DNA of 35,673 bases from Gemmatimonadaceae bacterium (GTDB lineage Bacteria > Gemmatimonadota > Gemmatimonadetes > Gemmatimonadales > Gemmatimonadaceae). Each line of letters starts with the position of its first letter. The first letter of the stretch is position 1. The notes under the pieces were generated by a model. It made no database searches. It saw only the letters and a program-made list of their open reading frames with translations, and was not told where the DNA came from. Below are positions 1 through 35,673 of this stretch, piece after piece. The DNA lies in the NCBI GenBank assembly GCA_017881585.1, contig JADGQS010000018.1, forward strand, positions 1 to 35,673, read 5' to 3'. The position numbers were made by a program, and so were the translations under genes.

Positions 1-590
1 TCGCCCTTCACCGAAATGCCGAGCCCGTTGTCCTCGATGTAAAACAGCATCGGGAGTTTCAGCGTGGTCGCCATCGTGAGCGACGACCAGAATCCGTTCG
101 TCGCGACCGATCCCTCGCCGCCGAGTGCCACCGCGATGCATCCCTTGTACGAATCGTCCTTGAGCGTATCGCGGTGATAAACGATCGACTGTGCCCATCC
201 CGCGGAAGGCGTGTACTGCGAGCCCACGTCGCCGGACATCGGCAGGACGATCGGACCGGTGGTGCTCGGAAGGTTGCACACCACGCCGATATCGCGTCCG
301 TCGCTGAACCCGCCGCTGCGCCCGAGCGGGCTCGCGAGCGCGTCCTCCAACGTGAGGCCGAGCGAAAGAAGAAGCGGACGCGATCTGTAGTACGCGCCCG
401 CCGCATCATGCCGTCCATTGATGAACGATCCGAGAATCGCCTGGGCCACGTCGTGGCCGCGCGCCGAGAACTGATAGGGCACGAGGTGCTCTTCAGGCAC
501 GGAATGGCGGTTCCGGTTGGTCTCTTCCTCCAAGTCGTCCAGCGCGCGCGAGACGAGCGCGTGATAGGCGATGCGGCGCCAGTCTGTCAT
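1..590 (-). CDS. Thiamine-diphosphate-dependent 2-oxoacid dehydrogenase E1, alpha-type region (partial, runs off left edge)
   Basis: Reading the minus strand from the ATG at 590 gives an open frame of about 196 codons to the window edge. It begins MTDWRRIAYHALVSRALDDL and continues with segments typical of E1 alpha subunits of branched-chain 2-oxoacid or pyruvate dehydrogenase complexes. The diphosphate/metal-binding signature appears as GGEGSVATNGFW, then about 20 residues later YIEDNGLGIS, the usual G-D/E-G-x(~26)-N-N type of motif. The family decarboxylates 2-oxoacids with ThDP and passes the acyl group to E2 lipoyl domains. Substrate cannot be told from this fragment, nor whether the gene is a separate alpha subunit or an alpha-beta fusion. 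It is divergent from the phenylacetate operon, which does not prove a shared role. No strong Shine-Dalgarno sequence precedes the start. Confidence 0.85.
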   Translation of the reverse strand, partial: MTDWRRIAYHALVSRALDDLEEETNRNRHSVPEEHLVPYQFSARGHDVAQAILGSFINGRHDAAGAYYRSRPLLLSLGLTLEDALASPLGRSGGFSDGRDIGVVCNLPSTTGPIVLPMSGDVGSQYTPSAGWAQSIVYHRDTLKDDSYKGCIAVALGGEGSVATNGFWSSLTMATTLKLPMLFYIEDNGLGISVKG

Positions 591-872
591 GCGACAAATC
601 TGGCTAGGAACGCGTGGCAGGGGAACCCAACCGAAGAAGCACGGATTTCGTGGATTTGATCGGATAGGCAACGGCAACCGCAAACTGCTTTTGCCGCGGA
701 TTCCGCGGTCATCCGCGAAATCCGTGGCACGGCAGTTTGTTCTTGCCGTTGCCGTTGTATATCCGATCAAATCCGCCAAATGTTAATGTCGGCTACGGCC
801 CCCTGCATCGGTCAAGCGCTATGTTTGATGCTGCACCCGAACCACCCCAAGAGACCCGCACCGGCCTCGTTG
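591..872. other. Divergent intergenic region between E1 and paaG
   Basis: This gap of about 280 bases separates two divergent genes, so promoters for both should lie here, but I cannot assign convincing -35/-10 pairs. Its main content is the long inverted repeat at 652-774, listed separately. Open frames can be drawn through it (for example an upstream ATG at 780 in frame with paaG), but their translations resemble no protein family and would add a 31-residue extension that paaG relatives lack. Confidence 0.6.
652..774. repeat. Long intergenic inverted repeat (about 120-nt hairpin)
   Basis: The outer arms pair perfectly over 15 bp (652-666 with 760-774). They are followed by 11 bp (667-677 with 743-753), 8 bp (681-688 with 732-739) and an inner 17-bp arm (692-708 with 713-729) with two mismatches that become G-U pairs in RNA. 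The apex is a four-base loop at 709-712, and the right arm has a six-base bulge at 754-759. The arms are rich in the ATCCGCGAAATCCG-type words that recur in intergenic elements of many bacteria. It could be a REP/MITE-like element, a transcript-stabilising hairpin or a bidirectional terminator. Confidence 0.8.
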
Positions 873-1661
873 ATGGCGACCGACTCGATCATCCGCAGCA
901 CCGCCGACGGCATCGCGACGATCACGCTGAACCGTCCCGACGTCCTCAACAGCTTCAACAGCGGGATGGCGCGCGAACTGCAAGCCACGCTGACCGGCTT
1001 GGCCGGCGACGACTCCGTGCGCGCCGTGTTGCTCACCGGCGCCGGCCGCGCCTTCTGCGCCGGGCAGGACCTCGCCGAAGCCATGCCGAAGGAGGGTGTG
1101 CTTCCGGACCTGGGTGACTTCGTGCGCACCACGTGGAATCCCATCATCCTCGCGATTCGCACGCTCGAGAAGCCGGTGGTCTGCGCGGTGAACGGTACGG
1201 CGGCGGGAGCGGGCGCCAACCTCGCGTTCGCGTGCGACATCGTGTTCGCCGCGTCCGATGCGACCTTCATCCAGTCCTTCGCGAAGATCGGCGTGATCCC
1301 GGACAGCGGCGGTACGTTCATCCTGCCGCGCCTCGTCGGGCTCCAGCGCGCGACGGCACTCACGATGCTCTGCGAGAAAGTGAGCGCCGAGCAGGCGCTC
1401 GCGTGGGGACTGATCTACAAGGTCTGCGAACCCTCGGCGCTCATGGAAACGGCACGCGCGACGGCGAAGCATCTCGCCACGCAGCCGACGCGCGCGCTCG
1501 GCCTCATCAAGCGTGGCTTCAACCGCTCGCTCGGCGTGGATCTCGAGGCGCAACTCGCGTATGAAGAGGAATTGCAGCGAGAGGCCGGGAAGAGCGCGGA
1601 TTACGCCGAGGGCGTGACGGCGTTCCTCGAGAAGCGAAAGCCGAATTTCACGGGGCGCTGA
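873..1661 (+). CDS. paaG: 1,2-epoxyphenylacetyl-CoA isomerase (PaaG, enoyl-CoA hydratase/isomerase family)
   Basis: The 262-residue protein is a crotonase-fold enzyme. The CoA/oxyanion-hole segment GRAFCAGQDLAE, the NGTAAGAGANLA loop and the IPDSGGTFILPRLVG segment are the form seen in PaaG. In aerobic phenylacetate breakdown PaaG isomerises ring-1,2-epoxyphenylacetyl-CoA to the oxepin and also shifts a double bond later in the pathway. I chose the ATG at 873 because MATDSIIRS aligns with the family N-terminus and gives the usual length of about 262; an in-frame ATG at 780 would add 31 unlikely residues. It is the first gene of a five-gene operon, five bases before paaH. The specific assignment rests on both motif and context. 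Confidence 0.88.
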   Translation: MATDSIIRSTADGIATITLNRPDVLNSFNSGMARELQATLTGLAGDDSVRAVLLTGAGRAFCAGQDLAEAMPKEGVLPDLGDFVRTTWNPIILAIRTLEKPVVCAVNGTAAGAGANLAFACDIVFAASDATFIQSFAKIGVIPDSGGTFILPRLVGLQRATALTMLCEKVSAEQALAWGLIYKVCEPSALMETARATAKHLATQPTRALGLIKRGFNRSLGVDLEAQLAYEEELQREAGKSADYAEGVTAFLEKRKPNFTGR

Positions 1662-1666
1662 CTTCG

Positions 1667-2863
1667 ATGCCAGCGACGCGTGAGGAGAAGGTCACCGTAG
1701 GGATAGTTGGGAGTGGCGCGATGGGATCGGGCATCGCGCAGGTTGCCGCCGCGGCCGGCCATCGCGTGGTGCTGAGCGATGCGAAGGCGGGCGCAACGGC
1801 GAAGGCGCGGGAGTCGATGAGCGCGGGGCTCGCGAAGCTCGTCGAGAAGGGCAAGCTCGACGCGGCTGCGCGCGATGCGATGATGGCGCGCATCTCATTC
1901 GTCGACGCGCTGCTGGCCCGCGATCTTTCCATCTACAAGGAATGCGGAATCGTCATCGAGGCGGTCGTCGAGGATCTCGGCGTGAAGCGCGCGCTGTTCG
2001 CCGCGCTCGGCGGCGTGGTTGCACCCGGCGCGATACTGGCCACGAACACGTCGTCCCTGTCGGTGGCCTCGCTCGCGTCGGCACCGGCGCATCCCGGCCG
2101 CGTGGTGGGCATCCACTTCTTCAATCCGGCGCCGGTGATGCCGCTGGTGGAAATCGTGCCCGCGCTCTCGACGAGCGCCGACGTCACCGTCGCGGCCCGC
2201 GCGCTCGTGGATGCGTGGGGCAAGACGACCGTGCTCGCCGCCGACACGCCGGGTTTCATCGTGAATCGCATCGCGCGCCCATTCTACGGCGAGTCGCTGC
2301 GGATGCTCGAGGAGGGAATCGCCGACTGCGCGACAATTGATTGGGCTATGAGGGAAGTCGGTGGCTTTCGAATGGGCCCGTTCGAACTGATGGACTTCAT
2401 CGGCAACGATGTGAATTACGCCGTGAGCAGCTCCGTGTTCGAGGGGATGTTCTACGATCCGCGCTATCGCCCCGCGCTCACCCAGCGGCGGCTCGTGGAG
2501 AGCGGACGGCTCGGCCGCAAGACGAAGCTCGGCTACTACGACTATCGCGACGGCGCCGTGATGCCCGGTCCCACGGAAGACCGCGCGCTCGGCCAGCGAC
2601 TGCTCGACCGTGTCCTCGCGATGCTCATCAACGAAGCCGTCGACGCGCTGTACCTGCGCATCGCGTCGGCGCGCGACATCGACGTCGCCATGACCAAGGG
2701 CGTGAACTATCCGAAGGGGCTGCTCGCGTGGTGCGACGAGATCGGCGCCGCGACCGTGCTGGAGAGGCTCGACGCGCTGCATTCGGAATACGGCGAGGAT
2801 CGCTACCGCGCGAGCCCGCTGCTGCGGAAAGCCGCCAAGGCGGGTTCGAGGGTGAGTGCATGA
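1667..2863 (+). CDS. paaH: 3-hydroxyacyl-CoA dehydrogenase (3-hydroxyadipyl-CoA dehydrogenase, PaaH type), short form
   Basis: The N-terminal Rossmann domain starts VGIVGSGAMGSGIAQVAAAA (GxGxxG) and carries the family segments TNTSSLSV and GIHFFNPAPVMPLVEIV. Two C-terminal 3HCDH domains follow, about residues 195-290 (starting GFIVNRIARPFYGE) and 305-395. The enzyme oxidises 3-hydroxyadipyl-CoA to 3-oxoadipyl-CoA with NAD+. At 398 residues it is shorter than the roughly 475-500 typical of PaaH. The spacer between the two C-terminal domains (the RFF region of the long form) appears to be missing, not truncated by a frameshift. The stop overlaps the paaI start as ATGA, implying translational coupling. 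Confidence 0.9.
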   Translation: MPATREEKVTVGIVGSGAMGSGIAQVAAAAGHRVVLSDAKAGATAKARESMSAGLAKLVEKGKLDAAARDAMMARISFVDALLARDLSIYKECGIVIEAVVEDLGVKRALFAALGGVVAPGAILATNTSSLSVASLASAPAHPGRVVGIHFFNPAPVMPLVEIVPALSTSADVTVAARALVDAWGKTTVLAADTPGFIVNRIARPFYGESLRMLEEGIADCATIDWAMREVGGFRMGPFELMDFIGNDVNYAVSSSVFEGMFYDPRYRPALTQRRLVESGRLGRKTKLGYYDYRDGAVMPGPTEDRALGQRLLDRVLAMLINEAVDALYLRIASARDIDVAMTKGVNYPKGLLAWCDEIGAATVLERLDALHSEYGEDRYRASPLLRKAAKAGSRVSA

Positions 2864-3327
2864 GCACGCACGCGAAGCGCGAGCAGCGGATGGCGGAAGC
2901 GATCGTGAACCAGATGATCGCGCGCGACGAGTTCTCGCGATGGCTCGGGATCCGCGTGGTGGAGGTCGCGCCGCGGCGCTCCACGTGCCGCCTGACGGTG
3001 CGGCCGGAGATGGTGAACGGCTTCGGCGTGTGCCATGGCGGGGTGACCTATTCGCTCGCCGACAGCGCGCTCGCGTTCGCGTGCAATACGCATGGCCGTG
3101 TCACGATGGCGATCGAGAACAGCATCGGCTATCCGGCCGGCGCCGCGGTGGGCGACGTGCTGACCGCGGTCGCCGTCGAGGAGAGCGCGACCAACCGGCT
3201 CGGATTCTACTCCGTGAAAGTGACCAATCAGGGCGGCGCGGTGGTCGCGACGTTCCGCGGTACCGTCTATCGGACACACATCGAGCACATGACGACGGAA
3301 ACCCATAAGGATTCAGAGGCAACGTGA
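2860..3327 (+). CDS. paaI: Hydroxyphenylacetyl-CoA thioesterase (PaaI, hotdog fold)
   Basis: This 155-residue hotdog-fold protein has the PaaI signature NGFGVCHGGVTYSLADSA, with His59, Gly60-Gly61 and Asp68 at the positions expected for the active-site loop and catalytic acid. PaaI hydrolyses dead-end phenylacetyl-CoA derivatives and rescues CoA when the pathway stalls. The start at 2860 overlaps the paaH stop by four bases and the length matches family members (about 140-155). Its own stop overlaps the GTG start of paaJ. The context between paaH and paaJ makes the assignment firm, although hotdog thioesterases are hard to separate by substrate from sequence alone. Confidence 0.9.
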   Translation: MSTHAKREQRMAEAIVNQMIARDEFSRWLGIRVVEVAPRRSTCRLTVRPEMVNGFGVCHGGVTYSLADSALAFACNTHGRVTMAIENSIGYPAGAAVGDVLTAVAVEESATNRLGFYSVKVTNQGGAVVATFRGTVYRTHIEHMTTETHKDSEAT

Positions 3328-4535
3328 CCGACGCATTCATCATCGACGGCGTGCGCACGCCGGTCGGAAACCTCGGCGGCGCACTGAGCGAGGTGCGCGC
3401 GGACGACCTCGCCGCGCACGTCATCAGGTCGCTCGCCGCGCGAAATCCGCAGGCGCCCGGCGCCGAGATCGCCGACGTGATCCTTGGCTGCGCGAACCAG
3501 GCGGGCGAGGACAACCGCAACGTGGCACGCATGGCGCTCCTGCTCGCCGGACTTCCGTCGAGCGTTCCCGGCGAGACCGTGAACCGGCTCTGCGCATCGG
3601 GACTGAGCGCGATCGCGAACGCGGCGCGCGGCATCAAGATCGGCGAGGGCGACCTGTACGTCGCGGGCGGCGTGGAAGGCATGACGCGAGCGCCGTACGT
3701 CTTCTCGAAATCGGCGAAGCCGTTCGGGCGCGACCTCGAGTTCTTCGACACGACGCTCGGCTGGCGGTTCGTGAACCCCGCGATGAAGGCGAAGTACGGC
3801 ACGGACTCGATGGGACAGACGGCGGAGAACGTCGCCGAGCAATACGGCGTGACCCGCGCCGACCAGGATGCGTTCGCGCTCCGGTCGCAGCGGAAGGCCG
3901 CCGCAGCGCGCGCCGCGGGCCGGTTCGCGCCGGAGATCGTGCCGGTCGAAATTGCGCAAAAGAAGGGTGATCCGAAGCGCGTCGAGCACGACGAGTTCAT
4001 CCGTCCGGACACGACGCTCGAGGCGCTCGCGAAGCTCAAGCCCGCGTTTCGCACGGATGGCAAGGGATCGGTCACGGCCGGGAATTCCTCGGGACTCAAC
4101 GACGGTGCCGCGGCGATCCTCCTCGCGAGCGCCGGCGGCGTGAAGCAGTTCGGTGTCATACCGGTCGCGCGCGTGGTCGCGAGTGCAGCGGCGGGCGTCG
4201 AGCCGAGGATCATGGGCATGGGCCCGGTGCCCGCCACGCGAAAGGTCCTCAAGCTTGCCGGGCTCACGTTGGAGCAAATGGATGTGATCGAACTCAACGA
4301 AGCGTTCGCCGCGCAATCGCTCGCGTGCCTCCGCGAGCTCGGCATCGCCGACGACGACGCGCGCGTGAACCCAAATGGCGGCGCGCTCGCGCTCGGGCAT
4401 CCGCTCGGCATGTCGGGCGCGCGTCTCGTGCTGACCGCCGTGCGCGAACTGGAACGCACGAAGAAACGCTACGCGCTGTGCACGCTGTGCATCGGCGTCG
4501 GACAGGGAATGGCGATGATCCTGGAGCGGGCCTGA
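3324..4535 (+). CDS. paaJ: 3-oxoadipyl-CoA/3-oxo-5,6-didehydrosuberyl-CoA thiolase (PaaJ/PcaF family)
   Basis: The 403-residue thiolase has all three catalytic signatures: nucleophilic Cys90 in NRLCASGLSA, His359 in GHPLGMSGAR and Cys389 in CIGVGQG. The start MTDAFIIDGVRTPVG and the GGVEGMTRAPYV segment are characteristic of beta-ketoadipyl-CoA thiolases. It cleaves 3-oxoadipyl-CoA to succinyl-CoA and acetyl-CoA and also the C8 intermediate earlier in the route. The GTG start at 3324 overlaps the end of paaI as GTGA, and the stop overlaps the ATG of paaZ as TGATG. A PcaF role in the protocatechuate branch is possible in principle, but the neighbours favour phenylacetate. Confidence 0.92.
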   Translation: MTDAFIIDGVRTPVGNLGGALSEVRADDLAAHVIRSLAARNPQAPGAEIADVILGCANQAGEDNRNVARMALLLAGLPSSVPGETVNRLCASGLSAIANAARGIKIGEGDLYVAGGVEGMTRAPYVFSKSAKPFGRDLEFFDTTLGWRFVNPAMKAKYGTDSMGQTAENVAEQYGVTRADQDAFALRSQRKAAAARAAGRFAPEIVPVEIAQKKGDPKRVEHDEFIRPDTTLEALAKLKPAFRTDGKGSVTAGNSSGLNDGAAAILLASAGGVKQFGVIPVARVVASAAAGVEPRIMGMGPVPATRKVLKLAGLTLEQMDVIELNEAFAAQSLACLRELGIADDDARVNPNGGALALGHPLGMSGARLVLTAVRELERTKKRYALCTLCIGVGQGMAMILERA

Positions 4536-6574
4536 TGCGACTGCAGAACTACGCGATGGGCGAATGGGTCGCCGGCACGGGAAAGTCCGCCGAGCTGTTC
4601 AATGCCGTAACCGGCGAGGTGATCGGTGAGGCGTCGAGCGGCGGGCTCGACTTCGCGGCGATGGCCGCGTACTCGCGCGCCGTCGGCGGACCCGCGCTGC
4701 GGAAAATGACATTTCACGAACGCGCCCTGATGCTCAAGGCGCTCGCGAAATACCTGATGGACCGCAAGGAAGAGTTTTACTCGCTTTCGGCGGTCACGGG
4801 AGCCACGCGTACCGACTCGTGGATTGATATAGAAGGCGGCATCGGCACCCTGTTCGCATTCTCGAGCCGCGGCCGCCGCGACTTGCCGAACGAGACGTTC
4901 TACGTGGACGGCGCCACAGAGGCGCTGTCGAAGGGCGGCACGTTCGTCGCGCGGCACATCTGCGTGCCGCTCGAGGGCGTCGCGGTGCACATCAACGCGT
5001 TCAACTTTCCCTGCTGGGGAATGCTCGAGAAGCTCGCGCCCGCGCTGCTCGCCGGGGTGCCGGCCATCGTGAAGCCGGCGACGGTGACCTCGTATCTCAC
5101 CGAGGCGATGGTGCGGGCGATGATCGATTCGCAGCTGCTCCCGAAGGGCGCGCTGCAATTGATCTGCGGGAGCGCGGGCGATCTCCTCTCGCATCTCGGC
5201 CTGCAGGACACCGTCGCGTTCACCGGTTCCGCCGCGACGGGCCGCATGCTCAAGGAGAGTCCGGCGATCCTCGAGAACGCCGTGCGCTTCAACATGGAGG
5301 CCGACTCGCTCAACTGTTCGATCCTTGGTCCCGACGCGCTGCCCGGCACCGACGAGTTCGACCTGTTCGTGAAGGAAGTCGTGCGCGAGATGACCGTGAA
5401 AGCCGGACAGAAGTGCACCGCGATCCGTCGCACGATCGTACCCGCGGGCACGGAAGAAGCCGTCATCAAGGCGATTTCGAAACGGCTCGAGGGGATCACG
5501 ATCGGCGATCCCGCGGTCGAGGGCGTTCGCATGGGACCGCTGGCGAGCCGCGCGCAGGTGCGCGACGTGGGCGCGAACGCCGCCAAGATTCGCGGCGCCG
5601 CGTCGCTCGTATTCGGCGGCGGCGATTACAACGTGATCGGCGCGGACCGCGAGAAGGGCGCGTTTTTCGCGCCGATGCTGCTCTCGTGCGACGAACCGTT
5701 CTCGGTCAGCGAACCGCACGACATCGAGGCATTCGGCCCCGTGAACACCGTGATGCCGTACAGCACCATCGACGACGCGATCGAGCTCGCGAAGTTAGGG
5801 CGCGGCAGCCTCTGCGGTTCGCTCTTCACGGCGGATCCGAAGGTCGCGCGTCACGTGGTGCTCGGCGTCGCTCCGTATCATGGACGCATCATGGTGCTCG
5901 ACCGGACGAGCGCGAAGGAGAGCACCGGCCATGGCTCGCCGCTGCCGAACCTCGTGCACGGAGGCCCCGGCCGCGCCGGCGGCGGCGAGGAACTCGGCGG
6001 CATTCGCGGCGTGCTGCACTACATGCAGCGCACCGCATTGCAGGGTTCACCGACCGCCCTCACCGGCATCGTTCGCGAATACATACAGGGCGCCGCGCAG
6101 AAGACCGGCGGCCCGCACCCGTTCAGGAAGTATTTCGACGAGCTGGAGATCGGCGACACGCTGATCACCGGCACCCGCGAAATCACGCTCGCGGACGTCG
6201 AGCGATTCGCCGAGCTGACCGGCGACAAGTTCTACGCGCACATGGACGACGAGGCCGCGCGAGCGGGGATATTCGAACGCCGGGTCGCCCATGGGTATTT
6301 CATCGTCTCGGCCGCCGCCGGACTGTTCGTCGATCCCGCGTTCGGCCCCGTGCTGGCGAACTACGGGATGGAAGGGCTGCGATTCACGAAGCCGGTCTAT
6401 CCCGGCGACACGATCCATGTCCGCCTCACCTGCAAGCAGAAGACCTCGAAGGAGACTCCAGAGGGCGGGATTCCGCAGGGTGTGGTGGCGTGGGACGTCG
6501 AGGTGAAGAACCAGAACGAGGAGCCGGTGGCAGTCTACACGATCCTCACGCTGGTGAGGCGGAAGGGGGCGTAG
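4535..6574 (+). CDS. paaZ: Bifunctional oxepin-CoA hydrolase / 3-oxo-5,6-dehydrosuberyl-CoA semialdehyde dehydrogenase (PaaZ)
   Basis: At 679 residues this matches the full two-domain PaaZ (about 680). The N-terminal aldehyde dehydrogenase domain (about 1-520) has the catalytic cysteine Cys294 in GQKCTAIRR and the general base Glu255 in NMEADSLN. The C-terminal MaoC-like hydratase domain (about 540-679) has FAELTGDKFYAHMDDEAA and RVAHGYFIVS, the Asp/His catalytic segment of R-specific hydratases. The hydratase opens the oxepin ring and the dehydrogenase oxidises the reactive semialdehyde. The ATG at 4535 overlaps the thiolase stop; earlier in-frame codons lie in shadow frame. It is the last gene of the operon, followed 15 bases later by a hairpin at 6589-6618. 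Confidence 0.95.
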   Translation: MRLQNYAMGEWVAGTGKSAELFNAVTGEVIGEASSGGLDFAAMAAYSRAVGGPALRKMTFHERALMLKALAKYLMDRKEEFYSLSAVTGATRTDSWIDIEGGIGTLFAFSSRGRRDLPNETFYVDGATEALSKGGTFVARHICVPLEGVAVHINAFNFPCWGMLEKLAPALLAGVPAIVKPATVTSYLTEAMVRAMIDSQLLPKGALQLICGSAGDLLSHLGLQDTVAFTGSAATGRMLKESPAILENAVRFNMEADSLNCSILGPDALPGTDEFDLFVKEVVREMTVKAGQKCTAIRRTIVPAGTEEAVIKAISKRLEGITIGDPAVEGVRMGPLASRAQVRDVGANAAKIRGAASLVFGGGDYNVIGADREKGAFFAPMLLSCDEPFSVSEPHDIEAFGPVNTVMPYSTIDDAIELAKLGRGSLCGSLFTADPKVARHVVLGVAPYHGRIMVLDRTSAKESTGHGSPLPNLVHGGPGRAGGGEELGGIRGVLHYMQRTALQGSPTALTGIVREYIQGAAQKTGGPHPFRKYFDELEIGDTLITGTREITLADVERFAELTGDKFYAHMDDEAARAGIFERRVAHGYFIVSAAAGLFVDPAFGPVLANYGMEGLRFTKPVYPGDTIHVRLTCKQKTSKETPEGGIPQGVVAWDVEVKNQNEEPVAVYTILTLVRRKGA

Positions 6575-6588
6575 ATACTTCCTGCGAC

Positions 6589-6618
6589 GAGCGACGGGTC
6601 GCCCCTCACCCGTCGCTC
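6589..6618. terminator. Convergent hairpin after paaZ and the DJ-1/PfpI gene
   Basis: A perfect 11-bp inverted repeat, GAGCGACGGGT at 6589-6599 and ACCCGTCGCTC at 6608-6618, encloses an 8-base loop. It lies between the stop of paaZ and the stop of the minus-strand DJ-1-like gene, overlapping the latter by two bases. There is no T-run on either side, so it is a hairpin in the place of a bidirectional terminator and not a textbook intrinsic terminator. Confidence 0.6.
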
Positions 6619-7142
6619 ATTGCCTCTTGTGCCCAGCCAGCCACTCCACGATTGCCTCCCCGAACGCCGGGCGGTCCTTGGACACCCGGCTCGAGATCAG
6701 GTTTCGGTCCTCGACGACCGGCTCATCTACCCAAGTCGCGCCCGCATTTACAACGTCGTCCCGGATCCCAACGGTTGAAGTCATCCGCCGTCCCTTGACG
6801 ATGCCGGCCGATATCAGCACCCAAGGTCCGTGACAGATCGTGGCGACCAACCCACCCGCCGCGTTGACCTGACGGACCAGTTCAAGGGCCGCCGGATCCC
6901 GTCGAATCTTGTCTGGCGCCCATCCTCCAGGTGCGAGCACTCCCGCCAAAGTGTCAGCCTTGAAATCTCTGACCTGCCCATCGACGGGGCAGGGGGTAGC
7001 CGTACTTTCCGCGGTATGATTTCTCACCGATACCGGCCAGCGGTGCCGAGTAGCCGGCGGCCTCGAGCCTGTATTTGGGATACCAGACTTCCATCTCTTC
7101 GTAGTCGGGTCCGACCAGAATGAGCACAGATCGCTTGGTCAT
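6617..7142 (-). pseudogene. DJ-1/PfpI family protein, broken by a +1 frameshift
   Basis: Two minus-strand frames join into one DJ-1/PfpI protein. The N-terminal part starts MTKRSVLILVGPDYEEMEVW and runs to EKSYRGKYGYP. The C-terminal part resumes with PCPVDGQVRDF and contains the nucleophile elbow ATICHGPWVLISAG with its cysteine. The frames switch at the run of five G on the plus strand (6992-6996). Removing one base gives TACCCCTGCCCC on the coding strand, and an uninterrupted protein of about 174 residues, the usual family size. Members are deglycases, chaperones or stress-linked peptidase-like proteins. As written the product would end early in a short out-of-frame tail. A homopolymer sequencing error is a real alternative. 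The ATG at 7142 follows a palindromic operator candidate. Confidence 0.85.
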
Positions 7143-7167
7143 GGCGTGTATTCCTTGTTGAAATGTG

Positions 7168-7189
7168 TTCTTGCATATTGATGCAAGAA
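7168..7189. promoter_or_regulatory. Operator-like palindrome upstream of the DJ-1/PfpI gene
   Basis: Half-sites TTCTTGCAT (7168-7176) and ATGCAAGAA (7181-7189) are a perfect 9-bp inverted repeat around the four bases ATTG. The centre lies about 36 bases upstream of the ATG at 7142 on the minus strand. Size and spacing fit a dimeric repressor site (TetR-, MarR- or HxlR-like), and the AT-rich surroundings fit a promoter. No regulator gene is adjacent, so the binding protein is unknown. Confidence 0.5.
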
Positions 7190-7397
7190 ATAACATTAGA
7201 CAGCGCTAGATAACACGCGTGAAATAGCAGTATTAGCGCATATGCATAATGTGATACATCAATAGTTTGCCATGCTGTGGATATTCAATATACGCTGCAA
7301 ATCACCTTGGAATCGCATTTGACCACATCCGGTTAGTCACAAACATGCGCGACGCGAAGTTGTCAAGACTGTCCACTGGAATCGCAGGAAAACAAAA

Positions 7398-7421
7398 AGG
7401 GCCGGCATCGCTGCCGGCCCT
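7398..7421 (-). terminator. Intrinsic terminator of the small membrane protein gene
   Basis: A perfect 10-bp GC-rich stem (AGGGCCGGCA with TGCCGGCCCT) closes a four-base loop. On the minus strand it is followed directly by TTTTTGTTTT. This is a classic Rho-independent terminator oriented for the minus-strand gene ending at 7493, about 70 bases upstream. Confidence 0.85.
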
Positions 7422-7492
7422 TCCGCCTTGTCCGACTTTCAGTGGTGCCGGCCAATTACCGATGACCAACCACCAACAACCGATTACCGGTC

Positions 7493-7675
7493 TTATGCTG
7501 TCTTCCGCGCCCGCTTCGCCAAAACGGCATCCTGAACCCAAGTCAGCGGCACCAGGAACAACGGCGTCAAGAACACGCCGAGCAGCACGTTGATCCAGAT
7601 GAGGGCCGCGTAGAATGCCCCAAGCCCAAGGCCTGCGAACAAGGTGCCGAAGGGCCCGCCGAAGCTGTGTTCCAT
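7493..7675 (-). CDS. Small hydrophobic membrane protein, function unknown
   Basis: This 60-residue frame is mostly apolar, with FGTLFAGLGLGAFYAALIW and VLLGVFLTPLFLVPLTWV forming one long or two short transmembrane segments, and a basic tail ending AKRARKTA. I do not recognise the family. Support for a real gene comes from the strongly hydrophobic composition, which is unlike the Arg/Ala-rich shadow frames in this genome, and from the well-placed intrinsic terminator downstream. It is divergent from tilS with 62 bases between the starts, so both promoters must lie in that gap. Confidence 0.55.
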   Translation of the reverse strand: MEHSFGGPFGTLFAGLGLGAFYAALIWINVLLGVFLTPLFLVPLTWVQDAVLAKRARKTA

Positions 7676-7737
7676 GATGTGGATCGACTCGGAAGAATGT
7701 CCGACTGCCAGGCGCGTGACGTTCTTATCTTAACCGC

Positions 7738-8712
7738 ATGGCGCGAGCGACGGAAGGCGGACGTGCGGGTGACCACTTGAAACGGGTGGCCGCGGCGATT
7801 CGCGCCCTGCCGCCGGCCCGCTACCTGCTCGCCGTCTCCGGCGGTCGTGACTCGATGGTCCTGCTGGACGCCTTCGCGCGCTTCCGTTCCGACGCTGTCG
7901 CGGCTGCCACCTTCGATCACGGCACTGGGCCCGCCGCCGTAAGGGCCGCGCTCCTCGTCGAGCTCGAGGGGACGCGCCGCTCCATTGCCGTCGTCTCGGG
8001 CCGCCGCGCCGACACCGCAGTCTCGGGCGAGGCCGCGTGGCGCGCCGCTCGATGGGAGTTTCTCCTGGGCTGGGCGAAGGAGCTCTCCGCGCACGTCGTC
8101 ACGGCGCATACCCGCGACGACCAGCTCGAGACGGTCGTCATGCGCGTGCTTCGCGATCCCCGCAATACGTCGGTGCGTGGCCTGGCCGCGATGTACTCGC
8201 GATCGCATGTCACGCGGCCGCTGCTCGACGTGCGCCGCTCCGACATCACGGCCTACGCGGAGGCGAACGAAGTCCGCTTCATGGACGACCCGTCGAACCT
8301 CGATCGTGCTCATCTTCGCAACCGGGTGCGGCTCGACTTGCTCCCCGCTCTCGAGCGCGCGCGCCCCGGCTTCGGCGACGAGATGATCGCGGTCGCGCGC
8401 AACGCCGCCGCATGGCGCGAATCCGTCGAGCGCGTCGTCGACACGCTCGGGCTCAAGCTGCTGCCGCCGCTCGTCGTGCCCGCCGAGCCACTCTCGCACC
8501 TCCCTCCCGACGCGCTCGCGATCCTCTGGCCCGCCATCGCGGCGAGGGCCGGCCTCGCGCTCGACTGGCGAGGCACGGAGCGTCTCGTCGCCTTCACGAC
8601 GGCAGGGCGGCCGGGAGGGAAGATCCCGCTGTCCGGCGGCGCCGAGGTCGGGCGCACCGCGTCGACCTTCGTCGTGCGTGCTTCCGCGGCGGCAGAGGCG
8701 CTATATTCATAA
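7738..8712 (+). CDS. tilS: tRNA(Ile)-lysidine synthetase
   Basis: The 324-residue protein has the PP-loop ATP-binding motif SGGRDS at residues 34-39 and the TilS signature AHTRDDQLETVVMRVLR, followed by SVRGLAAM and RPLLDV. TilS adds lysine to C34 of the CAU-anticodon isoleucine tRNA, converting it to lysidine so that the tRNA reads AUA and is charged with Ile. The C-terminal part (about 230-324) is short and poorly conserved, as in minimal TilS forms. It is followed two bases later by hpt and then ftsH, the same tilS-hpt-ftsH order known from Firmicutes and other phyla, which supports the call. Confidence 0.93.
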   Translation: MARATEGGRAGDHLKRVAAAIRALPPARYLLAVSGGRDSMVLLDAFARFRSDAVAAATFDHGTGPAAVRAALLVELEGTRRSIAVVSGRRADTAVSGEAAWRAARWEFLLGWAKELSAHVVTAHTRDDQLETVVMRVLRDPRNTSVRGLAAMYSRSHVTRPLLDVRRSDITAYAEANEVRFMDDPSNLDRAHLRNRVRLDLLPALERARPGFGDEMIAVARNAAAWRESVERVVDTLGLKLLPPLVVPAEPLSHLPPDALAILWPAIAARAGLALDWRGTERLVAFTTAGRPGGKIPLSGGAEVGRTASTFVVRASAAAEALYS

Positions 8713-8714
8713 GT

Positions 8715-9275
8715 ATGAGTGCCGCCTCGACTGACCCGGCCGATCCGCGCCTGCTCGGCCGGGCGGTGAAGCGCATTGCATACGCGGCCCCGGATATCGA
8801 ACGGCGGGTGCACGAGCTGGGGGAGGAAATCACCGCGGCATACCCGGACGGCGACTTGCTCGTGTTGGGCCTGCTGAAGGGCAGTTTCGTGTTCCTGGCG
8901 GACCTGGTGCGACAGATCCGCCGGCCGCTGCAGGTCGATTTCCTCGTCGCGTCGAGCTACGCCGACGGCACCGCGTCGTCCGGCACGGTGAATCTGGTGT
9001 ACGATCCGGAGACGACTCTCGCGAAGAAGCACATCCTGCTGGTCGAGGACATCGTCGACTCCGGTCGAACGCTCAGCAGGCTGGTGGACCTATTGAAGAC
9101 GAGGGGCGCGAAGTCGATCGAGATCTGCGCGCTGCTTCACAAGCACATCGCCACGGAGTTGCGGTACCCGACGCGTTTCATCGGATTCGATGCACCAAAC
9201 GAGTTTCTGGTGGGATATGGCCTGGATCATGCAGAGGACTTCAGGCACCTGCCATATGTAGCGAGCCTGCAGTAG
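8715..9275 (+). CDS. hpt: Hypoxanthine phosphoribosyltransferase
   Basis: This 186-residue protein has the PRPP-binding signature LLVEDIVDSGRTLSRLVDLL, the upstream LLKGSFVFLADL loop and the C-terminal FIGFDAPNEFLVGYGLDHAE segment, where the base stacks and the closing Asp lies. It salvages hypoxanthine (and usually guanine) with PRPP to make IMP or GMP in the cytoplasm. The ATG at 8715 is two bases after the tilS stop, so the two are co-transcribed. ftsH follows after a 56-base gap. Confidence 0.95.
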   Translation: MSAASTDPADPRLLGRAVKRIAYAAPDIERRVHELGEEITAAYPDGDLLVLGLLKGSFVFLADLVRQIRRPLQVDFLVASSYADGTASSGTVNLVYDPETTLAKKHILLVEDIVDSGRTLSRLVDLLKTRGAKSIEICALLHKHIATELRYPTRFIGFDAPNEFLVGYGLDHAEDFRHLPYVASLQ

Positions 9276-9331
9276 CGCCGTTTCATTAATCCGACTTTTT
9301 CGACCCGTTTCGCAGCATAGCTGCACAGACC

Positions 9332-11302
9332 ATGTCCAATCCGCCGCCCAACAAACCCGGTTCGTGGGGTCGCCTCTCGAAGACGATCGCGTTCTGGATG
9401 CTCGTCATCCTCGTGCCGGTCGCATTCTTCCAGTTCCAGGGCGCGAAGAGCGATATCGCGCCGCGTCTTGACGTGACGCAGTACGAAGACCAGCTCGACG
9501 CGGGCAACATCGCGAAGGTGATCGTGACCGCCGGCAAGGACATCGCCGGTGACTTCAAGACGCCGCAGTTGATCGCCGGTGTCAGCGCGAAGCACTTCAC
9601 GGTGAAGCTCACCGGCCAGATCGGCGACCGTGAACTCGAGCGGCTGCGCGCGCAGAAGGTGCAGGTCTCGGCCGAGGACGCGCGTGCCTCGATCGGCGCG
9701 CTGTTGCTGAACATCCTGCCGTGGGTCGTGATGATCGGCATCTGGATCTTCATCATCCGGCAGATGCAGGCGGGCGGCCAGAAGGCATTCTCGTTCGGCA
9801 AGTCGAAGGCGAAGCTGGTCGCGAGCGACACGCCGAAGGTCACGTTCGCCGACGTCGCAGGTTGCGACGAGGCGAAAGTGGAGCTGGAAGAGATCATAGA
9901 ATTCCTCAAGGATCCGGCGAAGTTCACGAAGCTCGGCGGTCGCCTGCCGAAGGGCGCGCTGCTGGTCGGTCCTCCGGGCACGGGCAAGACGCTGCTCGCG
10001 CGCGCCGTCGCGGGAGAGGCGGAGCGTCCGTTCTTCTCGATGTCGGGTTCCGATTTCGTCGAAATGTTCGTGGGCGTCGGCGCGAGCCGTGTGCGCGACT
10101 TGTTCGAACAGGGCAAGGCGCACGCGCCGTGCATCATCTTCATCGACGAGATCGATGCGGTCGGACGCCACCGCGGCGCCGGACTCGGCGGCGGGCACGA
10201 CGAGCGCGAGCAGACGCTCAACCAGCTGCTCGTCGAGATGGACGGCTTCGAGTCGAACGAGGGCGTGATTCTCATCGCGGCGACGAACCGTCCCGACGTG
10301 CTCGATCCCGCGCTGCTGCGGCCCGGCCGTTTCGACCGGCAGATCGTCGTCGACGCGCCGGACCTGCGCGGCCGCGAGGGAATCCTGCGCGTGCACGTGC
10401 GCAACAAGCCGATCGCGGACGACGTCGACATCCTGTCGCTCGCGAAGGGCACGCCCGGAATGGCGGGTGCGGACATCGCGAACCTCGTGAACGAAGGCGC
10501 ACTGCTCGCCGCGCGCCGCAATCACGACAAGATCTACATGGTCGATCTCGAGGACGCGAAGGACAAGGTGATGCTCGGCGCAGAGCGGAAATCGCTCGTG
10601 ATGAAGGAGGAGGAGCGCCGCCTCACCGCGTTCCACGAGGGCGGTCACGCGGTGTGCGCGATGATGGTCAAGGGGAACGATCCGCTGCACAAGGTGACGA
10701 TCGTTCCGCGCGGACGGGCGCTCGGCCTCGCGTTCACGCTGCCCGAGGACGATCGCGTGAGCGTCACGCGCGAGCAGATCGAGGCGCGTCTCGTGATGGC
10801 GTACGGCGGCCGCGCGGCGGAGGAGATCGTGTTCGGCCGCGAGCGCGTCACGACCGGCGCGGCGAGCGACATCCAGATGGCTACGGGGATCGCGCGGCGC
10901 TACGTCTCGCAGTGGGGGCTGTCCGACACCATCGGGCCCGTGCTCGTCGGCGACAACGAACAGGAAGTGTTCCTGGGCCAGCAGCTCACGAGCCGGCGCG
11001 TCGTCTCGGAGCGCACGGCTCAGCAGGTGGACGACGAAGTGGCGCGCGTGATCGACACCGCTTTCCAGCGGGCGAAGAAGGTGATCACGGACAACCGTCC
11101 GCTGCTCGATGAGATCGCCGCCGGGTTGCTCGAACGCGAGACGCTCACGCGCGAGGACTTCGCCATCCTGATCAAGGGCGACAAGCTTCCGCCGCGCCCG
11201 CCGTCGGCGATCGCGCCGGCCACGCCGGCCGCGCCGGCGGTCGTGGAGCCGAAACGCGTGAACCCGCCGCTGCTGGGTGGGCCGGAGCCGTCGCCGGCGT
11301 AA
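9332..11302 (+). CDS. ftsH: ATP-dependent zinc metalloprotease FtsH
   Basis: At 656 residues this is a full-length FtsH. Two transmembrane segments (about 12-32 and 117-140) flank the periplasmic domain. The AAA+ domain carries Walker [12 protein letters not shown] (Lys219), Walker [16 protein letters not shown] and the second region of homology ending [12 protein letters not shown]. The M41 protease domain has the zinc site HEGGH at 435-439. FtsH degrades misassembled membrane proteins and selected regulators at the inner membrane. The C-terminal tail after about residue 615 is Pro/Ala-rich and disordered. The family more often has HEAGH; the HEGGH variant keeps all ligands. A small hairpin lies just before the start, and the gene converges on a lipoprotein gene. 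Confidence 0.97.
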
Positions 11303-11317
11303 CTGCGAACGGCGGGT

Positions 11318-11341
11318 GCCCGACTACGCGATCGGTCGGGC
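11318..11341. terminator. Convergent hairpin between ftsH and the Ig-like lipoprotein
   Basis: GCCCGAC (11318-11324) and GTCGGGC (11335-11341) form a perfect 7-bp stem around a ten-base loop in the 38-base gap between two convergent stop codons. There is no clear T-run, so termination is inferred from position. Confidence 0.4.
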
Positions 11342-11943
11342 TAGTTCACGATCACCGTCGCGCACCCCGTCACCGACGTCGCGTCCGTCGCCGTCGCGCA
11401 GATCGAAACGCCGGATGTCGGTGCGATCCCGGTGGCCGTTCCCGTCTGGTCCACGGACACCTTGGTGGCGTCAGACGTTGACCACGTCACCGTCTTATTG
11501 CGAGCCGGATGGCGCAAGGTGGTTAAAACGCTGTCGGTGAGCGTCAACACATTGTCGGCAGCTGTGCGCCCTATGATCGCCGTCGCCGGCGTCACGAGGA
11601 CGCTCCCGGTCGCGTTCCCGTCCACCTGGAGCGGAATCGTCAGGTGGACGTTGCCCGATGAGACGACGATGCTAGCCGTCCCGGCCGCGAGGGTGGTGAT
11701 CAACCCGGATGGGCTGATGGTCGCAATCGTCGGATTGACGCTCGAGAAGGACACCGGTGCGGACACGAGATTGCCGTTGATGTCGAATGTGTAGGCGGTC
11801 AGCTGTACGCGATCGCCGACGAACACACCGTTCGACGACGCATCGGTGCCGATCTGGAGGCCTGAGACTCCAGATGGTGGGGCGGTTGCGCAGCCCAGGC
11901 ATGCGACGGCGCACAGCAGGCCTGCCATGATGAATCGTTGCAT
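11341..11943 (-). CDS. Putative lipoprotein with bacterial Ig-like (BIG2) domains
   Basis: The 200-residue product begins MQRFIMAGLLCAVACLGC, a short hydrophobic signal with cysteines placed for lipidation (AVAC or CLGC, neither a perfect lipobox). Two Ig-like repeats of the BIG2 type follow. The first contains VQLTAYTFDINGNLV and NPTIATISPSGLITTLAAGT; the second contains TVTWSTSDATKVSVDQTGTA and ends CATVIVN. Such domains are found in surface-exposed or periplasmic proteins and often mediate adhesion; the exact role is unknown. The ATG at 11943 has a GGAGAG Shine-Dalgarno sequence about 10 bases upstream, which favours it over an in-frame ATG 132 bases earlier. It is a single gene between two plus-strand operons. 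Confidence 0.75.
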   Translation of the reverse strand: MQRFIMAGLLCAVACLGCATAPPSGVSGLQIGTDASSNGVFVGDRVQLTAYTFDINGNLVSAPVSFSSVNPTIATISPSGLITTLAAGTASIVVSSGNVHLTIPLQVDGNATGSVLVTPATAIIGRTAADNVLTLTDSVLTTLRHPARNKTVTWSTSDATKVSVDQTGTATGIAPTSGVSICATATDATSVTGCATVIVN

Positions 11944-12042
11944 TGCCGATTTCTCTCCGTGAATGTCCCGATTGAGACTTACTCGGACCGCGAAGGTTCC
12001 GCGGCCGCCCCTGCCGCCAGAGGACGTGCGGAAGCGCGGGCC

Positions 12043-12070
12043 TTGCCCTGATGCGGTAACCCCTGATAAT
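12043..12070 (+). promoter_or_regulatory. Candidate sigma-70 promoter for yggS
   Basis: TTGCCC at 12043-12048 and GATAAT at 12065-12070 are separated by 16 bases. A start of transcription about 7 bases after the -10 box would fall near 12077, only about four bases before the ATG at 12081, giving an almost leaderless mRNA. No Shine-Dalgarno sequence precedes that ATG, which fits. It is the only good promoter candidate I see for the long plus-strand run that follows. Confidence 0.45.
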
Positions 12071-12080
12071 TTCATGTGTT

Positions 12081-12779
12081 ATGCCATTTTCAGACCTCAA
12101 CGAACGGGTCGCCGAGATTCGGGGGCTCATCGCGGGCGCGGTGGGGCGCGGAGGACACTCGCAGGCCGTCCGGATCGTCGCCGTAACCAAGACGCACGGA
12201 CCTGACGCCGTCGAGGCGGCCCATCGCGCGGGAATCCTCGACGTCGGCGAGAACAAAGTGCAGGAAGCGCTCGACAAGCAGGACGCCGTGATCGGATCGC
12301 AGCCGTGGGCCGCGGAAATGCGGTGGCACCTGATCGGGCATTTGCAGAGGAACAAGGTGAAGTTTCTCGACCGTTTTTCGCTGCTGCATGCGCTGGACAG
12401 CGCCCGGCTCGCCGACGCCGTGCATGAGTTCGGCGAGCGGAGAGGCCGGCCGGTGGATGCGCTGCTGCAGGTGAACGTCGCGGGTGAGGAAACGAAGGGC
12501 GGGTTCGAAGCGTCCGAGGTGCAGATCGAGGCGGAGCGGCTGCGCACATTGGGCGGCGTGCATGTGACCGGCGTGATGACGATGGCGCCGTTCGACGCGA
12601 ACGAGAGTGAACTGAGGCGCGCGTTCGCCGGTGCGCGGGCCGCGCGTGACGTGTTGATCAAGGCGGGTCATCCGGCGCGGGAGCTGTCGATGGGAATGTC
12701 GGGCGACTACGTGCTGGCGGTGGAAGAGGGCGCGACGATGGTGCGGTTGGGCACGGTCCTGTTCGGAGCGAGGGCGTAA
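12081..12779 (+). CDS. PLP homeostasis protein, YggS/PLPBP family
   Basis: The 232-residue protein is a stand-alone alanine-racemase-like barrel with the PLP lysine at Lys37 in IVAVTKTH, then the signature GENKVQEALDK, WHLIGHLQRNKVK, LLQVNVAGEETKGGF and the C-terminal SMGMSGDYVLAVEEGATMVR. The family binds pyridoxal 5'-phosphate and buffers it, influencing amino-acid and keto-acid pools; no enzymatic reaction is established. In many bacteria this gene lies next to divIVA or cell-division genes, and the same holds here: the stop overlaps the divIVA-like start as TAATG. Confidence 0.93.
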   Translation: MPFSDLNERVAEIRGLIAGAVGRGGHSQAVRIVAVTKTHGPDAVEAAHRAGILDVGENKVQEALDKQDAVIGSQPWAAEMRWHLIGHLQRNKVKFLDRFSLLHALDSARLADAVHEFGERRGRPVDALLQVNVAGEETKGGFEASEVQIEAERLRTLGGVHVTGVMTMAPFDANESELRRAFAGARAARDVLIKAGHPARELSMGMSGDYVLAVEEGATMVRLGTVLFGARA

Positions 12780-13339
12780 TGAACGACGAGGCCTTTCATC
12801 TGACACCGGTGGACGCGCGGCGCTACGACTTCGGGTCGGCGCTGCGCGGCTACGACAAGACGCGCGTGGACCAGTTCCGCGACCAGGTGGCCGACGAACT
12901 CGAACGGCTGAGCCGCGTGAACCAGGAACTCGAGGCCAAGGCCAAGGGATTCCACGAGCAGCTGCGCGCGTTCCGCGAGCGCGACAAGGCGCTGAACGAC
13001 GCGTTAATCTCCGCGCAGCAGCTGCGCGCGGAGACGCGCGAGCAGGCCGATCGCGAGGCGCAGCTGATCCTGCGCGAGGCGCGCGCCGAGGGCGAGCGCC
13101 TGCTCGAGGACACGCGCACCGAGGTGCGCCGCCTTCAGGTGGACATCGACGCGCTCGAGCGCGCGCGCCGCAACTATCTCGCGCAGATGCGCTCGATGGC
13201 GGAGCGCCAGCTCGCCGAGCTGCAGTCCGCCGAGACGGCGAGTGCGGCTCCCGCGCGCCCCAAGCCGGAAGAGGGCGATGAGGAGCATCCGCCGGTGAAG
13301 AGCCCCTCCTGGCTCGACGCGAACGTTCAGGCGGAGTAG
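12779..13339 (+). CDS. DivIVA-domain coiled-coil protein
   Basis: The N-terminal part LTPVDARRYDFGSALRGYDK then TRVDQFRDQVADELERL is the DivIVA membrane-binding and coiled-coil start. Residues 40-150 form a continuous heptad-rich coiled coil full of Glu, Arg and Ala, followed by a charged Pro-rich tail. DivIVA-like proteins recognise curved membrane at poles and septa and recruit other factors. Outside Firmicutes and Actinobacteria the role is less certain. At 186 residues it is within the family range. It is translationally coupled to yggS. Given the polar-signalling operon further along the same transcript direction, a pole-organising role is an inference worth noting. Confidence 0.8.
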   Translation: MNDEAFHLTPVDARRYDFGSALRGYDKTRVDQFRDQVADELERLSRVNQELEAKAKGFHEQLRAFRERDKALNDALISAQQLRAETREQADREAQLILREARAEGERLLEDTRTEVRRLQVDIDALERARRNYLAQMRSMAERQLAELQSAETASAAPARPKPEEGDEEHPPVKSPSWLDANVQAE

Positions 13340-13342
13340 ATC

Positions 13343-14233
13343 GTGGAGGCAGTGCAGGAGCGCGCGCATCTCGACGCGATCGAGGGGGCGGAGCACGCGC
13401 ATCGCGCGGAGCACGTGCGCGCCGCCGCGGCCGCGATCCGCGCGCGCGTGGCATCGGCGGCCGCTCCGGCAGTTGCCCCCGATGTCGCGATCGTGCTCGG
13501 CACGGGACTCGGCGCGCTCGGTGAGGCGATCGACGTCGACGCGTCGGTCGAGTACTCGGACATTCCCGGGTTTCCGCTTTCGACGGTCGAATCGCACACG
13601 GGCCGGCTCCTGCTCGGCACCCTCGGCGGCCGGCGCGTGGCCGCGATGCAGGGGCGCTTCCATCGCTATGAGGGATATTCGCTCCAGCACGCGACGTTTC
13701 CGGTGCGCGTGCTGCACGCGCTCGGCGCGCGGACGCTCGTCGTGAGCAACGCCTGCGGCGGGATGCGTTCCGATTGGCGCGCCGGCGACGTGATGCTGAT
13801 CGCGGATCACATCAACCTGCTCGGCGACTCGCCGCTCATCGGGCCCAATGATGAGGCGCTCGGGCCGCGCTTCCCCGACATGAGCGAGCCGTACGACGAA
13901 GGGCTGCGCGCTACGGCGCGCGCCGTCGCCGCGGAGCTCGCGATCACGCTGCGCGAAGGGGTGTACGTCGCGGTCGCGGGTCCCAATCTCGAGACCAGGG
14001 CAGAATATCGCCTGCTGCGCACGCTCGGCGCGGATGTCGTCGGCATGTCCACCGTTCCGGAAGTGATCGTCGCGATCCATGCGGGAATGCGCGTGCTCGG
14101 GCTCTCGATCATCACGGACATGTGCCTGCCGGATTCGCTCGAGCCCGCGAGCCTCGACAAGATTCTCGCCGTGGCCCGCGGCGCCGAGCCGAATCTCACC
14201 GCGCTCGTGCGTGGCGTGCTGGAGCGCATGTGA
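13343..14233 (+). CDS. Purine nucleoside phosphorylase (trimeric PNP/MTAP superfamily)
   Basis: The protein (296 residues from the GTG at 13343) has the trimeric PNP signatures GTGLG, phosphate-site [26 protein letters not shown] and [12 protein letters not shown] with the base-binding Glu, then GMSTVPEVI. It splits purine nucleosides with phosphate to free base and ribose-1-phosphate. At the position of the human PNP Asn243, which selects 6-oxopurines, this protein has Asp259 (SIITDMC). The N-terminal extension is long; a GTG at 13415 would give a typical 272 residues, but the GTG at 13343 has a better GGCGGAG ribosome-binding site. It lies three bases after divIVA and overlaps ileS. Confidence 0.9.
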
Positions 14234-17200
14234 TGGCGGCGGGCGCCGGGGAAACCGTGTTGCGCTATCGTGTGCTCCCGCCGGAGCGCGCCGCGCGCGA
14301 ACTGGAGGAGGAGCTGCTCGCGCGCTGGCAGAGCGAGGATCTCTTCCACCAGTCGCTCGTCGCGCGCGAAGGTGCACCCGAGTTCGTGTTCTTCGAGGGG
14401 CCGCCGACGGCGAACGGACGCCCCGGCATTCATCACGTCTTCTCGCGCACGCTGAAGGATCTCTTCTGCCGCCATCGCGCGATGCGCGGATTCCACGTCT
14501 CGCGAAAGGCCGGCTGGGACACGCACGGCCTTCCGGTCGAGATCGAGGTCGAGAAGGCGCTCGGCATCAGTGGTAAACAGGACATCGAGAAGCTCGGTGT
14601 GGAGGAGTTCAACCGCCGCTGCCGCGAGAGCGTGTGGAAATATCGCGAAGAGTGGGAGAAGCTCAGCGCGCGCATGGGGTACTGGCTCGACTACACGAAT
14701 CCCTACGTCACGTACTCGAACGACTACGTGGAGAGCGTGTGGTGGGCGCTGAAGACGCTGTACGACAAGGAACTCCTGTACCAGGGGCACAAGATCCTTC
14801 CGTACTGCCCGCGCTGCGGCACGTCGCTCTCGTCGCACGAGGTCGCGCAGGGTTACGAGGACACGGAAGATCCGAGCATCTATCTCGCGCTCGATCTCGA
14901 GAGCGCGCCGGGGAGCGTCTCTTCAGGACGGCGCCGGATCGTCGTCTGGACCACGACGCCGTGGACGCTGCTCTCGAACGCCGCGCTCGCCGTGAATCCC
15001 GGTCTCACGTACATCGAGGTCCGCAAGAACGGCCGCACCGACTGGACGCTGCTGCTCGCGGAATCGCGCGCGATCGCGGTGCTCGGGCAGGAGTGGCGCT
15101 CGAAGTGGGAGATCGTCGCGAAATTCTCCGGGAGCGAACTCGCCGGCATGCGCTACAAGCGTCCGCTGGACTGGGTGCCGTACGCGGAGGGCGCCCACGA
15201 GGTCATCGTCGCCGAAGATTTCGTGTCGGCCGATGACGGCAGCGGCGTGGTGCACATGTCGCCCGCGTTCGGCGCGGACGACTACATGGCGGGGAAGAAG
15301 CACGGGCTCGCCTTCCTGCAGCCGGTGAACGCGCGCGGCGAATTCCCCGCGGACGTACCGGTGGTGGGCGGCATGGGCGTGAAGGCCGCCGCGCCGCAGA
15401 TCATCGAGGAGCTCAAGAAGCGCGACGTGCTCTGGAAGGCGGGGACGGTGCACCATCCGTATCCGCACTGCTGGCGCTGCGGGACGCCACTGCTGTACTA
15501 CGCCCGTTCCTCCTGGTTCGTGCGCACGACGGCGTTCAAGGACGAGATGATCGCGCGCAACGCCGCGATCAACTGGTCTCCGCCCGACATGGGCGCGGGC
15601 CGCTTCGGCATGTGGCTCGAGAACAACATCGACTGGGCCATCTCACGGGACCGCTATTGGGGCACGCCCCTGCCGGTGTGGGTGAACGACGAAGATCCGA
15701 GTGAAGTCGAAGTGATGGGGAGCTACGCCGACCTCGCCGCGCGCACCGGTCGCGCGCTGCCGGACGATTTCGATCCGCACAAGCCGTTCATCGACGCGTA
15801 CACGTGGCCGGCGAAGTCGGGAACGGGCACGATGCGTCGCGCGACCGAGGTGATCGACGCCTGGTTCGACTCGGGTTCGATGTCATTTGCCCAGTGGCAT
15901 TATCCGTTCGAGAACGCGGAACTGTTCAGGCGCCACTTCCCGGCGGATTTCATCGCGGAGGGCGTGGACCAGACGCGCGGATGGTTCTACTCGCTGCTCG
16001 CGATCGCGACCGGGCTCGGCGACGACCTGGTGAAGGGCGGTGTGAATCCGTCTGCGGGGAGCTCCGCGGGGAGCTCCGCGAATCCGCTGGCCTCGCCGTT
16101 CCGCAACGTCGTGGTCAACGACCTGGTGCTGGACGCGAACGGCCAGAAGATGTCGAAAAGCCGGGGCAACACGGTCGAGCCGATGGCGGTGATGGAGCGC
16201 CACGGCGCGGATGCCGTGCGGCTGTTCCTCGTCACGGCGAGCCAGGTGTGGAAGCCGCGCAGCTTCGACGAAGCGGTGATCCGCGGGACCGCGGGCCGCT
16301 TTCTCGTGACGTTGAAGAATCTGTACGGCTTCTTCGCCGAGTACGCGAATTTCGGATGGGCGCCCTCGCCGGCGGATCCGGGGCGCGATGACCGGCCCGC
16401 GATCGACCGCTGGGTGCTGTCGCGGCTCGCGTCCGCCGAGGCCGGCGCGAACCGCCTGCTCGATGCGTTTGACGCGACCGGCGCGGCGCGCGTCGTGATG
16501 GAATTCGTGGACGAGGACGTCTCCAAGTGGTACGTGCGAAGTTCGCGACGGCGCTTCTGGGATGCGCGGGGCACGGACAGCCGCGCGGCGTTCGCGACGC
16601 TCCACGAAGTGCTCGTCGCAACCTGCCGCCTGCTCGCGCCGTTCGCGCCGTTCGTGACCGACTGGATGCACCGCGAGCTCACGGGCGAATCGGTGCACGT
16701 CGCGCCGTACGTGCGGCCCGACCCGTTCGCGCCGAAGCCGGATCTCGACGAAGCGATGCGCGAGATCCGCACGCTCGCGACGCTCGGCCGCGCGGCGCGC
16801 GAGGCCGCGGGTGTGAACGTGCGCCAGCCGCTCGCGCGGATGGTGTGCGTGCTGCCCGTGCACGGACCGGCGGTCGACGCGCTCGTGCAGGAGCTCGTGC
16901 CGCTGCTCGCGGCGGAACTGAACGTGAAATCGGTGGAGTTCGCGTCGAGTGCCGATGCGCTCGTATCGCTCGAGGCGAAGCCCAACTTTCGCGCGCTCGG
17001 TCAGCGCTGGGGAAAGGAGACGCCGCGTGCGGCGGCCGCGGTCGCGGCCCTTTCGTCCGACACGCTGCGCGCGTTCGAGCGCGGCGAACCGGTGATCATC
17101 GGCGTCGATGGCACGGACCATCAGCTGACGGCGGAAGAAGTCACGATCCATCGTCGCGCGAGCGGTCCGCTCGAAGTGCAGGAGGACGGGGCGCGCTTCG

Positions 17201-17499
17201 CGGCGATCGACACGACCGTGACGCCGGAACTGCGCGCCGAGGGTATGGCACGTGAAATGGTGAGCCGCATCCAGCGGCTCCGAAAGGACACGGGGCTCGC
17301 CGTGAGCGACCGGATCCGGCTGCAGATCGCCGGGCCCGACGCGCTGCGCGCGATCGCCGAGCAGCACCGGCAGTGGATCGCCGGAGAAGTGCTCGCCCGG
17401 GAGATGATTCTGACCGACGCTCTCTCGGCTGATCCATCGGCCATCGCCCTCGAGCTCGACGGCATGACCGCACACATTGCTCTCACACGGGACAGCTGA
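14233..17499 (+). CDS. ileS: Isoleucyl-tRNA synthetase, eukaryote-like (type 2)
   Basis: The 1088-residue class I synthetase has PPTANGRPGIHH at 57-68 (the GIHH form of the HIGH motif), the insertion-domain zinc-like CPRCGTSLSSHE and CWRCGTPLLYYARSSWF, and KMSKS at 639-643 in DANGQKMSKSRGN. The motif forms and the length above 1000 are those of the eukaryote-like IleS clade, known in many bacteria and often tolerant of mupirocin. The start at 14233 overlaps the PNP stop as TGATG; upstream in-frame codons lie inside PNP. Just before the KMSKS segment there is a Ser/Gly/Ala-rich insert containing a 12-bp tandem duplication (16054-16077). dksA-like and lspA follow directly. Confidence 0.95.
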   Translation: MAAGAGETVLRYRVLPPERAARELEEELLARWQSEDLFHQSLVAREGAPEFVFFEGPPTANGRPGIHHVFSRTLKDLFCRHRAMRGFHVSRKAGWDTHGLPVEIEVEKALGISGKQDIEKLGVEEFNRRCRESVWKYREEWEKLSARMGYWLDYTNPYVTYSNDYVESVWWALKTLYDKELLYQGHKILPYCPRCGTSLSSHEVAQGYEDTEDPSIYLALDLESAPGSVSSGRRRIVVWTTTPWTLLSNAALAVNPGLTYIEVRKNGRTDWTLLLAESRAIAVLGQEWRSKWEIVAKFSGSELAGMRYKRPLDWVPYAEGAHEVIVAEDFVSADDGSGVVHMSPAFGADDYMAGKKHGLAFLQPVNARGEFPADVPVVGGMGVKAAAPQIIEELKKRDVLWKAGTVHHPYPHCWRCGTPLLYYARSSWFVRTTAFKDEMIARNAAINWSPPDMGAGRFGMWLENNIDWAISRDRYWGTPLPVWVNDEDPSEVEVMGSYADLAARTGRALPDDFDPHKPFIDAYTWPAKSGTGTMRRATEVIDAWFDSGSMSFAQWHYPFENAELFRRHFPADFIAEGVDQTRGWFYSLLAIATGLGDDLVKGGVNPSAGSSAGSSANPLASPFRNVVVNDLVLDANGQKMSKSRGNTVEPMAVMERHGADAVRLFLVTASQVWKPRSFDEAVIRGTAGRFLVTLKNLYGFFAEYANFGWAPSPADPGRDDRPAIDRWVLSRLASAEAGANRLLDAFDATGAARVVMEFVDEDVSKWYVRSSRRRFWDARGTDSRAAFATLHEVLVATCRLLAPFAPFVTDWMHRELTGESVHVAPYVRPDPFAPKPDLDEAMREIRTLATLGRAAREAAGVNVRQPLARMVCVLPVHGPAVDALVQELVPLLAAELNVKSVEFASSADALVSLEAKPNFRALGQRWGKETPRAAAAVAALSSDTLRAFERGEPVIIGVDGTDHQLTAEEVTIHRRASGPLEVQEDGARFAAIDTTVTPELRAEGMAREMVSRIQRLRKDTGLAVSDRIRLQIAGPDALRAIAEQHRQWIAGEVLAREMILTDALSADPSAIALELDGMTAHIALTRDS
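16054..16077 (+). repeat. 12-bp tandem duplication inside ileS
   Basis: GCGGGGAGCTCC occurs twice head to tail (16054-16065 and 16066-16077), encoding AGSS repeated within NPSAGSSAGSSANPLASP. It lies in a non-conserved surface insert and keeps the frame, so it looks like recent slippage. Confidence 0.85.
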
Positions 17500-17501
17500 C
17501 G

Positions 17502-17921
17502 ATGGCGCCAACAGCGGACGGCGATAAGAAATTCAAGCCGATGGTCAAGAAGCAGATCGCGCACTTCGAGAAGCGGCTGCTCGAGGAACGCAAGCGCGTG
17601 CTCAAGGAACTGGGCCACTACGACGAGACCTTCGGCTCCACGCCGCAGGGCGCCGACGGCGACCTGTCGTCGTACTCGTTTCACATGGCCGACCAGGGCA
17701 CCGACGCCATGGAGCGCGAGAAGGCGTTTCTCTTCGCGAGCCAGGAGGGACGCTTCCTCTGGCACATCGACGAAGCGCTGCGCCGCCTCTACCGCGCACC
17801 CGAGACGTTCGGACGGTGTCACCAATGCGGCGGCGAGATCGGGTTCGATCGTCTCGACGCGCTGCCGCACGCCCGCTTCTGCATCGAGTGCAAGCAACGC
17901 GAAGAAGATGGCAAGAAGTAA
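17502..17921 (+). CDS. DksA/TraR-type zinc-finger transcription factor
   Basis: The 139-residue protein has a helical N-terminal half and a C4 zinc finger at the end: Cys106, Cys109, Cys127 and Cys130 (C-x2-C-x17-C-x2-C, with CHQCGGEI and FCIECKQ). The coiled-coil tip region reads HMADQGTDAMEREK, with acidic residues as in DksA family members. DksA proteins enter the RNA polymerase secondary channel and, with ppGpp, alter initiation at rRNA and biosynthetic promoters. This one is shorter at the N-terminus than E. coli DksA (151). It lies two bases after ileS and overlaps lspA by 14 bases. Confidence 0.85.
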   Translation: MAPTADGDKKFKPMVKKQIAHFEKRLLEERKRVLKELGHYDETFGSTPQGADGDLSSYSFHMADQGTDAMEREKAFLFASQEGRFLWHIDEALRRLYRAPETFGRCHQCGGEIGFDRLDALPHARFCIECKQREEDGKK

Positions 17922-18450
17922 CCCGAACCCGCGTCTCTTCTTCGGCGTGGCCGCGTCGGTGGTGCTCGCCGACGCGTTCACGAAGATCGTGGCGGTGGAC
18001 CGCTTGATGCCCTCGCGCATGCCGCGCGAAGTGCTCGGCGAAACGCTGCGCCTCACGCTCGTCTTCAATCCCGGCGCGGCGTTCGGCCTGCACCTCGGCC
18101 CGTGGTCGAGGTGGATCTTCACCGCGCTCTCGATCGGCGCGCTCGTCCTGTTGTGGGAGCTCTACCGCTCGACGCGCGCCGGCGACACGGTGCGCACGCT
18201 CGCGCTGTCGCTCGTCTGCGGCGGTGCGATCGGCAACCTGGTCGACCGCCTGAAGTCCGGACGCGGCGTGGTGGACTTCATCGACGTCGGAGTGGGCACG
18301 ATGCGGTGGCCGACGTTCAACGTGGCCGACATGGCCGTGAGCTGCGGCGCGGTGCTGCTGGCGATCGTACTCTGGAAGGAAGACGCGGCGGAGACCGCCG
18401 CGTCGGCTGTGGTGGCGGCGAGTGGATCGGACGCGGCGGTTCAGGGTTGA
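17908..18450 (+). CDS. lspA: Lipoprotein signal peptidase (signal peptidase II)
   Basis: The 180-residue integral membrane aspartyl protease has four hydrophobic segments and both catalytic blocks: GGAIGNLVDRLKSG with Asp113 and FNVADMAVS with Asp141, plus the conserved NPGAAFGL. It cleaves prolipoproteins ahead of the lipidated cysteine in the inner membrane. The ileS-lspA linkage is widespread; here a dksA-like gene sits between them. The start overlaps the dksA-like gene by 14 bases and the end overlaps the pseudouridine synthase by 29 bases. The Ala-rich tail after about residue 155 is not conserved. Confidence 0.95.
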   Translation: MARSNPNPRLFFGVAASVVLADAFTKIVAVDRLMPSRMPREVLGETLRLTLVFNPGAAFGLHLGPWSRWIFTALSIGALVLLWELYRSTRAGDTVRTLALSLVCGGAIGNLVDRLKSGRGVVDFIDVGVGTMRWPTFNVADMAVSCGAVLLAIVLWKEDAAETAASAVVAASGSDAAVQG

Positions 18451-19402
18451 GGGCGGCGACGCCGCGAGGCTGGACCTGCTCGTCGCGCGCCGTCTCGACC
18501 TCTCCCGTTCCCAGGCGGCCACGCTCATCGCGACGGGCGCGGTGCTCGTCGATGGACGCCGGCAAAAAGCGAGCTTCCGCGCCGAAGACGGCAACGAGGT
18601 AGTCGTCGAGCTTCCCGACGCATCGACGCGCACGGTCGCGGGCGAGGACATTCCCCTCTCGATCGTGTTCGAGGACGACGAGCTGCTCGTGGTCGACAAG
18701 CCGGCGGGCATGGTGGTGCATCCCGCGCCGGGGAACTGGACCGGCACGCTCGTGAACGCGCTGAAGGGGCGCGGCCAGTCGCTCGCCGAGGGCGCGACCG
18801 AGGAGCGCGCCGGGCTCGTGCATCGGCTCGACAAGGACACGTCGGGACTGATCGTCGTCGCGAAGACCGACCGCGCGCTCCGCGCACTCGGCAAGGCGAT
18901 CACGGAGCGCCGCGTCGCGCGGCGATACGCGGTGCTGAGCTGGGGCCACATCGAGAAGGACATGCTCAGCGTGGACCGGCCGATCGCGCGCGACCCGAAC
19001 GACCGCAAGCGCATGGCGATCGCACTCGCCGGGAGGGCCGCGCGCACCGATTTCTACCGGCTCGCGCGTTTCGAGACGAGCGACCTCCTGCGCGCGCACC
19101 TGCACTCGGGGCGCACGCACCAGATCCGCGTCCATCTCGCGTCGATCGGCCACCCCGTGGTCGGAGACGACACGTATGGCGGTGGCGGCGCCCGCCGGCT
19201 CATGGGATTGCCTCCGAAACGTCATTTCCTTCATGCGGCCTGGCTCGTCTTCAAGCACCCGGTGACGGGTGAATTGCTCGATTTCCGTTCGAAGTTGCCG
19301 GAAGACCTCCGGCAGTCGCTGATTTCAGCGTCGGAAATGGCAGATTTGATTGCCCACCCCGATCCGCTGGAGTACCTTGGCTTCTATAGAGTCGACGGCT
19401 GA
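18422..19402 (+). CDS. RluD/RluA-family rRNA pseudouridine synthase
   Basis: An N-terminal S4 RNA-binding domain (about 15-75) is followed by a RluA-type catalytic domain with the active-site HRLDKDTSG (Asp137), the start DDELLVVDKPAGMVVHPAPG and the late motif GRTHQIRVHLASIGHPVVGD. The S4 domain and lspA linkage are typical of RluD, which modifies helix 69 of 23S rRNA, but RluC cannot be excluded. The GTG at 18422 lies within the lspA 3' end. The following cheW gene starts inside or at the end of this gene, so the housekeeping and chemosensory genes are physically overlapping. Confidence 0.92.
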   Translation: MDRTRRFRVEGGDAARLDLLVARRLDLSRSQAATLIATGAVLVDGRRQKASFRAEDGNEVVVELPDASTRTVAGEDIPLSIVFEDDELLVVDKPAGMVVHPAPGNWTGTLVNALKGRGQSLAEGATEERAGLVHRLDKDTSGLIVVAKTDRALRALGKAITERRVARRYAVLSWGHIEKDMLSVDRPIARDPNDRKRMAIALAGRAARTDFYRLARFETSDLLRAHLHSGRTHQIRVHLASIGHPVVGDDTYGGGGARRLMGLPPKRHFLHAAWLVFKHPVTGELLDFRSKLPEDLRQSLISASEMADLIAHPDPLEYLGFYRVDG

Positions 19403-19838
19403 ATTGCAGGTTCGCCGCTTCCTGTTGTTCGGGGTGGCGGGACGGCTGTGTGCGTGCGATCTGGATGCAGTCCGGGAGATCGTCCCGGCGCGTGCGGCCA
19501 CGCGGTTGCCGGGGGCACCGGAATGGGTGCGCGGCCTGATCAACCTGCGCGGGACGCTCGTGACAGTGGTGGACCTCGCGGTCCGGTTCGGCTCTGCCGA
19601 CGGCGCCGCCGGTACGAGGTCGATCATCGTGGCGGAGGCGGCGGGGAAGACGTTCGGAATTGGCGTGGATGAAGTGCGAAACGTGCAGTCCGTAGCCGAA
19701 GACGCGCTCGAGGGAGTCGATGCGCAGCGCGCGGCGGGCGGCATCATCCGCGGATTGGCGCACGTGGGGATCGCGCGCGCGGAGACGGCACTCGTCGTCG
19801 ACGTGGCCGAGATCGTCAGGCAGGCGCTCGTCCTGTAG
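19377..19838 (+). CDS. cheW: CheW-like coupling protein (first cheW)
   Basis: The protein has a CheW fold: FLLFGVAGRLCACDLDAVRE, then WVRGLINLRGTLVTVVDLAV (the conserved INLRG..VPV-type segment), then IIVAEAAGKTFGIGVDEV and a terminal AEIVRQ helix. CheW links receptors to CheA in signalling arrays. No ATG or GTG suits the start. A TTG at 19377 follows GGAG by four bases and gives 153 residues; TTG codons at 19350 (162 residues) and 19404 (just after the rluD stop) are alternatives. Either way the gene is coupled to the upstream synthase. Separate CheW proteins lie at the far end of the operon. Confidence 0.85.
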   Translation: MASIESTAELQVRRFLLFGVAGRLCACDLDAVREIVPARAATRLPGAPEWVRGLINLRGTLVTVVDLAVRFGSADGAAGTRSIIVAEAAGKTFGIGVDEVRNVQSVAEDALEGVDAQRAAGGIIRGLAHVGIARAETALVVDVAEIVRQALVL

Positions 19839-19867
19839 GACTCGATCACTCTTTCCAGTGCGGGGGA

Positions 19868-20233
19868 ATGGTGGCTCCAACGGTGCTCATTTGCGATGAC
19901 GCGATCTTCATGCGAACGATGGTCAGCGACATCCTGCAGCAGGCCGGCTTCGAGGTCGTGGGTGAGGCCGAGACCGGCGCGCAGGCGGTGGAGCGCTACA
20001 AGCAGCTTCGCCCGGACCTCGTCACGATGGACATCGTGATGCCCGACATGGGCGGAATCGACGCGGTGCGTGAAATCACGAAGTTCGATCCGGACGCGAA
20101 AGTGCTCATGTGCAGCGCGATGGGCCAGCAGGCGCTCGTCGTCGAGGCGATCCAGGCGGGAGCCAAGGACTTCGTGGTCAAGCCATTCCAGCCGAGCCGC
20201 GTGCTGGAAGCCGTCCAGCGCGTGCTCGGCTGA
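19868..20233 (+). CDS. cheY: Chemotaxis response regulator CheY
   Basis: The 121-residue single receiver domain has the acidic pair Asp10-Asp11, phospho-acceptor Asp55 in TMDIVMPDM, switch Ser in CSAMGQQ and the conserved Lys in FVVKPFQPSRV. The SAMGQQ and KPFQPSRV segments are of the type seen in Thermotoga and Bacillus CheY rather than enterobacterial CheY, fitting the CheC/CheD partners nearby. A GGGGGA ribosome-binding site stands just upstream of the ATG. The output target is not a flagellar switch seen here; it may act on motility machinery elsewhere or on the MglA module. Confidence 0.92.
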   Translation: MVAPTVLICDDAIFMRTMVSDILQQAGFEVVGEAETGAQAVERYKQLRPDLVTMDIVMPDMGGIDAVREITKFDPDAKVLMCSAMGQQALVVEAIQAGAKDFVVKPFQPSRVLEAVQRVLG

Positions 20234-20276
20234 GCGCGCGACCGTCTCCCCGCCGAGCGTTCCGAGGCCGCAGACG

Positions 20277-22226
20277 ATGAGTCTCGATCCGTCGCGCTAC
20301 GCCGAGCTCTTCCGAACCGAGAGCCGCGAACAGCTGTCGGCGATCAACCGCGCGCTGCTGCTCCTCGAGCAGGGTGGTGATGCCGCGGAGCCGATCAGCG
20401 TGCTGTTCCGCGCCATGCACACGGTGAAGGGCATGAGCGCGACGATGGGGTACCACGCCGTCGCGGAGTTCGCACACGAACTCGAATCCGTGCTCGACCG
20501 CGTGCGCCGGGGCGACCAGCTGCTGGCGCCGGATCTCATGGACGCGCTGTTCGCGTCCGCCGACGCGCTCGAGACCGCCATCGACGAAGGGTCGGAGCAG
20601 GCGGGACAGACGCCCGCGATGGTCGCCGCGCTGCAGCGGCTCCGCGACGTCGCCGGCGGATCGTCGACGAGCGAGTTCCCGGGCGCGCCGACAAAGGAGA
20701 CGGGGGCGCTCGTGGAGGTCGCCGTCGCCGATCCGCTCGACGGCCCGGGCGTGATCGTGCGCGTTCGCCAGGCCGCGGACGCGATGCTCCCCGGCGTGCG
20801 CGCGTTCATGGCGGTACAGCGCGTACGCGCGCTCGGGGAAGTCGCGGCCGTGAACCCATCGCTGGACGCGCTGCAGGCGTCGGCCGTGCCGATATCGTTC
20901 GCCATGCGCGTGGTGACCACGGCGTCCGTCGACGAGATCGAGCACGCCGTGCGGTCCGCGGGCGACGTCGCGTTCGTCGAGGTGGACGTGTCCGGGCGCA
21001 CGCGCCGCGAGTCGCGATCGACGATCGCGGTCGTGGCCGAGGGCGAGGAAGTCACGCGCGCGTCGGCGCGTTCCACGCGGCACGTGCGCATCGACCTCGC
21101 GCGGCTCGACGCGCTGATGAACCTGATCGGCGAGCTCGTGATCACGCGCGGACGGCTGCTGCAGCTCACCGCGTCGAACCCCGATCCCGCGCTCGACGAA
21201 TCCATGCAGATGGCCGCGCGGCTCGTGTCGGACCTGCAGACGGAAATCATGACGATGCGCATGGTGCCCGTGTGGCAGGTGTTCGACCGCTTTCCGCGCC
21301 TCGTCCGCGACTCGGCACGCGCGCTGAACAAGGACGTGACCTTCGTCGTCGAGGGGAAGGAGATCGAGCTCGACCGCTCGCTGCTCGACGAAATCGGCGA
21401 GCCGATCGTGCACCTCCTGCGCAACGCGATCGGGCACGGCATCGAGTCGCCGGCGGAGCGGGCCGCCGCGGGGAAGCCGCGCGCGGGGCGCCTCGTGCTC
21501 AGCGCCGCGCGCGACCGCGCGGCCGTGCTGATCCGCGTGAGCGACGACGGCCGCGGCATCGACCGCCCGCGTGTGCTGGCGCGCGCCCGCGCGCTCGGAC
21601 TCGTGGACGAGGGCACGCGCGAGGTCGACGACGACGCGCTTTTCCGGCTGATCGCGCGGCCCGGACTCTCCACGGCCGAGCAGGTCTCGGATCTCTCGGG
21701 ACGCGGCGTGGGCATCGACGCGGTGCAGGTCAAGACGCGCGCGCTCGGCGGTTCGGTGGAGCTCAAGACCGTCGCCGGCGAGGGCACGACGATCACGATC
21801 CGGCTCCCCATCACGCTCGCGATCGTGCGCGCGCTGCTCGCGAGGTCGGGCACCGAGCGCTATGCGCTGCCGCTCACGCACGTGCGCGAAACGCTCGAGT
21901 ACGATCGCGATGTCGTGCAGCACGTGAAGGGAAAGCCCGTGCTCGTGCTGCGTGACGAGGTGCTGCCGCTGCTCGACCTGCGCGACGTGGTGCGGCAGCG
22001 CGCCGCACCGTTTGCCGGCGGCCCGAACCGCGAGATCGTGGTGATCGAGCGCGGCGACCGGAAGTCGGGGCTCGTGGTGGACGAGCTCATCGGACAGCAG
22101 GACATCGTGGTGAAGCAGTTCGACGCGGCGCGTGACGGCCTCGCGCTGTTCAGCGGTGCGACCATCCTCGCGGACGGCGCGCCGGCATTGATCATGGACG
22201 TGGGCAGTCTCTTCGAGGGGACCTGA
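20277..22226 (+). CDS. cheA: Chemotaxis histidine kinase CheA
   Basis: The 649-residue protein has the P1 Hpt domain with phospho-acceptor His48 in AMHTVKGMSAT, a middle region (about 150-255) in the place of P2, the dimerisation domain from about 275 with RIDLARLDALMNLIGELV, the HATPase domain with HLLRNAIGHGIES (379-391), VSDDGRGID and SGRGVGIDAV, and the C-terminal CheW-like P5 domain. It phosphorylates CheY and CheB. In the N-box the usual Asp (NAIDHG) is Gly386. The ATG at 20277 gives the P1 domain its normal start; longer in-frame extensions overlap cheY. The gene is three bases before cheC. Confidence 0.94.
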   Translation: MSLDPSRYAELFRTESREQLSAINRALLLLEQGGDAAEPISVLFRAMHTVKGMSATMGYHAVAEFAHELESVLDRVRRGDQLLAPDLMDALFASADALETAIDEGSEQAGQTPAMVAALQRLRDVAGGSSTSEFPGAPTKETGALVEVAVADPLDGPGVIVRVRQAADAMLPGVRAFMAVQRVRALGEVAAVNPSLDALQASAVPISFAMRVVTTASVDEIEHAVRSAGDVAFVEVDVSGRTRRESRSTIAVVAEGEEVTRASARSTRHVRIDLARLDALMNLIGELVITRGRLLQLTASNPDPALDESMQMAARLVSDLQTEIMTMRMVPVWQVFDRFPRLVRDSARALNKDVTFVVEGKEIELDRSLLDEIGEPIVHLLRNAIGHGIESPAERAAAGKPRAGRLVLSAARDRAAVLIRVSDDGRGIDRPRVLARARALGLVDEGTREVDDDALFRLIARPGLSTAEQVSDLSGRGVGIDAVQVKTRALGGSVELKTVAGEGTTITIRLPITLAIVRALLARSGTERYALPLTHVRETLEYDRDVVQHVKGKPVLVLRDEVLPLLDLRDVVRQRAAPFAGGPNREIVVIERGDRKSGLVVDELIGQQDIVVKQFDAARDGLALFSGATILADGAPALIMDVGSLFEGT

Positions 22227-22229
22227 GCC

Positions 22230-22844
22230 GTGGACGACATTCGCAAACTCAAGGCGCTTCAGCTCGACGCCCTGCGCGAGGTGGCGAACATCGGCGCGGG
22301 TCACGCCGCGACCGCGCTTTCGCAGATGACGGGCCAGACGATCATGATCAGCGTGCCGCAGATCAACATCGCGCCGCTCGAGGACATTCCGAACCAGGTC
22401 GGCTCCCACGAGGAGCCGGTGGCCGCCGTGCTCATGAAGATCCTCGGCGACCTCACCGGCCTCGCGCTGCTCGTGTTCACGCAGCCCACCGCGCTGCGCG
22501 TGGCGGGCCTCATGATGAAGAAGGAGAACCTGACGGAACTCGACGAGATCGGGCAGTCGGCGCTGCGCGAGGCGGGGAACATCCTGAGTGCCGCGTATCT
22601 CAACGCGCTCAGCGAGTTCATGGGGATGATCCTGCTGCCGTCGCCGCCGTCGCTGGCGATCGACCTGTCCGACGCCGTGATGAGCGCGACGTTCCTCGAG
22701 GTCGCGCAGGGCGCCGACTACGCCTTCTGCGTCGAGACCGAGTTCCAGTTGAAGGAGCTCAACGAGACGTTGCGCGGGTTCTTCTTGCTGCTTCCCGACC
22801 TCGGCAGCCTCACCGCCATCCTCCGCGCGATTCGCGTGGGCTGA
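22230..22844 (+). CDS. cheC: CheY-P phosphatase CheC
   Basis: The 204-residue protein carries both CheC active sites of the D/S-x3-E-x2-N type: Asp13-Glu17-Asn20 in DALREVANIGAGHAATAL, and Ser110-Glu114-Asn117 in SALREAGNILSAAYLNAL. CheC dephosphorylates CheY-P and in Bacillus and Thermotoga binds CheD, linking the output to receptor deamidation. A cheD gene lies further down the same operon, so this feedback loop is likely to operate here. The GTG at 22230 follows the cheA stop by three bases and places the first helix correctly. Confidence 0.93.
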   Translation: MDDIRKLKALQLDALREVANIGAGHAATALSQMTGQTIMISVPQINIAPLEDIPNQVGSHEEPVAAVLMKILGDLTGLALLVFTQPTALRVAGLMMKKENLTELDEIGQSALREAGNILSAAYLNALSEFMGMILLPSPPSLAIDLSDAVMSATFLEVAQGADYAFCVETEFQLKELNETLRGFFLLLPDLGSLTAILRAIRVG

Positions 22845-22852
22845 TCGACGCC

Positions 22853-25561
22853 GTGTCCGCTCCCCTCGCCTCCGACCGCGATCGCGACACGCTGAAGTCG
22901 TTCGCGCGGCGCATCGATCCGTCCGACGCGGGCGCGCACAACAACCTGGGCGTCCTCTACTACAACAAGGGGCTGTACGAGGAGGCGGCGGCCGCGTTCA
23001 CGAAGGCGCTCGAGCTCGACCCGAAGATGCAGGTGGCGCAGCGCAACCTCGAGGTCGCGTACTTCAACACGGGCTACTACGACCGTCGCATCGCCGAGCT
23101 GCGCGAGAAGCTGCGCTTCCGCGTGGACGACCGCGACGCGCGCTGGGAGCTCGGCCGCGCGTACGCACTGCTCGGGCAGTCGGACGAGGCCGTCGCCGAG
23201 TTCACGGCGCTGCTGCGGCACCATCCGAACGATCTCGGCGCCGTCGTCCAGCTCGGGCTCGCGGAGAAGGCGAGCGGCAATCTCGGCGCCGCGCAGCACT
23301 GGTTCGAGGACGCGATCCGGCTCGATCCCGCGAGCTCGGTCACGCGCTTCTATCTCGGCGAGGTGCTCTACAACCAGGGACGCATCGAGGAAGCGCTCGA
23401 TGCGCTCAAGCGCGCGATCGAGCTGAATCCCGAGAATCCCGACGCGCAGTTCCTGCTGAGCTTCGTGTACGGCGACATGGGACGGCACGAGGAGGCCGCC
23501 GCCGCGAGCAAGCGCGCGGTGCAGCTCAATCCGACGCTGTCGCGCGCGCAGGCCAACCTCGCGATCGACCAGCGCAACCCGGGCGGGGACGCGGAGCTGC
23601 CGGCGGGCGTTCACGAGCGCCGTGCGCAGCGCATGATGCAGGTGAGCGAAGGCGTGGAACTCGCGCACTACAACCTCGGGCTCGCGTTCCGGCAGAAGGG
23701 CTACTACGCCGAGGCGCAGCGCGAGTACGAGCTTGCGCTCGAACGCGGCGAGGATCGGGCGCTCGTGCTGCAGGCGATGGCCGAGGTGCACCTGCTGCGC
23801 AAGGATCCCGAGGGCGCGATCGCGCTCTACGACAACCTGATCGTCGAGTCGCCGCACAGCCCAAAGCTGTGGAACGAGCGCGGTGTCGCGGTGCACCAGG
23901 GCGGCCGATTCGCCGAAGCGGCCGGGAATTATCGCAGGGCGCTTGAGGCCGATCCGCACTACGCGATCGCGCACAACAATCTCGGCGTGGCGCTCTATCA
24001 CGCGGGCGATCGCGAGCACGCGGTGGACGCGTTCCGCGATGCGCTCGCCACGAACGCCGGCTTCGTGAAGGCGCGGCTCAACCTCGGACTGCTGCTCACG
24101 AAGAGCCGCCGCTTCCAGCTGGCCCTCGAGGCGTACAAACAGGTGCTGGTGACGCAGCCGGAGAACCCGCTCGCATGGAACGGCATCGGGCTGGTGCTCG
24201 GCGAGCTGCGCAAGTTCGAGGACGCGCGCAACGCGTTCGCGCGGGCGATCCAGGCGCGGCCCGATTTCGCCGAGGCGCACTACAACCTGAGCTTCACGCT
24301 CTCGAACCTCGGCGATCACGAGGGTGCGCTGCGCGAGACCAAGCGGGCGCTCGAGCTCGATCCCTATTACGTCGCGCAGAAGTTCTCGCTCGCGATCGAC
24401 CTCGAATACGAGGATCCCGATCTCTCGGTGGTCCCGGATCTCGGCGGCGAGCAGCGCATGAGCGGCGAAGTGGAGAGCTTCACGTTCGACCCGCGCCTGC
24501 TCGAGTCGCTCTTCAGCGAACTCGCACCGCCGCCCGAGCCGGCGCCGCAGCTCGTCGTGGAAGCGGACGCGTTCACGATGGCCGCCGACTACCTCTCGAC
24601 GGGGCTGTACGATCGCGCGATGGCCGAAGCGAGCCGCGCCATTGCACGGGGTGCGGATGCGGCGGAAGGGAATGCGCTGCTCGGCGACATCCTGTGCCGT
24701 CAGGGTGCGTACGGCGACGCGCTCGAGAAGTATCGCGCGGCGCGTGTGGCGAATCCGCATCATCTGCGCGCGCAGCGCGGCGAAGCGCAGACGCTGCTGC
24801 TGCTCGGGCGCGGGCCGGAAGCCCGTGATGTGTCGGAGCAGGTGCTCGCCGCCGCGCCACGGGACGTGGACGCGCTCATGCTGGCCGCGACGTGCCGGTT
24901 CGAGGCCGGCGACCCTTCGGCGGCGCTCGAGGCGCTCGAGGCCGCGCGAGTCCTCGCGCCGCGCCGCGCCGACGTGCTGCGCTGGATCGGCAACATCACG
25001 CGCTCGCTGGGCGACGTCGACGGCGCGATACGCGCGTATCGCGACGCGCTCGCGCTCGACGCCGATTTTGCCGCGGTGCGATTCGATCTCGCGCGGCTGC
25101 TCATGCAGCGCGAACTGTGGTCCGAGGCGGAGCGGGAACTCGTGGCCGCGCTCGACGCGGTGCCGACGTACGCCGAGGCGACGCTCGAGCTCGCCACGCT
25201 GCGCCGGGTCACGGGGCAGCAGCAGGAGGCCGTGAGCCTGCTCGTCGACCTGCTGCAGCGCGACTCGTACAACTTCGACGGCCACATCTCGCTCGGCGAG
25301 ACGCTCATCGAACTGAATCGCCCCGCCGACGCGGCGACCGCGTTCCGGCGCGTGCTCGCGTTCGATCCCGACCATGCGGGCGCGACGTTCTATGACGGCG
25401 TGATCCTCGCCGGCCAGAAGCGCTACCGCGATGCCATCGAACGCTGGCACCGTGTGGTGGAGCTCGAGCCCGCCGGCGAGTACGCCCGGCGCGCGCGGCG
25501 TGAAATGCGCACGGCGGAAGACCTGCTTACGGTGTTCGGCAGCCGGCTCGGAGGTCACTGA
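22853..25561 (+). CDS. Large tetratricopeptide-repeat protein, function unknown
   Basis: The 902-residue protein consists almost wholly of TPR units (for example AHNNLGVLYYNKGLYEEAAA, ALDALKRAIELNPENPDAQF and AHYNLSFTLSNLGDHEGALR). They form two superhelices of about residues 15-515 and 575-895. The break between them (about 520-570) is acidic and Pro-rich and contains VESFTFDPRLLESLFSEL. There is no signal peptide or transmembrane segment, so it is cytoplasmic. TPR arrays are scaffolds, and position between cheC and the DUF4388/Roadblock/MglA genes suggests it assembles the complex or links it to its target. The GTG start at 22853 is eight bases after cheC. Confidence 0.88.
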   Translation: MSAPLASDRDRDTLKSFARRIDPSDAGAHNNLGVLYYNKGLYEEAAAAFTKALELDPKMQVAQRNLEVAYFNTGYYDRRIAELREKLRFRVDDRDARWELGRAYALLGQSDEAVAEFTALLRHHPNDLGAVVQLGLAEKASGNLGAAQHWFEDAIRLDPASSVTRFYLGEVLYNQGRIEEALDALKRAIELNPENPDAQFLLSFVYGDMGRHEEAAAASKRAVQLNPTLSRAQANLAIDQRNPGGDAELPAGVHERRAQRMMQVSEGVELAHYNLGLAFRQKGYYAEAQREYELALERGEDRALVLQAMAEVHLLRKDPEGAIALYDNLIVESPHSPKLWNERGVAVHQGGRFAEAAGNYRRALEADPHYAIAHNNLGVALYHAGDREHAVDAFRDALATNAGFVKARLNLGLLLTKSRRFQLALEAYKQVLVTQPENPLAWNGIGLVLGELRKFEDARNAFARAIQARPDFAEAHYNLSFTLSNLGDHEGALRETKRALELDPYYVAQKFSLAIDLEYEDPDLSVVPDLGGEQRMSGEVESFTFDPRLLESLFSELAPPPEPAPQLVVEADAFTMAADYLSTGLYDRAMAEASRAIARGADAAEGNALLGDILCRQGAYGDALEKYRAARVANPHHLRAQRGEAQTLLLLGRGPEARDVSEQVLAAAPRDVDALMLAATCRFEAGDPSAALEALEAARVLAPRRADVLRWIGNITRSLGDVDGAIRAYRDALALDADFAAVRFDLARLLMQRELWSEAERELVAALDAVPTYAEATLELATLRRVTGQQQEAVSLLVDLLQRDSYNFDGHISLGETLIELNRPADAATAFRRVLAFDPDHAGATFYDGVILAGQKRYRDAIERWHRVVELEPAGEYARRARREMRTAEDLLTVFGSRLGGH

Positions 25562-25563
25562 CC

Positions 25564-26667
25564 GTGGCGATCGAAGGACCCCTTCGCGAACTCGGCATCC
25601 ACGACGTCTTCCAGCTGCTCGACCTGAGCCGCAAGACGGGAACACTGGCGGTCACCTCGGAACTGCGCGACAACGAGGGGACGGTGCACTTCCAGAACGG
25701 CCGCGTCGTGGCCGCAAAGATCAAGAGCAATCCGCACCGCATCGGCGACCTGCTCATGCGCGCCGGCCGCGTGACGGCCGCGCAGGTGGCGGAGGCGAGC
25801 GCCGCGCAGGTGGAGCGCGGCGACCGCCGCCGCCTGGGCGAGATCCTGCTCGACATGGGCGCGATCACGCAGAAGGAGCTCGAGCGGCAGATCCGGATCC
25901 AGATCGAGGCGGTCGTCTTCGAGCTCCTCTCGTGGCGAGAAGGATTCTTCCGCTTCGAGGAAGGACCGATGCAGGGCGAGCCGATGGTGCAGATCGGCAC
26001 GGAGGCGCTGCTGATGGAGGGCGCCCGCCGTATCGATGAATGGTCGCGCATTTCCGATCGCGTGCCGAGCCTGCTCGCGATTCCGCGGCTCACGTCGCTG
26101 CAGGACGACAGCCACGCGCCGATGCTCGACCTGCTGCCGAGCGAATGGGAGGTCCTGACGATGATCGACGGCGCGCTGGACCTGCGTGCGATCGCTGCGA
26201 GGCTCGCGCGCACCGAGTTCGACACGGCCAAGGTCGTCTATGGACTCGTCAGCACCGGCGTGGTCGAGCTCACGGTTCCCGCGTCGGTGGCGGAACGGGT
26301 CGCGGCGCGCGCGTCCACGCCGGCGAGTCCGATGCGCGCGGTGGCCGATGTCCCGACTCCCGTGATCGGGGCGCCCACCGTGACGTCTCCTGCCGCGGTG
26401 CCGGCGGCTCCCGGGGCGCTGCGCGCGCCGACGATCACGGACGACCTGCCGCCGCTCACCGCGAAGCACGAACCGCCGCCCATGGCCGACGGCATCGACG
26501 ATCTCGAGCGCGGATTCCAGTACCTGCTGCGCGGCGACTTCGACAGCGCCGTGGTGTCGTGGGCCTTGTGGCTGCATTCGCACTCGAACGACGCGATGGC
26601 GGAAAAGGTTCGCGCCGGTCTCGAGGCCGCCGCGCGCCTGCGCGGGCTCGTGGAGGCGCGCTACTGA
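25564..26667 (+). CDS. PATAN/DUF4388-domain protein with winged-helix-like region
   Basis: Residues 1-130 match the DUF4388 (PATAN) pattern: IHDVFQLLDLSRKTGTLAVT, then GTVHFQNGRVVAAKI, an alpha-helical insertion resembling the N-terminal domain of type II/IV secretion ATPases (RIGDLLMRAGRVTAAQVAEA and RRLGEILLDMGAITQKELE), then FFRFEEGPM. A winged-helix-like segment follows (about 195-245, SEWEVLTMIDGALDLRAIAA). After a Pro/Ala/Thr-rich linker (about 250-300) comes a single TPR-like hairpin. PATAN domains are associated with response regulators and MglA-type GTPases. It is paralogous to the protein at 30854-32473. The GTG start is two bases after the TPR gene; the stop overlaps the next ATG. 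Confidence 0.82.
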   Translation: MAIEGPLRELGIHDVFQLLDLSRKTGTLAVTSELRDNEGTVHFQNGRVVAAKIKSNPHRIGDLLMRAGRVTAAQVAEASAAQVERGDRRRLGEILLDMGAITQKELERQIRIQIEAVVFELLSWREGFFRFEEGPMQGEPMVQIGTEALLMEGARRIDEWSRISDRVPSLLAIPRLTSLQDDSHAPMLDLLPSEWEVLTMIDGALDLRAIAARLARTEFDTAKVVYGLVSTGVVELTVPASVAERVAARASTPASPMRAVADVPTPVIGAPTVTSPAAVPAAPGALRAPTITDDLPPLTAKHEPPPMADGIDDLERGFQYLLRGDFDSAVVSWALWLHSHSNDAMAEKVRAGLEAAARLRGLVEARY

Positions 26668-27479
26668 TGAGCGACGACATCCGCGCCCTCAGCGAGACGC
26701 TCGCGGCCGATCCGTCGAGCGTGGTGTTCGTGCAGCTCGGCGAGGCCTTGCGCCGCTCCGGACAGCTGGAACTCGCCTGGCGCGTCGCCTCGCGCGGTCT
26801 CGAGCGGCACGCGCAGCGCGCCGACGCGCACGATCTGGTCGCGCGCATCGCCATCGATCGCGGCGATGTTCCGCGCGCGCGGGCCGAATGGGAGTCGGTG
26901 CTCACGCTGTCGCCGGGACACGGCGGCGCGCAGAAGGGACTCGGCTTCCTCTGTTTCCAGCAGGGCGACCTCGACGAGGCGGCGCGGTATCTCGGCGCCG
27001 CGCTCGCGAGCGATCCGCTCGACGAGTCGCTCGCGGCGGCGCTCGACACGGTTTACGCGTCGCATCCGGACCGGCGGCCGCTCGAAGAGGGGCCGACCGC
27101 GCCCGCGCCGGTCGTCGATGCGCGCACGCTGTTCCACGAAGTGCTCGGCGACCCGTCGCAGACCGCGATCCTGCTTGACGCGGATGGCTACGTTGTCGCG
27201 GGCCAGTATCTCACGGCGGACGGACGCGATCTCGGCGCCGACATCGGCGCGCAGCTCTCGGGGGTGAGCGACGAGGCGAATCGCGCCATGCGCCATCTCG
27301 GCCTCGGCCGCTGGCGCCAGATCGTCTTCGAGTCGGAGACCGCGAGCGTGGCGATGGCGCCGAGCGGCGGTGGCGTGCTGCTCGTCGCGGCGCCGCGGTC
27401 CGTCCCGCTCGGATATGTCCGGCGCCTGTTGGAACGGTCGCTCGAGCGCGCACGCCGCTGGATGGGACGGCGCGCATGA
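26667..27479 (+). CDS. TPR-Roadblock/LC7 fusion protein
   Basis: Residues 1-120 contain about three TPR-like hairpins (FVQLGEALRRSGQLELAWRV and AQKGLGFLCFQQGDLDEAAR). After a Pro-rich linker, residues 145-270 look like a Roadblock/LC7 domain, with TAILLDADGYVVAGQYLT for the central strand-turn-strand and VLLVAAPRSVPLGYVRRLLE for the C-terminal helix. Roadblock proteins such as MglB act as GTPase-activating partners of MglA. The ATG at 26667 overlaps the upstream stop. It is the first of three consecutive LC7-type proteins, and the only one fused to TPRs, which may bring the GTPase partner to a scaffold. Confidence 0.75.
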   Translation: MSDDIRALSETLAADPSSVVFVQLGEALRRSGQLELAWRVASRGLERHAQRADAHDLVARIAIDRGDVPRARAEWESVLTLSPGHGGAQKGLGFLCFQQGDLDEAARYLGAALASDPLDESLAAALDTVYASHPDRRPLEEGPTAPAPVVDARTLFHEVLGDPSQTAILLDADGYVVAGQYLTADGRDLGADIGAQLSGVSDEANRAMRHLGLGRWRQIVFESETASVAMAPSGGGVLLVAAPRSVPLGYVRRLLERSLERARRWMGRRA

Positions 27480-27486
27480 GAAAACC

Positions 27487-27834
27487 ATGAGCAGCCCGTT
27501 CACCGCGCTCCTCGCATCGCTCATCCGCCACCGCGGCGTCACCGGCTGCATGGTGGTGGGCGAGGCCGACGGCATGATCGTCGACTCGAGCCTGCAGATC
27601 GGCGTGAATGGCGAGGCGTTCGCGGCACTCACCGCGTCGATGTATCGCAAAGCGAGACGGGCGGCGGCGGCGGCGGGATTCGGCCCGACCGGATTCTTCG
27701 AGCTCGACGCCGACGGCGGCCGCATGTGCGCGGCGGGGAGGAACGATCTCGTCATTGTCGTCCTGGCCGAGCCGAGGGTGAACGTCGGGCTGCTCCGCGT
27801 CGAGATGCTGAAGGCGCTGGAGGCGTTCGCATGA
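27487..27834 (+). CDS. Roadblock/LC7-domain protein (second)
   Basis: The 115-residue protein is a single small domain with TALLASLIRHRGVTGCMVVG, EADGMIVDSSLQIG, a central helix and VIVVLAEPRVNVGLLRVEML, the order of elements in the Roadblock/LC7 fold. The ATG at 27487 follows the previous gene by seven bases and the stop overlaps the next start. By family it should dimerise and contact the MglA-type GTPase encoded 520 bases further on. It is shorter than Myxococcus MglB (159), and I cannot identify which of the three LC7 proteins is the true MglB equivalent. Confidence 0.75.
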   Translation: MSSPFTALLASLIRHRGVTGCMVVGEADGMIVDSSLQIGVNGEAFAALTASMYRKARRAAAAAGFGPTGFFELDADGGRMCAAGRNDLVIVVLAEPRVNVGLLRVEMLKALEAFA

Positions 27835-28301
27835 GGCTGTCCGTCGCCGAAGACTGGGTCGAGGCGCCCCTCAAGCAGTTCGTGGATGAGGCGCGCGTGC
27901 AGCTGGCCGTGCTGTTGAATCGGAGCGGGCAGGTGCTCGGCCAGTACGGGTTCGCGAGCTCCGTGGACGTGATGACCGCGTGCGCGCTCGCGGCGGCGAC
28001 GACGGCGTCTTCGGCGGAGCTCGGCCGGCTGGTGGACGGCAAGCCGTTCGCCGGACTGCACTACGCCGGGAATGTGCGGCAGATCTTCCTCGGGCAGATA
28101 TCGATGCGAGCCGGCTCGCTGATCCTGCTGGCGGTGTTCGACGACGAGAGTTCGCTCGGCCTGGTGCAGCTGTTCTTCGCGGAACTCTGCGCGAGCCTCG
28201 CGGCTGTCGTGCCGGCGGATGCACCGGCGGCGCCCGCGCTGGCGGAGGATTTCGAACGCGAGCTGCACCGCAATCTCGCCGCGATGTTCGGGCGTTCATG
28301 A
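27831..28301 (+). CDS. Roadblock/LC7-domain protein (third, MglB-like candidate)
   Basis: The 156-residue product contains VQLAVLLNRSGQVLGQYGFA, then DVMTACALAAATTASSAELG and IFLGQISMRAGSLILLAVFD, which follow the Roadblock/LC7 pattern used by MglB. A C-terminal extension ends AEDFERELHRNLAAMFGRS, a possible amphipathic helix. Its length and position directly before the MglA-type GTPase make it the best candidate for the MglB-like GTPase-activating protein. The start overlaps the upstream LC7 gene by four bases. A 52-base gap with a CATCCCGGATC-type repeat separates it from mglA. Confidence 0.78.
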   Translation: MRLSVAEDWVEAPLKQFVDEARVQLAVLLNRSGQVLGQYGFASSVDVMTACALAAATTASSAELGRLVDGKPFAGLHYAGNVRQIFLGQISMRAGSLILLAVFDDESSLGLVQLFFAELCASLAAVVPADAPAAPALAEDFERELHRNLAAMFGRS

Positions 28302-28310
28302 TGTCCGGTC

Positions 28311-28353
28311 TCCCCGCGTCCCGTATTCCTCATCTGCATCCCGGATCTCGGAC
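28311..28353. repeat. Copy of a TCCCG-CATCCCGGATC-type short repeat upstream of mglA
   Basis: The 52-base gap before mglA contains TCCCGTAT (28319-28326) and GCATCCCGGATC (28337-28348). The same 12-mer recurs at 33788-33799 and the 8-mer at 33814-33821, inside the 30-bp tandem repeat that opens cheB. Shared non-coding words at two places in one operon suggest a dispersed short repeat family. Confidence 0.6.
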
Positions 28354-28953
28354 GTGTCACTAGTCAACTACGCAGCCCGCGAAATCACGTGCAAGATCGT
28401 TTACTACGGCCCGGGACGGTCCGGGAAGACGACGAACCTGCATTACATTTACGGCCAGGTGCCGGGTGACCGGAAAGGGCAGATGGTCTCGCTGGCAACG
28501 CAGACGGACCGCACGCTGTTCTTCGATTTTCTTCCGCTCGACCTCGGGATCATCTCGGGGTTCACGACGCGATTCCAGCTCTATACGGTGCCGGGACAGG
28601 TGTACTACCAGACCACACGACGGCTCGTGCTGCAGGGCGCCGACGGCGTCGTGTTCGTCGCGGACAGCCAAGCCCGGCAGCTCGACGAAAACATCGAGTC
28701 GATGCAGGACCTCCACGCGAATCTCGCGGAACACGGCGTCGACGCGCGCACCGTGCCCCTCGTGATCCAGTACAACAAGCAGGACCTGCCCGCCGACCTC
28801 ATCCTCAGTGTGCCCGAACTCGAGGAGCAACTCAACTTCCGCGGGGTGCCGTCATTCGCGGCCGACGCGCTGCACGGCCCGGGCGTGTTCGAGACGCTGC
28901 GCGCGGTGAGCGAGCAGGTGCTCCGCAAGTTGAGCGCGGGCGGAGGGGGCTGA
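28354..28953 (+). CDS. mglA: MglA-type small Ras-like GTPase
   Basis: The 199-residue protein has a P-loop GPGRSGKTTN (Lys25), the switch region TQTDRTLFFDFLPLDLG, the family-specific TVPGQVYYQTTRRLVLQGAD (with TVPG in place of the usual DxxG) and the guanine-binding NKQD in IQYNKQDLPAD. It is close in pattern to Myxococcus MglA (starts NYAAREITCKIVYYGPG), which sets cell polarity for gliding and type IV pili and is regulated by the Roadblock protein MglB. The GTG at 28354 gives the family N-terminus; upstream in-frame ATG codons would add 45 unrelated residues. Three LC7 genes precede it and a DnaA-like ATPase gene follows after two bases. Confidence 0.93.
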   Translation: MSLVNYAAREITCKIVYYGPGRSGKTTNLHYIYGQVPGDRKGQMVSLATQTDRTLFFDFLPLDLGIISGFTTRFQLYTVPGQVYYQTTRRLVLQGADGVVFVADSQARQLDENIESMQDLHANLAEHGVDARTVPLVIQYNKQDLPADLILSVPELEEQLNFRGVPSFAADALHGPGVFETLRAVSEQVLRKLSAGGGG

Positions 28954-28955
28954 GC

Positions 28956-30854
28956 GTGCAGCTCGATCCGCGGCTCCGGTTCGACAGCCTCGTGGTGGGC
29001 GCGGGGAACCGCCTCGCGGTGGCGGCCGCGCGAGCCGTGGCCGAGTCGCCGGGCGCGGTCTACAACCCGTTGTTCATCTATGGCGGCACCGGGCTCGGCA
29101 AGACGCACCTGCTCTGCGCCGTGGGACACTTGGCGGCCGCTTTGCAGCCGCAGCTCGAGATCGAGTACCTCTCGCTCGACGAGTTCGTCGAGCAGCTGCA
29201 TGCCTCGGTCTCCGCCGGGCAGATGGACGCGTTCTCGCGCCGCTACGAGCGCGTGGGACTCCTGCTCATCGACGACGTGCAGTTCCTCACCGGGCGACGC
29301 GAGACGCAGGCCGAGCTCCTGCGGCTGTTCGAGCGCATGCAGGCCGCGGGCGGCCAGGTGGTGCTCACGAGCGACCGCCCGCCGGCCGAGATCCCGGACG
29401 TCGACGAGCGGCTGATCAGCCGGCTCTCGGGTGGGCTCATCGCGGACGTCACCGCGCCGGACTACGAGACGCGCGTCGCGATCCTCCGCGCGAACTGCGA
29501 GGAGCGCCACCTCGAGTTCACGAACGGCGTGCTCGAGGAGCTCGCGCGGTTCAACTTCAACAACGTGCGCGCGCTGCAGGGCGCGCTCAACCGGCTCGTC
29601 GTGGCCGAGGCGGTCAGCGCGGACGAGGAACCGTCCGCGAAGACGGTGCAAAAGCCGGCGCCGAAGGAGCGTCCCACCGGCGAGTTCGAGAGCTTCCTCT
29701 CCGAAGTCACGACGGTCGTGCAGCAGCAGGTCGAGTCGTGGCAGGCGAGGCTGCGCGAGGCGATCGCGTACTGGAACGGCGAGGGATACCGCACCGCCGT
29801 GCTCGCGCGCGCTCTCACGCTGACCAAGGCCCCCGACGTCGCGGGTCTGCTCTCGACGTTCACGGCGGCCGTGGAACACCTGCGCGACCTCGAGCGCGCC
29901 GCCGCGGACGTGGATCTCGCGCTCGGCAGCGATCCCGTGTTCCGCGATCCCGAGCGGATGGCGGCGGCGGAGGACCTCGTCGAGCGCGCGCTGGCGGGCG
30001 AGACGCCGCCGGGCGGGCCGAGTCCCGCGTTCACGCGCGACGCGTTCGAGGTGGGAACGTCGAACCAGCTCGCCGTCCATGCCGCCGACGCGGTCATCGC
30101 GTCGCCCGGGGTGAAGTACAATCCCTTGCTGATCCACGGCGCGAGCGGCGTGGGAAAGACGCACCTGCTGCACGCCATCGGCAACGCACTCGTGCTGGCG
30201 CGCGGCTCGCGGCTCGTCGTCGCGTGCGTGCACGCCCAGCAGTTCATCGACGAGCTGATCACGTCGATCCAGGGCGGGACGATCGAACGCTGGCGCGCCC
30301 GGTATCGCTCCGTGGACGCGCTCCTGATCGACGACGTGCACTTCATCGCGGACAAGGAGCGCACGCAGGACGAGCTCTTCCTGCTGTTCAACGAGATCGT
30401 CAACGCGGGGAAGCAGGTCGTGCTCACGAGCGACCAGCCTCCCTCCGTGATTCCCGATCTGGAGGCGCGGCTGCGCTCGCGGTTCGAGGGCGGGCTCGTC
30501 GTTCCCATCCAGGCGCCCGACCGCGCCCTGCGCGAGAAACTCTTCGCGCGATTCCTCGCCGCGGCGGGCCGGGAGTCCGACGCGCACCTGCTCGCGCTGC
30601 TCGGCCAGCAGCCGGTGCAGAGCGTGCGCGAGATCATCGGCGTCGTGAACCGGCTGGGCGCGGCGGCGCAGGCGGCAGGCGTGCCGCTCGACGCCAAGCT
30701 CGTGCGCCGTGAACTCGGCGCGGTCACGCCCTACGCCGGCGTATCCGTCATCGCGCAGGCGAACGACGGGCGCGACCCCGCGTTCATGGACGCCGAGAAG
30801 ATCGTGTGGGACTGGCCTGAAGTCGGCGCGCGCGTGATCGAGGAGTTCCGCTGA
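28956..30854 (+). CDS. Tandem DnaA-like AAA+ ATPase without a DNA-binding domain
   Basis: The 632-residue protein holds two DnaA domain-III modules. Module 1 (about 8-225) has RFDSLVVGAGNRLAV, Walker A GGTGLGKTHLL (Lys49), Walker B LLLIDDVQFL (Asp106-Asp107), sensor-1 VVLTSDRPP and sensor-2 NNVRALQGALNRL. Module 2 (about 368-585) has AFEVGTSNQLAVHAA, GASGVGKTHLL (Lys401), LLIDDVHFIADKERTQDELF (Asp459-Asp460), VVLTSDQPPSVIPDLEARLR and VREIIGVVNRL. A helical linker of about 140 residues joins them. There is no domain I and no domain IV helix-turn-helix signature, so it should not act as a replication initiator. The GTG start has a GGAGGGGG ribosome-binding site; the stop overlaps the next ATG. 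Function unknown; co-translated with MglA and DUF4388 proteins. Confidence 0.85.
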   Translation: MQLDPRLRFDSLVVGAGNRLAVAAARAVAESPGAVYNPLFIYGGTGLGKTHLLCAVGHLAAALQPQLEIEYLSLDEFVEQLHASVSAGQMDAFSRRYERVGLLLIDDVQFLTGRRETQAELLRLFERMQAAGGQVVLTSDRPPAEIPDVDERLISRLSGGLIADVTAPDYETRVAILRANCEERHLEFTNGVLEELARFNFNNVRALQGALNRLVVAEAVSADEEPSAKTVQKPAPKERPTGEFESFLSEVTTVVQQQVESWQARLREAIAYWNGEGYRTAVLARALTLTKAPDVAGLLSTFTAAVEHLRDLERAAADVDLALGSDPVFRDPERMAAAEDLVERALAGETPPGGPSPAFTRDAFEVGTSNQLAVHAADAVIASPGVKYNPLLIHGASGVGKTHLLHAIGNALVLARGSRLVVACVHAQQFIDELITSIQGGTIERWRARYRSVDALLIDDVHFIADKERTQDELFLLFNEIVNAGKQVVLTSDQPPSVIPDLEARLRSRFEGGLVVPIQAPDRALREKLFARFLAAAGRESDAHLLALLGQQPVQSVREIIGVVNRLGAAAQAAGVPLDAKLVRRELGAVTPYAGVSVIAQANDGRDPAFMDAEKIVWDWPEVGARVIEEFR

Positions 30855-32473
30855 TGGCCATCAAGGGCAGCTTGAAAGAGGCGAGCCTCCCCGACGTGCT
30901 CCAGCTCCTCGCGATGGGGAAGAAGACCGGATGCCTGTCGGTCACGCACCGGAACAACTTCGGCTCCATCTATTTCGACAAGGGTCGCATTTGCTACGCG
31001 GCGATCGTGAACCGCCGCGACCGGCTCGGTGACATCCTCCTCAAAAGCGGCGCGATCACGCCCGCGCAGCTGCAGGAGGCGATCGAGTCGCAGGAAAAGC
31101 AGCGCGACAAGCGGCTCGGCGAGATTCTCGTGGGGCTCGGCATCATCTCGCGCGACGACCTGCACAAGCAGATCCGGCTGCAGATCGAGGAGGCCGTGTA
31201 TTTCCTGTTCACGTGGACGCAGGGCACGTTCAACTTCGAGGCGGACATCCGACCCGAAGAGCAGGACTTCCTGGTGCTGATCAACCCCGAGTCGCTCCTG
31301 CTCGAAGGGGCGCGGCGCGTGGACGAGTGGAGCCTCATCGAGAAGAAGATCCCGTCGTTCGATATCGTATTCGACATCGACCTCAGGCGCCTCGACGAGA
31401 GCGCCGCGAAGCTCACGCAGGAACAGCAGGTCCTGCTGCCGCTGATCGACGGCCGGCGCGACGTGTTCGCGATCATCGAGGACTCGGGGCTGGTGGAGTT
31501 CCAGGTCGGCAAGGCGCTGTACGGTCTCTCCACCGCGGGCTTCCTGCATCGCGTGGGCAAGTCGCGCGCGCCGGACGTGATCGCGCCCGACGCGCGCGTG
31601 GAAGAGCACCGCAACCTCGGCATGGCGTTCTACAAGACCGGCATGCTCGACGAAGCCGAGCGCGAATTCCGGCGCGTCGTGGAGCTGCGCGCGAGCGACA
31701 TGCACGCGCGGTTCTTCCTCGGGCTCGTGCACCTGCGGCTCGCGCGCTGGGACGACGCGGTCTCCGACTTCGAGTACGCCGCGCACCAGCGCGGCGCGGC
31801 TCCGGCCGTCCTGCACAATCTCGCGTTCGCGTTCGAGCGGAAGGGAGAGCCGGCCAAGGCGCGTGAAACATTGCGCGAGGCGGTGAAGCGCGGCGGCGAA
31901 CACGATGCGCGCGTGCACACGTCGCTCGGCGTGCTCGCGCTGCGCGAGGGCGACCTCGCGGCCGCGGAGGCGAGCTTCCTCGCCGCGCGTCCGCTGTTCG
32001 ACGGGCGCCCGCCGTCGCCCGCGTGGTTCCACTATGCGGCGCTCTGCTTCGCGCTCGCGGGCAAGGCGGACGAGGCGATCGCCTTGCTGCAGGAGGGCGT
32101 CGAGGCGTATCCGCACGCCGCGGTACTCCACAACAACCTCTCGGTGGCGTTCGAGCGCGTCGGACGCCATCAGGAGGCGCTCGCGGCGGCGGAACGCGGC
32201 GTCTCCGAGGATGCGGGAATCGCGCAACTGCACAAGAACATCGGCGACGCGCATTATCGCGTGGCACTCTTCGACGAGGCCTACGACGCGTACCAGCGCG
32301 CGGTGAAGTTCAACGACACGCTCGGACCCGACGTGTGGCTCAAGCTCGGCAACATCCGCCTCAAGCGGAACGAGCGCGACGACGCCATCAAGTGCTGGGA
32401 GCATGCGCTGCAGCTCGACCCGGCCAACCAGACCGCGCGCAAGAACATCGAGGCGGCCCGGGCGGCCACGTGA
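30854..32473 (+). CDS. PATAN/DUF4388 protein with C-terminal TPR array
   Basis: Residues 1-130 repeat the plan of the upstream DUF4388 protein: MAIKGSLKEASLPDVLQLL, KKTGCLSVT, GSIYFDKGRICYAAI, RLGDILLKSGAITPAQLQEA and RLGEILVGLGIISRDDLHK, then QGTFNFEADIRP. A winged-helix-like segment (about 185-235, EQQVLLPLIDGRRDVFAIIE) follows, then about seven TPRs from residue 250 to the end (for example HRNLGMAFYKTGMLDEAERE and LHNNLSVAFERVGRHQEALA). It is cytoplasmic, with no signal or membrane segment. PATAN plus TPR suggests an adaptor between a GTPase or receiver and a larger complex. The ATG overlaps the DnaA-like stop and its own stop overlaps cheR. Confidence 0.88.
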   Translation: MAIKGSLKEASLPDVLQLLAMGKKTGCLSVTHRNNFGSIYFDKGRICYAAIVNRRDRLGDILLKSGAITPAQLQEAIESQEKQRDKRLGEILVGLGIISRDDLHKQIRLQIEEAVYFLFTWTQGTFNFEADIRPEEQDFLVLINPESLLLEGARRVDEWSLIEKKIPSFDIVFDIDLRRLDESAAKLTQEQQVLLPLIDGRRDVFAIIEDSGLVEFQVGKALYGLSTAGFLHRVGKSRAPDVIAPDARVEEHRNLGMAFYKTGMLDEAEREFRRVVELRASDMHARFFLGLVHLRLARWDDAVSDFEYAAHQRGAAPAVLHNLAFAFERKGEPAKARETLREAVKRGGEHDARVHTSLGVLALREGDLAAAEASFLAARPLFDGRPPSPAWFHYAALCFALAGKADEAIALLQEGVEAYPHAAVLHNNLSVAFERVGRHQEALAAAERGVSEDAGIAQLHKNIGDAHYRVALFDEAYDAYQRAVKFNDTLGPDVWLKLGNIRLKRNERDDAIKCWEHALQLDPANQTARKNIEAARAAT

Positions 32474-33306
32474 ACGACACGGCGGACGACGGCGCCTTCG
32501 TCGCGCTGACGTCGAAGATCGCCCGCGATCGCGGATTCGGCGCGGCGAACTACAAGGACACGTGCATGCGCCGCCGCATCGCCGTGCGCATGCGGGCCCG
32601 CGGCGCGGCGGACTTCGCGGCGTACAGCCGGCTGCTCGACAGCGATCCCGCCGAGTACGAGTGGCTGATCGCGGTGCTCACGATCAACGTCACCAAGCTA
32701 TTCCGGAATGCGGAGGCGTGGGACGCGGTGGCGCACTCCGTCCTTCCCGCGCTCTGGTCGCTGCCGTCGCCGCGCCTGAATTGCTGGGTCGCTGGCTGCG
32801 CGTCCGGAGAGGAGGCATATACGCTGGCGGCGCTCTGGCTGCAGCACGCGTCTGCACACACCCGGCCGGGCGAGCCTGGCGGCGCGAGCCGCGTGCGCGT
32901 GACCGCGAGCGACATCGATCGCGAGAGTCTCGCGGCGGCCGAGGCCGGCACGTACGCCGACGATTCGTTCGCCGAGGCGCCAGCCGGCGTGCGCGAGCGC
33001 TGGTTCGCTCCCGCGGAGAAAGGGGGCCGGTGGACGGCGGGTCCGGAGCTGCGCGCGATCATCCGCTTCGAGCGCCGCGACCTGCTGCTGGATCCCGCGC
33101 CGGCCGTCGCGATGCACCTGATCACCTGCCGCAACGTGATCATCTACTTCGACCGCGAGTCGCAGGAGGCGCTCATGCAGCGCTTCCACGATTCGCTCGC
33201 GCCGGGCGGGTATCTCGTGCTCGGCAAGGTCGAGACGCTGCTCGGCCCGTCGCGTGCGCTGTTCGACGCCGTGGACTCGCGGCAGCGCATCTTCCGGCGC
33301 CCGTGA
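32470..33306 (+). CDS. cheR: Chemotaxis protein methyltransferase CheR
   Basis: The 278-residue protein has the CheR N-terminal helical domain (NYKDTCMRRRIAVRMRARG), the LTINVTKLFRNAEAWD segment, the SAM-binding motif WVAGCASGEEAYTLA and the later ASDIDRESLAAA, with CRNVIIYFDRESQEALM. It methylates receptor glutamates using S-adenosylmethionine. The GTG at 32470 overlaps the previous stop as GTGA and gives the correct N-terminal domain. The presence of CheR and CheB requires receptors, which are not in this window. Confidence 0.94.
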   Translation: MNDTADDGAFVALTSKIARDRGFGAANYKDTCMRRRIAVRMRARGAADFAAYSRLLDSDPAEYEWLIAVLTINVTKLFRNAEAWDAVAHSVLPALWSLPSPRLNCWVAGCASGEEAYTLAALWLQHASAHTRPGEPGGASRVRVTASDIDRESLAAAEAGTYADDSFAEAPAGVRERWFAPAEKGGRWTAGPELRAIIRFERRDLLLDPAPAVAMHLITCRNVIIYFDRESQEALMQRFHDSLAPGGYLVLGKVETLLGPSRALFDAVDSRQRIFRRP

Positions 33307-33779
33307 AGGAGATTCGCGTGCGCATCGCTCATCACGCCGTGGCCAAGGGGCGCTCCCGTCTCGTGACGATCGGCCTGGGCTCGTGCGTGGCGATCGCGAT
33401 CCACGACCGCGCGGCGAAGGTCGGCGGGCTTGCACACGTGCTGCTGCCGGACGCGGCGCTCGGCCGCGGCGTCGAGAATCGCGCGCGCTATGCGTCGACC
33501 GCCGTTCCGCTGCTGCTCGACGAGATGAAGGCCATCGGGGCGACCGGTCCGTTCGCCGCCTCGCTCGCGGGCGGCGCGGCGCTGTTCGGACCGCTGCTCG
33601 CGTTCGGCGGTTCCGTCGGAGCGCGCAACATCGAGGCGGCGCGCACGGCGCTCGCCGCCGCGCGCGTTCCGGTGGTGGCGGAGGATGTCGGCGGCGAAAG
33701 CGGCCGGACGGTGTCGTTCGACGTGTCCACCGGCGAGGTGCACGTGCGGTCGGTGCGGGGGGGCGAGCATGTCTTATAA
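33303..33779 (+). CDS. cheD: Chemoreceptor glutamine deamidase CheD
   Basis: The 158-residue protein has the catalytic cysteine Cys28 in GLGSCVAIAIHD and His45 in GGLAHVLLP, the Cys-His pair of the CheD deamidase, and the later GGAALFGPLLAFG...IGARN-type segment (here VGARNIEAAR). CheD deamidates receptor glutamines and binds CheC, whose gene lies upstream in the same operon. The GTG at 33303 overlaps the cheR stop; a GTG at 33318 would remove five residues and is also acceptable. The end overlaps the start of cheB by 11 bases. Confidence 0.93.
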   Translation: MKEIRVRIAHHAVAKGRSRLVTIGLGSCVAIAIHDRAAKVGGLAHVLLPDAALGRGVENRARYASTAVPLLLDEMKAIGATGPFAASLAGGAALFGPLLAFGGSVGARNIEAARTALAAARVPVVAEDVGGESGRTVSFDVSTGEVHVRSVRGGEHVL

Positions 33780-34902
33780 AGAGTCCCGCATCCCGGATCG
33801 CAGTGACAAAGAGTCCCGTATCCCGGATCGCAGCGCACGGCGCACGGTCCTCGTCGTCGACGACAGCGCGCTCGTGCGCCAGGTGGTGTGCGACCTGATC
33901 GCCGGCTTCGACGAGTTCGAGGTGATCGGCACCGCGCACGACGGCCTCGACGCGCTCACCAAGGTGCATGCGCTCGACCCCGACATCGTCACGCTCGACA
34001 TCGAGATGCCGGTGATCGACGGCATCGCCGCGCTCGGCTACATCATGAGCGAGGCGCCGCGCGCGGTCGTGATGCTCAGCGGCGTCGAGTCGCGCGGCGC
34101 GGTGGACCTCACGCTGCGCGCGCTCGAACTCGGTGCGGTGGACTTCGTGCGCAAGCCGGCCGGCACGTTTGCCGATGCGATGCCCGCGATGGCGAGCCGG
34201 CTCCTCGAGGCGCTGCGCGCGGCGGCCGTCGTCAACCTGCGCGGAGTTCCCGCGCTCGCCCGCGTCGCGCTCGAGACCGCCCGGGCGCGAATTTCGGCGC
34301 GAGGCGCGCGCGCGGCCGTCGCGATCGCCGCGTCGACGGGCGGTCCGCGCGCGCTCGTCGAGGTGGTCCCGGCGCTGACGCGGGAGCTCGACGCCGCGGT
34401 GCTCATCGCGCAGCACATGCCGAGGGGATTCACGGCCGGTCTCGCGCGGCGGCTCGACGCGATGTCGTCGCTCGAAGTGTCGGAGGCGACGCACGGCGAG
34501 GCGGTGCTCACCAACCACGTGTACATCGCGCCGGGCGGACAGCACATGACGGTGTCGTCGGACGGCTGGCAGGCCCGAATCGTGCTCGACGAATCGGAGC
34601 CCGTGTGGGGGGTGCGGCCCGCCGCAGACCCGCTCTTCGTGTCCGCAGCGAAACACTTCGGCGCCGCGTGCGTCGGCGTCGTGCTCACCGGAATGGGCCG
34701 CGACGGGAGTGCCGGGCTGGCGGCGATCCGCGCGGCCGGCGGCGGAGCCGTGGTGCAGGACCGCGCGACCGCGACGATTTACGGAATGCCGCAGTCTGCG
34801 CTCGAGCACGCCGGGGCGGACGTCGTCGCTCCGCTCGGATCCGTCGCGGCGGCGGTCCTGGAACTCATCGGCTCGCGGCGCGCGATCTGGAGCACCCGAT
34901 GA
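33769..34902 (+). CDS. cheB: Chemotaxis methylesterase/response regulator CheB
   Basis: An N-terminal receiver domain (about 25-140; Asp31-Asp32, phospho-acceptor Asp77 in LDIEMPVIDG) is joined to the methylesterase domain with its catalytic triad: Ser189 in AASTGGPRAL, His216 in AQHMPRGF and Asp312 in TGMGRDGSAG. It removes receptor methyl groups when phosphorylated by CheA. The first 23 residues are unusual: two copies of KESRIPDRS, encoded by a 30-bp tandem DNA repeat (33778-33837). CheB proteins normally begin almost directly with the receiver strand. No good later ATG precedes the receiver; the ATG at 33769 overlaps the cheD end. Confidence 0.95.
   Translation: MSYKESRIPDRSDKESRIPDRSARRTVLVVDDSALVRQVVCDLIAGFDEFEVIGTAHDGLDALTKVHALDPDIVTLDIEMPVIDGIAALGYIMSEAPRAVVMLSGVESRGAVDLTLRALELGAVDFVRKPAGTFADAMPAMASRLLEALRAAAVVNLRGVPALARVALETARARISARGARAAVAIAASTGGPRALVEVVPALTRELDAAVLIAQHMPRGFTAGLARRLDAMSSLEVSEATHGEAVLTNHVYIAPGGQHMTVSSDGWQARIVLDESEPVWGVRPAADPLFVSAAKHFGAACVGVVLTGMGRDGSAGLAAIRAAGGGAVVQDRATATIYGMPQSALEHAGADVVAPLGSVAAAVLELIGSRRAIWSTR
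33778..33837 (+). repeat. 30-bp tandem direct repeat at the start of cheB
   Basis: Two 30-bp units (33778-33807 and 33808-33837) share the core AAAGAGTCCCG(C/T)ATCCCGG then ATCGCAG and differ at one internal base and in their last four bases. Both are in the cheB frame and encode KESRIPDRSD and KESRIPDRSA. The core matches words in the gap before mglA, so this may be a dispersed intergenic repeat absorbed into a gene. Confidence 0.9.
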
Positions 34903-35399
34903 ACGCGCCCGTCGCGCCTGCGGCGCTCGTGGCGGAGCACACGCTGCACATCGTGGTGCGCGTAGGCGACGAGCGCTTCGCGTTTCCGGTGTCGCACGTC
35001 GAGGAAGCGCTCGATGCGCCGGTGGTCGAGTGGGTCCCCGTGGCACCCGCCGGCATGCTCGGACAGGTGCCGCATCGCGGGCGCATGGTGGGCGCCTGGG
35101 ATGCGGGGTGGGCGTTCCGGCTCGCCAGGCCGGCGGGCGCCGGCGCGGCGCTCGTGCTGCGCGACGGACCGCGGCGCGTCGCCCTCGTGGTGGACGACGT
35201 GACGGAGATGGCCCGCATCGAGCCCGCCGACGTGCGCCCGGTGCCCGGCGGCGCCGACCTGGACGGCGTCCTCGCCGGTGTCTGTTTCTCCTCTCAGGGC
35301 GGCAGTGCGCTCGTGAACGTGGTGCGGGTGGACGCGCTCGCGGCGCTGTGTTTGTTGGTGTCGCCGCGTGGAACCTTCGTCGACGGGATGACACGATGA
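34899..35399 (+). CDS. CheW-like protein (second cheW)
   Basis: The 166-residue protein has the CheW-like order: LHIVVRVGDERFAFPVSHVE, then the central AGMLGQVPHRGRMVGAWDA (in the place of the INLRG..IPV segment), AALVLRDGPRRVALVVDDVT and a late ALVNVVRVDAL. The conserved Arg-Gly turn is weaker than in classical CheW, so it is a divergent member. The ATG overlaps the cheB stop by four bases. It could couple CheA to a different receptor set, or act as an accessory array component. Confidence 0.8.
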   Translation: MNAPVAPAALVAEHTLHIVVRVGDERFAFPVSHVEEALDAPVVEWVPVAPAGMLGQVPHRGRMVGAWDAGWAFRLARPAGAGAALVLRDGPRRVALVVDDVTEMARIEPADVRPVPGGADLDGVLAGVCFSSQGGSALVNVVRVDALAALCLLVSPRGTFVDGMTR

Positions 35400-35673
35400 C
35401 CGGCACATCCGGATCGAGTGCAGCAAGGGCGGCGAGCGCTGCCGGTGCCGCGAGCGCCGCCAGCGGCGCCCGCGGCACCGGCGGCGCCAAGGGCGCCGAG
35501 CGAACGCAGCTCGTGACGTTCCGCGTGGGTGAAGACCTCTTCGCCGCCGACATCTTCTCGGTCGAGCGCGTCCTCCGGTTCACGGCGCCGCGCCCGATTC
35601 CCAACGTGCCCGCGTGGCTCGAGGGCGTGATCGACTACGGCGGGCGCGTGGTGCCGGTGATCGACCTGCGCGC
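35396..35673 (+). CDS. CheW-like protein (third cheW, partial, cut by right edge)
   Basis: The frame opens with the ATG at 35396, overlapping the previous stop, and remains open to the window end (92 codons). After an Ala/Gly/Ser-rich tail of about 35 residues comes TQLVTFRVGEDLFAADIFSV, then ERVLRF, and WLEGVIDYGGRVVPVIDLR, which is the well-conserved CheW core. It looks more classical than the upstream cheW. The low-complexity N-terminal tail is encoded by a DNA segment that forms a strong hairpin (35441-35482). Confidence 0.88.
   Translation, partial: MTGTSGSSAARAASAAGAASAASGARGTGGAKGAERTQLVTFRVGEDLFAADIFSVERVLRFTAPRPIPNVPAWLEGVIDYGGRVVPVIDLR
35441..35482 (+). repeat. Near-perfect 42-bp palindrome in the 5' coding region of the third cheW
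   Basis: A 12-bp arm GCCGGTGCCGCG (35441-35452) pairs with CGCGGCACCGGC (35471-35482). An inner 7-bp arm GCGCCGC (35454-35460) pairs with GCGGCGC (35463-35469), with one A-C mismatch between them and only CA at the tip. As RNA it would be a very stable hairpin 45-90 bases into the reading frame. Part of this follows from the Ala/Gly-rich composition, but 19 of 20 paired positions is more than expected. Confidence 0.75.

Follow-up and report, generated by a model that had tools for sequence, protein, structure and literature searches.

Three Roadblock/LC7 genes directly before an MglA gene in a conserved chemosensory cluster of Gemmatimonadota

LC7 proteins as partners of small GTPases

Ragulator is built of stacked LC7 dimers (LAMTOR2/3 and LAMTOR4/5), which serve as a platform for small GTPases, the Rag GTPases. 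The MglA switch has so far been studied mainly with one simple regulator, as in the MglA-MglB system of Myxococcus xanthus and Thermus thermophilus, where a Group 1 MglA is accompanied by the LC7 protein MglB. Roadblock proteins are described as often assembling into heteromeric GEF/GAP complexes, and MglB acts with the co-GAP RomY (PMC9481161). In M. xanthus, where MglB and MglC operate with RomR and RomY around one MglA and are linked to the Frz chemosensory system, heteromeric LC7 assembly has been shown experimentally (PMC7949163, PMC10329633), MglB binding MglC 4:2 (PMC7949163). In the 1:2 MglA:MglB systems described by Wuichet and Sogaard-Andersen (2014), one MglA is likewise coupled to at least two LC7 genes, of which a single one belongs to the MglA-coevolving clade, and PATAN genes are reported as occasional neighbours of Group 1 MglA (PMC4316618). 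Actinobacterial conservons (CvnA-D) combine a sensor kinase, an LC7 protein and an MglA-family GTPase in one operon; the same source describes them as lacking Che genes, with a single LC7 gene and a GTPase of Group 2 (PMC4316618).

The locus compared here lies in a stretch of 35,673 nt from a Gemmatimonadota bacterium, called the window, and all coordinates count from its first letter. Three LC7-domain genes, named A, B and C, stand directly before the gene of a small GTPase, MglA1, within a chemosensory gene cluster. This A-B-C-MglA1 set extends the theme known from MglA-MglB, MglB-MglC and Ragulator. As in MglA-MglB, a Group 1 MglA comes with an LC7 regulator, C being a detectable MglB homologue whose C-terminal element may correspond to the MglB C-terminal helix; unlike in that system, two further, highly diverged LC7 proteins are present and Arg98 is mostly not kept in place in C. 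Like MglB-MglC, the locus combines multiple LC7 proteins with a single MglA and a chemosensory link; here, however, the LC7 genes are joined with mglA and Che genes in a single string of overlapping genes, one of the LC7 proteins carries TPRs, and B is nearer to Asgard and actinobacterial Roadblocks than to MglC. The PATAN neighbours recall the 1:2 systems as described; in contrast to these, the locus has three LC7 genes, of which one includes TPRs, and their order is the same in different families of the class. The likeness to Ragulator is one of fold only, the predicted structure of B lying near LAMTOR2/p14 (VIA Z 17.0, rmsd 1.7, 109 aligned). Membership of a conservon (Group 2 GTPase, CvnA-type kinase, CvnC) was considered and rejected, as the GTPase is Group 1 by motif and the kinase is CheA.

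Among the papers listed by literature searches, none deals with three LC7 genes in an MglA operon or with MglA function in Gemmatimonadota; Group 1 MglA has been reported in Gemmatimonadetes (PMC4316618). Three LC7 proteins, two of them nearly inseparable, hint at a multi-part control complex for the MglA switch.

Assignment of the genes to the Roadblock/LC7 and MglA families

Gene A (26667..27479, + strand) encodes a 270-aa protein with TPR repeats and a C-terminal LC7 domain, gene B (27487..27834, +) a bare LC7 domain of 115 aa, and gene C (27831..28301, +) an MglB-like LC7 protein of 156 aa; MglA1 (28354..28953, +) begins with GTG and has 199 aa. A sequence-only reading of the window had seen three LC7 genes in a row before MglA (one TPR fusion, one minimal domain, one MglB-sized protein), which is confirmed down to coordinates and sizes. 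It had rightly called them strongly diverged, profile-profile identity being 20% for A-B, 16% for A-C and 12% for B-C. Because identity is so low and each gene forms its own family in all loci, a recent tandem duplication of one LC7 gene is unsupported; chance or misread frames are rejected by the family profiles and the conserved order. In the window, A and B are spaced by 7 bases without overlap, and the stop of B and the start of C overlap by 4 bases.

All three products carry a Roadblock/LC7 domain, so that none of them turned out to lack this fold. Against the Pfam model Robl_LC7 (PF03259, curated cut-off 23 bits), A and B score above the cut-off with 27.1 and 23.7 bits and C under it with 15.3 bits. 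Among aligned relatives, the domain is found at E <= 0.01 in 25/25 A, 26/26 B and 18/26 C rows, the window's own C being one of the eight that miss it, and the PF03259 model is reported to overlook some MglB homologues (PMC4316618). The assignments of A and B had been called less certain than that of C; as judged by Pfam, this ranking is reversed, even though the link to MglB is strongest for C (family profile E 5e-17).

In A, Pfam also recognizes TPR_19 (48.2 bits), and eight TPR helices at about residues 2-132 are followed by a linker and by the LC7 domain at about residues 153-269. The AlphaFold2 model (mean pLDDT 93.0, linker block 60-71, pTM 0.59) shows the LC7 secondary-structure order a1-b1-b2-a2-b3-b4-b5-a3. 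Besides Pfam, two comparisons support the Roadblock assignment of A: by profile it matches Thermus MglB (E 5e-5), and Foldseek pairs it with Asgard Roadblock3 (9jue_B, E 1.3e-5, rank 39). The VIA-align rows of A were all taken by the TPR half, with no Roadblock chain among the matches listed, and are thus uninformative on its LC7 half. For B, fold prediction and structural comparison, which had been proposed as a check, indicate a Roadblock fold: the AlphaFold2 model (pLDDT 93.7, pTM 0.87) has the order a-b-b-a-b-b-b-a, without N-terminal strand extension or C-terminal extension, and reaches VIA Z 18.8 with Asgard Roadblock3, 17.0 with p14/LAMTOR2 and 16.1 with MglB. MglC (7ct3) is more distant, with VIA Z 12.8 against 16-19 for other Roadblocks and a profile match at E 0.044, compared with 1.2e-7 for the CvnB structure 3leq and 2.6e-13 for the best match of the B profile. 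Among the matches listed for A and for C, MglC does not appear.

MglA1 matches M. xanthus MglA by phmmer with 251 bits (E 5e-74), and its translation contains the P-loop GPGRSGKTTNL, DRT with the intrinsic arginine, TVPGQ and NKQD. Group 1 MglA is defined by an intrinsic Arg beside the G2 Thr and the G3 motif TVPGQ (PMC4316618); both are found, and MglA1 is a Group 1 MglA as judged from these motifs. The claim of one MglA holds at the locus and fails genome-wide, a second MglA being encoded on contig C4 with its own canonical MglB.

Gene C is an MglB homologue by profile comparison, the match to MglB also carrying its probable Roadblock assignment. Its family profile matches M. xanthus MglB at E 4.7e-17, Thermus MglB at 2e-12 and the genome's canonical MglB at 1.4e-15 (27% profile identity). 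It is named a homologue and not a Thermus MglB equivalog, since it reaches 24.1 bits (E 3e-5) with that NCBIfam model, far below the cut-off of 200 bits. C carries the C-terminal element FExxLxxxLxxLFGR, located where MglB has its C-terminal helix and conserved over 80-odd rows (F141 89%, E142 100%, L145 100%, L149 99%, F153 99%, G154 91%, R155 90%); the canonical MglB of the genome ends in EDEIDKLFG, aligned with the end DDIDNLF of M. xanthus MglB. The M. xanthus protein is described as a functionally asymmetric dimer, in which one protomer gives the exchange helix, the C-terminal helix being the exchange-active part, and the other the GAP surface with Asn37 and Arg98 as GAP residues (PMC11016934). 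C keeps an N-terminal extension and the C-terminal element, and A and B have neither. As only C has this MglB-type element, a scheme with one activator and two exchange factors, as had been suggested, would sooner assign the exchange element to C, the MglB-like one.

The Asn37 position, Ser/Ala in C, is not diagnostic because it also varies (Ser/Thr/Ala/Asn) in the canonical MglB of these genomes. At the Arg98 position, the window has Ser and 24% of the 80-odd C rows have Arg, 74% showing an Arg two columns before it, whereas canonical MglB of these genomes keeps Arg98 (Arg, once Lys, n=21). This lack of conservation of the M. xanthus GAP arginine at the aligned place counts against the regulator model proposed below. 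Since Arg98 is conserved in the genome's canonical MglB and not in C, C might depend on a partner to supply the GAP face, and the unequal protomers of M. xanthus MglB could here be encoded by different genes, C acting with B or A. Such a split of the MglB dimer agrees with the reported asymmetry (PMC11016934) and with the restriction of both terminal elements to C, and is nonetheless very doubtful: the alignments made give no clear Arg98 equivalent in A or B, C is strongly conserved on its own, A-B is found without C in three genomes examined, and MglA1 without A, B and C also exists.

Conservation of the set and pairing of A with B

Genome searches were confined to the phylum Gemmatimonadota, built-in controls aside. 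The full A-B-C-MglA set stands in order in 42/47 relatives' loci, a collection in which A is cut by a contig edge in L040 and L078, L072 is cut, and four loci are without A, B and C. A scan with a C-specific pattern matched 181 stretches, of which 103 were confirmed as named loci and the best 80 kept; 74 of these best 80 are complete and in order. In five others, A-B-C is present and MglA was not found, three ending within a few hundred bases of C (L120, L126, L161) and two having room for MglA (L136, L150); L099 begins inside B. In 8 of the best 80, gene A is truncated or shorter than 230 aa, and the A gene of L100, which overlaps B at a contig edge, is doubtful. Junctions in the best 80 are tight, with a 4-base overlap in 68/79 and a 1-base overlap in 8/79 cases for A-B, and in 72/80 and 5/80, respectively, for B-C. 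All 16/16 loci from other families of the class also have the full set in order. With the order kept in so many loci of these three collections, the arrangement is old.

The set sits in a conserved Che/PATAN/TPR cluster, all genes of which lie on the + strand with Pfam assignments; neighbour counts refer to those of the best 80 of 103 confirmed named loci that have enough flank. Upstream are a receiver-domain protein (19868-20233), CheA (about 20274-22226; 53/56), CheC (22230-22844; 57/58), a 902-aa TPR protein (22853..25561; TPR_2 278 bits) and a PATAN-type (DUF4388) protein (25564..26667; 121 bits), whose stop codon has one base in common with the start codon of A and which adjoins A in 69/69 loci. 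Directly after MglA1 comes a protein with two DnaA-type AAA+ ATPase modules (28956..30854; Bac_DnaA 352 bits over two stretches; 66/68), followed by a PATAN-type (DUF4388) protein with TPRs (30854..32473; DUF4388 135 bits; 64/64), CheR (about 32497-33306; 56/63), CheD (33303-33779) and CheB (within 33685-34902).

In a phylum sample of 297 genomes with completeness of at least 85%, gene A is found in 133 (E <= 1e-8) and gene C in 132 (E <= 1e-28). Gene B has matches in 145/297 genomes at E <= 1e-6, of which 134 were counted as this B type (E <= 4.3e-16, plus a partial match of G288 at 1.2e-11) after removal of weaker, orphan-type LC7 matches. Genomes with this B also carry A in 133/134 cases, the sole exception (G226) having B at base 39 of a contig, and A and B are adjacent and in order in 132/133. 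C lies on the contig of A in 127/133 genomes and on another contig in G267; it was not found in five, by reading the locus (G080, G119, G020) or by genome search (G133, G288). Conversely, C occurs without A in four genomes (G226, at the contig edge, G261, G306 and G086). MglA at E <= 1e-74 is on the contig of A in 116/133 genomes, on another contig in 2 and absent at this threshold in 15, among which three of one genus (G041, G053, G057) have an MglA 43-44% identical in place, hence diverged and not lost. MglA occurs without A in 30/148 genomes among the matches listed (165 matching genomes in the tally). A-B-MglA1 without C is seen in two genomes (G080, G119), A-B without both in G020, A-B-C without MglA1 in three (G309-G311), and MglA1 without A, B and C in four, B in one of them (G024) being checked at its MglA1 locus only.

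The pairing of A with B is thus strict, while either C or MglA may be absent, a pattern that is new here and in which A-B looks like one unit. The first 47 loci had suggested that all three LC7 genes are retained or lost as a block, an idea that was dropped, as loci with A-B and without C exist. The sequence-only reading of three different partners for one GTPase also proves too simple, because A-B forms one unit (133/134 genomes) from which the MglB-type C and MglA1 are separable, and because a second MglA, accompanied by a canonical MglB, is encoded in the genome. Furthermore, A-B-C in three genomes and A-B in one do without MglA1, which is therefore not their only partner everywhere. Rate covariation is no help in singling out A-B, partial r given MglA1 distances being about equal for all pairs (A-B 0.60, A-C 0.62, B-C 0.62; 67 loci left of the 73 common to four alignments once near-identical ones were removed).

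These losses bear on the proposal that A and B are LC7 scaffolds for chemosensory, PATAN or AAA+ proteins and not MglA regulators, only C and the second MglB acting on GTPases. G020, which retains PATAN and DnaA-like genes beside A-B, the three genomes with A-B-C and no MglA1, and the PATAN neighbour of A in 69/69 loci all speak for it. Yet MglA1 accompanies A on its contig in the 116/133 genomes mentioned, and LC7 proteins adjoining an MglA usually regulate that MglA, from family knowledge and as treated in PMC4316618, which makes a pure scaffold distinctly unlikely.

A possible multi-subunit regulator of MglA1

The reading tentatively preferred, at slightly less than an even chance, is that the Roadblock/LC7 proteins build a multi-subunit regulator of an MglA GTPase linked to chemosensing. 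Heteromeric LC7 complexes, raised by the sequence-only reading, are plausible; GAP/GEF roles for A, B and C and complexes among them are what we infer. Most likely, an A/B LC7 pair would stack on a C dimer and would link MglA and type IV pili with chemosensory, PATAN and TPR proteins. C would form an MglB-like dimer touching MglA1 and stimulating hydrolysis or exchange, a role suggested by its C-terminal element, which corresponds in place and pattern to the exchange-active M. xanthus MglB helix. A and B would form one LC7 unit, most likely a heterodimer, stacking on the C dimer on the model of MglC, which binds MglB as a homodimer, or of Ragulator, in which two LC7 layers bind each other. This complex would be connected to the chemosensory kinase by the TPR arm of A together with the adjacent PATAN/TPR proteins, so that signalling could alter the nucleotide state or position of MglA1 and, through it, type IV pili. 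Where a lineage lacks MglA1, the LC7 unit would need the second MglA or another partner as its target.

A and B may each form homodimers, by analogy with M. xanthus MglB and MglC and with the Asgard Roadblocks that are the best structural matches of B, which counts against an A/B heterodimer. Extended to the whole set, this gives three separate homodimers without heterodimers, C as GAP/GEF, B as scaffold and A as TPR adaptor for localisation. MglB and MglC are reported as homodimers that bind each other as such (PMC7949163, PMC10329633), the Asgard Roadblocks closest to B are homodimers as well (PMC10933270), and C is present or lost independently of A-B. However, A and B occur together and side by side almost without exception, which goes beyond what independent jobs would call for, even if a single pathway could also explain it, and the homodimer scheme is somewhat unlikely.

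The multi-subunit regulator may also be taken further, as a bacterial Ragulator counterpart in which an A/B heterodimer on an MglB-like C dimer would be a chemosensory-controlled GAP/GEF platform for a Ras-like GTPase, with TPR/PATAN arms as inputs and the DnaA-derived double AAA+ ATPase as remodeller; in this full form, it is speculative and unlikely. Besides a fifth LC7 protein on contig C179, the genome encodes type IV pilus-type ATPases; a search of it for flagellin gave no match.

Three Roadblock/LC7 families upstream of one mglA

Four genes follow one another on the forward strand of the window, which is a contig of a 3.09-Mb Gemmatimonadota genome: A, encoding a protein with tetratricopeptide repeats (TPR) and a Roadblock/LC7 domain (26667-27479), B, encoding a bare LC7 protein of 115 residues (27487-27834), C, encoding an MglB-like LC7 protein (27831-28301), and mglA, encoding the Group 1 GTPase MglA1 (28354-28953). 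The sequence-only reading had taken A, B and C for strongly diverged Roadblock proteins. Membership is borne out for all three by family counts and profiles to solved structures, and for A and B also by Pfam and AlphaFold2 models.

The Pfam Robl_LC7 cut-off of 23 bits is exceeded by A (27.1) and B (23.7), and C scores only 15.3 bits, below it; at E ≤ 0.01, 25/25 A, 26/26 B and 18/26 C family members match. Against solved structures, the C profile finds MglB (E 5e-17) and that of B finds Asgard Roadblocks (2.6e-13), a CvnB (1.2e-7) and MglB (1e-3). The LC7 portion of A matches Thermus MglB (5e-5). B is predicted with the full LC7 order of secondary structure (pLDDT 93.7), and VIA-align compares its model with MglB at Z 16.1, with an Asgard Roadblock at Z 18.8 (rmsd 1.6, 114 aligned), LAMTOR2 at 17.0 and MglC at 12.8. 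In the model of A (mean pLDDT 93.0), a loose linker connects eight TPR helices with an LC7 domain, and the pTM of 0.59 is what such loosely joined domains would give; TPR proteins dominate its Foldseek matches, with a Roadblock at rank 39. The divergence is likewise confirmed, as profile identity is 20% for A-B, 16% for A-C and 12% for B-C. C shares 27% with the second MglB of the genome (E 1.4e-15).

That MglB belongs to a canonical MglB-MglA pair on another contig (C4, 19721-20898; locus L056). It has 162 residues, a phmmer match to M. xanthus MglB at 1e-33 and a C-terminus, EDEIDKLFG, that aligns with the end of the latter; the accompanying MglA (225 residues) has an inserted or longer C-terminal part. 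A fifth LC7 protein of 130 residues is encoded on contig C179 (locus L057, 2043-2435), its gene overlapping the reading frame of a downstream receiver-domain protein. The weaker matches that the B profile has in other genomes may belong to this orphan type.

Co-occurrence and gene order

Among 297 genomes sampled from the phylum, 133 have A and 134 have B of this type. Every A genome also has B, and in the single B-only genome B lies at a contig start. Both genes are adjacent in the same order in 132/133 genomes, with C on the contig of A in 127/133 and MglA1 in 116/133. The exceptions separate the components: G080 and G119 lack C but retain A, B and MglA1, G020 retains A and B but neither C nor MglA1, and the genomes of loci L136, L150 and L161 retain A (without TPRs), B and C without MglA1. 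In this pattern A-B is one unit, C another and MglA1 a third. A and C are absent from four genomes with MglA1 (G023, G024, G032, G033), and no B was found at their MglA1 locus; a genome-wide search for B in G023, G032 and G033 yielded one weak orphan-type match, in G033. All twelve genomes of the exception comparison have the second MglA, with MglB beside it in 11; among these twelve, no MglB was found in G023.

The A-B-C-MglA order is complete in 42 of the relatives' 47 loci with MglA1, cut in one and absent from four. All four genes occur in 74/80 loci found through C in named genomes (the best 80 of 103 confirmed among 181 stretches that matched a C-specific pattern), titled almost entirely as Gemmatimonadota MAGs, and, in unchanged order, in 16/16 loci that represent further families of the class. 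ATGA-type overlaps of 4 bases are usual for A-B (68/79 loci) and B-C (72/80); the window departs from the former, with A and B 7 bases apart.

Loci L136, L150, L161 and L045 form one genome group with gene A devoid of its TPR part, three of them also lacking MglA1. In genus g25 (L053, L054, L055), a complete A-B-C accompanies an MglA just 43-44% identical to that of the window, and this diverged GTPase could reveal which LC7 partner coevolves with it. In L038 and L050, MglA1 is relocated beside a string of pseudouridine synthase-like and lspA-like genes, and A, B and C are absent.

C as the putative MglA1-contacting subunit

According to PMC11016934, the MglB of M. xanthus is an asymmetric homodimer when it acts on MglA: Asn37 and Arg98 of one protomer provide GAP activity and the C-terminal helix of the other promotes exchange. 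C has a conserved C-terminal element (FExxLxxxLxxLFGR, 89-100% at the marked positions), which lies where MglB has its C-terminal helix. Arg98 is mostly not kept in C: the aligned place holds Arg in just 24% of C sequences, with Arg two columns earlier in 74%. The canonical MglB that these genomes also encode retains Arg98. No C-terminal end of this kind was found in the A and B sequences, and the family alignment of C displays an N-terminal extension in which Trp9 is almost invariant. On these grounds, C is taken as the MglB-like subunit that would touch MglA1 and could drive exchange, with uncertain GAP power; A-B would constitute a second LC7 layer.

Chemosensory surroundings and probable output

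Pfam places the four genes inside a chemosensory cluster. The order is receiver protein, CheA, CheC, a 902-residue TPR protein and a PATAN-type (DUF4388) protein 5' of A, followed, 3' of MglA1, by a two-module AAA+ protein of DnaA type, a PATAN-TPR protein, CheR, CheD and CheB. Wherever the flank suffices among the 80 named loci, neighbours are nearly always retained: CheA in 53/56, CheC in 57/58, the PATAN protein in 69/69, the AAA+ protein in 66/68, PATAN-TPR in 64/64 and CheR in 56/63. The output is probably type IV pili, as the genome has five strong matches to pilus/secretion ATPases (two side by side on contig C232) and no flagellin was found in it (90% complete).

One MglA with two MglB genes, as well as PATAN neighbours of MglA, are already described in PMC4316618. 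The literature searched yielded no account of a Che cluster in which one MglA is accompanied by three LC7 genes, each from a different family. Each component is a member of a known family; what seems new, judging from that search, is how they are combined and how strictly A is paired with B.

The AAA+ protein (632 residues; 28956-30854, forward strand), directly 3' of MglA1 in 66/68 loci, comprises two complete DnaA-type modules, with two Walker A, two Walker B and two RxxSRxxGL-type motifs, and no Pfam match to the DnaA DNA-binding domain. A DnaA-derived ATPase is unusual within a motility-type signalling cluster.

Follow-up and report, generated by a model that had tools for sequence, protein, structure and literature searches.

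A tandem DnaA domain III protein of Gemmatimonadetes with a candidate role in polarity and pilus control

We describe a protein that carries two DnaA domain III modules in one chain and is encoded within an operon of MglA, Roadblock/LC7 and chemosensory genes in a Gemmatimonadaceae bacterium (GenBank assembly GCA_017881585.1; the window, that is, the whole stretch of DNA analysed, comprises 35,673 nucleotides of contig JADGQS010000018.1). Our data confirm the tandem arrangement and its place in this operon, and partly support the interpretation first put on it, that of an ATPase of DnaA descent perhaps working with MglA. The protein belongs to a conserved, non-replicative family of Gemmatimonadetes that puts the DnaA AAA+ module to a new use, within an apparently known kind of control system. 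We suggest that it is a DnaA-derived, ATP-switched AAA+ adaptor of a polarity and pilus control system, which docks on a neighbouring protein with DUF4388 (which we take to be the PATAN domain) and TPRs and tunes type IVa pili, a reading to which we assign a probability of about 0.5. Our literature search found no description of such a tandem-DnaA protein of a motility operon, and the novelty originally claimed for this layout in a motility or polarity setting stands to that extent.

If the reading is correct, a DnaA-derived ATPase has a role outside replication, the engine of the initiator apparently having been turned to a different task. The natural series of two, one and zero modules shows which parts carry function. 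How MglA, chemosensory and c-di-GMP signals are routed to the pilus motor becomes directly testable in a little-studied phylum, given the constant DUF4388-TPR partner, the C modules that are pseudo-ATPases and the mini forms.

Two DnaA domain III modules and a conserved tail

The 632-residue ORF (Table 1) begins 2 nt downstream of the MglA stop codon and ends in a stop codon that overlaps the next gene's start. Pfam Bac_DnaA matches it twice (352 bits total), NCBIfam TIGR00362 (DnaA) scores 502 bits across two stretches, and AlphaFold2 predicts for the whole chain a pair of AAA+ folds, both capped by a helical lid (mean pLDDT 87, pTM 0.53). The top domain-level PDB match found by Foldseek is domain III of Bacillus subtilis DnaA (8bv3; TM 0.90 over the target, rmsd 1.4 Å). 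Walker A (K49, K401) and Walker B (D106-D107, D459-D460) residues sit where the original prediction had placed them and are conserved among 23 relatives, some positions nearly so. The box VII arginines R152 and R156 of the N module and R505 and R509 of the C module are present, as is a sensor-2 arginine in both modules; the AAA+ set of Walker A, Walker B, sensors and arginine finger is complete in both modules of this protein and, family-wide, in the N module. Comparison of the gene with near relatives gave a dN/dS of 0.07-0.13, so it is real and under purifying selection.

Table 1. Positions of features in the window and of the mini-form loci
Feature	Position	Strand	Remarks
DivIVA, ileS, dksA, lspA, rluD	12779-19402		upstream block; loci L190-L203
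CheW, CheY, CheA, CheC	19404..22844	+	
Long TPR protein	22853..25561	+	902 aa; SgmX-like in type only
DUF4388 protein	25564..26667	+	second PATAN-type protein of the operon
TPR + Roadblock protein	26664..27479	+	
Roadblock/LC7 protein a	27487..27834	+	22.6 bits, slightly below Pfam cut-off of 23
LC7-like protein b	27831..28301	+	assigned by operon position and gene conservation; overlapping ORF without Pfam match
MglA small GTPase	28354..28953	+	top PDB match M. xanthus MglA 5ymx, E 2.4e-74
DnaA-linker-DnaA-tail protein	28956..30854	+	GTG start, 632 aa
N-terminal DnaA domain III (AAA+ and lid)	28962..29621	+	aa 3-222; every catalytic motif retained
Helical linker domain	29670..30026	+	aa 239-357
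C-terminal DnaA domain III	30027..30716	+	aa 358-587; intact in the 632-aa protein of the window
Conserved C-terminal tail	30780..30851	+	aa 609-632; includes EKIVWDWPEVGARVIEEFR
DUF4388 (PATAN)-TPR protein	30854..32473	+	constant neighbour of the tail protein
MshEN-type tandem RLG...Q insertion in DUF4388	31055..31216	+	aa 68-121; predicted c-di-GMP site
CheR, CheD, CheB, CheW, CheW	32473..35673	+	CheR by position and operon order; last CheW cut at window end
Mini form, locus L238	8928-9148		
Mini form, locus L239	~8912-8694	-	
Mini form, loci L240, L243, L245, L287-L291			with L238 and L239, n=10

The joining segment, described at the outset as helical, is helical throughout in the AlphaFold2 model (residues 242-349). 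This linker domain has no Pfam match, and its fold has no PDB match at Foldseek E ≤ 0.001 (best VIA Z 4.5). The tail is modelled as disordered, with a terminal helix at its end. The conserved tail had not been noted originally, nor had the MshEN-type insertion of the downstream gene.

The protein was predicted to be of DnaA descent, without DnaA domains I and IV and with a non-replicative role. Consistent with this, PF08299 (domain IV) is absent from 23 family members even at E 0.1, and there is no DnaA_N match for domain I, the ORF starting straight at domain III. Within its own genome, a 240-contig assembly, the sole clear PF08299 match was to the true DnaA, a normal protein with domains III and IV encoded on contig C1. 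The PF08299 searches and the AlphaFold2 model rule out a domain IV concealed in the C-terminus, and a simple recent copy of the organism's own DnaA is likewise ruled out, the modules forming a clade of their own. Thus, the protein resembles DnaA in the sequence of both modules, predicted fold, box VII finger and lid, but differs in being tandem, in lacking domains I and IV, in falling into another clade than the organism's DnaA and in its motility-type neighbourhood. Two further identities were rejected: PADLOC matches, which would indicate a defence system, were short P-loop stretches only, and phage matches were below 60% identity and resembled ordinary DnaA stretches.

Loss and decay of modules across the family

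The linker profile matched 177 of the 298 genomes of our phylum sample and 0 of 38 genomes of other phyla, the latter being a non-exhaustive sample without a positive control in the set. Among the matches listed, the named full-length relatives were from Gemmatimonadaceae, Gemmatimonas sp. and Gemmatimonadales; families and genera are otherwise given by anonymous labels (f1-f10 and g numbers, respectively). Loci L248, L286, L292 and L196 were set aside for contig edges, deletions or locus rearrangement. The fetched loci have the DnaA-linker-DnaA-tail architecture in f1-f5, and DnaA-linker-tail in f6, f9 and one f1 genus. L246 encodes DnaA-tail without the linker, and L171 and L252 a linker with a weak tail, no DnaA module being found. 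At the end of this series is a mini form of ~65-80 aa, found in genera g5, g7 and g37 in the slot directly before the DUF4388-TPR gene, with zero DnaA modules and only the linker-start helix motif and the tail (for L239, VKSKRGAAGGGGNGSTRGEFDSFLSELAGAVAERVQALNPKTASQADPVFFDETKTIVEWPERSAYVIEELR). The ten mini-form loci are a single clade (support 0.999). Proteins this small are easy to miss in automatic annotation. In the genomes G021 and G023, no second DnaA-type match was found elsewhere in the genome.

The linker start, its first ~25 residues (EFxxFLSxVxxxVxxxVExW), is retained in the mini form, and the tail (EKxVWxWPxxxxRxIEExR) is the most widely retained element of the family, with its tryptophan in 54/54 tails recovered. 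A DNA-pattern search for the tail, with one mismatch allowed, found it in no other protein of the genome. In f9, DGH-type extensions follow, such that the tail is not always the extreme C-terminus. Because the mini form has only these two ends, linker start and tail are the core that the family conserves, and the DnaA modules are removable. The two DnaA-type modules of the original proposal are present here, but they are not the core of the family, since one clade makes do with linker start and tail.

In a FastTree phylogeny of 177 DnaA modules, those of the tandem family form one clade (0.988), apart from the clade of Gemmatimonadetes replicative DnaA (0.978). N modules and single forms group together (0.994) and C modules separately (1.0), from which it follows that the duplication is old and that single forms lost their C module; single-module forms as the ancestral state are not favoured, given their nesting within the N-module clade. 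Walker, finger and sensor residues of the N module are near-invariant across the family, and both ATP sites are intact in most of the order. The C module of the distant families f4/f5 retains the Walker A lysine in 1/13 and the second Walker B acid (D) in 1/13, has lost the sensor-2 part of the lid, and keeps the arginine finger in 13/13; in f6/f9, the C module is wholly absent. The residues lost and kept suggest that the f4/f5 C module is a pseudo-ATPase with a finger that may complete the ATP site of another module. The ISM region, formed by the helices from Walker A to Walker B, is of unchanged length in the double form and shortened in f9. The picture of two like modules with intact motifs is accurate for the window but not for those families in which the C module has decayed around its finger.

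The DUF4388-TPR partner and the pilus motor

The DUF4388-TPR gene lies directly downstream in 44 of the 45 mapped loci, the 45th being the rearranged L196. MglA is upstream in 32/45; the 13 loci without adjoining MglA are 12 from f5 plus one from f1. In f5 and a few other genomes, the protein and DUF4388-TPR form a pair next to rluD (downstream of it in f5), without MglA, LC7 or CheA, and reduced gene contexts occur outside f5 too (L239, L245, L246, L290). Because its pairing is nearly constant at 44/45 compared with 32/45 for MglA, DUF4388-TPR rather than MglA is the likely partner. The MglA/Che neighbourhood of the original prediction therefore holds for most loci but not for 13/45, and MglA as a constant partner has to be given up.

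Several other features of the neighbourhood were seen. The upstream block from DivIVA to rluD is retained even where Che and MglA genes are absent, and the pole-marking DivIVA may or may not be related. A second MglA paralogue is encoded elsewhere in G000 and most of the genomes examined, and most f5 genomes have a single MglA, which was not seen at the locus. In L286 (G005) and L292 (G161), natural deletions have taken out the MglA and DnaA-type genes, so that DUF4388-TPR is joined in its middle to the CheA or CheY region.

DUF4388-TPR contains two 24-residue motifs (RLGxx...LxxxLxxQ) of the MshEN type (defined in PMC5013675) separated by a spacer of 6 residues. The positions that contact c-di-GMP in such motifs are conserved in most of 57 sequences, and NCBIfam NF053729 (c-di-GMP_motif) scores 54.7 bits against a cut-off of 38. 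On this sequence evidence, DUF4388-TPR is a predicted c-di-GMP receptor of the MshEN type. It shares the two motifs with the MshEN receptors already described (PMC5013675) but has a spacer of 6 instead of 5, and the predicted binding site is located within DUF4388, not on a PilB/MshE ATPase. A similar RxG...Q region is present in the second DUF4388 gene of the operon. The 59-residue insertion is missing in 10/10 mini-form loci and retained in the remaining readable loci; as the mini loci fall in a single clade, the pattern amounts to one joint loss and is no more than suggestive. Strict coupling of insertion and DnaA modules is rejected: L171 and L252, in which no DnaA module was found, and L246, without the linker, keep the insertion.

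Full PilB (TIGR02538 above cut-off) was present in 31/32 genomes with the system and 6/21 without (Fisher p 1.2e-7), an indicative value only, since the genomes are hand-picked and related and the p value ignores shared ancestry. The comparison covers genomes in which the partner gene was checked, which leaves out G013. Genomes that lack both the system and a PilB above cut-off include G078, G079, G070, G092, G082, G084, G003, G009 and G014. The six with full PilB and no system speak against a pilus role.

A switchable adaptor and the alternatives

In the model we favour, the linker-start helix and the tryptophan-rich tail would tie the protein to its DUF4388(PATAN)-MshEN-TPR neighbour, with the DnaA modules as a nucleotide-dependent regulator inserted between these conserved ends. 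ATP would be held in the N module, in a site completed by the arginine finger of the C module or of a neighbouring N module, and would switch the protein between assembled and unassembled forms. The assembly state could then set how PATAN-TPR acts on the type IVa extension motor PilB, and MglA-GTP, the Che array and c-di-GMP may be integrated where such inputs exist. Since AAA+ modules are absent from one clade, the ATP switch is presumably not essential everywhere, and the f9 extensions beyond the tail weaken a strict C-terminal-peptide model of TPR docking. A more specific and rather speculative version is that a small adaptor peptide captured the ATP-driven assembly engine of DnaA as a plug-in cassette and sets polar pilus activity via its c-di-GMP-sensing PATAN-TPR partner, in some families gated by a finger-only pseudo-ATPase half.

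It is also conceivable, though unlikely, that the tandem AAA+ is not a switchable scaffold but a remodeller or loader like IstB, DnaC or DnaI, which loads or unloads MglA, the LC7 proteins or PilB. That most of the order has both ATP sites intact would fit such an activity. Both modules are matched by IstB and DnaI-type profiles, which is to be expected in this AAA+ clade, and Pfam IstB_IS21 reaches 77.6 bits (cut-off 24.1). The NCBIfam IstB, DnaI and DnaC profiles stay under their cut-offs, and DnaA profiles outscore the loader profiles by far. Loss of the C-module ATP site in f4/f5, of the C module in f6/f9 and of all modules in the mini clade argues against a loader, as does the f5 gene, which has neither MglA nor LC7 beside it.

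We consider it improbable that the protein is a replication regulator of the Hda type, whose arginine fingers would stimulate ATP hydrolysis by the true DnaA and so let motility or polarity cues act on the cell cycle. Hda is of the same AAA+ family and likewise a DnaA domain III without the DNA-binding domain IV, and the finger is the best-retained element of the decaying C module. Hda has a single module, a role in replication and an N-terminal sliding-clamp-binding motif; by inspection of the aligned family N-termini, no such clamp motif is seen here, the chain starting at domain III, and linker and tail are additional. The Hda profile (TIGR03420) gives 155 bits, below its cut-off of 194.8. 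Moreover, the gene adjoins DUF4388-TPR and not replication genes in the mapped loci, and one clade retains the tail without any AAA+ module. Judged on the features tested, the 632-aa protein is neither DnaA nor Hda/HdaA.

Still less probable is that the AAA+ modules are relics drifting on a small adaptor, with ATP use gone and the linker start and tail doing the real work. Modules are lost or degenerate in L171, L172, L246, L252 and the mini clade, but near the window both are under strong purifying selection (dN/dS 0.04-0.13), and the near-invariance of the N-module motifs also speaks for continued use. A role on DNA, in which the modules would bind it via domain III, as DnaA does in its filaments, to control the operon or chromosome, is very improbable: binding of single-stranded DNA by domain III is known for DnaA (3r8f) and the double form has ISM helices of full length, but there is no domain IV anywhere in the ORF, the ISM region is shortened in f9, and the pairing with a scaffold-type protein is conserved.

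The adaptor reading places the protein close to two known systems. PATAN genes are found near mglA (PMC4316618) and co-occur with sgmX in Myxococcus (PMC11580455). The M. xanthus MglA/SgmX/FrzS/SopA network (PMC11580455), which acts on type IVa pili via PilB, shares with our operon MglA, Roadblock proteins and a long TPR protein, the 902-aa protein of the window being compared with SgmX by type only, not by homology. No DnaA-type ATPase is described for that network, and the Gemmatimonadetes version is one operon together with Che genes. In cyanobacteria, PATAN regulators interact with PilB (PMC9090330, PMC7690835), and PATAN-REC proteins such as PixE control type IV pili; the partner described here has the same domain but differs in being fused to TPRs, in its MshEN-type insertion and in its pairing with a DnaA-derived protein.
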